A DNA stretch of 64,000 nt from Gloeopeniophorella convolvens (taxonomy: Eukaryota > Basidiomycota > Agaricomycetes > Russulales). The stretch spans positions 186,001 to 250,000 of the forward strand of contig WTXD01000004.1 of the NCBI GenBank assembly GCA_022496205.1, written 5' to 3'. Shown piece after piece: positions 1 to 64,000 of the stretch. Numbering within the stretch: the first letter of the stretch is position 1; each line of letters starts with the position of its first letter. The translations under genes and the position numbers were made by a program. Below the pieces are notes generated by a model. That model was not told the origin of the DNA. It made no database searches and saw only the letters and a program-made list of their open reading frames with translations.

Positions 1-808
1 CGGTGTACAGCTTGCGCCCGCAGCCCAGCGCGCCGCACGCGAGGCACAACCACAGGTTCTCCTTGAGCTCGCACTGCGCGCAGCTCGCGAGGCCTGCACA
101 CACACACACACGTCAGCGCGCGGCCACAGAGGAAGGGGAGGGGGAGGCGCGCACCGGAGGCGGGGATGGGCCCCGCGGCGTGCTGCGCGAGCGTGAGGGT
201 GTGCTCGCACGGGAGCAGCTCCTCCTCCCACGCCTGCACCTCGGCCCGGCGCGCGCTGGTGGGCGCGCGCATGAGCGCGTCGACGAGCGCGCGCGCGGCG
301 GGGACGGCGTCGGCCGGCGCAAAGGCGCCGGAGCGCCAGTCGCGCAGCGCGAGGGCGTGCGTGTACGCGTCCTCCTCGCGCTCGGCGGCGATCGCGAGCT
401 TCGTCATTTTGGCGGGGGGCTCGGCGTCCTCGGACTGGGTGCGCGGGGGTGAGTGGGACGAGGGAAGCGGGGAGGGGGGTGGGGACGCACGCGCGGGGGC
501 TTGGGGCGCGGGCGGCGCTGGATGTTGAGCGTGAGCGCGTGGCCGGTCTTTTCGTAGTGGGTGCGGGCGTGGTGGCGGGCGTCGGAGAGGCAGCCGCCGT
601 TGAAGCAGGCGAGGCAGACGTCGATGCCGCGGGGGTCGTCCTGGCGCGGTCGGTCGGTCAGCGCGTGAGTGTGGCGCTGGCTGAGCGCTGAGGTGCGCAC
701 CTGGTTGTCGAAGCACTGCGTGCACTCTTCTCTGTGGACTGACTGTGCGACCGTTGGCGGTTTGAGGAGGGCGAGGGCGGCAGAGTCTATTGTCGCCATC
801 GCGGTCAA
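1..808 (-). CDS. UBP14: Ubiquitin-specific protease UBP14/USP5, N-terminal part (runs off the left edge)
   Basis: This is the start of a deubiquitinase that disassembles free polyubiquitin chains, part of ubiquitin recycling. Reading on the minus strand from the ATG at 808, exons are about 808-701, 640-491, 434-155 and 93-1, with introns of 56-61 nt. The first two exons encode the variant N-terminal zinc finger (ECTQCFDNQ, then DVCLACFNGG and an ARTHYEKTGHAL stretch). The last exon enters the second ZnF-UBP (CAQCELKENLWLCLACG), as in yeast Ubp14 and human USP5. A second in-frame ATG lies at 799. The catalytic domain is beyond the window. The last intron carries a TG microsatellite. The gene is divergent from SSZ1. 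Family assignment is strong; protease activity is inferred from homology because the active site is not visible. Confidence 0.88.
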
Positions 809-985
809 GTGTAGCTGTAGGTGCTAGTGCAAGTGTTAGAGTGAGTGTGAGTGAGTGGATGCGATGATAGATCACGGCCGGCGATGGTCCCCATTAGGAA
901 GGAACACCGCCGGGGCAAATTTGGTCTCCTCCTCGCAACGTTCCTCCTCTTGACTTGAACCCACTCGCACTCGCAACTCGCAACG
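809..985. promoter_or_regulatory. Divergent intergenic region between UBP14 and SSZ1
   Basis: These 177 bases separate two start codons that point away from each other, so both promoters and both 5' leaders must lie here. A GTGAGTG-rich stretch lies at about 839-858. No clear TATA box is visible. That the promoter is shared is inferred from spacing only. Confidence 0.5.
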
Positions 986-3009
986 ATGCCCGTCGACGTT
1001 CCCAACGGCTCTGCCGACGCACCCATCGAGGTCGCCCCGCAGACCGTCATCGGCATCAACCTTGGCAACGCCTTTGCCTCCATCGCCGTCCTCAACAAGG
1101 CACGTCGTCTCCTCGCCGCCCGCTTATCGCTGCGCTCCTGACGCCCGTGCAGGAGGGCCAGGCAGAGTGCATCGCGAATGAGGACGGCGAGCGCCAGATC
1201 GCGTGTGCGATCTCCTTCCACGGCGAGGAAACGGTGCGTGCCGAGCGACGGCGTCGCCGTCCCGTCTGCGCTCACGCGCCGCGCAGTACATCGGCAACGA
1301 GGCCAGGCATCACTTTGTAAAAAACAGCGCAAACACCATCACCGGCTTCCGCAACCTCCTCGGCAAAAAGTGCGCGCCCCCTCGCCCGACCCGTGCGCGG
1401 CGCTAACCCCCCGCCCAGGTTCTCCGAGATCCCAAAAGACCAGCCGACGAGCTCGGCGCCGGTCATCCAGCACCCCGAGCAGCCCGACACGCCCGCCTAC
1501 CGCGTGCAGGTCCTCGCGCCCGCGCCCACGCCGCTCGCGTCGCCGCCCGCCTCGGCGCTCACCACCAAGACCAACACGCCCGCGGCGTCCGCCGTCGCGA
1601 CGCCGCGCTCCGAGCCGACGCCCGCCGAGCGCATCCTCACCCCCGCCGACGCGACGACGCTCTTCCTGCGCGCGCTGCTCGCGTCCGCCGAGGCCTTCCT
1701 CGGGCGCCCCGTCGACGGCGCGGTGCTCACCGCGCCCGCGTGGTTCGCGCCGGCGCAGCTGGCCGCGCTGCAGGCCGCCGCCGAGGCGGCGGGCATCCGC
1801 GTGCTGCAGCTGCTCGAGGACGCGGGCGCCGCGTCGCTGTGCGCGCAGACGGCGGCGGGCGCTGCGGACGCGGCGGGCGTCGCGGCGGACCGCACGCAGC
1901 TCGTGGTCGACCTGGGCGCGTCGTCGCTCGCGCTCGCGCTGCTGTCCGTGCGGCAGGGCCTCGTGCACCACCTCGCGCCGCCCGCGCACCACACGGACGT
2001 CGGCGGGGACGCGCTGGACGAGCGCCTGCTGCGCTTCTTCGCGAAGGACTTTACGAAAAAGACGCGCGTGCCGCTCGCGCCCGGCACGCCGGACGACGCG
2101 CGCGCCGAGGCGCGCCTGCGCCTCGCGCTGCTGCACACCAAGCGCACCGTCGCGGCGGGCGGCGGCGGCGGCGCGGCCGCGTGCGCGGTCGAGTCGCTCA
2201 AGGACGGGCTCGACTATACCGGCTCGATCAACCGCCTGCGCTTCGACATGGAGGCAGCGCCCGTCTACGCGGCCGTCGTCGCGCGCGCGGCGGAGCTCCT
2301 TGCACAGGCTGGGCTCGACTGGCTGCACGTCGACGAGGTCGTCTACGCGGGCGGCACGGCGTGCCTGCCGGGGCTCGACGCGGTGCTCGCCGCGCGGCTG
2401 CGCGAGGACGCGCGCAGCCCGTTCGCGGCGGGCACGGTGGCCGGCGGCGGCGCGGGCGACCCGACGACGCTGCTCGCGCGCGGCGCGGCGCTGCAGGCAA
2501 GGCTGCTCGCGCGGGTCGGCGACGCGCGGCTGCGCGCGGCGTTTGCGCACGGGAGCACGCACGCGGGCGCACGCGCGACGGCGCGCACCGTCGGGGTGCT
2601 GTTTCCTTCTGATGAGCCGGGCGCGGAGGGGCTCGGCGGGGCGTGGGTCGGCGCGCTGCTGCGCGACACGGCGGTGCCGGCGCGGCGGACGTATGCGGTG
2701 GAGGTGGCGCCGGGGCGCGTGGGGCTCGAGGTGTGGGAGGTGCGCGAGGGCGTGCGGATCGACACGGTCAAGCCGCCGCGCGACGCGGACTATGAGCCGG
2801 ACGAGGACGAGGAGGAGGAGGAGGAAGAGGAGGAGATCGAGGTGCGCGAGCGGACGGTGGAGAAGGGCGCGTTTCTGGGGGCGCTGGCTCTGGACACGCG
2901 GGGCGCGTCGCGGGTGGAGGTGCAGATATTGGTGGGGAGCGACGGGCGGGTGGAGGTGACCGCGCGCGCCGGCGAGGAGAAGAGCGCGCTGGTCGTAGAG
3001 GGCATTTGA
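986..3009 (+). CDS. SSZ1: Ssz1-like Hsp70 of the ribosome-associated complex
   Basis: The product is an atypical Hsp70 that, with zuotin, forms the ribosome-associated complex helping nascent-chain folding. Exons are 986-1099, 1153-1233, 1287-1369 and 1419-3009, giving about 622 residues against 538 in yeast Ssz1. The actin-like ATPase fold is recognisable from VIGINLGNAF, LLEDAGAAS and LVVDLGAS. The protein lacks the long canonical Hsp70 substrate-binding lid, as expected for Ssz1. A run of about a dozen acidic residues (DEDEEEEEE-like, bases 2800-2837) is inserted in the C-terminal part. The first intron (1100-1152) begins GC rather than GT. It is the only start that gives a continuous frame across the four exons. 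Family call is strong; the partner zuotin is not in this window. Confidence 0.87.
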
Positions 3010-3083
3010 TTTGCATTGATTACATAATTAAAACCCGTGGCCAAGTCGCCGCGTCTGTTTGGTTGATATCTCGCCCCATCGCC

Positions 3084-6000
3084 ATGTCGCTCTACTCTGA
3101 GCTCGCAAACTGGGACGGCTCACTCACACCCAACACCGCGCCCTCCCCCGCCGCCACGACGACGACCGACGCACCCGCAACGACGACGGCGGCAAAGCCA
3201 GACGGCGAGCTGCTCTCTGCGCAGGAGCGCGCGCTCATGGCGGACATCACCCAGGACCCGGACGACCCAGCCGTCTGGGCGCCCCCCGTGCAGGTCTGCC
3301 CGCCTCACTCGTTCGCTCGCTCACTTGCTCACCGCGCCGCCTCAGCCCGCCCCCGCACCCCCGCCCGAGCCCGACCGCGCGTCCGTCGCGCCCTCGCCCT
3401 TTGCGCCCCCCGCCTCGACCCCCGCTTCAGCCGCCGACCCCGACCCCGACCCCGACCCCGACGTCGACATGGCCGACGGCACCGCGCCCCCCGCACCGCG
3501 CACCCCGCTCTTCCTCCCGTCCGACTCGGACGACGCGCCGAGCGCACCCGCCGACATCATCTCCATCGCGTCCTCGCCCTCCCCGCCCCCACCCTCCCCA
3601 AAAACAAAAGCGAAAGCGAAACGGAAGCCCCGCCGCGTCGTGCTCGACTGCGTGCTCATCCCGCCCCTCCCCGCCTCTGCCCGCCGCACCGCCTACCGCC
3701 CGCTCGCCCCGCGCCCGCTCAAGCTCAAACCCGCGCCGCCCGCGGCAGGCGACAACGCGGGCCCGCGCTCGCTCGTGCACGCCCTGCGCGGCGCGTTCGC
3801 GAACAACGCAGGCCCCGCGGGGCCCTCCTCCCTGCCCTCCCCCCGCCGCCGCGCAAGCGGCGCGTCGAGACGGACTCGGACGACGAGTCGGACGAGGAGG
3901 AACACGTGCAAGTCGGCGAGGGCGCGCTCGCGCGCGCGCTGTCGAGCGCGTTTGCGCACAATGCACGGGGCGCGGGGCGCGGGAGGCGGAAGCGCGCGCG
4001 CCGCGAGCGCAGTAGCAGCAGCAGCGTCGCCGTCGTCGAGGACGCGCAGCCCGCAGTGCCTGCGTCGGCGCCGGTGTCGGCGGCGCGGCGCAGCGCGCGG
4101 CAGCCGAAGCTCACGCCCAAGGCGCAGCACCGCGCGCCCGAGACGGACACGGACACGGACCCGGAGGACGACATGCCGCTCTCTGCGCTCGCGCCTGTGC
4201 CCGCGCCTGCACCCGTGTCCGCGCGCCCGCAGCGCGGCAAGACGCGCGCAAACGACGCGGTCCCGCCCGCCGCGCCGCCGCCAGCACGCACGCCCGCCCG
4301 CACGCCCGCCCGCACGCCCACCCGCACGCCCGCGCCCGCCCGCGCGCCGCCCCCGCCCACGCCGCCGCGCGACGTCGACACGCTCGCGGGCCTGCCGCTG
4401 CCGATCCTCCCCGCGCCGCCACCGACGCACATCGTGATCCCCGCGCGCGCGCTGAGCCACCTGCGCCCGCCGGACCCGCCGCCTGCTTCGTCGCCCGCGC
4501 ACCGGCCGGGTTTTCGGGATGAGGGGGCCGCGGCGGGCGCGCGCGGTCTCCTCGCAGCAGCGGGGGAGAGCGCCCTTCAAGTTGGAGGAGGAGGAGTGGA
4601 CGGGCCGGCGCCGGTGCCGCCCGATTTGGGGCATGATCTGGCGCTCGGCGCGCCGTTCGCCGTGCCGGTGCAGGTGCAGGGGCCGGCGTCGGTGCCGGTG
4701 CCGGATGGGCTCGGGCTGGACCTGGCTATGGACATCGGCCTTGATCTGCACGCGGCGGACGACCTGCACGCGCGCTGGATCGCAGATTGGGCTGCCCCGG
4801 GCGACTTTGTCGGTGCGCCCCACGCGAGCGCGTACGCCCCGCTCGACGACGCGCGCGTTGCTGGCAGCGGCGGCGGCGAGGAGGAGCGCCGCGCCGCGCC
4901 GGGCGAGGGCACGATCGACCCCGCCATGCTCGGCGGCGGCGCGCCCTCGCCCTCGCCCCCGCCCGCCTCGGACGCGCGCGACGAAGACAGCGTCGACGAC
5001 ATGCTCATGCTCCCCCCCGACCGCCGCTCGCCCTCGCCCCCTCCCGCCCCGCGCCCCGCCCCCAACCCCGCCCCGCGCAAACCCAAGCGCAGCCCGCCCC
5101 CCGCCGCGCCCCCCGCGGACCTACTCGCGCTCTCGTTCTGCCACCACTGCCGCCGGCGCACCGCGCGCGCCAAGATGGCCTGCGCGCGCATGCGCGCCGC
5201 GGGCGTGCCCTGCGGCAAGCTCTTCTGCGACCTCTGCATCGAGAAGCGGTGCGTGCGCCGCCCCACCCCCGCCACCCCGCCGCGGCGGCGCCTGACGCCG
5301 GCGCAGGTACCCCGCGCTCGCGTTTGACGCGTTCGCGACGGCGTTTGTGTGCCCGTATTGTCGCGGGTTTTGCAATTGCTCGCTGTGCGCGCGCGCGCGC
5401 GGAGAGGCGTACGTCCCGGAGAAGAACGGCGGGTGGCGCCGCTGGGGGCCTGCTGGTGCGCAGCCCGGGCCTGCGGGTGTGCAGGCGCAGCCCGTGGGCG
5501 CGCAGGCGGGGCCCGTGAGTGCGCAGGCGGAGCCTGCGCCAACGGAACCACCAGCGCCCGCGCCCACCCCCATGCCCAAACAAAAACAAAAGCAAAAGCA
5601 AACGCACAAGCAGTCCTCTACCAAGGCAAGCACGAGCACGAGCGCGCGGGGGAAAAAGACAGGCGCGGGGACCAAGCCGCGCCGCGCGCCGCCGCCGCCG
5701 CCGCCGCCCGACGACGCCGGGTGGCGGATCGCGCCGCGCGAGGTGATCCTCGGCACCGCGCCCTTCTGGACGCCCATCTACTCGTTCGACGGCGAGCGCC
5801 TCGACCCCTCTGTCTTTTTCAACCCCGCACCGCCGCCGCCGTCTGCCTCCGAGTCCGAGTCCACGTCCGAGGAGGAGGAGGAGGAGGAGGAGCGCGCGCC
5901 CACCCCCGCGCCCGCACCACCGCCCAAACGCAAACGCAAGCGCCGCAGGCACGTCTTTGCGGGCGCGCCGCTCCCCGCGTGGGGCCGCGTCGTGCCGCTC

Positions 6001-6261
6001 CCGCGCGCGACGCCCGCGCCCGCGGGCCGCGCGTACGTCGGGAGCCGCGCGCCGCTGCGCCGCGCCGGGGCGGCGGCCGGCGCGCGGTGGTCGCCGCTCA
6101 GCGCGCTCACGGCGCTCAGCGACGAGGAGGGGGCGCCGGCGTGGCCGGGCGAGTACGCCGCGCCGGAGGGGCCGCGGCTGTCGCCGGAGGAGGTGCAGCG
6201 TGCGATTGGGGCGGCGCTCGCTGTGGGCGGCGGGCTGGAGGCTATTCTTGGGGCGGCGTAG
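3084..6261 (+). CDS. Zinc-finger protein with CDCA7/R1-type 4CXXC domain, frame break inside
   Basis: A large, proline- and alanine-rich, mostly disordered protein. Its only recognisable fold is a cysteine-rich domain starting at base 5149 (CHHCRRRTARAKMACARM, then CGKLFCDLCIEKRY, VCPYCRGFCNCSLC). This matches the zf-4CXXC_R1 domain of CDCA7 and related nuclear proteins. The finger is split by a 58-nt intron (5249-5306). A first intron lies at 3294-3345. Acidic serine-rich patches and basic KRKRKRRR-type patches suggest nuclear location. Two related segments, VHALRGAFANNA and ARALSSAFAHNA, look like an internal duplication. The frame changes at a run of six C (3839-3844) where no intron fits; one missing base explains it. 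CDCA7 proteins work with HELLS in DNA methylation; that role here is inference from the domain alone. Confidence 0.72.
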
Positions 6262-6741
6262 TATTAGGGCGGCGCGGTGTGCGCATCGAACTTATAATTT
6301 TTTGGATTGTGTATACGGCGTGGTATCTTCAGTTCGTTACAGCGGATTGCAAAACGATAGGCCCCTTTTTGACTTTTTACACACACAGCCGGAGTCTAGC
6401 AGGGATCGGAACTATCACCAAGCAGCAGGAGCCGCCCAATCACATTTGCCCGCGCACCCATCAGCAAAGCATGACTAATCAAAATGAGTGCGCTTACAGG
6501 CGGACCTTCCATCTTGGGCTCAGCGGGGATCAAACGCCTATGTGTGTAATCGGTCGAGAAAGGGCCTAAGATTATGCGATCCGCTGTACAAAGTAATCGT
6601 ACAGATTGGGACTTTGACACCCGAGCGGCCCGACTGGTAACTACCTCCCCGGAAGCCTCGACGGGCCTGCGACGTTCGATTCGTCCCTATAACATAGCAC
6701 GCCGTGAGCACCGGATATTGACCGCGCAAGCGCAGGGCTAC
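6262..6741. other. Intergenic region, convergent genes
   Basis: About 480 bases between the stop of the 4CXXC-finger gene and the stop of the DUF6699 gene. It holds only short overlapping open frames on both strands and must contain both 3' ends. No motif recognised. Confidence 0.5.
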
Positions 6742-8781
6742 TCACAGCGGCTCGGGCGGCACGGCGGGCGCCAGCGGCAGCAGCACGCCGTCGTGCGACA
6801 GCTTCGGGAACACCTGCAGGCGATCGCGCCCGCACAGATAGTCGACGCGGCTCGGGCCCTGCCCGAGCTCCTCCTCCGTGCGGCACCGCCGGCGGAACGC
6901 CGCGTCGACGCCGCGCTGCTGCTCGGGCGTCAGCTTCGCCCACTCGCGCCGCCGCGACGCGCGGCGCAGGTCCGCGCCCACCGCGCGCAGCACGTCCTGC
7001 ACCGTCACGCCCGTCTCGGGCGGCGCGCCGGGCGCCGCGCGCACGTCGATCTCTGCCGGGTAGCCTTGGTCGCTCTCGAGGTGCAGTGTGGGCACGGGCG
7101 GGTGCACCGCGGGCGCGGTGGTTTCTTCGGGGGGAGGTCAAAGTCGTGCTCGGGCGGCTGGGTTGCGGGGTCGAGCTTGAGCAGGTACTTGAGTAGTACT
7201 GGGTGGACTACGAGCGGGAGCAGCTCGCCCTGAGCGGGTGCGGGCGGTCAGTGGGCGTGCGTTGGCGCGCGGGCGGACGGGCGGGCGCACCTCGGTTTCC
7301 GCACGCGCGTAGAAGATCGCTTTTGTGTCCTCCGGGACCTCGTTCTCTTCGTCCGCGACGAGGATGGCGGCTGCGGGCCGTCAGCTGCGCCTGCGCCTGC
7401 GCCGCGCGACGCACCTCCGTTCTCGACGAGCACACCGATCTCGTTTTGCCGGAGAAAGTTCTCGACCGCGTCGGCGGTCAGGGTCTCCTGCGTGCGCGCG
7501 CGCAGAGTGAGCGCGCCGTGCGTGGTGCGGGGGCGTGCACGCACCACCTCCTCGATCAGCTGCAGGTCGTCGTCGTGCGCGATGGCGATCTGCTGGTCCG
7601 GGCATTTCTGGCGCGCGTCGCGTGAGCGTCCCGCCAGAGCATCGTGGGCGCGGCGCGCACCTCGGCGATATAGTCCAACACGCCGACCAGCGGGTCGCGC
7701 CACTAGGGTTCAGCAACACTTCGTTATTTTTTGTTTGTTTGTGGGGACTGACAGCGCACGCGGCCACGTACAGCAGGGACATCCGGGATCCGCGATACGC
7801 TCACCGCCGGGCCTGTTTCTGGCTCGTTGTCGGGGTCGTCGGGCAGCGGCTCGGCGGCGGCTCGGGCCCTGGTGAAGAACCCCAGGATGCGCTTGGCGCG
7901 GAAGCCTCTGATAAACACACATTGGTTCTGCGGCGGATCCGGCTTGCCACGCCCCCCTGAGCAGGCGCGCGGGCGAAGGAGACGGCGGCGGGCACGCACC
8001 AGCTCCCGACTGTTGTGGTACGCGACGCTCTGCACACTCTCCTGCCCGACATGCCACCCAAAGTTGGCCCCCGCCGCGCCGAACGCCTGGAAGCTCAGCG
8101 TGATCTCGGCGTCCATGTCCTCGTTGACGAACGCGGTGGCCGCCCACGCGCTCGCGACGGTGCACCCGGACACGAGGATGATGTCCTCCATGCGCTCGAC
8201 GCCGAGCCGGTTCCGCTGCGCAAACGCGAGCCAGTTGTCGCAGTTGTCGCGCGTGTAGTCCTCGAACGCCTTGGTGCGGATCGCGTCCGCGCGGCGCGCC
8301 TCGAACGGGAGCTTCAGCGACGCGCCGAGCTTCCGCCGGCAGCGGTACGCGACGCTCGCGCCGCCCCCCGCTGGGCTGCGATGGTGGATGTGAGCGGATG
8401 CACGGGGAGCGGCGGCGTCCGCGACGGGGCTGGCACTCACGCGCCCGGCACCTGCGCCTGCGCGCCGATGTTGTGCTCCCTCGTCGACACGTTGCGCGAG
8501 TAGTAGTCGCCCTGGCTGAGCCGCGACTCGCGGATGTTCGCGAACGGGCCGAGGTTGAGCGGCTCGTAGCTCGGGTTGCCGAGCGTCTGGTTGGAGGGGT
8601 CGTCCGCGGGGAGCAGCACGTTGAACATGCGGAAAAAGTAGCCCTCGCTCAGGTAGCCGACGTCGCCCACCTGGACGCAGTCGTAGATGTTGGCGGGGTC
8701 GGGCTCCCAGAGGGCGCAGCCGTGATAGAGCGAGGCGAGCTGCTCGCGGTACACGTTGTAGTGAGCGGGCGGCGGCGGCAT
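6742..8781 (-). CDS. Uncharacterised fungal protein joined to a DUF6699 domain
   Basis: The function is unknown. The N-terminal part (SLYHGCALWEPDP, VGDVGYLSEGYFFRMFN, YRCRRKLGASL, GVERMEDIILVSGCTV, IAIAHDDDLQLIEE) matches from memory a large lineage-specific family of basidiomycete hypothetical proteins. The C-terminal part (GVTVQDVLRAVGADLRRA, VDYLCGRDRL) looks like DUF6699. Exons are about 8781-8441, 8375-7772, 7702-7661, 7607-7545, 7487-7415, 7370-7291 and 7229-6742. Splice phases agree throughout, except that one base is missing in a run of six G (7129-7134) just before the DUF6699 core. No ATG lies between the two parts, so a fusion is the simplest model, about 563 residues. A 43-nt stretch near 7960-8005 could be a further small intron, but only with a second missing base at 7952-7957. 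Confidence 0.66.
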
Positions 8782-11240
8782 TCTGGTCGGATGGCCGAGT
8801 CCGAGTCCTGTGTGTTAACAGCTTGGTGGAGAGATGTCGATAGACGCGCACGCCGCGCAGCTCGAAGCGCTCGCACAGCATGTTATCGATAGAAGCGCGG
8901 GCGCGCACTTACCTCGAGTCCATTGTATTTAAATATAGCCCCACTCTGTCAAGTTTCTGGACGCCGTCAAGACTGCCTCTTATGCGCCACCCTGACGCAC
9001 TCCCTGGGGTTGTTGTTGTGGTGAGTCGAAGCAGTCGTAGCAGCGGCCACGGCGCGCAAATGTTTGAACCTTTGCAGTGGATAAATGTTGAGACTCGGAT
9101 GAACGATGTATTCAAGGATTTCGACAAGGTCGTCGTGGTTGCAAAGCAAAGGAGACGGGTTATGCAATGTCCATCGGGTAACGCAACGGACCGGGCGCTC
9201 GCTTAGCCGTGCTGCGGTTCGCTGCTCTCGCTTGTTGCCTTGACCACGTTCACGGAGAGCAGGAGGTCTATCACAGCGCGTGACGCAGCGTTCCTCGGAC
9301 GCAGTCTTTGAACGCACAAACTCTAGCCAGTCCTTCAAGAATCTCGGACAACAGGGCGACTCGTTCGTTCTTCATTCCCAGGTCCCGAGTCCCTGGTCCT
9401 ACCACCTCCCGTCGAGCCGTCTGGCCGCACTGAGGTGACCGGCAAAGCATCGTGCGTGCTCTTTTACCTGACCCACATTCGAGTTCCTACGACCCCAGTC
9501 AGCAAGATGATAAGTTCCGGCCGTCACTTGCTCGATCATATCCCCCGTCGTTCGACGTTGCTGGTCACCCTGCTCGAGTCCGAGGACCTATCTCAAGCAC
9601 ATTGGACCTGAACCTGAACATTGATATAATAACGTGCGTCACTTCGTTGTGTCCCAACCGGCCCTTGGAAATGATTGGTACCTGTCAGTCCAGTGCTCAC
9701 TTGCCCCATCCAGCACAAACCCCCGCCGTCGTGATAGCACATGCTCACCATGACAGCCTGTTCGTCGCCCTCGCGTACTATTTTTGGCGTCCTCGGACCT
9801 TATGATCTGCGTTGCCTGACAGTGTGCCTTTTCTACCTCTATCTCGGAGCCGGCGGTGCAGGATCAGATCTTGTTAATGCCCCGCACAGCAGTCCGGGTA
9901 ACCTCCTGGTAAGCGGCGTCCAAGTGAACATCCCACCATCCAGTGATCCTCAACGTTTCGGTCGAAAGCAGCGCAGGGCCCCGGGTACATTCTGGCGCTC
10001 AAGTCCCTATAGAACACCACGCGAATCAGCCGCATCCATCAGACACAAAATACAATCTGACAGAAGGTAATGTGGCCCACCACCAAGCGGCCCGAGTCTA
10101 GGCCCCTCCGTCGGCAGACTAACTTCATTTTTCACCGTCGAATAAATATCGCTGGTCACCTCTAACCCTACGTTTCACTACTCAATTAACCTGCATTATT
10201 CATCACATGTCTGATTGAGGGTCAGTGCGGTGGGTGGACCAATTCGCGTCTGGCTTTCTGACGAAGCACCCGTCCTTTCTGATCTCTTTTCGGTCTGCTT
10301 AGATACTCGGAGCTCGACCGCCGCCTTGTCCCGTGCGATGCATGGCCAGGGCCAGCGGTCCGGGGCACAGCGTTCCCCGGGCAGCACCCCTGCCGATGCA
10401 GTTTGAAATAATAAACGGCGCCAACTTTCAAGAGCGGTGGCACAGCTGAGCGCTTTTGCACTCTGCCCATCGTCCGCACGTTCCTCGTTCTCTCGGCCAG
10501 ACGCGGCGTACTGCATCAAAAGCTGCGTTACGATGTCCAGAAATAGCCACGAAGAGCATATCCCGCGTCGGGCGCCGCGAAGGCAGTGCTGCCCAGCTAC
10601 CGCGATGCGGCTGCACGCCGCACATACGTATCGACTCTTGCACCACGCCCACTTGGCGAACTAACCCGCAACTCGCCACACGCATACTTGAGCTTGGCCC
10701 GCCGCTCCTCAAAGGCCCCACCATCCATCCATTTTTTCCGGCAGCATCTTAAATAAATCTCCGACCATGCCCATTCCCAGAGACGTGATCGGCGTGGGTT
10801 GGCCTTCAGGGGTAATGCTGCAGCGCAGCTCGATCGGACCAGGCCTGAATCGGGGAGAGCTGGGAGCACGATTTAAATCCCCGGCGCCCAGATGGACAAA
10901 TTGAATTGAGACGGGTCAGGAAAGGTCGGGTCATCTATCGCGCTTCTGACCGTAGGTGGCCAATGAGAGATCGGGGGCGCGGCGGGACTGACTCAGGTTG
11001 ACTCATAGCCTATTGTCTGCACTGGCCCTGGGGACCGGCATTAGGTACGCTGTATTTTCTGTTGTCTACTGCACACCTAGAAATACAGGGATAAGCTACA
11101 TTGTGCGAAGCGAGTCCATGGATACGGCAGCAAATGATACGAGGTGGAGAGTGTGACTGGACAGCACGAGAGGAGTAACAATAGCACCGACGATGATCCG
11201 GAAAGATGGTAGAGAACACTGAACACGACGACAGATTACA
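8782..11240. other. Non-coding region
   Basis: About 2.5 kb with no convincing gene. Open frames on both strands are short, overlap each other and lack domain-like sequence or splice continuity. It must include the promoter of the DUF6699 gene at its left end and the 3' end of the Zn2Cys6 gene at its right end. Confidence 0.5.
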
Positions 11241-12689
11241 TCAGAACGACGCCTTGGAGGTGTCGAAGGGCATGCCGACATCAGGAAAGATGTCCTGCGC
11301 GTACATACCCCCAAGCACACCTCCTGTGGCCGCCGGGTGCGCCTCGTCGAGCCCGTCGCTGCCGCCCGCACCTCCGAGCACCTCGCGCCGCACCGGCATA
11401 GAGAAGTCCTGGACCATCACGCGCGGCGAGGGCGCGAGGCCCGCCGCAGGCGCCGTGCGGCTGTCGAGCAAGCTATGCGGCGTCATGGGCGACGCCTCGG
11501 ACTCGGACACCGGTGGGTAGCCCATGCTGCCACCGCTACCCACGGACGACGCGGGCGACGGCGCAGCCACAGTCATGCCCTGCTCCTGCTGCGCCCATAT
11601 CTGGGACCGCCTCCGCGGGGCGGACGGGAGCGTCGCCGCGCGCTTGCGCGCCTTCTGCCCCGCCGCGGAGTCAGGCTGCGACCCGTCTGGAAGCGGGGAT
11701 ACCGGCGGCTTGGGCTTGTTAGGCCCGCGCATGCGGCGCTCAGCGGCGTAGGCGCAGACGAGGCCCCGCGCAAGACAGCGCTGGCACGTTGGATGTTCTC
11801 CGGAGCACTGGACGCGCGGGATGCGTCAGAACGTGTACGGGGGAATGAGGGGACGGAGACGCACCTTTGCCTTGCGCGCACGGCACTTCTCGCACGCCTG
11901 AGCTGTGCGGATGCGCGGGTGGTCTGCAGCGCGGGAGAACACCCCTGTCGCAGGGTCGAGAGAGCCCGCACCACCCCACGCACGGTATGCCTGTCCAGGT
12001 TCCCTGGCTGCGGTCTCATCATCTTGCTCGTGATGTGATGATGGTCCAGGGGCCATGTTGAGCGCCATCACTGGAGAGCGCTGCGCCGGCGGAGCGGTGG
12101 CGGTAGTGGGCGGAAGAGACAGCGAGAGGGACTGCTGGTGCTGCGAGGGGGAGGGGTAGGCGGGGTCGTAGAGGCTCGGGAGTCCCCCTTGAAGTACTGT
12201 AAGTCGCGCGCTCGCACCGTCAGAGACTCCGGTGTTCATCATCCACGGATCGAGGGGCATGTGTTGCGGCTGCGCGTGCGTGCGGGAGAGCTGGGAAGTA
12301 AATGCTTGAGATTGGACCTGATAAGCCTCATGTTGCGACTGCGGGAACAATGAGCTAGCCGCAGCTTGACGGGGCTGAGGCTGTTGCAGCGGTGGGGGTG
12401 CGGTGGGATACCGAAATCGGGAGTAGTCATGCTGCTGTGACCGGTCGAGCGACGATGGATACGACGGCGAGGATTTCTGCATGTCGAGCGGCATCCCCCT
12501 GTCAGATACGAAGTGATGCGAACCGTACGATAACTGAGGACATGGAGGCTGGGTGACCTTGGGGCCTCCTAGCAGGTCGGGGAAGCCGGCGTAGAGCGGA
12601 GACTGGAGGGATTCGTAGGACGCAGCGGCGTGCGCGCGTATCGATTGGTGGTTGAGGTGTTGCGGGCGGGCGCTGTGAGTGTGTTCCAT
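11241..12689 (-). CDS. Zn2Cys6 (Gal4-type) transcription factor
   Basis: A fungal binuclear-zinc-cluster regulator of 463 residues. Exon 1 is 12689-11865 and exon 2 is 11807-11241, with a 57-nt intron falling inside the cluster. The six cysteines are at residues 266, 269, 276, 283, 286 and 293 (CEKCRARKAKC, then CQRCLARGLVC), the canonical C-x2-C-x6-C-x6-C-x2-C-x6-C spacing. Residues 1-250 are rich in Gln, Ser and Pro, and the cluster is central rather than N-terminal. A basic RKRAATLPSAPRRR segment follows and may be a nuclear localisation signal. No fungal-specific middle homology region is evident. Target genes cannot be told from sequence. Both neighbours are long non-coding stretches. 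Confidence 0.9.
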
Positions 12690-15600
12690 AGGGCAGATGG
12701 AAGGAGCAGCGTGAGGAAAGGTTCGATGGGAATTTGCGACGGTGATGTGCTGTGGTGGCTGATTTAAATACAGTGCGCGAAAAGGGAAGGGGATCCGAGA
12801 CCTTCCGGGGAGAAAAAGCGAAAATACAATGCGGAAATGGAAATGGAGACCTCGAACTTAACCAAGCACGTCCTCGCTCGATCTTGGTGCCTCGTGAGTT
12901 GATGAGTAACTGAGACGGCACCCACAAGGTGAGCCACGGTGAAACAGCCACAACCCCAGCCTGCCCACCCACTCGCAACGTGCCTTGGCCTGCCCGTTCG
13001 GCGTTGGTGGATCGACGCATGACCCGCTCACCTGTCCACCATCCTCATTCGCTGTGCTGCATCCCCCTAGCGAGTTAAAGCTTAAAATGCCGGACGAGGC
13101 GCCCATTGATTCGAATTTCCATTATCTGTCAATTGTAGGTCCGCGGCGGACCGTCCAGTCGGTGCAGCCACGCTTGCCCCTGACCACAGCGCTTTTACGT
13201 GCCGAGCACAACCCCCCAAATCCACAACTCCTCGTTCCCCGCCATATGTGGTCACCAGCTTCTGCAATGCGAAACAGGCCCAAAAAGAGGTCCGGGCCAA
13301 TTCAGGCCCCCCTATGGCATGCCGAGTTCCACATCATGTCGGGCCCTGGGTTCTCTTTGACCGACGGCGCCGTGCTCCGTCCGGTGCTGTCAGAGCGAAT
13401 CTCGCCTAGATCTAATCTGCAGATCGTCGAGGTTGAAACTCAATACTCAGATTTAGGAGTTCTGAAGCAGGCACAAAGCGCGCCGTCATTTAGGCGCCAA
13501 TCGGGGCCACCAACAGGCCGCTAGTCTCCTGGTTAGTCAACTGCTGTATGACTGAACCCACACTAAACCCATGGCATGAGACGAGTAGATACGAAGCACA
13601 ACCGCGGCGGGAAACGCTGACGCAATCTGCTGACTGGCCGCCCAGCTTTTGTCGCTGGAGAATAGAGTAAGGAAATACCAACCGATTCTGACATGGCTGG
13701 GCTTCCGTATAGGAATGGACATCTCGATCATTTACTGTTTATCTCTCACCCCCTCTGCCGAGAATGCACGCCGTGCCGAGGCCACAATTGTGGTATTCTG
13801 CTGCTGACATGTCGAGAACTCTACGAAGCCCACCCGGCGCTCAAGCCTCGCAGTCTCAACTCCTCCCTGCCCCTCGTGATGCGCCCGTCGCTCCTGGATA
13901 CCTCTTGCGGTAACTATTGCCACAATGGCCCTTCCGCCATTGCCTTTTCTTCTCCGCGGTCTGCTCGAAGCACATGGATGGAGGTCATCGTGGCTATTAA
14001 TATTTCTCGCGCTACCCGCCGTGGCGTGTCCGATCCTGGATCACAAGCACACCGTCATGCACATACCGTCGGCGCAGCACTCTCCTGCTCCTAGCGATAC
14101 GCTGGCGAGCGATACCGGTGAGTCGACAGGTACAGTGCGAGGCTCGCCCTGAGATACTCGTATTTTGGGGGTCCAACCTCCTATCCGAGATCTGGTGCGC
14201 TGCTCTCAACCACTCATGGTCCAAGTCCCACATGGTCTCTGAGATTGGACTAGGTTAGACTGTAGACGTCGAGATAGGGGTCCATTCCAGTTTTTCAAAC
14301 GGAGACCCTGATATGGCGCTGGTATGCACAGCACGAGAAAAGGGTTATAGTGCCGTGACGTAGAGTATCTATACGAGTTCAAAGGAGCCTGTTCACGCTC
14401 ACCCGCGCAGAGATACCTGGGTGGGTGTCCTGCCGCATGGACTGCTCTTTGGGCGACCCACGCTTTGCGAGGTCCGTCCGATCTCCGCCAGCGCTCGGTC
14501 GTCCACGCCAAGGTGGAAGTACAGTGAGCTCAGTTGAGAGCACAATCGATACCTGCGTTGAGAAATGAATGTCGTCGGTAGTGTGCCAGGCGAACGGGGC
14601 GGAACATGCTTGCCATCTGAAATGACGTTGACTGCAGTAAAGAATGCATCTCTGCATTGGTAGACGTGGCTACGGGGAACCGAGTGCCTTTTCACACGTG
14701 GTCAGAGCCGAAGCCCGTGCACTTCGCGACGAAGTTAAAGTTAATCTGCAACTTGAACTAATACCTCACTTTCCTCGGACAGAGGCGCGGCGTCTCAAGG
14801 TTACTTGAGGCATAGAACAGGGGGCGCGTTTGCGGTAATGAAATTTATCCACAGATAGACGTCCTGTACTCGAGAGAACGCGGCAACTTGGGCTACTCCC
14901 GAATAGAGCGATAATTCCCAAGACATACGGGAAAGTGGCAAGCGAAGTTGTGCCAGCTTGACGACGGTCCAAAGCTAGCTCGTGGGACGGTATGCCGAGC
15001 ACCAGAAGCGCAAACAGAACACGACAGGGCCCCTGAAAGGAAGCGGCATGAGAAGGGCGAAGTTACAGAGAGAGAAGAATGGAGGGTCTCACCTTTGGAG
15101 ATCAGTCAACGGACCGGTGGTTCGTCGTATATGCGTGCTTTGGCCGACAGACCCCAGGGGTAGCCGTGTCTGGCGCTTCACCTGCTCTCCCGCAGTAACA
15201 TGTCAATATAGTTTCCTCTGCTGAGCCGGGCCCGCCGGCCATGGATAGTTGTGGCGAGCGGGGAGTAATGGAAGTGAGCTACTAGTGTCGCCTCAAAACA
15301 CCCCTTACTGTGCGCCGGGCTCTCCTCCAATTATGCAAGGGTGCGTGAGATGTGGGGGAGAGCCATGTGAAGCCGTCAGTGAAGTGGCTCGATAATTATC
15401 ATGTAAACAGCCTCGTCCTTCAGCGATGGTCTCGCCGGTAACATCTGACATGACACGACCGACAGATCGGCACAGGTCCAAGGATACATCAAGACTTCCG
15501 CCTCGGGGTCGGCGATCTTGTGTTGGAAAATGGCAGCGTTCCAAGCACGCTGACAAGAGTCACTCACGCTGAATGGGTGCGGAACCTGATAAGACCCAGA

Positions 15601-17612
15601 AGTTGGGGCTGGCTCGTATACTGGTTAAGTCGCTGTACTCTCCACGGTCGCTGTGATATAATAATGTGCGGCTCACTTTTTGAATCAGTGCATGGTCCGG
15701 CTCGGACACGGGGCCCGCCCGGACCAGCCCCTCAATGTGCTCCTGGCTCTCGATACCAGCGACAGCCCCTGAAGCAAAACAGTAGTTTTGGGACAAGGGA
15801 GAAGGCGCAAAGATGGAGAAGTGAGAGATTGGGGGACGGTTCTTTCAAGGGTGTCGATGGTAAGTTCAAGTTGAACCAAAGTTGAACATCTCTTCTCTCA
15901 GTCCCACTGGCAGGTCCGACTGCAACACGAGCGGCAGGCTCGAGCGGCGATCTCGGGCAATTCGGAGGTGTCACTCCGGCGGCACGCAAAAGGAGGCGGA
16001 CGGCCCGCGAGCCCGGTCTCGGGTCTCAGGGAACCCGGATGCCGCTTCTGGAACCGATCGTCGCACAGGACGCGTAAGCGCCGGAATCCGTGAGAGTCTC
16101 CTTCAACCACGACGTGTCCGACTTGTCCGAGTCAGAGTCTCCCCACCAATCTCCATCAATACTACTTGTTCGATGTTCAGTATTCGACTCTCAATGTGCA
16201 AGACAGACTGACATAATTTCGCTTCGTGCCGCATCTTATTCCCAAGGTACCTTTATGCAATGGTCTATGATCGAGCCTTTCCGCTGCCACTACCAGTGAC
16301 CAGCCCCGAACGTTCAAGGCAGCTTGAAAATGTTGCCATTTTCGGGATTCTTCTTCCTGACATCTCAGGAGGGTCGCTTTCATGCAATCGCTCGATTCCT
16401 GCGGCGGAAAAGGAAGCCCCATGCGACTTAGGGCACTTAATATCTTGACTGTGCGTTTTTCTCCTCTTTGCTGTATTCATGGGTCGCTCCTGACACTCTG
16501 ATTCGTACAAGTTCAATGTATTTGCTCAAACATATCATCAAACATAGGAATTATTCCCGAACGCCCACACCCAGGCTATATCCGCTTTCGAACGTTTTGA
16601 GATTGGCGCAACAGCCGCAATAGCGCTGCTTCGCATCGGTCCGCTTGAACCTGCAGTTTTGCATTCGCAATCTGGGGTGCGAATGTAGTACGTGGCTCTG
16701 TCCACTAACTCGTCCCTGGGCCTTCAGGGACGGTCTAGTGTTGGCGTTCCCTGGTAACTCAATCAATCCACTGGCACAGCGCGCACAGCGCGCCGTCCAC
16801 GAATAGTGGCGTATATGCGTGTCATTGCGCTGATTCACAACGTCAGCACACGCGATCAGCTCCTTTTTCTGTTCGAGCACCAGCCTCAAGGTGAATCTTC
16901 GAACCCTGCCGCTTTCACTGATCGTATTGCCTGCAGTTATATGGTCAGCATCTGTTGATGGCTACATCTGACCCATACAGATGAATACCGCCTGCATGTG
17001 TTCCCGATCCTGTCACCGGATTGCGCGTACGTGCGCTGCCACTTGCGCCGGCGGTGCCGCCCAAGCTGCTGTGAGTCATCAGCTTAGTAGTGGATCAATT
17101 GCAGAATCACTCATGGCGCACCGCGTCGCAGGGACGAACCGGGTGTCTTGGGCCCGTTCAAATCGCCGGGAGGCGACTGGTGAAACTTGAAATTTGAAGG
17201 GGGTGTCGAGCTCACCGATTTGCGGTGCACGTGACCTGACGGCATTCGAATGCACATCGCCTATCCTCTCACAGACTGCGGTATGCGTGCCTTTCCTTCT
17301 ACTCTGTCACCGGTCACTCAGTTTCTGGGCCATCTGGTCCTCGTAATTCCCTTCAGAAGACGCGCTCATGCGTCTTTGGCAGTTCCGTCCGCGGTATCCC
17401 ATCCCCCTTCCACCACCCCCCAAACCTCTCAGTACGGCGCTGTTAGCTTCACAATGTGATCCGATGCTTATTTTTTCCATGCTTCCGGCGTGGCTCTTGC
17501 CTCCATGCCTCAAGCTGCATCTAACTCTGCGATTATGGTGTGTCAGTACAGCAATTAGGGCTCATTGTGGCAGGGCGTCTTACTAGTTTGCGTCGGATCT
17601 CAGACGCGGGCA
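12690..17612. other. Gene desert
   Basis: Nearly 5 kb lacking any gene I can support. Composition is less GC-rich than in the flanking genes and open frames are short and scattered. One hydrophobic frame at 13925-14117 ends at a possible GTGAGT splice donor, but no continuing exon was found. Low-copy decayed transposons could be hidden here. Confidence 0.5.
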
Positions 17613-18165
17613 TCAACTACTTGAAGCTTGACGAGTGTCGGAAAATGCGGATTGTCATTGAAGCTGTGTCAACTGCCGAATGCTTTCCGAACTACCCCCG
17701 CTCAACGTCCCTCCCGTCCTTCGGAACACGCGCGAGTGTCAGTTTGTGGGAATTACGCTCCACCGGTCACCTACGAGTCCTACTAGTGACCGTACCGGCC
17801 TTCCTCTCGCATTGTAATTCTTTTTGCCTCTCCCAATGAAGCTGTGTCTCACCAAAACCCACGCAGGATGATGATTCCGGTATGATCGGAATGTCATTCG
17901 CGAAGCGATGTCAAAGGCCCGCTGCGCGCGCGGATCCTGTGTTGTCGATACAGCTGCTCTTCGTTGTGATATATCAAGCGGTCAGACGACGACATGCGTC
18001 GGAATTTGTCCGCAAAGAATACGTTGGGTCTTCAGAAAAAGCGCTAAGCGAAGAACATACCGGGAAGGCTATTCCGAGAAGTGCGGTTTCCTCCCGTACC
18101 TAAATATACCTGAATTGTCCAACGTTCCCAGCTAGGGATAATCCCAACAAATCCCGCTAGTTGTA
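17613..18165. repeat. Left copy of a ~550-bp direct repeat
   Basis: This stretch is closely similar, in the same orientation, to 19426-19971. Shared words include TGTCAGTTTGTGGGAAT, GCGATGTCAAAG and CTTCAGAAAAAGCGC. Both copies fade out at a CCCGCTAGTTG-like end. Small indels and many substitutions separate them, so the duplication is not recent. The ends do not begin TG and finish CA, so a retroviral-type LTR is not supported. Confidence 0.8.
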
Positions 18166-18500
18166 TGGGCATGAATGCCCATCATGAGCAACTCCTCTTG
18201 TGCATTATAAAAGGCCATGTATCGTAGAGCTTTTGGATGTGCCCCAGTTTGTTTCCCTATACTCAACCGTGCGAACATCGCACGTGCCTGTGAGAATGGC
18301 ACACCGTTTGCTGCTTTTCAACGTCAGAAGGACGCGTGAGTTAGAGTCTTACCCGTCAGTCGTCGTAGGGGACGCAGGTCTGACACCGTACCCAGTGTCT
18401 GGGTCTTCATCCCCCCGACGCTCGCAAGACTTTGCATTCAGGGCGCCGTCGAGGACAGGGTGAGCCGCCCGCCGCTGCGCAGCTTACAACCCATCTGATC

Positions 18501-19343
18501 ATGTTCAGAAGGTTCCCAGCACGTGTCATAAGACACTTGTCATCCCGTCCAGGACTCGAGCGCTATGAAGACCTGGCCAGGCTGTCGATAGAGGAGCTGT
18601 GCCGGAAGGCGGAGAGGCAGCTCGGGATCCCGGGCGCCGAAGTCAGCCTCCTGACGAACGATCCTGCCGACATCAAGGCCGCCGTGGACTTGGCTGTTGG
18701 CGTGTTCTGCGAGCGCGAACCACTGACGCGGCAGCTTGCATTACGGAACCCTGCCCTCACCCGCGAGTCAATGACGACATTCTGCACCGCTATCGCATAC
18801 CAAGGCGCACAGACAAATCTCTCACCAATAGTCAAGGTTGGCGGGGACGTGATCGGCGTGTTGCTGGCGACGCCGTTCGAGCATACGCCTCCGCCGAGTG
18901 AGGCGCCAGCAGGGATCGAGCCTCTCTACGACGTGCTGCAAAAGCTTGGGGTCGAGTTCGACGCGCACGTTGTTACACGGAGCGAAAAGCCGAGGTTCAT
19001 CGAGTGGGCCATCGGCGCGGTCGACGGGCGCTTCCAGGGTTTCCGGGTATTGAGTGTCATTCCACAGCTGACGATGAAGAATGCCCAGACGATGGGATTC
19101 ACGGACGCATTGACCAAGGCTAGCAGCCACTCGCAGAACATCTTCAGTAAACTCGGGTGGAAGACAATCAGCGAACTGTCATACCTCACGTATGAGTACG
19201 AGGGCGAGCGCTGCTTCGCGGATATTCTTCCTCACGATATGAAGCAAATCAAGCTGCAAGTCATAGACATGGAGACCTTCTGGAGGAAGCAGCACGATTA
19301 TGATGCTACGCAGAGGGAAAGGGGGTCAAAGACGTCGAGCTAA
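18501..19343 (+). CDS. GNAT-like N-acetyltransferase family protein, possibly mitochondrial
   Basis: A single-exon gene of 280 residues. The N-terminus (MFRRFPARVIRHLSSRPG) is arginine-rich and lacks acidic residues, like a mitochondrial presequence. The middle (AVDLAVGVFCEREPLTRQLA) and the end (TKASSHSQNIFSKLGWKTIS) resemble fungal and animal GNAT-fold proteins, in which S-x-N-IF-x-KLGW is the usual C-terminal beta-alpha motif. The acetyl-CoA loop (Q/R-x-x-G-x-G/A) is not clear, so activity is uncertain. The ATG at 18501 is the first that gives the presequence-like start. The gene sits between two diverged direct repeats of about 550 bp. Confidence 0.6.
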   Translation: MFRRFPARVIRHLSSRPGLERYEDLARLSIEELCRKAERQLGIPGAEVSLLTNDPADIKAAVDLAVGVFCEREPLTRQLALRNPALTRESMTTFCTAIAYQGAQTNLSPIVKVGGDVIGVLLATPFEHTPPPSEAPAGIEPLYDVLQKLGVEFDAHVVTRSEKPRFIEWAIGAVDGRFQGFRVLSVIPQLTMKNAQTMGFTDALTKASSHSQNIFSKLGWKTISELSYLTYEYEGERCFADILPHDMKQIKLQVIDMETFWRKQHDYDATQRERGSKTSS

Positions 19344-19425
19344 CTGAGCTATAGTGATATCTATGAGAAACGTACAGTTTTACTTATTTGTTTGAAACAA
19401 CGCGATAGACCCACCAGAATTTTTG

Positions 19426-19971
19426 GTACTTGATGAGTCGGAAAACACGGATTGTCGTCGAAGCTGCGTCAACTGCCGAATGCGTTTAGAACTACCCCTG
19501 CGTCCCTCCTGCCCTTCGAGGTTCTGGACCACGTGCGAGTGTCAGTTTGTGGGAATCGCGCTTCACCGGTCATCTATGAGTCCTACTAGTAACCGTGTCG
19601 GTCCTTCCCTCGCAATACATCTCCTTCCGCTTCTCCCAACGAAGCTATGTCTCACCAAAATCCACGCAGGACGATGAGTCTGGTTTGATCAAAATGTCAT
19701 TCACGAAGCGATGTCAAAGACCCGCTGCGCGCGCATATCCTGTATTGTCGGCACAGCTGCTCTTCATTGTTGTGGATAAAACGGTCAGGCGACAATACGC
19801 GTCGGAGTTTGTCTGCAAAGAAGGCGTCGGATCTTCAGAAAAAGCGCAAAGTTGAACCAACATACCGGAATGGTTATTCCGAGAATCAACCGAGAATCGT
19901 GGTTTCCTCCCGTACCAAATTGTCCAACATCCCCAGCTAGAGAAAATCCCAATAGGTCCCGCTAGTTGGTA
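19426..19971. repeat. Right copy of the ~550-bp direct repeat
   Basis: Partner of 17613-18165, same orientation. Similarity covers almost its whole length, including TGCGCGCGCATATCCTG-like and TTTCCTCCCGTACC segments. It ends where the 5' non-coding region of the retroelement begins. Together the copies bracket the GNAT-like gene with about 1.26 kb between them. Confidence 0.8.
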
Positions 19972-20404
19972 TCGAGTTTAAACCTTGGTTTACAAAAGTA
20001 CAATAGGCGCGCGTAGTCCGAGGTTGCGATGGTGTCGCGCATCCTTTCGCAGGAATCGAGCAGCTGCTCGCAATCCTAAGCCTCGTTAGTATACGAGCAG
20101 TACGCCCTCAGGGATAGGTCAGCTGACCGCTCGCTCCGCTTAGGGACTATTGGCGCGGGTCGCAGCTCGCCCGCGGCTGTGTTGGCCGTCGAGGGGTGTT
20201 CGCATGCGTGGGACCCCTGTGCCCCTGGCAGGGGAGGGGATAAAGGGCGTCCAGCTGGTCCCCTGAATCCCAGCTTTTCTCTCTCCCTGCCAGGTACGTC
20301 TCTTGTCGACGCAGCTGTGTCGATCGCTTTCTTACTTTTCTCTCTCCCTGCCAGGGTCGCACGCATTTTCGCGTTACTCATATATTTCATACATCTGTCG
20401 ACTC

Positions 20405-21790
20405 ATGAGTGCCAATGACACGCAAGGTCCCTCTGCCAGTAGCACGCAGCCGACTCAAGGGCCGGCCTCAGGCGGCACACCGCAGGGAGCGACGGGATCA
20501 TCCCACTGGGCTGGCCTCGACTCTGACGAAGGACCGACAGCTGTCGACGCCGACCTCGTCCGCCTTCTCGAATCCCATGTCGACGACTTCCGGCGGTCTC
20601 TCACGTCGAAGGCGCTGGCGTTCGCGCGCGTCTACCGCTCCCTCGACGACGAGCGCCGCACCGGCCGCGGACTCGCTCAGCGGGTTTTCGACCAAACGCT
20701 TGAGGCGTATCTCGGCCTTCTCGACGCCGTCGAAAGCACCGCTGCGGATGCCGCGTCTCGTGTCCCGGGTCCTGCAGCCCCTGGCAACTCAGGGGCCCCC
20801 AATGCCCCTGAGCCTCATTCACCGCATATCCTCCCTCACGCCGACCGCGCCGCCGACGCTCTTGGAGAGGATGGGATTGATGCAGATCTCCGAGGACCCC
20901 CCATCGCTGAGCAGCCGGTTAGAGTCACAGCCAAGCGCCTCGGAGACCCTCTCGATCGCGACGCCGAGGCCGCGCGCCGCCGCATCGATGAGAGCCTCAT
21001 TCCTTTCTTGCAGAAGTCCGAGCCCGGAGTTCGAGAGTCAGTCCGACGTACTCTTGAACTTAAGGAGAACTACCTTCGCGAGCCCGCCTACGTCCGTCGC
21101 CTCATGCTCACTAGGACCGATTGCCCGGAACTACCCTCTGCAGTCTGGAATGCTGTCATCTCCAACGCCTTTGTTGACTTCGATCGCATCGTCGCTGGAG
21201 TCAATTCGGCTGACGGAGACGTCCCCGATGCCGACATTCTTGGAGATGGAGCTGGAGGATCTGGACGACCCAAGTCCGCTGCGCAGCTGCGAACTCATGG
21301 CGAATGGACCATCGCCTGGGGAAAGTACTCTGCCGCGGTGGCCTTCCTCTACCCCCATCGACTTGACAAGCTGCGCTGCTACCAAGGGCGCATCGACTCT
21401 CACTTCGCCGTATGGCGCAACGCCCCAGGCAGAGTCATCGAGTTCGACCGTGCAGTCCGGACCAGGATTGCCCGTGTCAATCGACTCTTGCTCTCAGACT
21501 ATGACGAGTTCAGTGACCTCCACGACCTGTGCTTCATCAACGCCGCAGCAACGGGAGCGCAGGCGTCAGCTGTTGGAGTGCCTCGTCCTCGGCGACGCTC
21601 TGACGAGATTTGCCGCAACTTCAACTATGGCAAGTGCTCCGGCAACGAGCGCTGGTGCAAGTTTAAGCACGTCTGCAGTGTGTGCCACTCTTCCAAGCAC
21701 AATGCAACTGGCTGCAACAGGACCGGTTCAGCGCCCAGACCAGCAGACGGCAAGCACGATGCTTCACGCGAGAGCGGAGCGCGTGCCTAA
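20405..21790 (+). CDS. Retroelement gag-like protein with CCCH and CCHC zinc knuckles
   Basis: The presumed nucleocapsid protein of the retrotransposon, 461 residues. The first half is Ser/Thr/Pro-rich. The C-terminus carries CRNFNYGKCSGNERWC followed by a C-x2-C-x4-H-x4-C knuckle (CSVCHSSKHNATGC), which should bind RNA. The ATG at 20405 follows a pyrimidine-rich leader. The reverse transcriptase frame overlaps its last 32 bases from an ATG at 21759. The frame is uninterrupted. Gag proteins of this group are poorly conserved, so the name rests on position and the knuckles. Confidence 0.8.
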   Translation: MSANDTQGPSASSTQPTQGPASGGTPQGATGSSHWAGLDSDEGPTAVDADLVRLLESHVDDFRRSLTSKALAFARVYRSLDDERRTGRGLAQRVFDQTLEAYLGLLDAVESTAADAASRVPGPAAPGNSGAPNAPEPHSPHILPHADRAADALGEDGIDADLRGPPIAEQPVRVTAKRLGDPLDRDAEAARRRIDESLIPFLQKSEPGVRESVRRTLELKENYLREPAYVRRLMLTRTDCPELPSAVWNAVISNAFVDFDRIVAGVNSADGDVPDADILGDGAGGSGRPKSAAQLRTHGEWTIAWGKYSAAVAFLYPHRLDKLRCYQGRIDSHFAVWRNAPGRVIEFDRAVRTRIARVNRLLLSDYDEFSDLHDLCFINAAATGAQASAVGVPRPRRRSDEICRNFNYGKCSGNERWCKFKHVCSVCHSSKHNATGCNRTGSAPRPADGKHDASRESGARA

Positions 21791-23614
21791 GCCGCCGCGC
21801 CTCTTTCGGGGTTTCTTGTGGGGAGATTCCCCGGAAGATCCGCTGACCCCATCTGCCTCATTCACGGAAGTCTGCGACGCGCTCCCGTCTCCTCCTCCTC
21901 AGATAGTCAACGACCCAGTAGCTCGTGCGACAATCCGCGCCAGACCAGACCTCTTCCGCATCATCACCCCTATCAACGTCGACCGCTTTGAGCTCCTCCT
22001 GCGCGACCATCCCAACCGTCCATTCGTCGACTCTGTGCTGCGCGGTTTTCGTGAGGGCTTTTGGCCCTATGCTGACTGGGAGCCATCACAGCACCAGCAG
22101 CCACGCGATTTCCCAGAGCGACCTTTGTCGCCTGACGCGCTCAAGTTCGTTCGCAAGCAGGTGCGGGAGGAGGAGCGCCTTAGGCGGTTCTCGGAGCCAT
22201 TCGCTCACGCTGATGAGCCTCTGTGGCCTGGGATGTGCAGCGTCCCAGTGCACACGGTTCCTAAACCCGAGTCTAATAAGCGCAGACTCGTGGTAGACCA
22301 TTCGGCCGGCGAGTTCTCGCCCAACTCCTGCATCGACCGTGACAGCATCTACATGAAGCTCACACCGTTCAGCACCTCGGCACCAATCTCCTTCGCGCTC
22401 GCGAAGAGCACGGTCCCGACGCGCCTCTTTGGCTATTCAAGTCTGACGTCTCCCAGGCCTACCGACGCCTTCCTATGCACCCTCTCTGGCAGCTGCGCCA
22501 AGTTGTCACCGTTGATGGCGAGCGCCGCGTCGACCGCTGCGATAACTTCGGCAACCGCGCTGCAGGCACCCTGTTCTGCGCGTTTAAGGCGCTGGTGCTC
22601 TGGATTGCCATCAACGTCTTACTGCTAGAAGCGCTACTTGCTTATGTTGACGATACTCACTGCTATGAGGTCGCGACGCAGCTCATGTACTATGCGCCTT
22701 ACGACGCTTGGTTCCCCATCAAGCAGGCAAAGCTGCTACTGCTGTGGGACTTCATCGGGCTTCCTCACGAGCGGCCTAAGCAGCTTTTTGGCCGATCACT
22801 GGTCATCACTGGCTTCCTCGTTGACTCCGACACCATGACTATCACGCTGGAGCGCCACCGGATCGACAAGCTGGTCGACATGGTCCGTGACTTTACGCTG
22901 AACGCCCCTGGGCGCAAGCGTCCCCTGGTCGAATGGTGGCGCAAGCTTGGCTGGATGAACTGGGCGCTCAGCGTGGCCCCGTATCTTCGACCGGCCCTTT
23001 CGTCTAGCTACCGCAAGATTGCCGGTCTTAAGATCCGCTTCGCGCCAGTCTACCTCAATAAGACCGTGATCCGCGACCTTCTCTGGTTTGCCGATACCTT
23101 CGAGCAGTTTCACGGCGTGCACATGGTGCGCGCATCGAACTGGGCACCTGCCCAGGCCGACCTTGTCCTGTTTTGCGACGCTAGCCTGGTTGGGCTTGGG
23201 TTTTGGTGCCCCCAGCGCAACGAGGGTTACGCCGCCCAGCTCCTGGAGCCACCAGCAACCGCCAACACCATCTTTTGGTTTGAAGCTCTTTGCGTGCTCT
23301 CTGCGCTCGTCTGGGCTTGTGCCCTGCCTGCACCGCCTAGGCGGCTCGCGATCTACACCGACAACCTCGATACCGTGCAGATCTTTGGCTCACTTCGCGC
23401 GCAGCCACCTTACAACGACCTCCTCCTCCGTGCAGCGCGAATTGTCATGCATCACAATATCGATCTGCGAGTCTTTCACATCCCTGGTGAAGAGAACGTT
23501 GTCGCGGACGCGCTTTCCCGCGGCCTCACAGCGGTGCTCGCGCAGCGCACCCCCACTCTAATCTTGAACTCTTTCATACCCCCTCGAGGCACGCTGGGGG
23601 AGGATGACTTATGA
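21759..23614 (+). pseudogene. Reverse transcriptase-RNase H of the retroelement, one frame break
   Basis: The polymerase of the element. An N-terminal region typical of DIRS-type enzymes (FVDSVLRGFREGFWPYAD) precedes RT motifs KSDVSQAYRRLPMHP and the catalytic YVDD box (AYVDDTHCY). RNase H carries its acidic residues in FCDASLVGLGFW, FWFEALCVLSA, YTDNLDTVQ and VADALSR. The frame changes at about 22350-22360, just before the KSDVSQAY motif, and one missing base would restore continuity. Whether this is true decay or a sequencing deletion is open, because similar single-base gaps affect host genes in this window. The stop overlaps the recombinase start as ATGA. Confidence 0.85.
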
Positions 23615-24672
23615 GCTTTCAGATCTCCGCGACGTCCAAGCAGCCGGAACGCCCGGCCTGGACGTTGCAGCGGCTTGTTTACGAGCGCGCCCTCGCACTT
23701 GGAGCCGCAATCGAGTCTACCACGGCCGCTGCGTATGGTTCGCACCTCCAATCGTATCTCACTTTCTGCAAAATGCACGTTTTCCCTGTTGACCCCACCG
23801 CCGACACCCTTTCTTTCTACGTCACATACATGTCACATTACATCAAGCCGTCGTCTGTCGTCTCCTACCTCTCTGGCATCTGCAACCAGCTAGAGGCGCA
23901 TTACCCCAACGTGCGCGAGCAGCGTGCCACGCCCTTGGTCAAACGCACGGTGGCAGGGTGCCTCAAGCGTTTTCAGGTGCCGCCTAACCACAAGGACCCT
24001 CTCTTCGTTAACGACATCCTCCTCGCGATCCACCGTTTTCCAAACCCGTCACATGATGATTTGCTTTTCATTGCGATCCTCGTCTGTGGCTTCTTTGGGC
24101 TGCATCGCCTTGGCGAGCTTACCTTCGCGGACAGCACGAAGCATCGTGACTGGCGCAAGGTTATCCGCCGCGTATCGGTAAAGTTCGGCCATGGCTACTT
24201 CTCTTACGAGCTGCCCACGCACAAGGCGGACCGCTTCTTCGAGGGCAACCGTGTGGTCGTCACCGACTACAACGTCCCTTTCAGACCTCTCTGCGTCTTT
24301 CGGTTGTACCTGCGCTCGCGCGATGCCATGGCACCCTTGCACCCCGCGCTTTGGATTCGGCAGAACCACGCCGTGCCTACGCGGTCCTGGTTTTTAGGCC
24401 GACTGCGGCAAATCCTGCCACGCTCATTTGCCGGCCACACGCCAAACGTGGCCGGCCACTCGCTCCGCTCTGGTGGTGCGACTTACTTTGCGATGCTTGG
24501 CTGGTCGGACGATCGCATCCGTATCATGGGGCGGTGGTCTTCTGAAAGCTTTCAGATTTACATCCGGAAGAACCCTGCTCTGCTCGCTACCCTCCTTGCA
24601 CCACCTCGCGCGCTCCCTTCCAATCCCTCACACCACCAGCCTCCACTCCACCACCCTATATTACGCCATTGA
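23611..24672 (+). CDS. Tyrosine recombinase of the retroelement
   Basis: A 353-residue integrase that joins the circular DNA intermediate to the genome. The catalytic set is visible: Arg in GLHRLGEL, the H-x-x-R box in AGHSLRSGGATYF, and the nucleophile Tyr in SFQIYIRK. A SAM-like N-terminal core-binding region (AAAYGSHLQSYLTFC) precedes it. The ATG overlaps the upstream stop codon by the 4-base ATGA, suggesting coupled reinitiation. The frame is open and looks functional. Such recombinases need short direct or inverted repeat ends, which I could not place. Confidence 0.9.
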   Translation: MSFQISATSKQPERPAWTLQRLVYERALALGAAIESTTAAAYGSHLQSYLTFCKMHVFPVDPTADTLSFYVTYMSHYIKPSSVVSYLSGICNQLEAHYPNVREQRATPLVKRTVAGCLKRFQVPPNHKDPLFVNDILLAIHRFPNPSHDDLLFIAILVCGFFGLHRLGELTFADSTKHRDWRKVIRRVSVKFGHGYFSYELPTHKADRFFEGNRVVVTDYNVPFRPLCVFRLYLRSRDAMAPLHPALWIRQNHAVPTRSWFLGRLRQILPRSFAGHTPNVAGHSLRSGGATYFAMLGWSDDRIRIMGRWSSESFQIYIRKNPALLATLLAPPRALPSNPSHHQPPLHHPILRH

Positions 24673-24713
24673 CTAGGTGCGGTCCGCGCGCACTCTCAGA
24701 ATGTGATCTGTTG

Positions 24714-24738
24714 GCGCCGGCCGGTGGAGGCCGGCGCT
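24714..24738. repeat. Perfect 9-bp hairpin after the recombinase gene
   Basis: GCGCCGGCC, a 7-base loop, then GGCCGGCGC, 41 bases past the recombinase stop. It is very GC-rich and should fold stably in RNA or single-stranded DNA. It could be a 3' end or replication signal of the retroelement, but no comparison copy is available. Confidence 0.7.
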
Positions 24739-24740
24739 GT

Positions 24741-25970
24741 TTCCGCTATTCGACTTCTCGCGCCGTGAAGGCACCGCCGATTGGACGGGATTAGTCTCCC
24801 CGAGTCAGACACCCGATTACGTCAACCCTCGTACCTCGGGATCCTCCATCTGGCGTCTGCTTTTCTTCCTGGGTGCACTAACGGGAGGTCCTCCTCTTTA
24901 TGATTTTCGCACTCAGTCGTATAATTATTTGCCTTAACTATTCCTGCGTGCATCCTCCTCCCCAAATGTATGCGGCCACAATGCAACAGAGTCTCGAGTC
25001 CAGGGGTCTACCGTCTGCCCGATCGAAAGTTTGACACATCAAAACAATCTTGACACTCGCCGGCGATCCAGTGTGCACCAGCAAAGCTGCATCGCCATCG
25101 GCCTGGGCACACACGCAGTGCGCCCCCTGCTGCATAAGTACCTGCAGGCCCTTCGCCGCCCCGATAGCGACACCTTGAACATCGAGACGTATGTGCCCCA
25201 GTTGGCATTGAAGTTGCTGAGCGTGGTGCGAGCGCGTGTGACTTTCGAATAAATTTCTATTGGACTGCAAGAGTGGGGGAGATGCGAAGCCCCGGGTTGA
25301 AGGGACCCAGATAAAGCGATATGGCTCCGTGGTGTTGGCAACATTATGGTCGAGGCGTAACAACAGATTCCTCCGGGGTCGAAGTGGCCACGCACCGACG
25401 TTGGGAGAGGATGAAGCAGCGAGGGGGCGCGAAGTGCGAAGGCATATGCATGGTTATGGGCGAGTTAACGTTATTATTTTCGAGCACAAGTGTCGCGCGA
25501 GACTTCGGACTTCGAATGTCCCCCACTTATGCCGTCCCAATCAGGAAGGGGGGGGCACCTCTCGACAATACTACGCCGGATCAGGAAGTGGACAGGACCA
25601 GGAAGTGAACATTTTGGAAAGATCGACTCCGCACGCAGCAATGGCTGCATAGAATTCGTTTATATTTTATACAATGAATAAATAGATCCATTCTACATGC
25701 TTGCGAAGTTTGAAGCAGATTGAGCTGCCGGATGATGCTAGAGAAATCGGTACTTCTGGGACACTGATGTGGACAGCTGCCAATCCTCCAGGAACAGGGG
25801 AAGAAATAGCTTATATGCCATGAAACTTGGTGTCCACAACACACTTATACATATCTACTATACCCCCAAGTTTTGTATCATTCACATGGGTAGAACACCA
25901 TCTGCGAGGGCTTTCCCTCCGGAGGGGCTCTAAGCGTGACAGAGGAGATTAAAGCTCCGCCGTCGGAGCG
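24741..25970. other. Non-coding region between the two mobile elements
   Basis: About 1.2 kb between the retroelement and the KDZ transposon. A short plus-strand frame ending at 25252 (LKLLSVVRARVTFE at its end) has a coding look but cannot be assigned. A 6-bp-arm palindrome (GCTCCG-CCGT-CGGAGC, 25954-25969) lies directly against the left transposon end. Nothing else recognised. Confidence 0.45.
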
Positions 25971-26154
25971 CCACCTGATGGTCACCACATTCCCTGGTCA
26001 CGGCCAGATTGATCCGGGGCTTACCGGCCTGTCGGCGGTAAGGCGTCCCTTAGTTTTCCCCTCCCCAGCAATATCCTCCTTCACCCAGCTTATCCCGGCA
26101 CCGGTAAAATGCCTAAGTCCCGCTAAGTCGTGACCGGCACGTGTCCGGGCTCCT
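25971..26154 (+). repeat. Left terminal inverted repeat, outer segment
   Basis: The outermost 184 bases of the transposon. They are nearly identical to the reverse complement of 38120-38302, apart from a few substitutions and a short indel where the right end has an extra CAAGTCCCGGTAC-like stretch. Shared words include CGGCCAGATTGATCCGGGGC and TTAGTTTTCCCCTCCCCAGC. Confidence 0.9.
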
Positions 26155-27600
26155 CACGTGCCCTTCCCGCGCCTCCCGCGCCTCCGGCAAGCTCGGGGCG
26201 GCCCCCCGGCATCGCGTAAGGGTGCTTGCTCGCTGTGGGAGACAGCGAGCACGCTGTTTCGACTTTTCCCACGTATGTTTTGCATAAAACATACAACATA
26301 TATATACCGTTCGATTCGGATTTTTAATGCGAATGTGATTATGATACTCACGTGACGAAATGACGACATTTTGTGATGGAAAAGGGACGGGAACTACCGG
26401 GTGGGGCTCGGGCAGCTCGGGCAGCTCGGGTTTAACCGGTATATGACTGGTATGACTCCCGGCCCCCACGTGCCTTTCCCGCGCCACCGGCAAGTGCGGG
26501 GCGGCCCCCCGTCATCGTCCCGCACTCGTGCTCGCTGTCTCCCACAGCGAGCAACACTGTTCACCACTTTCCCACACTTTCTCTGCACAAAACATATGAC
26601 ATATACATACCGTTCAGTTCGTATTTCTTATGCGGTTATGATTATGATACTCACGTGACTAAATAACGACATTTTGTAATGGAAAAGGGATGGGAGCCAC
26701 CGGGGGGGCTCGGGCAGCTCGGGCAGCTCGGGTTTAACCGGTATATGACCGGTATGACTCCCGGCCCCACGTGCCTTTCCCGCGCCACCGGCAAGTGCGG
26801 GACGGCTCCCATCATCGTCCCGCACTCATGCTCGCTGTCTCCCACAGCGAGCAACACTGTTCAACACTTTCTCACGCTTTCCCTGCGTAAAATATATGAC
26901 ATATATATACCATTTGAACTGTATTTGCAATGCGAATACAACTATAATACTGAAATGACCGAATAATGAGATTGTGAGTCAATAGGAAAGATGGGCAGTT
27001 CGAGTGGTCCGGGAATTTCCGTAATATTCTCACGCACCTTCCACGCGTCTCCCGCTCTCAGCACCGCCGGGCCGGCTACCCTGCAGGGCAGAATGGTGCA
27101 TACTCACTCATGAGTACAATGTTAGCATAATTCATGCACACCCTCTGCATGAAATACATGACATATGTATATTATTCGACTCCTATTGTTGATGAATATA
27201 GTAATACACGTTTTGTGGTGTTTTATTGGGCTTCTCAGGCGGACAAGGGGTGGGGAGCCCGTTCGGGTAGCTCGGGCTTGTCCGGAAACCCTCAATCTTC
27301 TCACGCGGCTCTCACACGGCAGCTCAGCACCGCCGGAATGCGGGACGGTTCCCCGGTGTCGCAACAAGTACAGTATGCCTTATTCCCACATGAATTCCTG
27401 TTCAAACATACAACATATATATATGTTTTGACTCGTATTTTTGATACGGGTGTGATTACGTGGCTCATGTGATGGGATAGTAAAGCCTGTAGGTGGAAAA
27501 GGGGTAGCGGCCGAAATACGCACTCGGGCATCTCGGGCAATTGACCGGGTGACCTTGACGTGTCTTGACTCTTCCCGTATCACGTGCAAGTGTTGTGTTT
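26155..27600 (+). repeat. Left subterminal tandem array, five ~0.3-kb units plus the start of a sixth
   Basis: Unit starts, marked by CACGTGCC or CACGCxxC, fall at 26155, 26467, 26768, 27031, 27302 and 27581, so periods are 312, 301, 263, 271 and 279. Each unit has the same plan: a C-rich block, a hairpin, an ACATA-rich AT block and a CTCGGGCAGCTCGGG-type block. Units 1-3 are closest to one another and units 4-5 have drifted, so the array is older toward the inside. Such repeats normally bind the transposase; that is inference here. Confidence 0.88.
26227..26251. repeat. Subterminal hairpin, 10-bp arms (left unit 1)
   Basis: TGCTCGCTGT, loop GGGAG, ACAGCGAGCA. The same arms recur at 26529-26553 and 26829-26853 with loop CTCCC (the inverse of unit 1) and at 38024-38048 with loop GGACG. 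A damaged copy lies at 37713-37737. Conserved arms with freely changing loops suggest selection on the paired structure or on a palindromic protein site. Confidence 0.85.
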
Positions 27601-27831
27601 TTTTATTTCTCTAAGTCGAGCCTCTGCATCCGCACCTACATCGCGGTCCCTCCACTACCCTGGGGTACCCAGTGACAGCAAACATTTGTAGTATTATGTG
27701 AGTACATGTGTAAACGAAGAGCTACGGAGCGGTGTGGTCCGAAGTGTGCGCATTGGGGCGTGCTACAACTCAGGCCGCAGAGGCGGTGCACTAGCACATG
27801 GCGCCGTGCCGACGCGTTCGACGTGCGTCAA

Positions 27832-29439
27832 CTAGGCAGCCTCGCCATCTTCGCCAGTGCCTTCGCTGTCTCCTTCACCAGCACCAGCCGAAGCGATGCC
27901 CTTCGCTTTCTTCGCACGGGGCTTGCGTGGCTTGTAGATCTTCTCACCATTTGCCTGGCGGCGGCGGTTCTCTGCTTTGCGGGCCTCAACCTCCTCGCCT
28001 GAAAGTGCCTCCCATCTGCAGGCTCCAGCAACCAGGGCATTATGGAGGACGAGGGTTTCGTCGCGCGTGAGGGTTCCGGGGTTGCGTACGGGGAGGGGAT
28101 CGGCCAGCCCACAAGGCAGACGCCTAGCTTCTCCACGATGCGCTGCTCGTAGTTATCGTAATTCATCTTGATGTCAGTTCGAACATGTTTGACCCTCTTG
28201 AGCACGGCCTCTGCGCGCAAGATGTTTGATACAGGTACAAAGAGCAGGAGGGGTGCGAGCTTACCAAGGCCCTTCTGAATGCTCTCGCGGCATGCCGCGA
28301 CGGTGGTGCGCTGGTTTGTCCTTGCCCGGTTTCCTGTAGGCGTGGCGTGGCGTAAGTCAAGGTTGACGCGGTTTCCAGGCGCAGCGCAGCACACCTTTCT
28401 GTGCCTTCTCGACCCTCGCAGCGCAGCCTGTGACGGCGAATGCCTCGAGCTCCATTGCAGCTTGCGCTGGCACCTTGGTCGAGTGGTCGGCGTGTTCAAA
28501 CCACTTCTCGCGGCGGGTGTGAGGTATGATCCGAACTCGTACGAGTGGCCAATGCTTCCGCGGCCCCACAGCAAGACCACCTCCGTTTTGAAGTCCCTCT
28601 GGAGGCTGCCGCACTGCGGTGTGGTCATGCTCAATCAGCTGCCCCTAGCAAAAGAGCCAGCAAACGTACTATGGCCAGTACGCGTTTGATTCGCGCGTCG
28701 ACGGCCTTGCTGATGGCGCGGTTCGAGAGCGAAGCTATGCGCTGCTCAGACTTCGCCGTCTCCGCCTTGGCCGCTTCATGACTGGCCAGTAGGGCAGCCT
28801 TCTCCTCGCCAGTAAGCTGGTCGAAACGCCCTTTGAGCCCATCGCTTTGCGCCTTGAGCAGCTCAGGGAGGGTTGTTTTGAATCCGCACATTTTCCCTGA
28901 CAACGTTAGTGGTGAGATCACATGTCAGGTGCATAGAAAAAAGCCCACCGGGCTACCACTACGGGGGCGGCAGGCGGAAAAGGCACACCGCCGACTGCGC
29001 GTCAAGACGCAGTAGGTATGGGCAAACGCTACTCAACGGCGTAGCAGAGCGCCGAAAGGCGACTATCCCACCCGCGCGCAGCCAGTGCACCCGCTAGGGC
29101 GTGCAGCACGAAGTACCCGGACGCAAGCTTACCTTCATTTATTTTTTCAAGCTCCTTACTGCAAAAGGCCCCCCACGCCGTGGCGTGGCCTTTGTTGACG
29201 TTCTTGAAGGCCCCGAGGCCGGCCGCCGTTCGAATGAACTCGTCAGAACTGCCCCAAACCTGAGCGCGCGAATACGAGAAGAACGATGTAGCGCACCGAC
29301 CGTGTTTCTTCGCAGCCTCCCCGAGGGAGCCCGTGAAGATGTCAACAGCGTCTTGCACGTCGGCAAGGCATTCTTCGCGGGCTTGTTTGGTCCTGCCAGC
29401 AGCAGTGGAGGGAGTCTGTGACGCTTGACTTGTTGCCAT
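27832..29439 (-). pseudogene. Transposon passenger gene of unknown function, two frame breaks
   Basis: Reading from ATG 29439, exons fit at 29439-29133, 28896-28670, 28613-28395, 28333-28265 and 28210-27832, about 400 codons. The C-terminal third (KMNYDNYEQRIVEKLGV, LVGWP, RNPGTLTRDETLVLHNAL, a basic KPRKPRAKKAK tail) resembles a hypothetical-protein family I recall from agaricomycete repeats. A WGRGSIGHSYEF segment and an NQRTTVAACRESIQKGL helix are also typical. No enzyme motif is seen. Two points, about 28510-28530 and 28090-28099, each need one extra base to keep frame; every splice phase otherwise agrees. It is either a recently broken gene or an intact one with consensus errors. The first intron (236 nt) is unusually long. 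Confidence 0.55.
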
Positions 29440-29634
29440 GGCTCTAGAGGACTGGGCTGAAGAGGGGATTCACAGATGGTTGAAAAGTTTGAGGATTACT
29501 GACTTTCAATTTTCTTACCCTTGTCTCAGATTAACCCATTGGTGGCCACAGCCGCTTGAGCATTAGATGTTGATCCCCACGTGATCGCGTTGAAATCAAA
29601 TCCATGTTGTACACTAAGCCCGATCATGCAAATG

Positions 29635-30129
29635 CTAACTATTAGGGGCGGGGATGCGTACTTCCAGCTCCATCCTCTCGCGGTTAGAGAGCCCACCGCC
29701 GCCCTGCAGCCGTAAGGCGGCAGTGCGCGTGTTTGTGAGAGAGAGGGAAGTAGTGGCGAGGCCCTCTGGAGGGCGGGTTAGCAGTGGAGGGTGTAGCAGC
29801 GGTGACAGCGCACCTGACCCGGAGCCAGTGAGGCGGCGCATACCCTTGTCAGCGAGGAGCTTCTCCCCTTCGAGGCGTGAGTCCATGGGAGCCTGGGCAA
29901 CGTCAGCGCAGGTGCGGAGAGGAGGTGGTGGCTGCGCGCCTTCTGCCCACTGCCGTAGAGACGCCGACTCGGACGGGAGGGCGGCGAAGCTCCCGTGGCA
30001 AAGGGACCACGGCCCCGTATCACGCAGCGCCTCGAAATATCCCGCAAGCCTGTTGCAAGCGCCGACCCAGCTTGAATGCCCAAGGATATCGTGATGACGC
30101 GCTCGTCTTAGTCGAGGACGACGACTCAC
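29635..30129 (-). CDS. Possible passenger ORF, hypothetical
   Basis: An uninterrupted 164-codon minus-strand frame. Its first half (ILGHSSWVGACNRLAGYFEA) has a mixed, protein-like composition and its second half is rich in Leu, Thr and Pro. No family recognised and no splice partner upstream. An equally long plus-strand frame overlaps it, so coding status is uncertain. Confidence 0.28.
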   Translation of the reverse strand: MSRRPRLRRARHHDILGHSSWVGACNRLAGYFEALRDTGPWSLCHGSFAALPSESASLRQWAEGAQPPPPLRTCADVAQAPMDSRLEGEKLLADKGMRRLTGSGSGALSPLLHPPLLTRPPEGLATTSLSLTNTRTAALRLQGGGGLSNRERMELEVRIPAPNS

Positions 30130-30890
30130 GAGCGTAATTCTGTGGTGGCGTAGTTAGAGCGCCTTGCGGGGTGAGGAGGAACGGTGCACCTTCTGTCTCA
30201 CGTCGCCTCAGAGAAGCCGGCTGCGTCGAGCTCTGTCGGTATCGGTGCTCACGGCGTCTTCCTCCGCAACGAGCTAACGCGCCGACTTCGCCCCGTGCGC
30301 CGCGCCGTACCAGACGCTGCGATCCTCCAATCACACTGCGATGGGCCTTCTCGTATGGCACAGAATCGTTGATCTTGCCTCTTCGCGTCGCGTCGCGCCT
30401 TCTCTGGCGCCCAGTGCTCTCGGCCCCTGCCCCTCGGTTGCGGCTACAGCCCTACGCGTGGTTACGAGGGCTTTCCCCACCCTCGTCGCCGCCGCAAGGC
30501 GCCAAGCCCTACCATCCCGCGCCATCGACGCTGGAGAAAACGGAAGCCCCGGAAGCTATCGTTTTCATGTCGCGGGGCGCTGCTTTCAAGCTCGAGTTGG
30601 TGGAGCAAATCCGAGTGGTGGATTCCAGGGCCGAGGGGGTCTGAACAGCAAACGTCGGTGTTCAGCGGCTGCACGCCGCTATCGGCGTCAATACCTGGGG
30701 CAGCATACACTATATCAATCAGATGTATGACAGGCGACAAAGAGAGTGAAAGAAAGGGAGGGGTGGTGGGCGTTCAATGTCTTTTGCATAACGCTGCGTC
30801 GCGCAGTAACCTTGGCGGGGCGCCGCAGCGCCGCCAGCGTTAGCACAAAAATCGTGTCCAGCGATGATTTGCGAGAGGAGGTGTGGGTGT

Positions 30891-30920
30891 GGTTTGAGCG
30901 AAGGTTTGAGCGAAGGTTTG
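30891..30920. repeat. Exact 12-bp tandem repeat, 2.5 copies
   Basis: GGTTTGAGCGAA twice, followed by GGTTTG. It lies in the transposon interior, with a possible minus-strand GTAAGC splice donor immediately beside it. Confidence 0.8.
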
Positions 30921-32500
30921 CTTACCGGTCATGTCGTCATACATCGAGCAAGCATCCAAGTAGCAGGTAAGTAGGCCCGGCGTCGTCGAGGCTCGGCTGT
31001 GATCAACCGTCGAGTCATGTGATTCATCGCGCGTCGGGCGCGTCGATGCTCGGAGGCAATTCGGAGGTAAGCACACCCCTCGAACATAACGCATATGTGT
31101 TCATCGCCACGTCTTTCTTGTTCCAAGCCGCTTCAATTGAATATCTAACGGTCGCCTCCGATCTACTAGCAGGTTTTGTGTCAATGCTGATGGCCTGAGA
31201 AATGTAGCATAACCTGGCACTTGTGCAGACTTTACAGCCGAGAGGTCTCGAGAGCTCAGACCTTGAGCTGCACACCATTCTGGGGTCTCTCTGTGGTCAC
31301 AATCACTTTGTGCAAACACACCTCACGTCATATCTTGTGGCTTCAATCTTGCCTCCCCCAGGATCTGACCTTTGTTGTTGTATCATGTCGCGCTCCGCCG
31401 GCGCGCCCCGCTTTATCCCCTGCTTGTCCGACACCGTCCCACTGCCATTCCATTCCGCGACACCACTTCCGGCCCTCATAACGCCTTAAGAATTAGCGTG
31501 AAGACTCCTTCAAGGTTAACCGAAATTCTATGTTACACGCGTGTAATAATTTCGTCTCCTATGCTTACCGAATCATTGTACCGACTCCTCACTTTGCAAA
31601 AAGAACTTCTACGGCCATTTGACTCTTAATGTACCAATTTACAGAACCCTTATAGTCTGCGCGGCTTGTGGCATCATCCGTTATTCTCGAAATGTCATGC
31701 GCGTGCCTCAATTCCCTCCCTCTCGCCTCTTGTGTTCGCACTCTCGCTCCCGCTCCACTGAGCACTCTCCGGACTCGTCTCGCGCTGCCTGGACTCGGAA
31801 ATGGCTGGGCTCACCGATCTAGACAATTCAACTTTCTCGCCATTTCTTTTGCATAATATATCAGTGGCTACTGTCAGAATCTGTTCTGATACTCGACCGT
31901 GACTGGAGCAAATACCAAAGCTACATGACATCAAGCGATCAGCATCCAGGACAATTCGACGTCCAGGCTTCACTGAGAGTTTCTGCTGCAAGCGAATGTA
32001 CTCATATGCATGCTTCGATTACTGTCGCACACCACCGATCACGAGTCGATCAGGGCTGCGAGCGGAAATACTGACTTCGATCATGTTTGAGAAATCCCCG
32101 GACCAATAGGACACCCAGGATAAGCACACGAAATCACATAGTCATGCGCATGCCTTGAATGGTTTGGTGTTGAGTTGTCGCCGCAGTGTTATCCCGGTCT
32201 GGGACGTGCTCGTAAATCCTTAGTGCGAAGAAACAGCGCGCAGTCTCGATTTCCCAGCACTGTAGCCCTCTGTACTATGAGTGGATCGTCTTGACTACTA
32301 CACCTCGAATAACGTAGAAAGAAGCAGCGTCGCCCGCTCGCGAAACGCGCCTTGATGTTTGGGTAAACGCGAGTGCCCCAGAGTCGTGACTCCACTCAAC
32401 CACGCTTCACAGCGTGGCTCAAGGAATTTTTTCGTACATCGCCAATCGTGGGGCCGCCCACGCTCTTATTGAAGCAGGTACAAAGTGTAAATAATAGCGA

Positions 32501-33507
32501 TCATTCGTTCTGGACAGCGAGACTCTTTTCGTAGCGGTCGTGCCACAGGCTCAACACGCCCTCGTAGGTCTCGCAGTACGACCTTGAATTCCTCCCGAGC
32601 GGTGCAGGGCCGGTGGTCACCCTGCGTACGTGTAAGACAGAAACGAGTTGCTCAGGCGCGAGGCGTACCGCATGTGATATATCCCATCGGTGTTTCCCTG
32701 CACAGGCTCGACGTACCAGCGGCCTTTCTTGGGCCACGGGATGCGCGGACGCCAACTTCGAGGCGCACCGGGAGGCGGAGTCCATGGGGTAGGTGTAGAC
32801 CATGCGCCTGGCTTTTGAAACCTGGGACGCCGTTTGTATGGCAGTTTAGCAGGGGGCGCTGGCGGCATTGGTGCAGGCGTAGAGGGCGGCGACGGGTCTT
32901 CGGCGTGGACAACTGCCGGGCGGTTGTACGGCAGTGCGCGCATCGAAATTTGAGGCTGGGGAGCATCAGCCACACCGGGCGTGCTCGAGACAACCTCTCG
33001 ATCGATTGGCGTGTGCTGCAACTTCGAGTGGCGCGGTTGCCCTTCGTCTAGCCCACGAAGGCTGAGCGATGCGAGCGACGCGAGGATTGGATCGGCAGAG
33101 AGCCTGCCAAGCCATAGTGACCTGGCCTTCTCCCTGAGTGCGTCGCGCTTTGGAGGTGGTCAGGGTTGGCAGAGGCTGATTGACAGTGGGAAGGAATGTT
33201 CACCGCTGCTCCAGAGTCCGCCCCGCAGGGGGTAACATGCCCATCAATCAGGGCGCGGCGAAACAAGCTTATTGCCTCCGCGGACGAGGAGCACCGGTAC
33301 ACAACTGTGTCTTGCAGGTTCACAGTTGACAAAATTGCGTCGAGCCTGCGATAAAGACCATCAGACGGCGCTCGCTTCAGGCTTGAAGTGAGAGACATGC
33401 CTTGTGAAAACGCCGGGCTCAAAGCCCCGCAAGACAACGAAAACCCGAGACACCAAGTCGTCGGGGACGAGGTATGTGGGTTCGGTGACGTTGACTTGCG
33501 TGGGCAT
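32501..33507 (-). CDS. Transposon passenger gene with a viroplasmin/RNase H1 N-terminal-like segment
   Basis: From the ATG at 33507, the first exon gives PTYLVPDDLVSRVFVVLRGF followed by EPGVF. After a discontinuity comes VVYRCSSSAEAISLFRRAL. These match the start and end of the small viroplasmin/RNase H1 N-terminal domain, which binds RNA-DNA hybrids or double-stranded RNA. A proline-rich middle (about 33017-32640) and a last exon ending LSLWHDRYEKSLAVQNE follow, with an intron at about 32632-32585. The frame between the two domain halves, near 33400, is not resolved: no intron fits well, and a one-base surplus or two-base deficit would be needed. It is divergent from the transposase. Its role in transposition is unknown. 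Confidence 0.5.
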
Positions 33508-33766
33508 GGTGGTGCTGAGCGTGCGGCGATGCCTCCTTGATGTCCCTCGATAATATTGCAACAGCCTGGCCCGGGCGCCGGCGCGTCGGATGGTGAGTTC
33601 GCGAGGTCCATCACGTGCTGAACATGTCTCACATGATCGAGATTGTTTACTGTGATCTTCGCCCGGCCGCAGTACTGCGAACGAACTCACAATCCTTGGC
33701 GCTTCAAGCTTCAAGCTTCAAGCCCCAGCCTCACGGCGCGTTTCTCAGCCCCTGCCCTAGTCCAAC
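33508..33766. promoter_or_regulatory. Divergent promoter region of the transposon
   Basis: 259 bases between the viroplasmin-like gene start and the transposase start. It contains three perfect CTTCAAG heptamers in a row (33702-33722), 45 bases upstream of the transposase ATG. Regulatory function is inferred. Confidence 0.45.
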
Positions 33767-36700
33767 ATGAACCGAGGAAAGAGAATTACTTCTTCCTCAG
33801 GTAAGGCTTACTCGAACAAACGAAATGGCGGCGCTTGGAATTCAGCTCCCGTGGCAAAACGCATCAAGGCAAGCGAAGCACACAAGCAGCACCTTGAGGC
33901 AGAAGAAAGGGCAAAGAGGGAGAAAGAACGTACGTCATTCACTTCGGGACTGCATCTGCATCGCCGACTTATGTCCTCTTAGGTGTCACTGCCGCGTTTC
34001 GTCAAAAACTTGTCGAAATTGGTATGGCTGCGAACGTCGAGCTCGAGGACGTCGACTGGGCGCTTGTGCCTGAGCCGGACCAATTTCTTGACCCCGCAGA
34101 CCCACTCGACGAGTGGGAGGACGTTGAAGAGGAGCTGACCTGCAGCTCTGTCGACGAGACCTTGAAGGAGAAGGCTTTGCGGGACGCGCGCTTGCGGGCA
34201 ATTATCTCGTGAGCTCGACTGTCTTCATCTGCGCGCCTGCTGCTCCCTCATCTCTACCGCAGAGCGTTCGGTGGACGGCGCAGAATGTTCACAGATAACA
34301 GAACGCGCTTGCACCGGCGTCGAGCTGCCACGCGCGAGTGGAAGGCCGTCGTTCCAACTCTCGTTGAGCCATTCCTTGAATGGTCTCACTCTCACGCTAC
34401 GACCCGCCAGGAGCTTGAAGGAGACGTGATCCGTGAATTACGAGTTCTGGGCCTTACAGGTGCGTTCTAACCTTTTTCCTTCGTTTGGCTCGCCCTCAAT
34501 CCCTTCAGCCATTGCTCCTCAGTCGCAGGTGATCCGGCAGCGTCGCGACGAGAACGTCAACGTTGCATTGATGCATGCGGGCCTGGTTCCTGGGACGCCA
34601 GTTACCCCCTCCCTCGCTTTCTCTGTCGACCTCCTTGCCTTCTACTACCACCTCCGGCGGCGTCAGCCTAGCGTTGGCGTACAAGGCTTTGTCAAATCCG
34701 CGTGCGCTGTTCAAAGCGTACGTACTCACTCTTTGGCTTCCACGCGCCTGCCTGACCTGTTTTTAGTTTCCATACGTCCACACCCTGGAGGCGCTCTTCT
34801 CGAACGCCTTCGACGTTTACTGTGACGTTCGCCGCCGCGTCCAACGAAGAGTTGATGTTGCCCTGAAGCGAGATGCTTCGAATTGGAGGATGAAGTATGG
34901 GTGCCCTGCGTGTGGATACAAGGTACGCCTTCTATAGAACAGACGAGCCCGCGCTTATGCGAGAAAAAAGCTCGCAGGTGAGACCAGGCTCGTTCCCGAC
35001 CGCATGCACGCCGTAGATGGCTGCGACTCACAAAAACGAGACAAGGCTGCTGGCACTTGCGACGAACGAGCGTTCGAGAGCCGCTTGTTCTTGAGCCGTG
35101 ATTTTGTCAACCGCTTCCATGGCGAGGTCAGATCACATGCCGCAGCAAGACAATCTTCGCAAGCCTCTCAGGCCCGCGTCCGCGCAGTGGAGGCCGAAGA
35201 CGGGTTCGCGCTCCCAGAAGACCAAGAGGACGACCGTTGTGGCAGCAACTGGAAAGCTGCCAACACTAAAGAGTTGCCGCCTGCATCGAAAGAGGCGTTC
35301 GAGCAGACCGGCGTTTTCGCCTGCCTCTGCAGACACGGGATCGTCGAATTCTTGATCGAGTTCGTGCAGTGTGGCGAACGGTGAGCCCCCGTTTGCACCG
35401 CGGCACGGTTCTGATGCATTGAAGGGTGATCTAGGGCGAAGCACGCGCTAGCCGCCGTTTCTACAATTCTAGAGGAGTTTGGAGAAGACCAAGCCCTGGG
35501 GTACGACATCAACTGCGTCCTCGAGACCACGGTACGCAACAGCTCGCTTGGTAACAAGGCCAGTGAGCTGCGTCTACAGCACGTTGTTGACGCGTTTCAC
35601 TGCTGGGCGCACAAACGAGCTTGCCAACTCAAGTACCACCCGCTTTACCGCCCAGGCTTCGGCCTTGAGGACCTCTCCACTTGCGAGAGGTTCTTTTCCA
35701 GTCTCAACGGCACTGCCCGCAACATCCGGCATGCATCAAACTACAGGTGGCATCAAGCCATCGATCTCCATGTCGACCAGCTCAACGACGACCGGTACGC
35801 GTCCCTTGGTGTGTATCCCACCCTCTGAAACTCGAAGCCGGCTGATCTGGATGCACAGGCTGGTTCATCCTACAGAACTACAAGCAAGCCTACGACCTCC
35901 AACGCACCCTCACCCGCGAGCTCACCACTTACTACCAGAGCACTAAGTACAGCCCGAGCGACTTCATCGAGTGGCAAAAAGAAGAAGCCGCGTTCCTCGC
36001 GTCTGCAAAACGCAAGGAACCCATGCAAGTAAGCTTGGAGGTAGCGTATGTGGAGGCCCTGGAGAAAGAGCGCGCCTTAAAGTGCGCCCCTTTCGAAATT
36101 GAACCACCTGCCGCGCTAACCGCTAGAACAGCACGCAGTACGAACGGTTACGAGAGGACATCGCAGCCTTGGACCCATTCGTGACGGTGACTGCAGAGCA
36201 ATATGGGAGCCTTAGTGCAGACAGCGTTCAGGAAAGCAAACGGGAGGCGCTCGACCGCGAGCGACGTTTGCTAATGGGGCGCCTGGACCGTGCAAGCAAG
36301 GCGGTTGAGGATGCTGAGCGTTTGCTAGGCGTTCCCGAGCCATGGAAGTACGGCGACGCAAAATACACCAAGACCCTCGAGTATATCAACAACCGTCAGT
36401 TTGTTCGAACCGTCGAGGAGTTGCAGGGGCTTGTGGTGAGCCGCTTGATGGAACTCGACAGGGCTAACTTGGCAGGGTCAGGTGCGTAGCTGTCTTCTTG
36501 CAGCGCCCCCTGTTAACTCACAGAAACACAAACAGGCTATAAGCTCCGCAAGCACATCGCACAGGCACTGTCCAGGCGCTGCACAGCGCTGCGCAATGCC
36601 ATCGACCGGTACAACACCCTTGCACCCCAGCAGCGACCCCCCCGCCCCTTGCTGCACTACTCCGAGGTTCTCGAATACTGCAGCCTCTCGGAGTTCGAGA

Positions 36701-37269
36701 TCCTCAAGCACACAGACGACGACATGTTGCGCAAGCCGTGGGCCTTGCGGTCAAACCGCGAGGCAGCAAACAGGTACTTCAAACTCGAACGCGCGAAGGA
36801 AGAGCTTGTGAGGTGCGGCATCGAAGCACACCGCCTCCATGCATGGGTTGACGCGGACGACGAGGCTATGGTGGCCGCAGTTGAGAACTACGAGGCACTG
36901 TCCCCCGCCTTCACTTCTCATCTCAAGGTCATCCAGGCCACCCGCCAGCGAGTGAACGATTCGCTTCGTAAACGACTCGCCCAGTTGTACGCGATCCGCG
37001 GTGAAGTATTCGACCCACGAACAGTAGCAACAGGAGGTGGCGTTGGTGCCAACAGCCCCCCAGGTGCCTCCAGCCCTCCTGCCGACCCTTGGGATGACGC
37101 GCAGCTTCACCTCAAAGGTGGGCTGGGTGGAAGTTCTGGTGCGGCCTCTCTCCCACCTGCGGATAGTACCAATGATGGCTCGGACGATGAAGACGAGCTC
37201 TACGACGAAGAGCAGGGAGACGAAGTCCTGCGCATTACTGACACGTTGGCAAGGATTGCAGTGATGTAG
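33767..37269 (+). CDS. KDZ transposase
   Basis: The DDE/RNase H-fold enzyme that should cut and paste the element, 1,013 residues over ten exons: 33767-33929, 33983-34208, 34263-34459, 34509-34717, 34767-34922, 34971-35380, 35435-35808, 35859-36081, 36132-36481 and 36536-37269. All phases agree and no stop interrupts. Recognised family blocks are TPSLAFSVDLLAFYYHL, CPACGYK, HAVDGCDSQKRD, FACLCRHGIVEFL, GYDINCVLE, FHCWAHKRACQLKYHP, GLEDLSTCERFFSSLNG and GYKLRKHIAQALSRR. Likely catalytic acids are D333, D478 and E532 or E538. The N-terminus is basic (nuclear). I see only one CxxC pair rather than a full cysteine cluster. The tail is acidic. The open frame suggests a recently active gene. Confidence 0.92.
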
Positions 37270-37530
37270 CATGCATACACTTTGCGCGGTCTTATTTTTG
37301 TACACTGGTGCATGTATCTATTTATCAGTAATATCATTATGATGGAGTGGACAAATGCCACGCAGAAGGGGGTGTATACAAGAAGAATCCGACTTAGCCA
37401 TTGAAGTGCACGATACCATGCGACATCACGTGACACGTGACGTGTTGACGACTTCTGTTCCGGAGCTCGGCTTTACCATACACACGGAGATTCCCATAGC
37501 CGTGCGGCTGGCTCACCACTTACAGACTCA
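37270..37530. other. 3' flank of the transposase
   Basis: 261 bases of AT-richer sequence between the transposase stop and the right-end repeats. It holds a direct CACGTGACACGTGACGTG run (37425-37442) reminiscent of the CACGTG cores of the arrays. Confidence 0.5.
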
Positions 37531-38119
37531 CAATCATGTCACGTGAGCGTCACAGTTATATCCGCATTGAGAATACAATTCGAATGGTATATATATGTTA
37601 CAATTATGTCACGTGAGCATCACAGTTGTATCCGCATTAAGAATACAATTCGAATGGTATATATATGTTATATGTTTTATGCAGAGATAGTGTGGGAAAT
37701 GAGGAAAGAGTCTGCTCGCCATGGGAGACAGCGAGCACGACACACGGGACAACGTGAAGGCACGGAAGGCGCGGGAGAGGCACGTGGTGCCCGGGACCGG
37801 TACCACCGGTCACCGGTCACCGGTCATCAATCATCGGTCACTGCCGGGCCAAGCCCGAGGTGCCCGAGCCCCCTCATTGGCTCCCCATCCCTTTGACGAC
37901 TATAACTCTTACAACCGCGTCACGTGAGCACTACGGCTGTATCCGCATTAAGAATACGATTCGAACGGTATATATATGTTGTATGTTTTATGCGGAACAT
38001 ACGTGGGAAAAACAGAAACAGCGTGCTCGCTGTGGACGACAGCGAGCACGAGGGTTTGCTCAACGTCGGGAGCCGTCCCGGTCTTACCGGAGGCACGGGA
38101 GGCGTGGGACAGGCACGTG
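37531..38119 (-). repeat. Right subterminal array, inverted relative to the left
   Basis: Two full units in reverse orientation, with hairpins at 37713-37737 and 38024-38048 and the GGTATATATATGTT core. An exact-length 70-bp tandem duplication lies innermost (37531-37600 and 37601-37670, differing at about four positions). The right array is less than half the length of the left one (five units). Confidence 0.87.
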
Positions 38120-38302
38120 ATGGGGCGGGAGTCATACCGGTGGGACTTGGGCATTTTACCGGTACCGGGACTTGCCGGGATAAGCTGGGTGAAGGCAGAT
38201 ATTGCTGGGGAGGGGAAAACTAAGGTACGCCTTACCGCCGACAGGCCGGCAAGCCCCGGATCAATCTGGCCGTGACCAATGAATGTGGTGACCATCAGGT
38301 GG
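38120..38302 (-). repeat. Right terminal inverted repeat, outer segment
   Basis: Reverse-complement partner of 25971-26154, ending in CCATCAGGTGG. It marks the right boundary of the transposon. Confidence 0.9.
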
Positions 38303-38667
38303 GGTCTCGCCGGAATTACAAGATCTGGTATGCCCTTATCTGGGATTTTGTAGATTAGATCCCCGGATAATGTACCTAACGGGTCAGCTCACGAATTATA
38401 ATATGTCAGTCCGATTGCAAAGCGAGATCTCACTCCGTGCATGCATTGGCAATCCACATGGAACATGCTGCAACCTTTGCAGGGGCCTATCGGATGTTAT
38501 GATTATCCCTTGCTTCTTGCAAGGGGTGCACATTCCTTTTCCTCCCTTTGCAATTGAGTCAGTGGTACGATGAGTTCCAATGAGACTGTACAATAATTAT
38601 GGGATTAGCAAGACCTCAAGAGGTTGCAGTATTAGTCGCTAGCGACGATAGTAAAAATATGTAAAAT

Positions 38668-38733
38668 CTGAGAGTCGAACGCGAGCCCTCAACACGAAGA
38701 CGACTAACGCTGGTATTACCAATACACCACAAA
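38668..38733 (-). other. tRNA-like relic or SINE head
   Basis: On the minus strand, GTGGTGTATTGGTAATACC resembles a tRNA D-arm with an A box. Some 30 bases on, GCGTTCGACTCTC resembles a T-arm B box. The anticodon and acceptor stems do not pair, so it is not a working tRNA. Confidence 0.3.
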
Positions 38734-39404
38734 ACACTCACAACTCAAAGGCACGCTCTGTAATATAACCCACACATCGACGCCGTGGAAGTCGGATTCG
38801 AAAAATTTGCGCAAGTCGTCGCCCACATCGTTATCTTCTCACCCCCATGTTCAACATCATACATCACGCATCACGGCGCTCGACTTCGCCCTCCTCCACT
38901 GCAGAGACGGCTCCTATCGTCAAATCCAAGGCACCACTCTGCGCATAGGCCTAAACAATGGAACGACAGCATGATGATTCGTGTTGCACGATTCCGCTGC
39001 CACCAATATTGTCGCCAGCCCGACTGCTTTCATGTGAGAACCTCGCAGGACGACGCGCGCACGCAACTCGCATCGCACCACCCCGTGTCACACCACAACA
39101 ACGCCATTGCGTCGGTGCAGCAGGTCCCGCTGTGTAGCGCGGCCGCGATGTGGTGCAGCAATATGCGTCCTGCAAGCCTTCGCCGCCGCCGCTTTTGCCG
39201 CACGGTTCCGCCGACAGAAACAGCGATCGTACACCCACCAGCATACCCGGACCCGGACCCGTCACGACGCTGACACTGCGAACCCCCTCTCGTGGCCTCG
39301 TGCCGAAGCAAGGCAACCCGACTGCGCCGCCGTCGCGAGCTCCTTCGCGCGGCGACATGGCCGCGACGTGGCGTGCTGACGCGCGCCTCCCCACTTCCTC
39401 GCCG

Positions 39405-39710
39405 TGCTCTGACGAGCGCGGCTCCGTCTTCCCGGGCGAGGACGGTACCACCGTCCTCGTGTTCGACTCGCCACCCCCACTGCCACGCGATCACGCGCGC
39501 GGCCCACGCCAATACCCCGCACGCCATCGCACACTGCGCCGAACCACTGCCATGCTCCAACGAGCGCGGCCCCACTTCCCTAACCGAGGACGCCACCCCC
39601 GGTCCCGCATCCGCCTCACCGCCCCCGCCGCTCCGCGACCATGCGCACGACGTCCCGCGTGCCTTTGAGCACTGGGCCGGACCCCCGCCATGCTCTGACG
39701 AGCGCGGCCA
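39405..39710. repeat. Drifted ~140-148-bp tandem repeat
   Basis: The word TGCTCTGACGAGCGCGGC or a close variant starts units at 39405, 39553 and 39691. Translated units share PCSDERG and RDHA-type words but fall in different frames, as in a decayed repeat-containing gene. Confidence 0.6.
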
Positions 39711-40309
39711 TGTCAGCACCGCGAACCCGAGCAGCGACGGCTCCCCAGCACACGCCGCCATCCAATTTCGTCACGAAGGCCATATGTCATTCATAGCGAC
39801 CTCTTCAAGGTGCCTGATGTCCTCGTTCCCGTCAGCGGTGGCCACTCTGAAGACCACGGTGCACCGTCCCTGTCGCGTGCACGCCCAGTCGCCCCGCTCA
39901 CGTTCACCCGTGGGCCGCCACAGATTGCCACCTCTCTCGCAGTCACGCACCTGCTCCCAATCAGATGCATCACACCATATACCCTGATTGGCTCAAGATC
40001 GAGCACGGTATCGACGCCATCGTACGTCCCCACTACCACGTATTCGAAATCAATTTGATATCTCAGCAGGATGACCTGTTCGTCATCCCCAGCGATGCGG
40101 TGCTTGTGTCGCAGATCCACGAGGTCAGCCATTATCTCCCCTACGTGCATATGGCCCCACTCTGATGCTAACAATGGGGCAGTGAAGAGCCTCGACACGG
40201 GCGTGGAGCTCCCGCCGTCCTTCCCAGTGCCTCTGGCGCTGTAGACCATCGAGATGGCGTATGCACACGGCATTGCATCTCGTGCAGGACAAACAGGATG
40301 CGTCAACGA

Positions 40310-40500
40310 ACCGCATCTGGTTTGATGGTGGTGGGGTTGTCAAGGCAAAGGACGACGGGCTCGGCGACAATTTCGATTGCTTACCCTGGCGCTGAGTTTG
40401 CGAGCAAGGTCCTCAAGGCGCTCATGGGCAAGAAGTGCCTCGTCTCGCCGAGCTATGTCCACCTTGACATGGGCGCACAGGGTGGCTCAAGGCCTAGACC
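40310..40500 (+). pseudogene. Malate dehydrogenase fragment
   Basis: GGGVVKAKDD in one frame continues, after a one-base shift at about 40359, as GSATISIAYPGAEFASKVL and then SPSYVHLD. This corresponds to the conserved C-terminal half of NAD-dependent malate dehydrogenases (EVVKAKDGAGSATLSMAYAG-type). No other part of the enzyme is found nearby, so this is a short, broken relic. Confidence 0.65.
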
Positions 40501-42008
40501 AGGGGTGGTGCGCCCGTCCCCGCTCCACACTCGCACTCGCCGCCATCGTACCCTTTCACGTGCGGCACATACAAATTTTCTGCGACAGCAGCTGCGCCCT
40601 GCTTCATCCGTATCTGCATTCGCGCTCACACATGTGACTCCCCACCCTGTAGAATGATGATCAGGAGGTCGCCCAATGTGCCCGTACTGCCTTTCGAGTG
40701 CTTCAAGTGCCAGGAGGACATGCAGCAGTACATCAATTTCATGTACCGCATCGCATTCTCCTTCGAGTTGTGGCTTGTCAACACCGTCAATCTCTCCGAC
40801 CGGCTGTACAAGCTGTTTGGCATCGTCGCGCACATTGACAGGTGCAGGTGCGTGCGTGTGTGTGTGCCCCTGCACAGCCCTCCCGCACAACCCCCAGCTG
40901 ACTTATGCCCCCCAGGTCCAACGACCTGCACCACGGGCACCCGCGTCCGCAACCACGATCGTCGTATCTGCGAGCCCCGTGGTGAGCCCCACGCACAACG
41001 CGCTGCCACCCCCACCGCTGCCCATGCACCTACTGTCACCCAACCCCGGGCCCACGAATGATCCCGCGCTGCCGCAGCCCCATCACCCCCCCCCCCCTCC
41101 TGCTCCCCTGCGCGCCCTCTTCCTCTACCGCACCTACATTCCCCACCGCCGCACCCACGCAAACAGCATATATGCCGCGCGCCCGGTCACATGCGCGCAG
41201 CACCATTGTAGCACATGGGTGGAGTCTGTGTACGATGGAGCTACCCGTAGTTACCAGTGGCATGTAGAGCCTTTTGTAGTGTCTGAAATTGGCAAGTGAA
41301 TACATGAACATATGGACATTGTACAATGTTTCTGCAAGCTTGACAATGTCAGGCCATGTTGGCAAGGGACATCTTGATTCATGTGGCCCACAAGAATTAT
41401 GTTGAAATATATGGGATTTCAAAAAGTAGTAAACTCATATCAACCCTTGTAGACCAACCGACTCCTTGCAGCCATTTTGGCCCTTTTGACCCTTATAAGG
41501 ACTCAAAAGTACAGATAAGGTTTTGCGGGTTTTCGTGATGTCAAGTCCGGCTTGTTCAGGGCTGAAGAGTGATTGGCACTGTTTGGATGCACCTTGTAGA
41601 TATCATCTAATCGCCTCTGATAGTAGACTATATTCTTGACATAATGGTTTCACAATTGGGCAGCTGGATGGCGAAGGCGAGCATTTGGTGACAGTTCGAT
41701 GTAGGGATAATCCTCTAGACACGGTCTGTATACCACCGCACCTGTTCTTGGGTAATGTTGAGGTTGTGGACAAAACATCGGGTGCTGCTTGTATTGATTC
41801 GATGTAAACTGCGGTATGGGTTCGAACTTCGAACGGAGCACAGGCATGCGGTTCCCGATCCGTCGAGCAAGGTGTAGATGCAGGCCTAATACCTATGCAG
41901 GCAGATGCCGAGTCGGAGTTCGAACTTTGTTCGCTCAAACTTTGATTCTCGCTCATATCCACACACACAACCAACTTTCAACTGTACTCGTCGGCGGCTT
42001 CACACGAA

Positions 42009-42389
42009 ATGGTACGTTCGCGCTGCACTGAGCCTGGATCGCTGTCATTGATTGTCTGCGTAGGATTCATCAAAAGCCCCTGTAAAACTCGCTCGCGTTA
42101 TCAAGGTTCCCACCCCATTGCTACTCAGACACTTCCTGACCGATCTAACACACGGCGTTTCGTTCGCAGGTGCTCGGGCGCACCGGTTCTCGTGGAGGTG
42201 TCACGCAGGTTCGCGTAGAGTTCTTGGACGATACTACGCGGACCATCATCAGGAACGTGAAGGGTCCTGTGCGGGAGCAGGATATCCTGGCCCTCCTGGA
42301 GAGTGAGCGTGAAGCACGGTACGCATTCTTTTGCCGATCCATTGGTGTACCCATCGCTCATGCATGTGCTATCTAGCCGCCTTCGTTAA
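42009..42389 (+). CDS. RPS28: 40S ribosomal protein S28 (eS28)
   Basis: A small-subunit protein near the mRNA exit region, 68 residues as expected (yeast 67). Exons are 42009-42011, 42064-42105, 42170-42318 and 42377-42389. The first coding exon is only the ATG, directly followed by a GTACGT donor. Diagnostic sequence is [49 protein letters not shown] and ESEREARRLR at the end. The last exon supplies just the four final codons and the stop. One donor is GTTCCC, a weak site. Product call is certain; the two tiny terminal exons rest on exact agreement with the universal protein ends. Confidence 0.95.
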
Positions 42390-42899
42390 AATCATCGCAC
42401 CTCTCGCTCCACATGCTGCTCCGTCTTTTGTTGTGTCTTAGCATACTGTATGGCAATGCATACATGACCACAGGAAGACTTCCGCAAAGTCTGCGTGTTC
42501 GGATACCGCCAGCGGGCTCTTCTCAACGTTGAACGTTGAAGTATCGCTCACTCACCCCGGCTCGTGCGTCATAGAGTGACCGCCGACCGGTGGCTTTGTT
42601 GGAAGTTGAAGCCGCAGCCTTTTGTCATATCCGAATATCTAGCTTTTGTGTGTAACATGGTACTGGGTCTGGCCTTGCCTATCTCCGCAGGCGCGTGGGC
42701 GATGGGACTGCCCTATAGTTGTGGCGTTGATAGAGATAGTCCCATCGTGTATTGTGTGTTGCTGTGTGGTGCTGGAACGTTGCATCTTGGTGACAGAGGG
42801 TGACAGGATCGATCCGGGCGATTACTTTTTCTATATAGTTGTCCGGTCCTGTCGGGAGATGGTCAGTGGATTCCTGTTCACCCCAGTACTCTCCTCGCC
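42390..42899. other. Intergenic region between RPS28 and the GT8 gene
   Basis: About 510 bases containing the RPS28 3' end and the promoter of the glycosyltransferase. No gene-like frame or repeat stands out. Confidence 0.5.
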
Positions 42900-44003
42900 A
42901 TGTCGAAGAAAGCGGCATTTGTTACCCTTCTCACGAAGGTCTCCTACCTGCCAGGTACTTTAGTGGTCGATTACGGGCTGAAGGCCGTGCAATCCCGATA
43001 TCCTTTGGTCGTCCTGGTCACCCCGGAGCTGCCGCAATACGCAAGAGATGCGCTCATCCGACGCGGCATCCCGATTCGAGAGATACAACCATTGCGGCCG
43101 AAGGAAGGAGACCACAGCTTGTCAGCACACGACGAGCGGTTCGCGGACACCTGGACGAAGTTAAGGTGAGGCCCATCTCGTAAAATGTGTCCTTAGCCCG
43201 GCTCACATGGGTGCGAAGGGCATTCGAATTGGTTGAATATGACGTCGGTCCATCCCTCCATGCACTTCGCTTTGAGCTATCGACCTGATGCTCGAGCCTC
43301 TCACTTCAGCGGATCGTTATGATGGACTCGGACATGGCGATCATGCGCAACATGGATGAGCTCATGGAGCTCGATCTGCCTTCAGACTGGATAGCTGCAG
43401 TGCACGCATGCGCGTGTAATCCCAGGAAGCTGGCCCACTATCCGAAGGATTGGTGAACTCAATACGAATCCAGCGCGTTGTCCGTGAGACTGAGAACGTT
43501 TCAGGGTCCCTGCGAATTGCGCATACACACCCCTTACGCACCCTACCGCTCACACGCAACCGTCATCGATAGAGCCGTCCAGCCCCCGCCCGTACGGACT
43601 CCTCAACTCGGGCCTCGTAGTCATTACCCCTTCCAGCCAACTTGCGAACTCGATTGTGGACTTCCTCAACACTTCACCGCTTGTCCCTACTTTCTCTTTT
43701 CCAGATCAAGATCTCCTCGCCGCGTTCTTCGAAGGGAAGTGGAAGCCGCTGCCGTGGGTATATAACGCTCTCAAATCGCTGAGGGTTATCCACGAAGAAT
43801 TCTGGCGCGATGACGAAGTGCGGTGCCTCCACCTCATTCTCCCTGACAAACCATGGAAAGCAAGGGTCGGCAGTGACGCCGTGGTCGATCCGATGCAAGA
43901 GACGCATGCTTGGTGGTGGAAACAATGTGATGCAATGATCGACGAGCTGGAGTCTGATGACCCCGAGACGCGAAAGGTCGTGCTGGACCTTGTTGCATAT
44001 TAG
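42900..44003 (+). CDS. Glycosyltransferase family 8 protein (glycogenin/galactinol synthase-like)
   Basis: A nucleotide-sugar-dependent glycosyltransferase of 310 residues. Exons are 42900-43165, 43219-43243, 43310-43452 and 43505-44003, including a 25-nt exon. The GT-A fold begins with AAFVTLLTKVSYLPG and YPLVVLVTPELP. The metal-binding DxD is D103-S-D105 in VMMDSDMAIMRNMDEL. Later conserved pieces are HACACNPRK, SGLVVITPSSQL and LPWVYNALKSLR. No signal peptide or membrane segment is seen, so it is likely cytosolic. Donor and acceptor sugars cannot be read from sequence; the family is common in basidiomycetes as short stand-alone enzymes. The donor at 43244 is GTCGGT. Confidence 0.88.
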
Positions 44004-44058
44004 ATTCGATCATACATTCGTGAATGCTCGGCTACGTACCCTGCCAACTTGAACGACT

Positions 44059-45517
44059 TTAGGCTCTCCATGCTACATGAACTTCGTCTGTTCGGAACCT
44101 TTGGTATTTTAAGTACACAGACCTTCCGGTAGCAACGAACCATACCTCTGTGTACAAGTGCTCTTCGGTATGGCTGTCTGGAAACCCATCCGATGACTGA
44201 GCAGGCCGGCTTGGGCAATCATGATGCCGTTGTCGATGCAGAACCTTCGTTCGTATGAGCTAGTGTTCCGAATGGGTGAGAAGCGAATATGCTCACCGTT
44301 CGTCAGTAGCAAATACTTTTCCACCTCGCTCCTCAGCCATGATACCCATCATCTCCTGTAACCTTACATTGGCTATTTTCAGAGACGGAAGTTAGCATGA
44401 TGCACAGACATCCGGATGCGATGCTTACATCCAACACCGCCGACGATGAGGACCTCTTTGCTGCCAATATGGGCCATCGCTCGCTCCGTTATTTCCACTA
44501 ACATGGCGAAAACGGTTTCCTGCAACGAGAAGCAAAGATCTGCCGGAGTGAAGTAGTCCTCGTCACTTTCGTCTCGAGGTTTGCCGTCAGATCGGAACCG
44601 TTTGTCGTATGTCAGGGCTTCTGTGGCTGTCAGAATCCCAGACAGGCTGACGTCCATGCCTTTCGTGGTGTAAGGCAAGGACACGAGGCGCTTTCCTCTG
44701 TGCTACATCAGCTCAGGAGCTGCGGTAGGAAATAGCAAAAGGCTTACTTCTTAGCTTCTTGCTCGATATTGTAACCCGGGCTAGGGTCGTTGCTCAAGTT
44801 GATAACGCGCGCAAAGCGATCCAGGCAATTTCCGACTGCGATATCAAGGGTTTCACCAAAGATGCGGTAACACTGCCGAGAGTAGGCAATGACTTGGGTG
44901 TTCCCGCCAGACACATAGAGTACCACTGGGTTTTGTGCACCAGTGATTTCTCTGCCCATCTCGATGTCTGTTTCTGTCAGTAGACGTTTTGAACTACGTC
45001 GGGGCACACGCTTACGGCCAACACAATGATTGACTCCAACTAGTGGCTTGTTAAACAGCATAGACAGTGTCCGGGCAACCAGTGCTACAGATTGGAGCGG
45101 AGCACCCATGCCAGGGCCTGTAGCTAGGTCAGGTAACATAATCCGTCTCAAGAAGGGGCAGAGTGACCTTTCGTGTAGCATATACAGTCCAGCTCGTGCA
45201 TGCTGACTCCAGATTTCTTGACGGCACTCTCGATGACATCCAGAGCCCATTGGCGATGATGCAGGGCGGTGTCGCGGGGGAGGAAGCCTTCTCCAGGAGG
45301 CGTGATGTAGGTATGGCGCACATTCGACAATACCGTCGATGATCCATCTGTTTCATGTCGTATTATTCCTGCGCCCAGTTTGTTTGCGGAGCCTTCGAGT
45401 CCGAGCGCAAGATACGGCCTGTCTGAGGTAACTCGGGATCAGGCTCGGGGCTGGAGGGGTTCGGCGAGCCCTCGCACCTGGCCTTTTGAGCGGGGATCTG
45501 CGTACGCGGGTCGGCAT
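44059..45517 (-). CDS. KAE1: KEOPS subunit Kae1 (tRNA threonylcarbamoyladenosine synthase)
   Basis: The catalytic subunit of the KEOPS complex, which makes t6A37 on ANN-decoding tRNAs. Eight exons (45517-45478, 45422-45168, 45117-45016, 44967-44748, 44697-44429, 44372-44297, 44244-44146, 44098-44059) give 366 residues. Family motifs are [42 protein letters not shown], the metal-binding NHCVGHIEMGR (H-x3-H), [31 protein letters not shown] and [18 protein letters not shown]. The usual GGVGCN reads GGVGSN across the fifth intron. The start encodes a short basic leader before the first exon junction. It converges on the GT8 gene with 55 bases between stops. Confidence 0.94.
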
Positions 45518-46015
45518 TTGTCCAAAGTGAATGAAGCGAGTTGGTTCTACTGCGTTGGGTGAGCCTGACGAGTAGCCGAAGGCTGCTGCTGCCAGTGCTG
45601 GGAGTAGGTGACAGTGGCGATCTGCGATTGTGGATGATGCGGGCCGAGTTTTCCAGTCAAAGTGCAAAGTGCCGGTTGGGCGTCGAAACCCCTCACACAC
45701 TCGTTCGACGATCAGCCACATTGTCTCTACATCTGTTTCGTAGGCTCCCTGGTATCGAACATCGATCTCATTATCTCGGCCAACAAGTCGCGTGTCTCAT
45801 GTCCCGCGGTCCCGGGTCACACTCGTACAAAGGGAGAGATCAGACCTTCGTAAGTCGAATACGTCATGCACTCGAACTGATGGAAGGTTACCTCCGCAGA
45901 GATGTGAGGAGAGCTCGTGTGAGAATTAGCACCTATGTAAGTGAGGGACATAAAAACCGTGACTCTATGGGGGCGAAACCAGATCGCCCATCCAGACCTG
46001 CGTTTTTCGGGACGC
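45518..46015. other. Intergenic region between KAE1 and LAT1
   Basis: About 500 bases holding the KAE1 promoter and the LAT1 3' end. An open frame runs through it on the plus strand but lacks protein-like content. Confidence 0.5.
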
Positions 46016-47652
46016 TCAAAGCATGAACGTCAATGGGTTCTCCAAGTAACCCTTGAAGGCGGTCAACCACCGTGCACCAAGTGCGCCGTCAACGGAGCGG
46101 TGATCGCTGCTCAGAGTGACCTTCATGATGTTCACGGTCTTGAAGCCGCGTTCATCCTCTGCCGAGGGAACAAGAGTAGGCTGGGTAGATCCAACGGCGA
46201 GAATGCATGATTGCGGAGGGTTGATGATGGCAGTGAAGTGAGAGATATCAAACATGCCAAGGTTGGAGATAGTGAAGGTGCCACCCTGTCGAGGAATATT
46301 GATTGGCGACCCGTGGAACCAGCCGCAAGTTGGAGTAACATACCTGGTATTCATGAGGAGCCAACTTGCCATCGCGAGCCTTCTTAGCTAGCTCTTTCGC
46401 CTCCGCCGAAATGGTTGCGAGCCCCTTTGAGCCAGCATCCTTGACAATGGGGGTGATGAGACCTGTTGGTGTGGCCACAGCGACTGAGATGTCAGCCTTC
46501 TTGTACCTGCGACAAGCGTTAGCTCGAGCACAGAGAGAGAGAGAGAGAGATCCAGAACACTCACTGCCGAATGACTTCTCCGAGCCACGCAGAGTTGGCC
46601 TCTGGAACATCCTCAAGTGCTTTCGCTGTCGCCTTAACGACGAAGTCGTTAATGCTGAGCTTCGCGCCCTTTTCGGCAAGAGATTTGTTGAAGACCTCCC
46701 TCAATTTCATCACCTTATCCATCTGAATGTCGACAGTCAAGTAGTAGTGAGGTGCCTGGACCTTCGACTCTGCGAGACGAGCGGCGATGGTGCGGCGCAT
46801 GTTGCTCAGAGGAATGTCCACATAGTCTGCAGACGGGCCAGCGGGCGTCGATGCTGATGGACTCGCGGCCGCCAGTGACGCCTCAGGCTTGTACTTCTCG
46901 ACATCCTCCCGGATGATTCGACCATTAGGTCCTGTGCCCTTGACCTTGGCCAGAGGAATACCCCGCTCCAGGGCAATCTTTTTCGCAAGGGGCGACGCGA
47001 AGATGCGATCACCCTTGGGGATTTCAGGCCTGGAATCTGCATCGGACGGGGAAGGCTCTGTCTTAGGAGGCTCGGGGGCCTTCGGGGCCTCGGGGGTTGC
47101 CTCCTCCTTGGGAGCGGGAGGAGCGTCACTCGAGGCTGTAGCAGCCAGGTCCGCAGCGCCAGAAAGGTCATCACCCTCCTCAGCGAGGATCGCAATGGTA
47201 CTGCCCACGGAAACGCCTTTCGAGCCATCAGGCACCTGTGACGTGGATGCGTGAGTCCTGGGACGCCCGCTCGATCGCGGTGTGAGGACGCACGACAATC
47301 TTGGCAAGAATACCGTCCTCTTGGGCCTCGACATCAATTACTGCCTTGTCGGTTTCCTGTGCAGTGACGCGTGTTACGCGCTGGCATATGCACGGAAGAC
47401 AGAAACGCGTACAATCTCGAGAAGAACGTCGCCGGAGGCAAATGGTTCTCCCTCCGCCTTTTTCCAGGAGGAAATACCGCCCTCAGTCATGGTCGGACTC
47501 ATCGCAGGCATTGACATCTTGGTGAGGGCATTGCGGCGGGCCGAGACATGGAGACCTGACGTGAAGCAAGAAGACGGTGAGTCGCGTTAGGCGAGCGCGT
47601 AAGCAGCGGGCGTACCTCTGTAGAGAATGCGAGCCAGCGAAGAGGAAGACAT
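46016..47652 (-). CDS. LAT1: Dihydrolipoyl acetyltransferase, E2 of pyruvate dehydrogenase
   Basis: The mitochondrial E2 core enzyme that transfers acetyl groups to CoA. Exons are 47652-47616, 47555-47413, 47356-47294, 47235-46565, 46506-46344 and 46285-46016, giving 448 residues. The presequence ([24 protein letters not shown]) precedes one lipoyl domain ([13 protein letters not shown]) with the lipoylated Lys64 in [12 protein letters not shown] Pro/Ala/Glu linker follows, then the E1/E3-binding domain ([27 protein letters not shown]). The catalytic domain ends with [14 protein letters not shown], containing His421 and Asp425. The fourth intron carries a GA microsatellite. It shares a 164-bp divergent promoter with CSL4. 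Confidence 0.95.
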
Positions 47653-47816
47653 GGGGAAGGGAGTAGAGAGAAGAGCACGGAGGAGGAAACGGGAGGGAAG
47701 ACGGAGGTTATGTGAGCCTTCGGTACTGAGCCAAACAATCCCCAACTGGTTCCGACCCCCAACCGGCCGCACGCGCTCACAGTTCTGCTCAACAAATACG
47801 CGACAGCGCTGTTCGC
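47653..47816. promoter_or_regulatory. Divergent LAT1/CSL4 promoter region
   Basis: Only 164 bases separate the two start codons, which must hold both promoters and leaders. The LAT1-proximal half is strongly purine-rich on the plus strand (GGGAAGGGAGTAGAGAG-type). Confidence 0.55.
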
Positions 47817-48569
47817 ATGTCGTCCGACTACCTAATCCCCGGTCAGCCCGTCCCGCTGCCTCGAGGGCCTGCCTTCCAGCTGGGCAGCGGCGTGTACACC
47901 AAGGATGGTCAAACTCGCGCAAGTCTCTTCGGCGTCCCTCTGCACCAAGGCTCTGTCGGTCCCTGTTCTCTCTGTGCCTTGCGTCACCTTGAATCATCTT
48001 CCCGCTCGTCTCGGCTAGACTTTGACCATACCGCGCGTCAAGCCCCATCCGCCCGCGCCAAACTCGGTCGTTCTGGGTTCTATCACCAGACTGTCGCCCC
48101 AGCAGGCCACGATTTCCATCACCGTGGTTGACGGAGTCCCTCTACCTCCCGGAGAGGACTTTACAGGGGTCATTCGTGTACAAGATATCCGAGCGACAGA
48201 GAAGGATAAAGTCAAAGTTGGCGACTGCTTCCGAGGGGGCGATGTTGTTCGAGGCTCAGTGGTGCGAGCGACCGCGGCCCGCCCTAATTTCACGCTGGCC
48301 TAATCAGCCGCGCTGGTGGTCGACAGATCTCTCTGGGCGACGCGCGCAGTTACTATGTGACGACTGCACGCAATGACCTCGGAGTGATATTCGCGACGAG
48401 CGAAGCAGGTCCGTGTGACCGTTGCGTTGGATGCGTCGGCGACGAGATGTGGCTGACATGGATCTCTGGGACAGGCGGAACAATGGAACCGGTCTCGTGG
48501 CAGGAGATGCGGTGTCCGAAGACAGGGAAATTAGAGAGGCGAAAGTGCGCAAAGCCCGAGGGGTTGTGA
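47817..48569 (+). CDS. CSL4: RNA exosome cap subunit Csl4
   Basis: An RNA-binding cap subunit of the 3'-5' RNA exosome, 185 residues. Exons are 47817-47954, 48019-48261, 48327-48408 and 48475-48569. The N-terminal beta domain (LIPGQPV, GSGVYTKDGQTRASL) is followed by an S1 fold (SITRLSPQQATISI, FTGVIRVQDIRATEKDKV, SLGDARSYYVTTARNDLGV). The C-terminal zinc-ribbon-like part (VSWQEMRCPKTGKLERRKC) keeps two cysteines. The donor at 47955 is GTCGGT; it is chosen because it yields the conserved GST-L-x-x-PR junction without a frame change. Confidence 0.92.
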
Positions 48570-48837
48570 GGGATTGTTTGAGGGCAGCTATGTATTATAT
48601 GGACGCATTGTATGAGACATTCTGCACCACTTTTCTGTCCGACGGAGGCTGGCCGGGAGAAGCGGACCGAGGTAACCGTCGCGCGAGCAAACAGGACCCA
48701 AACAAGAGGTTGCTGCCCGGGAGCCTGTTGTGCTCACAGTTCACCTTTCGACCGCGCTCCGTTCACCGTCCCCTCCCTCGTCACTGGCTATGACGGCGGT
48801 CCTTTCTGCCTCAGACGCGTTGCGGAAGGACAACATC

Positions 48838-51068
48838 ATGGCTTCTCTCGACGACAATCATATCAAGTAACATTTATCCCCTGCTGCAACCCTCACGTTG
48901 CTGAACCTCGCGTCTATCACAGCTACTCTTCCTCCTTATCATCCGTCACTGACTGGAAGGCCAAGTACTATGAGGTCGCAGAGATGCTTCAGGAGACTAA
49001 GAACGAGCTCGACGACTTTCATACGTCGAGTAAGGAGCTTGAGGAGGAGTTGGAGCGGGAGCTGCAGAGAACTGAGAAGGCACAGCAGGATCTGAAGGTC
49101 AAGGTTGAACGCGCGGAGAATGAGCGTGACTCGTGGAAGGTACGCCACACCGTCTCATCTCGACCTGCTAACACCGAATGTCGCATCCAGTCCAAGTACA
49201 TGTCACTTCAAACCAATCATAACACGACAACGGCTTCTCTCCAACGTGAACTCGATACCCTTCGCCAGGAGAGCCAGAAGATCAAGGTCCAGCTTCGCGA
49301 ATTGGAGATGGGGAATGACGACCTGGAACGGAACGAGCGCGCAGTTGCCTCAAGTCTCTCTGATATCGAAGCCAAGTACTCTCGCGCCTTGGAAGAGAAG
49401 ATCCTCCTTGAACACGAGTTGCTTGATAAAGCCCATCTTGAAGAAGAGTGCCAAAGGTTGAAAGATGAACTTCGAGGTACGTTTCCAAAGCGTCATACAC
49501 CGGGCACCCCTACTCAGCCGTTTCAAGACTCGAATGCGGAAGTCTCCGTGCTCAAAGATCAACTTCAAGCCGCCCAGGCTCGCGTATCTAAGACATCTCC
49601 CAATCTTCCCACTTCCGAGTCACGGTCACTGGATGACTCTTCTCTACTTCCTAACGTTTCCAAATCTTCGGACGATAATCTCCTTCATACGCAGCCCCCT
49701 CCTGATCTCGATTCGCCCGATCTTACTCCAGAATGTGAAGTCCTCGCTATCCCTGAAACATCCAGACAGTCCACATCTTCCGCCGATGCAGAATCAGGGA
49801 AATCCATTCTACTCCAGCGCGCAGGCTTCACCCTTCCCCGCCATAAGATAACCTCGCCCCAAACCCCGACATCTCTGAGCCGATCTACCACGCTGCCTCC
49901 ACCTTCCCGGCTTCCGCCAAGGACAGCTGTTAATCGGTCCACGCCTCAATCGGCTGCTCCCTCTGCATCTTCGACAGCCGCCACCGCCCCTTCCAAAAAC
50001 AGAGGCGTGCAGATGGTGTCTGAGATGCGGGCAAAGGTCAAGAATTTAGAGCAGAAGATCCACACGCGTGTTCCTAGATTGCGTATGGGGAGTACCAGTC
50101 GCCCCAACCCTCCTACCGTGGCGGTATCTACGTCTACCTCAAAGTCTACGACGCTTTCTTCCACGAGCGGCAGCCAGTCCTCACACCGCAGGCCATCAGA
50201 AGAGCGGTCGCGGCCCTCCTTCTTGAGCCGGCATAGCTCTGACATCGATGAAAACAAGCGAACGCCCGCAGGTGATTCCTCAGGTTGGGTACTGATCATG
50301 GAAGACTCGCCATCGCCTACCAGACCCAAGGAAAGAGACTTTAGGAGAACTTCCAGCCCTCCATCTGCTGCTTCCTTTCATGCTTTTGCTTCTCTTGTCA
50401 ACTCGCCCCAGTTAGGCGTATCAGGCACGCAGGACGTGTCGTCTCGTACGGCGTCGCTTTCTGGGATACGAAGACCTCAGTCTCGTCTCTCCACTTCAAC
50501 CGAAGGGCGTAGTAGTGTCAGCACTACCGCGACCGTAAGCTCCATTCCCACACCAACATCACGCCCAGCGACGCCTACACTCATCCCACTTCCTTCTGCT
50601 GGACTATATGCGCATTCCTCGACTGCAGGTGCGACAGGTCTCAAGCGATCCAATGGACCCACAATCGGTGGTGCATACTCCAAGCGCTCATCTCTAAGTT
50701 CGAGCACTGCAGATTCGCCAACCAACTCCAGTTTCTTGTCTGACAGCGGCCTCCCGCATCGCAATCGACCTCCTTCTATCTCCCAGACGACCACAAGTCA
50801 CAGCACCTCTTCGTCCCCTTCGTCGTTCAAGGAGTCGTTGAGCGGCAAATCACTGTCGCAGACCCCGCACTCCAACGTCACAGTCCGATCCCACTCCAGG
50901 CTCCCTGCCCCTTCCACACCGTCACCGTTCTCGCAAAGCCGGATCGGAAGACCGAATTTCGGTGTTACTGGCCGGCGGAGCGCGGGTGGCGATATTTCTG
51001 ACGTGGAGAGTCGTCTCTTGGACGCACGCGATAAGGGACGGGCACGCTCCAACTCAAGGCGTGGTTGA
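48838..51068 (+). CDS. NDE1: NudE/Ndel1 homologue, dynein regulator
   Basis: A dynein cofactor that works with Lis1 (NudF) in nuclear migration. Exons are 48838-48866, 48923-49139, 49191-49476 and 49528-51068. The NUDE coiled coil is clear: DWKAKYYEVAEMLQETKNEL, ELEEELERELQRTEKAQQ, LRELEMGNDDLERNERAVAS and EKILLEHELLDKAHLEEEC. The long C-terminal part is Ser/Thr/Pro-rich with scattered basic patches, as in other fungal NudE proteins. An in-frame ATG at 48790 would add 16 residues; 48838 has the better context (A at -3, G at +4). The 51-nt third intron is in frame, so its retention would give an isoform with 17 more residues. Confidence 0.88.
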
Positions 51069-51539
51069 TTGGGTGTACTTGGTGGATATTGGTTTGTACT
51101 TGTGACATACTTCTCGTTGTATCTGTCGAATATCTTACTTTCTTCAAGCGTCCGTACTATTCTAATTATATTATTGCAGATCCCGCAGATAACACACACT
51201 CCTTTGACCCCCCACCCCCCTCTCTGCCGACTTCCTCCCACCCATCACGACCATATGAGTAATGTCTCCCGTTTATGTTGTCCCAGACGCCACGACGCCT
51301 CCGATTGATACGCTAGAACGGATCTTTACGCGCCCAGTACAGGGTGGATCGTATACCACGCCATGCCTCGAGATTCCCTGTGTGTTACGCTACTGTTCTG
51401 ATTTACCGTAGTACGTAGTAGATTGAATCACTATGCCCCACGTTTATTCTCCTACCACGAGTGTCCCGGGGGCCCGGCCCGGCCCGGGATGAGTTGATTG
51501 GAGCGCGGCTGTTTCGCCCTCAGGCAGACACAGACAACC
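51069..51539. other. Intergenic region between NDE1 and ESS2
   Basis: About 470 bases of AT-richer sequence. A perfect GC-rich palindrome, CCGGGCCGGGCCCGG-like, lies at about 51469-51488 close upstream of ESS2. The polypurine/polypyrimidine tract near 51207-51233 is the only other notable feature. Confidence 0.5.
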
Positions 51540-53116
51540 ATGTCGGAGCCCTCCTCGTCGACCCCCACCCCCGCGCAGAAACGCTCATTGAACCAGCAGG
51601 CAGTCCTAGACGAGGACGAGTACACTGCCGCTCTCTCGCACATCATCGCCCGCGACTTCTTCCCCTCCCTGGTGCACCTCGACGCAACCAATTCCTACCT
51701 CGACGCGCTGCAAACGCAGGACCCGCAGCTGATCCACGCCAGCGTGCGCCACCTCGAGTTAGTCGCTGCCACAGCACGCTCTGCCCCCCCATGGCAAACG
51801 CCCTCCGAGACGCCATATGGCGGCGGCCCCTCCGACACCCCCCTGCGCAGCGGCCCGCCCGCGAAGCGGCCGCGCTACGACACGGACATGAACCTCGACA
51901 ATTTCCAGGCACGCTACACGTCCGAGGACAACGCGAGCTTCACGCAGATCCTGGACGAGGAGAACGCGCAGCGGCGCGAGAAGTACGCGTGGGCCTGGGA
52001 CGCGCAGAAGTGCGTCGATGCGCAGAAGGCCAAGGCGATCGAGGCGCGGGAGAGGGCGCTCATCGAGATGCCTGAGAGCGCGGGGGTCAGGGAGCGGATG
52101 AGGATCGAGGCGCCCGCGTCGGCGGGGCTGATCACCGCCCACGGGGAGAGCGGCAACGGGGAGACCTCGGCCGAGGCGGAGGACAAGGATGAGCCCCCCG
52201 CAGGCAAAGAGGTCGTGCCTTTGAAGAACTTCGTCGAGGCTGAGGAGGAGACGGCGATGGACGTCATGGCACCGAAGAAGGACACCCGGCCTGCAGGCGT
52301 CGACGGCTGGGCGTTCCGTGCGAGGAACGCCTTGATGTTTTCGCCGGGAGCGGACGTCTCGCCGTACGGCCCACTGAACTCGTCGAGCAGGAACGTGCCT
52401 CCAACAGGGCCTCCGAAGATCATCACTCACGGGAGCACTCGGCTTCCGGAACAAGACGAAAGCTTGTCTTCGTCTCGAGCGGCGTCCGAGCCACCCAGTC
52501 CTACGCAGAGTCGCGTCAACCATGCCATCGCAGGCACACCATGTGCGTCGGTGCACGTCTCGTAACGTCTGACGCTGCTGACATCACTTGCAGATCGACC
52601 GAGGTCCCCCGGGGTCAACAACTTTTCTTACGTTCCCTCGCTGCCATCCCCAACGCCGTCGGAACTCGGACCAGCGGCCGTCAAACAGCTTATGACATGG
52701 GGAACGCTCGCCGGAACACCTCGCATACTATCCCAGTCAGATGATCCTGCCGAAGACGCGGTGCCGATACCAAGCACGCCCTTCCACATATCTGCGCCCA
52801 CGAAGCGCGAGGTCTCTCACACAAGCTCTCGTCGTCGGCCGCGAAGAGTCTGCGTGTAAAAGCGAACTTGCTGAGCTCAAGTCACGCGCGGAGAAAGGGA
52901 GACATGGCACCGCCCACGTGGACACCCCGTCGGGCAGAGGCACCAGGTGCGCTGACGCCAGCGGCAAAACGGCTGCTCGACAGGACGACCTTAGGCACCG
53001 CAGCATCGCGGAGAGCAGACGCCATGGGGAAGATTGCAGGTTGGGAGAGCAAGAAGGACAAGGATCTGAATCGCGTACGGTGGACCCCAACCCCAAGTCC
53101 TGTCACGCGAAGATGA
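51540..53116 (+). CDS. ESS2: ESS2/DGCR14 (Bis1) nuclear splicing-associated protein, one frame break
   Basis: A conserved nuclear protein associated with late spliceosomes. The N-terminal Es2 region is clear (LDEDEYTAALSHIIARDFFP, NLDNFQARYTSEDNASFTQI, WAWDAQKCVDAQK, GWAFRARNALMFSP). After a 51-nt intron (52543-52593) the C-terminal blocks follow (YVPSLPSPTPSELGP, LAGTPRILSQSDD, STPFHISAPTKRE, KSLRVKANLL, LTPAAKRLL). The frame changes at about 52810-52823 between the KRE and KLSSSAAKSL blocks. One missing base explains it, and the only GT-AG alternative would be a 35-nt intron. The gene is probably intact in the organism. Its tail lies 86 bases from that of FYV6. Confidence 0.88.
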
Positions 53117-53202
53117 AGGTCATAGCATGCAATTGCGAGAACGATTGCCAGGGAGGAGGGAATGTGTCATATATGTATATGTGGCGTGAACGGGATGAAT
53201 AG

Positions 53203-54060
53203 TCACGACTCTGAAGCAACTTTGCGTCGCTTGGGGTCTGGAGGTGCATCGTCGTGCACAGTCGCTTTGCTCTTTGGCTTCTCCTGGGAAGCTTTCCCGT
53301 CAGATGCAGCAGTTTTGGGCTTTTTCTTTACAATAACGCCCTTAAGTGAAGCTTTGGCTGACTTTTTGGCGGGAGGCGGCGCGCTCTTCGGTGGTGCGGC
53401 CGGTATAGGCTCTGCGGGGGGCGCTACCGGCGGGGACTTGACAATGACCTTCGCGGCGACCGCCCTATGTGGGAACGAACTCACGGTGAGCACACGGTAG
53501 ACGCGTAACAACGCTTACTCTCGGAAGCTCTTAAGCTCCTCGCCGTCCCGCTCCTTGCGCTCGCGCTCCTCCAGCTCTTGGCGTTCCCGCACGGAATCGA
53601 GGAACATGATCTCGTCCTCCTCGAGAGCACGGAATTGGTTTGCCAGCTTGGTTTTCTCCTCCCATTCTTCTTGTTTGGCTGCCTACAGTGTGTTCGGGAA
53701 TATGAGGAGTGGGTGCATGCGGGGATTTCGCCACGACGCGAGACTTACGCGGTTGGCGGCGAGTTTCTGGGTAATGAGGTCACGGAGAGGCACGCGATGC
53801 GATGGAGTTGTAAACGCCGACCTCTGCTAAGCTGCGGCCATCATAGGAGTCTTCCTGCGGTGCAGGTGGCGGTTCTTGGCCCAGTCTGGGGCATCGCGTA
53901 CGTTGAGCCACGGCACGAGGAGAGCAAAGGGGAGAGACCTAGCATATGCGGCCTTCCACTGCTCGTCTCTGCGTACGCGGGCCTCGTCGAGGTCTGACTG
54001 GGTGACAAAGCGAGAGCCGACTGCGCCAGAGGAGATGGAAGGGATCGCGTCGTCGGCCAT
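53203..54060 (-). CDS. FYV6: Fyv6/FAM192A (NIP30-domain) protein
   Basis: A splicing-factor homologue of yeast Fyv6 and human FAM192A/PIP30, 209 residues. Exons are 54060-53939, 53885-53822, 53766-53749, 53682-53519 and 53464-53203. The 18-nt third exon encodes six residues. The NIP30 domain reads SRFVTQSDLDEARVRRDEQW, LGQEPPPAPQEDSYDGRSLA, AAKQEEWEEKTKLANQFRAL and EDEIMFLDSVRERQELEE. The C-terminus is Ala/Pro/Lys-rich and ends PDPKRRKVASES, probably a nuclear signal. It shares a 106-bp divergent region with the SRF1-like gene. Its neighbour ESS2 is also spliceosomal. Confidence 0.9.
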
Positions 54061-54166
54061 TCGGTGGTGAGAGGATGATGGTGGGTGCCGGAACGGAAAT
54101 GCAATCACGCGTTGGCGCCAAATCTGCCCCGGAGCTTGTTCCCTCTCAGCTGCTGCCATCTCCTCC

Positions 54167-55655
54167 ATGGCTGAGGGTCCCTCCCTCCACCCATCTTCCT
54201 CTCTCTCAACACTAGCCTCGTCACAGACAATCAGGATCAAACATACGGTCGATGTTTCGTCCAAGAGGAAGATCGTCACCAAGCCCCGTGCGTTTCAACT
54301 TTGCCCGTCCTTCCCCGCACTGATGGCCATCAACCGCAGCATGGGCTAAGGACGAACCACCGTCGCCCACAGACTCTCATCGCGAGCCCCCCTCGCCCGG
54401 CGGCTCCCCGCGTCCGTCCGAGACGCGTCGCTCCGACGCTATCTCGTACCACTCCTCTGTCGGTCCATCCGATGGTGAACACCGTTGGTTTCCTTTCACC
54501 CGCCGCCGCCCTATCCTCATATCCGACGCATCGAGCGCGGGTCCCTCTACCATTCGAATGGAAAAGAGATCGAGCTCCCTCAAAGTCTCTCAGCTGCCGT
54601 TCTCTCTTCCCCGCAAGGATGACCACGCTGCGGCGTTGGGGGAGAAGAACTCGGAGCAAGCGCCCTCGCGTTCCCGAGACTGGAACTTGCGCATAACGAT
54701 GCCGACACCCCCTGCTGCTCCGTACACGCTTGCACAGAGTCGGACGCCAGGGTGGGACTCGCCGTGGGCCGCAAAGCCGCTGGAGCCCTTTGGTCATCGC
54801 TCCATCTATGAGCAGCTGCAGAACAACGGCGAGGGTTCGGAAGACCAGCCACCTGAGAGCTCCGAAACCAATCAGAGCTGGTGGCCCCGCGTGAGGAAAC
54901 GAGCGCGCGCGTACTTATTAACCAACACCTACGTTCCTTTAGTAAGTGCTTTCCATTCTGTCTTGGCGCGGGACCACCTAACATCGTACCAGCTTTTCCG
55001 ATTCATCAATATCACATTGACCACGGCGGCACTCGCTGTCGCTATTCGAATACGAGCGGTTGAACGGCATAATCATGTCACCGGGGCACTCGGTAGCTCC
55101 CCGTGCGTATTTGCGCTCGATCGGCAACCGAGATTGCGGGCTGACTCGGACATGACATGATCAGCACCTTGGTGGTGATTTTCGCACCCTTGACACTGGT
55201 CCATGTCATGGTTGCCATATACGTGCGCCATCTTTCCGCTCGTCGCTGTATGTCGCTGATCACTGTGTCGACAGCTCGAATATTTTGGACGGCCATTAGG
55301 TCTTTGGCGCACCTCGGCTAAACTTGCACACACCCTCCTTGAAGTGTTGTTTATCTGTGCATGGTCCGCCGCACTCTCCCTCTGCTTCGACAACTTCTTT
55401 ACCTCTCCTATACCCTGTGCGAGGGCTTCGGCGATATCCTGGTATAGCAGCCTTCCGCGCCCACCCAGTCCCTTCGGGAATAGCACGGGTGGGCCAGCCG
55501 CGGCGTTATGCAACGATCAGGTGGCGTTGGTATGTCTCGTGGGGATTGGTCTACTCATGTACTGTATCAATCTGGTGATCAGTCTTTACCGGATTTTTGA
55601 AAAGGTAAAGTACCACCATCCGACGGTTTGGGGGGCGTCATCCACAAGGATATAA
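54167..55655 (+). CDS. SRF1-like multi-pass membrane protein
   Basis: A 423-residue protein. Exons are 54167-54287, 54340-54941, 54993-55102, 55165-55222 and 55275-55655. The first half is hydrophilic, Ser/Pro-rich and phosphorylation-prone. The second half has about four hydrophobic segments: [55 protein letters not shown] and [20 protein letters not shown]. The [16 protein letters not shown] loop between segments two and three resembles the PLGLRSAxAK loop of fungal Srf1 proteins, annotated as regulators of phospholipase D. That link is from memory of the motif and is tentative; a generic fungal tetraspan protein is the alternative. Confidence 0.65.
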
Positions 55656-55909
55656 GCACTTGGACATTTTGGTTTCGGATGCACATCCACTTTACCTTCA
55701 CACCATTTAACTCATCGAATGTACATCTCAATCAATTGATTATCACCGCCCGTGGGTGCTGGCCACTGATGATGCTACGGCGTGAACTGTTGAACATTGT
55801 GAGCGCTGGCTCTGTGGCACGTGAGCAGGACTGTCGCGAGTATTCGCCATTTCGGAGGGAGTCAGACCTGGTCAGACGCGCAGCTGAACGATGTCGCTCC
55901 CGCCGGCGC

Positions 55910-57557
55910 ATGCCTGATCACGACTCGGTCCCGCCATCCTCTCCTCTCGAGATGGACCAGCTATCTGCCCACGAATCGTCCCGGGGAAAGTCGCCAGCAC
56001 TCACCAAGCTCGCCCGGAGCGACTATGCAGTGGGCATTGGGCTGCTCCTCATCGTGGTCTTTCTCTGGACCAGCTCCAATTTCGTGACACAGGTCTGTCC
56101 TCGCGTCGCGTGATGCGCGTATGCGTAGGCTGAGACAGTGTTTCGCATGTAGGATCTGTTCGCCGGCGGATACGGAAAGCCGTTCCTGTGCGTATCACGT
56201 CTTCTTCGGGGGAATCCTCCCACTAATCCCCTGTAGGATAACATATCTCACAACGAGCTCGTTCTCTCTGTATCTCTTGCCATTCTTGATCAAGAGTTAT
56301 CTTCGGCGGCACCGTGATGGCTTTAGCCATGCCGACGGGTCGGGGTGAGCATGCACCCAACTGTCTGCAGTGCCTCGCCAACCAGGTACAGAGCCCCGGA
56401 TGAGTACGAACCTCTCGTGAACGAGGACGAGGCATTACGCGGCGCGGTGAGCAATCCCTCGAGACCCTGGCTGTTTGGCGGTACCAACTGAGAATACGCA
56501 GAGTCCATACCGCCGTTCGCTCTACGTGCCATCCGATCCAACATCTACTTCGTTACCACCATTGGACACGCGACAGACTGCCCAGCTTGCATCAGTCTTT
56601 TGCTTCCTCTGGTTCCTCGCAAACTGGTCGTTGAATGCGGGGCTCGGGTTAACCAGCGTGGCTAGTGCAACCATCCTGTCCAGCATGAGCGGTACGTTGT
56701 GCTGCATCTTCTCTCTTCCTCGTTCTGAGATTATCTCGCATATAGGTTTCTTCACGCTGATCATAGGGCGTGTTTTCAACGTCGACCACTTCACTATTGC
56801 GAAGGTTGGGGCTGTTGCCGCTAGGTGCGCACAGTCATCCTATCCTGTGGACAGCGACGTAACATATCTCCGGCAGCTTTGGCGGCGTAATCCTGGTCTC
56901 CCTGTCGGACTCGAGCAGTGCTTCACCGGTTGTAGAGCCAAGTCCTGTTCCGACGTCAGACCCACCGGCGTCGTTTGCGCCCCAGAGTGGCCACCTTTCT
57001 CTCCTTGGAGATTCATTGGCCCTGTTGTCCGCCTTGTTCTATGCATTCTACGTCATCCTGCTCAAGGTCCGCATCCGCTCCGAGTCCCGGATTGACATGC
57101 AGCTATTCTTCGGATTTGTCGGCCTTTTCAACATCCTTGCATGCTGGCCAATCGGCGTCGTCCTGCATCTTACCGGCGTGGAAACATTGGAATTGCCTAC
57201 ATCGAGAAGGGCTGTAGCCGGCCTGTTGGTCAACGTATGGCTTTCCTTGCGGTATCGACGCCGGCGCTCTGATGCTGACATGTATAACAGATGGCCATCA
57301 CACTGTCCAGCGACTACATCTATGTATTAGCAATGCTGAAGACAACGCCACTAGTGGTGACTGTCGGCCTCAGCTTGACCATGCCGCTTGCTGTACTCGG
57401 TGATGTGTTTCTACAGCACCCTGTCAAACTCCAGGTGGTGCTCGGAGCGGCGTTGGTGTTGGTCAGCTTCGTTGTTATCGGGCTGGAGGACTCGAACAAG
57501 CCACCAGAAGGAGCTGATTTGGGAGGACAAGATGAGATATTAGATATAGACTCGTAG
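55910..57557 (+). CDS. THI74/SLC35F5-like drug/metabolite transporter
   Basis: A ten-helix type transporter of the DMT superfamily, 426 residues over eight exons (55910-56092, 56153-56187, 56237-56344, 56386-56446, 56502-56691, 56746-56824, 56877-57234, 57291-57557). Helix one (GIGLLLIVVFLWTSSNFVTQ) followed by DLFAGGYGKPF is diagnostic of the SLC35F5/Thi74 group. Later helices include FCFLWFLANWSLNAGL, SLLGDSLALLSALFYAFYVI, QLFFGFVGLFNILACWPIGV and VVLGAALVLVSFVVIGL. Thi74 is a mitochondrial, thiamine-repressible paralogue in yeast; substrate is unknown. The start at 55910 is chosen over upstream in-frame ATGs because the extra sequence is not transporter-like. Confidence 0.85.
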
Positions 57558-57842
57558 AACTTGTCACGGAACGCATTGGAAGATCTTGTAGCGCTCATAG
57601 TGACCGTGCCTTGGGATTATGATACACTTGTTGTAAACGTTGTATGACGCGCCATGCGCTGCACAGCAAGCTGCGCGCCTCTTGGCTTGTCCAAAGCCGC
57701 GTTATCTGCACGCATCTGGCACGTGGCGTCGCTATCTCGATCGGCGGCATTCCCACGGCAGCTTATTGCTTCCCAGTTGCGCCGAGGGCAGAACATCAAG
57801 TAACGTCCCTCCTTCATCGGACGAGGAAAAACCTAGAACAGC

Positions 57843-58789
57843 ATGGTGAGCGATATCTGATCTTCATTCCAACACCGCAGACAGGGAGTGATCACGAACA
57901 CAGCCCAAAGTCCGCTCACAGCGCACCATCGCCAGGGCGCACGCCGCGTCTGCAAAGCCTGTCGATCGCACATTTGCAGTGCAGGACAATGCCGTGCAGC
58001 ACGTTGACGTCGGCGCACTCAAGGACGCCTCGGTGCGCAACGATGCTGGTGCTTCTCGTCCGTTCTCACGCGCTGTGTTTGTGCCCCTGCCCGCCCTGCA
58101 GGCAGACGAGCTTTTACATTCCGTGAACAACGCGGACACTGCGCCCGCGGCGCAAGGGCCTGCACTGAGCAAAAAAGAGAAGCGCACGCTCAAACACGAG
58201 CTCTTCGTCGAACGTACGTGGTGCCTCCGCGGGCACCCACGCCTCGGGCCCTTTTTGTTCTCGTCGGGGGATTTCTTTTTTCATTCGTTGACCCCGGTGG
58301 CGAACGCCGTGCGTTCGTGTCTCAGGGCTTGAGGCGTCCCGTGCGCCGTATTCGAAATCACACGCCCGTCGGCTGAAGCGCAAGGAGAAGGAGCAGCTCA
58401 CCGGCGATTTGAGCGTGCTCAGATCTGTGCTCTCATCCGTCGAGTCCGGCGCGAGGCCCGCGGGCGAGGAGGCCGACGACGGCGCGCCCGCGCAGGATGG
58501 CGCCGGGCCGTCCACCGCGCCTGCGCAGCCACCGCCCCGGCCAGGGCAGATCGGGGAGGGCAAAGGCGCACCCCTCAAGCGGTCGCAGCGGAAGCGAGCC
58601 CTGTGCGTGTCGCAGCCACCACCACCCGCTTCCTGTGGCTGATGCGTGCGTTGCTTTCCGCCTTGCAGGAAGGCCGAGCAGTTCCGCCAGCCACTGATCC
58701 TGGCGACCCCCGAATTTGCCGCGAACCCGTTCGAGACGATCCGCACGCACGCCCGGAATACCCTCGTCGCCCACAAACTGGCCTCATGA
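57843..58789 (+). CDS. SLX9: Ribosome biogenesis protein Slx9
   Basis: A pre-40S factor in pre-rRNA processing and export, 236 residues. Exons are 57843-57845, 57904-58213, 58326-58602 and 58669-58789. As in RPS28, the first coding exon is just ATG followed by a GTGAGC donor; the next exon begins PKVRSQRTIARAHAASAKP, a basic start typical of the family. Slx9 blocks are KKEKRTLKHELFVER, RAPYSKSHARRLKRKEKEQL, GEGKGAPLKRSQRKRAL and ILATPEFAANPFETIRTHAR. The 112-nt second intron is the longest in this cluster. No other ATG gives a continuous frame into exon 2. Confidence 0.88.
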
Positions 58790-59130
58790 CCAGGGATTGC
58801 GACCCGGCAGAGGTGTCCGAAACTTTGTCTTCCCCCTTGCCCTCGTGTCTGCCGGCATGCCGTAGAGCTGGCGGTGTTTAGTCGACGCTGCGGCGCTGAG
58901 CGGTGGATGTTTACGGCTGAATGTGAGCTAAAACGATGGTGCAGCCTAATCCTGTTTGCATGTGAGAACTACATAGGGTATACATTTCTAGCGTAACATG
59001 TGAGAGGGCACATAACAGATATATGCGTTCCGTGGGTCGGTCGTAGTCCCAGTGCAAAATTATAATGAGGTTCGATGGTCCACGGCGATGGCGTGCCTTC
59101 GGTCGCCGCGGGTTGAGACGGGGGAAGTGA

Positions 59131-61589
59131 TTAATCGTCGTCGCCGGTACGACTCATCCCGGCGCTCCAGACGGTGCCCCCGCTGCCTCCCCCGCTGGTG
59201 TGAGAGCGTTTGCTACCAGATTTGCGGCGAGGCACGATTTCAGTGAAACCACCGCTGCTGCCCTTAGCGATCTCTGCACTGAGAGCGCGCTCTCGTGCGT
59301 CAAGCGCCGCAAGTGATTCCTCTGCCTGTGCCTGAACGAGGGTATCCTGTGTAAGATTGATCGGGTTCTCCTGAGATGCTGCAAGAGACGGTGGCGTCGG
59401 TGTATCAGTCGACACCGTATTGCGACGGAAGAACGCGAAGCGGGAGACGAGCGATGGGCTGGCTACGTTCTCTGGTACGGGAGCGGCGCTCTCTGGCGAC
59501 GAGTAGCTCTTTTGGATTGACGGTGGCGCAGGCGGTTTTTCAATGCCCATGAGTTTCATGGTGGCGTCTAGGCGCTCGCGTTCTTTGCGGTCTTCCTCGT
59601 CTTCGTGCGTCTCTAATTTGCGCGCGCCGCCGACAAGCGTCAGGGGGCGGAGATTAGAGGTTGGCTCAGGCTTCTTGTCGCCGCCCACGAGAGCCGAGAG
59701 CGAGCGCCAGTCAAAGGAGAGGGAACGCCGGTTCGGGCGCACAGGGGGAGGAGCCAGACTGGGGGTCGGAGGCGAGTCGAACGTGGTGAGTCTTTCGACT
59801 TTCGGGGAAGGAGTGGGCGGGCTCGCGGCCGAGCGAGCGAACATCGTGTTCCGGCGCTTCGACTTTGACTCATCGGCTGGTGGAGTGGGGGACAGAAGAT
59901 TCGGTGTAGCAGTCGCTGGTGTCTTGGCTTCATAGTCAATGGCCAGAACGTGCTCGAATCCTTCTTGGGCAATGATCCTGTCAATGATCTTGGAGGCGTA
60001 TAAGGAAAGTGCTTTGTTGGCATCCCTGAGGGACTTGATTTCATTCCGCAAAGATTCGAAGTCACCGAGAGAGGTGCTGGGCTCCATGCCAGGCTCCACC
60101 AGAGCGGCCTTCCTAGATTCGGACGAGCCCTTCTTTCCGCGCTTGACCTTTGGCGCATTAGAGATCTCGACCGTCTGGCCTTCCAGAATATCCTTGTTCT
60201 CAGCCCGCCCAAGCTCGGCAGCCAAATCAAGACCTGGGCCAGTAATAGGCAACCCTGCCAGGGATTCGCCGCGGGGGTGGGAGAGTGAGAGACCGAACTG
60301 CCTTGGCGGCCACGGCCGTGGCGACTGCGCTTGCCGCGAGTGGAACCGTCCAACGCTAAGGAGTCCTCGTCTTCGGATTGAGGTATGAGGTCGTCAGCGT
60401 CCACAACAAACTCGGCATGCAAAACTTCATCAGGATGCTCGTCGACTGTGCCCAGCTGGCTGCTATGGGCGCCGCTGCGCATGCTTTGGACGTCGCCTGT
60501 GTCATCCGTGTGCCCGTCGTCATCGTCGTCGTCGTCGTCGCTAGAGTTGGGTCTGTCTCCGTTGACTTGTTTCAGTAAATCGTACTGTCCACTCAAGGTC
60601 TTCTCGCGCAGCAAGATGTTGTAGCTTTCATTCTCCTCCTGAAGCTGGTGGTTGACGCGCTTCAAGTCAACAAGTTGGGTCTGTAGCAAGGCCAAAGTGT
60701 TGTGGAGAGACGCATAGGATGTGGACAATGTGGATAATTCGAGTCTGAGAGCTGTCATTTCAGCAGGCTCCGAGTCGAGATCCTCTTTGTCCTGCAGGGG
60801 AATAGCCGGCTGGACGGGTTCTTCCTCTTCGTCCTCTGTGTCGGTTTCTGGTGGAATGCTCGACACACTGGGGGAGTGTGGTATAGGTGGTTGCCTTCGA
60901 GCCTGTGTGAGTGACTGGATACGGGATTTGAGATGCTGTTCATTGTCATAGAAAGCCTGGCGCTCTGCCTCAAAAGTAGCGGTCTGCAGACGCAAAGCTG
61001 TCAATTCGTACGTCTTACGGGATGTGTGTAAATACGTACCTGCTCATTGTATCGCCTGTGCAGGTCCCGTTTTTCCTTTTCGAGCTCGCGGACCTGGGCC
61101 CTGAGTTTCTCTGCGACTTCAATGCGAGCAGACATTTCTTCTTCCATTCTGGCCTGCTCGGTGTAGAACTCGTACAGGCGTGCTTCAACAGCGTTGAGGG
61201 TCGTGGACATGTTCCCATTCTCCTCCGTCAGCACAGTGATGGTTTGCTCCTTATTCTGTAATTGTACAAGGAGCTGTACGCATGTGAGGACGGAAGGCAC
61301 ATCGAGTACGGTGTGAGATACACACCCGCTCCTTCTCGTCCGTCTCTCGTTTGAGAGACGCAGCAAGCACGTCACGGTCATCACCGTTGGCTGGGGGCGG
61401 TGTTGTGCTTTTGAAGGACGGGCGGCGGGGAGAGTTCAGGGAAGCAGAGACACGTGGATTGACGGCTGAGCGAGCGGTAGCCCCCTTTGTAATGGAAGAG
61501 GAGCGGGAAGGGGTGGAGGTATGGGAGGAGATAGAGGAAGAGCGGCGGGATGCCGGTGTGCTAGCAGTCTTGGGCTGTGCGGTGGCCAT
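59131..61589 (-). CDS. Large coiled-coil protein, one frame break
   Basis: About 783 codons in three exons (61589-61326, 61273-61040, 60983-59131). A Ser-rich N-terminus is followed by long heptad-type segments (LEKEKRDLHRRYNEQ, SYASLHNTLALLQTQLVDLK, SLRDANKALSLYASKIIDRI). An IIAQEGFEHVLAIDYE block and a low-complexity C-terminus follow. It resembles fungal proteins loosely annotated as M-protein-repeat or myosin-tail-like; no specific function can be given. A GTC microsatellite (60518-60541) encodes an Asp run. The frame changes at about 60335-60360 before the FGLSLSHPRGESLAGLP block, consistent with one missing base. An upstream in-frame ATG at 61784 would overlap XRCC2, so 61589 is preferred. 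Confidence 0.62.
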
Positions 61590-61778
61590 GGGGTTGGTCG
61601 AGGGAGGGTATCGGAGTGGCTCTGTGTGTCTTACAGGGTCGTGCTGGCGCGTGGCCGAGCTCGGTGCGCTCCCGAGTCGGTCGCCTGCGGCTGGCGGTCG
61701 CCAGGGCACGACTTCTTCCTCATCATCATCCTCATAGTCGCGGTCACGTGTCCTCCCCGCCTCTCCTGCCCATCTCTC
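61590..61778. promoter_or_regulatory. Divergent promoter region, coiled-coil gene and XRCC2
   Basis: 189 bases between opposed start codons. A TCACGTGT word (61744-61751) containing a CACGTG E-box lies 28 bases before the XRCC2 ATG. Function is inferred. Confidence 0.45.
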
Positions 61779-62974
61779 ATGCAATCCCCCGACGCAGAGG
61801 CCAGTCGTCTACCACTTGTCGATCCCAGCGTCTGCGACATCGATCAGCTCGCCTCAGAGCCCCTCGACCAGGTAATGCGTTCTGTTCCGCACCCCCCGCC
61901 AGGACTTTTTAATCGGCATCACTTAGCTGCTGAGCGTCGCAAGATCTACAGGTCGGTCCCATCTGCTATGCCTATAACGAACAACGAACGAGTTTACGGA
62001 CAATAGGTGCTGCCCCAACTGGCATCCCTACTCCTCCGCACCCCGGCCTTTGTTCTCTATCTTCGCTCCGCCGCGGAGATATCCTTGGGATACACGGTCC
62101 GTCTGGCTCTGGGAAGACACATCTCCTCTACTATCTCATCTGCTCATGCATTCTGCCGCTCCACATCGGTGGATGGAACAAAGTTGCCGTCGTTTTTGAT
62201 GCCGATGCCACTTTTGATATCAACCGTCTTCAAACGATTCTCCGCAGACGGCTTGCGCAGCAGGTCCCTCTCGACTCCACCTCCGGTCGGCTTATCCCCA
62301 GCGCTCTTCGCAACGTGCACATCTACCGCCCGAAATCCTCGCTGCAGCTTGCCTCTGGCATAGCTAATTTGTCGTCCCATCATGCATCAAACCTTCCCAC
62401 CTCCGAAATTGCGCTCATTGCCATCGACTCGCTGAGCGCGTTCCACTGGTCCGACCGCTTCATGGCAGAGCAGCTACACGCCGCCCATCTGGCAGGCCCT
62501 GCCTCACTGTTCCCGAACCCCGCTATCAATCCCTTTCAAACGGTTCTCACAGCACTGCGGAGTTTTCGTCGATCGCATTTACCTGTCACCGTCCTCACCA
62601 ATTGGGGCCTGAATCATATTTCCGCGGCTGGCAGCCTCCATGCGGACTCTTACCTGCACGGACAACACCTCCAATTGTTCCCAACATTAATGAATTCCAA
62701 CGGTCCATCGCCGCAACTCGATGATTCCGACCACTTCTCATTGACCCATCGCATAACTCTCAATGTGGCTCGCCTTGCCCCGTTGCCCGTCGGCACCGCT
62801 ATTGGTCCGGATGAACGTAGTACAGCACCTACTGTACGGCATGTAGAGATTCACGCGCACGTCAAATCTGCCAGAGATGATGCGGAGCTACTCCTTCTGA
62901 GAATTACTCCCGAGCAAGTGGTGGTTCGCGTAGAAAATGAAGACTATGCATCAGACAGCGAAGAAGAGCAATAG
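61779..62974 (+). CDS. XRCC2: Rad51 paralogue XRCC2
   Basis: A homologous-recombination protein of the Rad51-paralogue complex, 361 residues. Exons are 61779-61871, 61927-61951 (25 nt) and 62007-62974. The Walker A loop is G70-P-S-G-S-G-K-T77 in GDILGIHGPSGSGKTHLLYY. A Walker-B-like strand is IALIAIDSLSAFHW. VVFDADATFDINRL and IYRPKSSLQLA match the XRCC2 group rather than Rad51 itself. The C-terminus is acidic (EDYASDSEEEQ). Both splice junctions before Walker A are needed to keep frame. The donor at 61952 is again GTCGGT. It is tail-to-tail with the adenylate-forming enzyme gene. Confidence 0.9.
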
Positions 62975-63196
62975 CAGGCAATATATATTGTTTTATATAT
63001 GCGTTGGTAGGAGTAGAATTATAGTAGTGGAATGTCCTAGAGGTGCAAGCTAATAAGAGTCTATGATGTATGGATGCCGCGCGTGGCATTAACTTTACTG
63101 CTACGGGTATGGTAATATCAGAGATATAATTATCTGTGCGAAAGTGATGCGTGAGAGGGGCAGATGTCCGTTTGAGGTGAGTCCACGTTAATCAAT

Positions 63197-64000
63197 CTAT
63201 GATGTGCCAGTCCACTCGACACCGTAAATTTTGTCCAAAAGAGGCCGGTAGCTCTCCTCTGTCGCCCGCCTGCGGATGTTGCCCTTGGTAGCGGTTCTGG
63301 GCAGCGAGCCTTTTTCCAGGACTACGATCATGTCCGCGGACGCGATACGTTCGTGCAGGTACCTCCTAGAATGGAACTGTCGGGTACGTCGGATGATCTC
63401 CCGTTTCAGCTTGGGCTGAGGGATATCGCTGTTTGACTCGATGAACAGCGCCGGCGACGGTCGCCCGTTACCGACAACGATGCAGTCCGTTATTAAGTCG
63501 CCACATGTAGCGCGCACGTTGTCCTCAATGGCCCTTTGAGCGGATCAGCTGGGGTGCCCTCGTTTAAGGTACGGGCGCGGGACGTACTTGGTATCGCAAC
63601 GGAGGCTGTTCTCGCTCTTGATCCAGTCGTCATCCCGTCCCATTGAGAGGTAGTAGCCGGGTCGGACCTCTTGGAAGAGGTCACCAGTGTGGAAATGCCC
63701 ATCGGCTGCGCGGAGGCTGCGATCGGGGCAATCGCGCGATTCTGCCTGGATGACGAGTTCCAGCAACGGAGATGAGGTCGACTGAGCGTCCGCTTGCGTA
63801 GATCCGGCTTCGCTCTGCGAAGTGACGGGGAGGAAGGCGTATGACATCCCTTTCAGAGGCTCGAGGCACCGTGCGGCTTCCCCGGAGCTCCCTGAGGAAA
63901 GAAGCATCGCGCCACACTCCGTGCTGCCGAAGAGGTTCTTGTATGGAATCAGCCCACGTTGCGCCGCTGAAAGAAAATGCAGCGAAAACTTACACGCAGC
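63197..64000 (-). CDS. Adenylate-forming (AMP-binding) enzyme, 3' part only
   Basis: The C-terminal part of an acyl-CoA-synthetase or NRPS-like adenylation enzyme running off the right edge. LIPYKNLFGSTECGAM is the A5-type motif. GHFHTGDLFQEVRPGYYLSM gives the A7 Asp, and GRDDDWIKSENSL is the hinge region. The last exon (63533-63197) carries LITDCIVVGNGRPSPALFIE, and KGSLPRTATKGNIRRRA holds the A10-type lysine. One intron lies at 63587-63534. No carrier domain or reductase follows the adenylation domain. Similar fungal enzymes activate fatty or aromatic acids; the substrate cannot be told. Confidence 0.85.

Follow-up and report, generated by a model that had tools for sequence, protein, structure and literature searches.

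The window, a 64,000-nucleotide stretch of the genome of Gloeopeniophorella convolvens (Russulales), contains at 25972-38301 a full-length KDZ DNA transposon of 12,330 bp, which encodes a transposase and two further genes, termed here gene B and gene C (Table 1). At least three elements with paired ends were found in the genome: the window copy on contig C334, a nearly identical twin on contig C1 and a third element on contig C312. The terminal inverted repeats of the window copy are identical in 195 of 218 aligned columns, with two gaps of 10 and 11 bases, and their alignment scored 273 versus a maximum of 43 for 300 random pairs from the window. The start of the left end is common to all three copies. 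A terminal 16-mer is exact at both ends and had no other site in the window at up to three mismatches, where 0.65 were expected; since 12 shuffles also reached 2 matches at this threshold, the 16-mer alone proves little. An initial annotation had recognized the inverted ends but placed them at 25971..38302, which takes in one base too many at either end. Because the base just outside CACCTG differs among copies (G in the C1 twin, T on the left of the third element), we assigned it to the target duplication, which puts the true ends at 25972 and 38301. The subterminal arrays that this annotation described were confirmed; their repeats include one of 151 nt at 311-bp spacing, and the left and right arrays are inverted relative to each other. 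Rfam at gathering scores gave zero matches anywhere in the window.

Table 1. Coordinates of the KDZ element, its genes and its flanks in the window.
Feature	Position	Strand	Remarks
8-bp target duplication half CGGAGCGC	25964..25971	+	partner at other end of C1 twin, not at right end of window copy
8-bp target duplication half GGGTCTCG	38302..38309	+	partner at other end of C1 twin
Host repeat A, left part	25569..25971	+	repeat of ~700 bp with inverted ends TACTACGCC...GGCGTAGTA; one insertion landed inside
Host repeat B, right part	38302..41540	+	first 44 bp of repeat adjoin C1 twin
Left terminal inverted repeat	25972..26200	+	starts CACCTGATGG; from alignment of ends
Right terminal inverted repeat	38074..38301	-	ends CCATCAGGTG on + strand; from alignment of ends
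Left subterminal array	26196..26976	+	~300-bp units; further unit near 27383
Right subterminal array	37530..38051	+	inverted to left array; 70-bp unit twice at 37530-37669
Gene B	27832..29439	-	dN/dS 0.17, C1 reading against C312; database model P0068 starts further upstream, near 29886
Gene C	32501..33507	-	several exons, partial model
KDZ transposase	33767..37269	+	10 exons, 9 introns, open frame; dN/dS 0.10 over 932 codons against C312
Transposase exons 1-5	33767-33929, 33983-34208, 34263-34459, 34509-34717, 34767-34922	+	spliced model
Transposase exons 6-10	34971-35380, 35435-35808, 35859-36081, 36132-36481, 36536(or 36524)-37269	+	spliced model
KDZ catalytic domain PF18758	34998..35786	+	profile match spread over two exons

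The spliced transposase model, with reading frames chosen by conservation with the C312 element, encodes 1,013 aa, or 1,017 aa if the last intron is spliced to its alternative acceptor. As first proposed, the frame runs across all nine introns without a stop. An alternative splice choice introduced stops in frame and was rejected. Absence of a KDZ profile had been named as grounds for abandoning the element model; the protein matched the whole PF18758 KDZ profile (positions 2-217 of 217, E 3.9e-62). Matches to CxC1 (24.7 bits, Pfam cut-off 26.9) and CxC3 (23.5 bits, cut-off 26.6) were both below cut-off. The protein carries the motifs AVDG, GYDINC and STCERFFSS, whose acidic residues may be the catalytic ones of a DDE enzyme. 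In all eight paralogue loci (L001-L008) the second motif reads GYDIGC and the E of the third is kept, and the first reads LDG or MDG in five, the alignments of L002, L003 and L005 stopping short of it. The database entry for the transposase, P0001, is a 'hypothetical protein' covering just the last 284 residues; it was found in a search confined to proteins of roughly 140-440 aa, so the exons upstream may be covered by further entries.

Neither gene B nor gene C matched a Pfam family above its cut-off. The gene B protein has 400 aa as modelled on the C1 copy and 402 aa in database model P0067, and the window copy shows one-base differences from the C1 reading near 28089 and 28509. A limited search with residues 250-345 returned 2 passing candidates out of 31, both from the Gloeopeniophorella genome itself, which is no proof of an orphan gene. 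Gene C contains a weak, below-cutoff stretch resembling the N-terminal part of RNase H1, and gave a dN/dS of 0.14 against C312 over 99 codons in three hand-chosen pieces. Judged by these ratios, both genes look constrained between relatives, the values for all three genes being rough because synonymous sites are near saturation (pS 0.60-0.64). In a possible mechanism the transposase would bind the subterminal arrays and ends and cut as a DDE enzyme, and genes B and C would aid transposition or escape from silencing.

Genome copy counts are lower bounds. A terminal 22-mer gave at least eight genome matches at up to one mismatch, six of which are the paired ends of the three elements; the other two lie in arrays of 129-bp spacing, apparently WD40 repeats. 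The ends are thus not widespread and unpaired, a pattern that the initial annotation had held would speak against an element. Its suggestion that the terminal word would lead to non-autonomous relatives was not borne out, as a genome search with the end sequence found none. Over the 12,330 bp the C1 twin differs from the window copy by no substitution and by five 1-base indels, three of them in runs of at least four equal bases; the C1 copy has a one-base difference in transposase exon 4, near 34604. These one-base differences may be sequencing errors. The C312 element is about 67% identical to the window copy, and its KDZ exon is interrupted by a large insert; none of the assembled copies has every gene open as read. 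Since the twins lack substitutions and occupy two separate target sites, the window element likely moved recently. The recent activity claimed at first is therefore supported more by the twin than by the open frame on which it was based.

The flanks showed a crosswise arrangement. The C312 element has a normal, intact 8-bp duplication (CGAAGCCT/CGAAGCCT), and the flanking 8-mers are CGGAGCGC/GGGTCTCG on C334 and GGGTCTCG/CGGAGCGC on C1. Because the same two 8-mers surround the twins in opposite order, we infer that two insertions with perfect duplications later got their flanks crossed. The interrupted host repeats are divided in the same way, the 304-bp right part of repeat A adjoining the C1 twin; the own duplication of repeat A would be just TA. 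Besides the window's copy, nine copies of repeat A were fetched (from at least 41 matches), and the uninterrupted target was present as an exact word in eight and with a substitution in the ninth, which is likewise uninterrupted. For repeat B, ten copies were fetched and compared with a looser word for the uninterrupted target; six have it where it is expected, four of these six reading GGGTCTGG and two having identical flanks; in the other four copies the word was elsewhere in the locus in one and absent in three. No uncrossed allele was found among the contigs, C1:55001-60000 occurring as a single copy and the flanks on C334 consisting of repeats. We put the probability at about 0.88 that the sequence at 25972-38301 is a complete DNA transposon of the KDZ superfamily, likely mobile by transposase-driven cut-and-paste into 8-bp targets, and that its flanks were likely exchanged with those of the C1 twin after two separate insertions. 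Mismatched flanks, swapped 8-mers and genes B and C had all been absent from the initial annotation.

Cryptococcus neoformans is a yeast-forming basidiomycete. Its KDZ1, KDZ2 and KDZ3 are reported as complete, mobile elements shown to jump (PMC12810828), and TET-bearing Kyakuja and Dileera families have been described in fungi with their termini (PMC12730594). In view of these reports, the earlier statement that KDZ elements are usually fragments is out of date, and the Gloeopeniophorella element adds to a known kind. Likened to KDZ1-3 by description, it has two extra conserved genes and a CxC1 match below cut-off, and it is known from sequence, whereas jumping was shown for the Cryptococcus elements. 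It shares a KDZ transposase and 8-bp duplications with Zisupton and Dileera, and inverted ends with Zisupton (PMC12730594). Such a Zisupton-like structure, in which terminal inverted repeats are combined with a target duplication of 8 bp, was found here, with the duplication intact in C312 and crosswise in the window and C1 copies. It shares a KDZ transposase and CA..TG termini with Kyakuja, the sole TET-bearing lineage given for Russulales in that source; however, Laccaria Kyakuja-1 and -2 have 7-bp duplications and lack inverted ends (PMC12730594), whereas our element duplicates 8 bp and carries long inverted ends, and so does not show the Kyakuja structure. The fungal families of that source carry a TET/JBP gene, whereas none was found in the element; the dioxygenase search gave 0 matches in the whole genome and was equally silent in 14 control genomes. 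Inverted-end motifs have also been described for KDZ-group elements of another agaricomycete, the KDZ/Plavaka elements of Marasmius oreades (PMC8290104). With the present element, a KDZ family that has likely moved recently is defined in an order of mushroom-forming fungi, down to its exact ends, the length of its duplication and its three conserved genes.

As the source of the exchange we lean slightly towards joining by the assembler over a real ectopic crossover. That two normal insertions with matching duplications had their neighbours swapped in assembly has somewhat better than even odds: the copies differ by 1-base indels alone, three of five in equal-base runs, like residual long-read error (the read type being guessed), a repeat of 12.3 kb is difficult to bridge, and the assembly is in 404 contigs. 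However, the contigs of both copies are long (2.11 and 1.25 Mb), and the assembler might instead have ended a contig at the repeat. A real reciprocal translocation in this strain, by ectopic crossover between KDZ copies on different chromosomes, has odds somewhat below even. The pattern is fully reciprocal for both 8-mers and both interrupted host repeats, and near-identical copies are good crossover substrates. Apart from itself, C1:30001-36000 matched six places, one on C20, one on C1 and four on C334 to the left of the element; these four fit an ancestral C334-left plus C1-left arrangement, although an artefact fits equally. Crossover would, on the other hand, have to be confined to a short period in which no substitution arose. 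Relatives of C1:20001-30000 lie on other contigs, none on C334 among the matches listed (26 of 111 candidates scored, self match unlisted), which does not tell real exchange and artefact apart. Tentatively, recombination between two freshly inserted KDZ copies might have exchanged chromosome arms in this strain, the four 8-bp marks still showing the earlier joins; if true, this would be a fungal translocation by a young KDZ family with all footprints preserved. Looking for swapped duplications is a simple way to detect, by their footprint, either exchanges between copies of a transposon or crossovers made in assembly, and long-read fungal genomes can be screened in this way. Searched for telomere repeats, the outermost 10 kb at either end of C1 and of C334 yielded just 0-3 TTAGGG words per strand, and these were scattered.

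Mismatched flanks might also arise if an aberrant transposition joined one end of each copy, or if independent insertions made no duplication, and the window copy alone lacks a direct duplication; this is very improbable, as such events should have left a third target site or new 8-mers, not the same two 8-mers in swapped order, which chance would give about once in 4^16 at equal base frequencies. Equally far-fetched is an old, immobile relic with an accidentally open frame: each twin has one-base differences in coding parts and the third element is interrupted, but the twins lie at two sites without a substitution and the transposase dN/dS against C312 is 0.10.

The KDZ transposon in the window begins with CACCTGATGG and ends with CCATCAGGTG. 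Its terminal inverted repeats are identical at 195 of 218 aligned columns, with one gap of 10 bases and one of 11; this alignment scored 273, whereas 300 pairs drawn at random from the window reached 43 at most. Inside the left end lies a subterminal array with units of about 300 bp, and the right array contains a 70-bp unit present twice and also a 151-nt repeat spaced at 311 bp; left and right arrays are in mutually inverted orientation.

The initial annotation proposed a complete element with an open KDZ transposase, and the profile search bore out this domain assignment, covering the whole Pfam KDZ profile (E 3.9e-62). Scores for CxC1 and CxC3 were slightly under the Pfam cut-offs. The exon model was built from reading frames conserved with a distant element on contig C312, against which the transposase showed a dN/dS of 0.10 (932 codons; synonymous sites near saturation). 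Either of two acceptors can serve its last intron, and in the database fragment P0001 the nearer is chosen. A protein search with the last exon yielded 66 relatives with E <=0.001 among 1,348 candidates, the majority being unnamed proteins with approximately 46-64% identity; named ones occurred in Mycena, Suillus and Blastosporella. The transposase end also matched "hypothetical protein BC834DRAFT_922139" of Gloeopeniophorella convolvens (Russulales).

Coordinates of the KDZ elements, their genes and the interrupted host repeats (window positions unless a contig is given)
Feature	Position	Strand	Remarks
Window copy (contig C334)	25972-38301		12,330 bp
Near-identical copy on contig C1	C1:39438-51770		flanks read in the direction of the window copy
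Third KDZ element (loci L038-L040, L049)	C312:218647-240862		~67% identical; both ends intact
KDZ transposase	33767-37269		10 exons, 9 introns, 1,013 aa; frame open over full length
Gene B	27832-29439	minus	conserved in C312 element
Gene C	32501-33507	minus	conserved in C312 element
Gene B database models	27832-29886
Repeat A	25569-25971		first part only
Repeat B	38302-41540		all but the first 44 bp

Two further genes are carried by the element. Gene B showed a dN/dS of 0.17 against the C312 element (384 codons, reading of the C1 copy) and had no Pfam family at or above the cut-off. At exon level it had at least 13 genome matches, all within the three elements among the matches listed, and a limited protein search returned only two relatives, both from the same genome. 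Its database models for the window copy (P0068) and the C1 copy (P0067) differ in splice sites around one-base differences. For gene C the corresponding dN/dS was 0.14 (99 codons of the window copy, from three pieces selected by hand). Because its one match, to an RNase H1 N-terminal-like stretch, is under the cut-off (E 0.16), any function given to gene C is a guess.

A 201-bp end query gave at least five genome matches, two each on C334 and C1 and one on C312, where the second end was located in further searches of C312 sequence and the terminal 22-mer. With up to three mismatches this 22-mer matched 73 times in the genome, versus two for a reversed control pattern. With at most one mismatch there were eight matches, six of which are accounted for by the three elements, each with a pair of ends; the other two (C1:11052 and C20:16035) lie inside 129-bp-spaced arrays that look like WD40 repeats. 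Within these searches, the worry that the ends might occur widely unpaired, which would speak against an element, is thus answered. Similar 129-bp-spaced arrays, apparently WD40 repeats as well, resemble the terminal word at three mismatches at C290:5064-6762 and C381:90835-92533 and act as a decoy in end searches. KDZ exons as a class are common in the genome (at least 65 matches), and all genome copy counts are lower bounds. The C312 element has CGAAGCCT on both flanks, an intact 8-bp duplication. An insertion of about 8.8 kb, apparently an LTR retrotransposon, interrupts the KDZ exon of this element; it carries direct repeats of 522 bp that are 97.7% identical.

The flanks of the two near-identical copies are crossed: the window copy has CGGAGCGC on the left and GGGTCTCG on the right, and the C1 copy GGGTCTCG on the left and CGGAGCGC on the right. 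Two host repeats are split accordingly. The first part of repeat A, whose full length is about 700 bp, lies left of the window copy and its second part adjoins the C1 copy, while the first 44 bp of repeat B adjoin the C1 copy and the rest lies right of the window copy. Of nine A copies fetched, eight carried a single exact CGGAGCGC at the uninterrupted site and the ninth was uninterrupted with a substitution. For repeat B, a looser word stood at the expected position in 6 of 10 copies fetched (four reading GGGTCTGG), elsewhere in one, and was missing from three; two of the six, on C34 and C382, have flanks in common. Most simply, therefore, both original insertions had a perfect 8-bp duplication, the halves of which are now distributed crosswise. 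Repeat A, a MITE-like family, has inverted ends TACTACGCC...GGCGTAGTA and apparently TA as target; the left flank of the window copy had at least 41 genome matches, and A copies are mostly 85-99% alike. Repeat B has ends CATCAGCAAAACC...GTTTTCGTGATG.

The same sequence is expected whether the copies truly crossed over or the crossing arose during assembly. We lean slightly, with a probability of roughly 0.55, towards an assembly artefact in which the neighbors of the two copies were swapped, as suggested by their near-perfect identity: over 12,330 bp there were no substitutions and five one-base indels. Three of these are coding, one in the transposase (C1 copy shorter) and two in gene B (window copy shorter). 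These differences may be genuine or may stem from remaining sequencing error; both copies were read as assembled and no indel was restored. The fully reciprocal pattern, on long contigs, argues for a real crossover that exchanged the flanks, a reading we entertain tentatively. Four of six non-self matches of C1:30001-36000 were on C334, left of the element, which fits the uncrossed ancestral order and is compatible with crossover and artefact alike. C1:20001-30000 showed no such link among the matches listed (26 of 111 candidates scored; self match absent from the list). This latter region (L046) has many relatives, mainly with 67-84% identity, on contigs such as C371, C378, C395, C257, C401 and C113, and by eye its long open frames look like NACHT-WD40 genes.

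The window element itself is new, and KDZ transposons of its sort are already known. One report presents three mobile elements with KDZ and CxC1 domains (PMC12810828). Of these, KDZ1 has a length of about 11 kb, ends of 241 bp and duplications of 8 bp, and for KDZ2 (about 9.2 kb, 139-bp ends) and KDZ3 (about 10 kb, 169-bp ends) the duplications are 4-8 bp. In the accessible text of another, 8-bp duplications are given for Zisupton and one Dileera family, and Kyakuja alone is reported among TET-bearing transposons in Russulales (PMC12730594). Two Kyakuja families described there have 7-bp duplications and are without inverted ends (PMC12730594), whereas the window element has long inverted ends and an 8-bp duplication and is therefore not Kyakuja-like in structure. 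A whole-genome search for a TET/JBP gene gave no matches, but the same search was silent in all 14 control genomes too. Elsewhere in the window, GC content is 62-81% at positions 1-9000 (500-bp steps) versus about 53-62% from 8 kb on (2-kb steps). Long open frames in this GC-rich stretch resemble, by eye, an Hsp70-type and a CDCA7-type zinc-finger protein.
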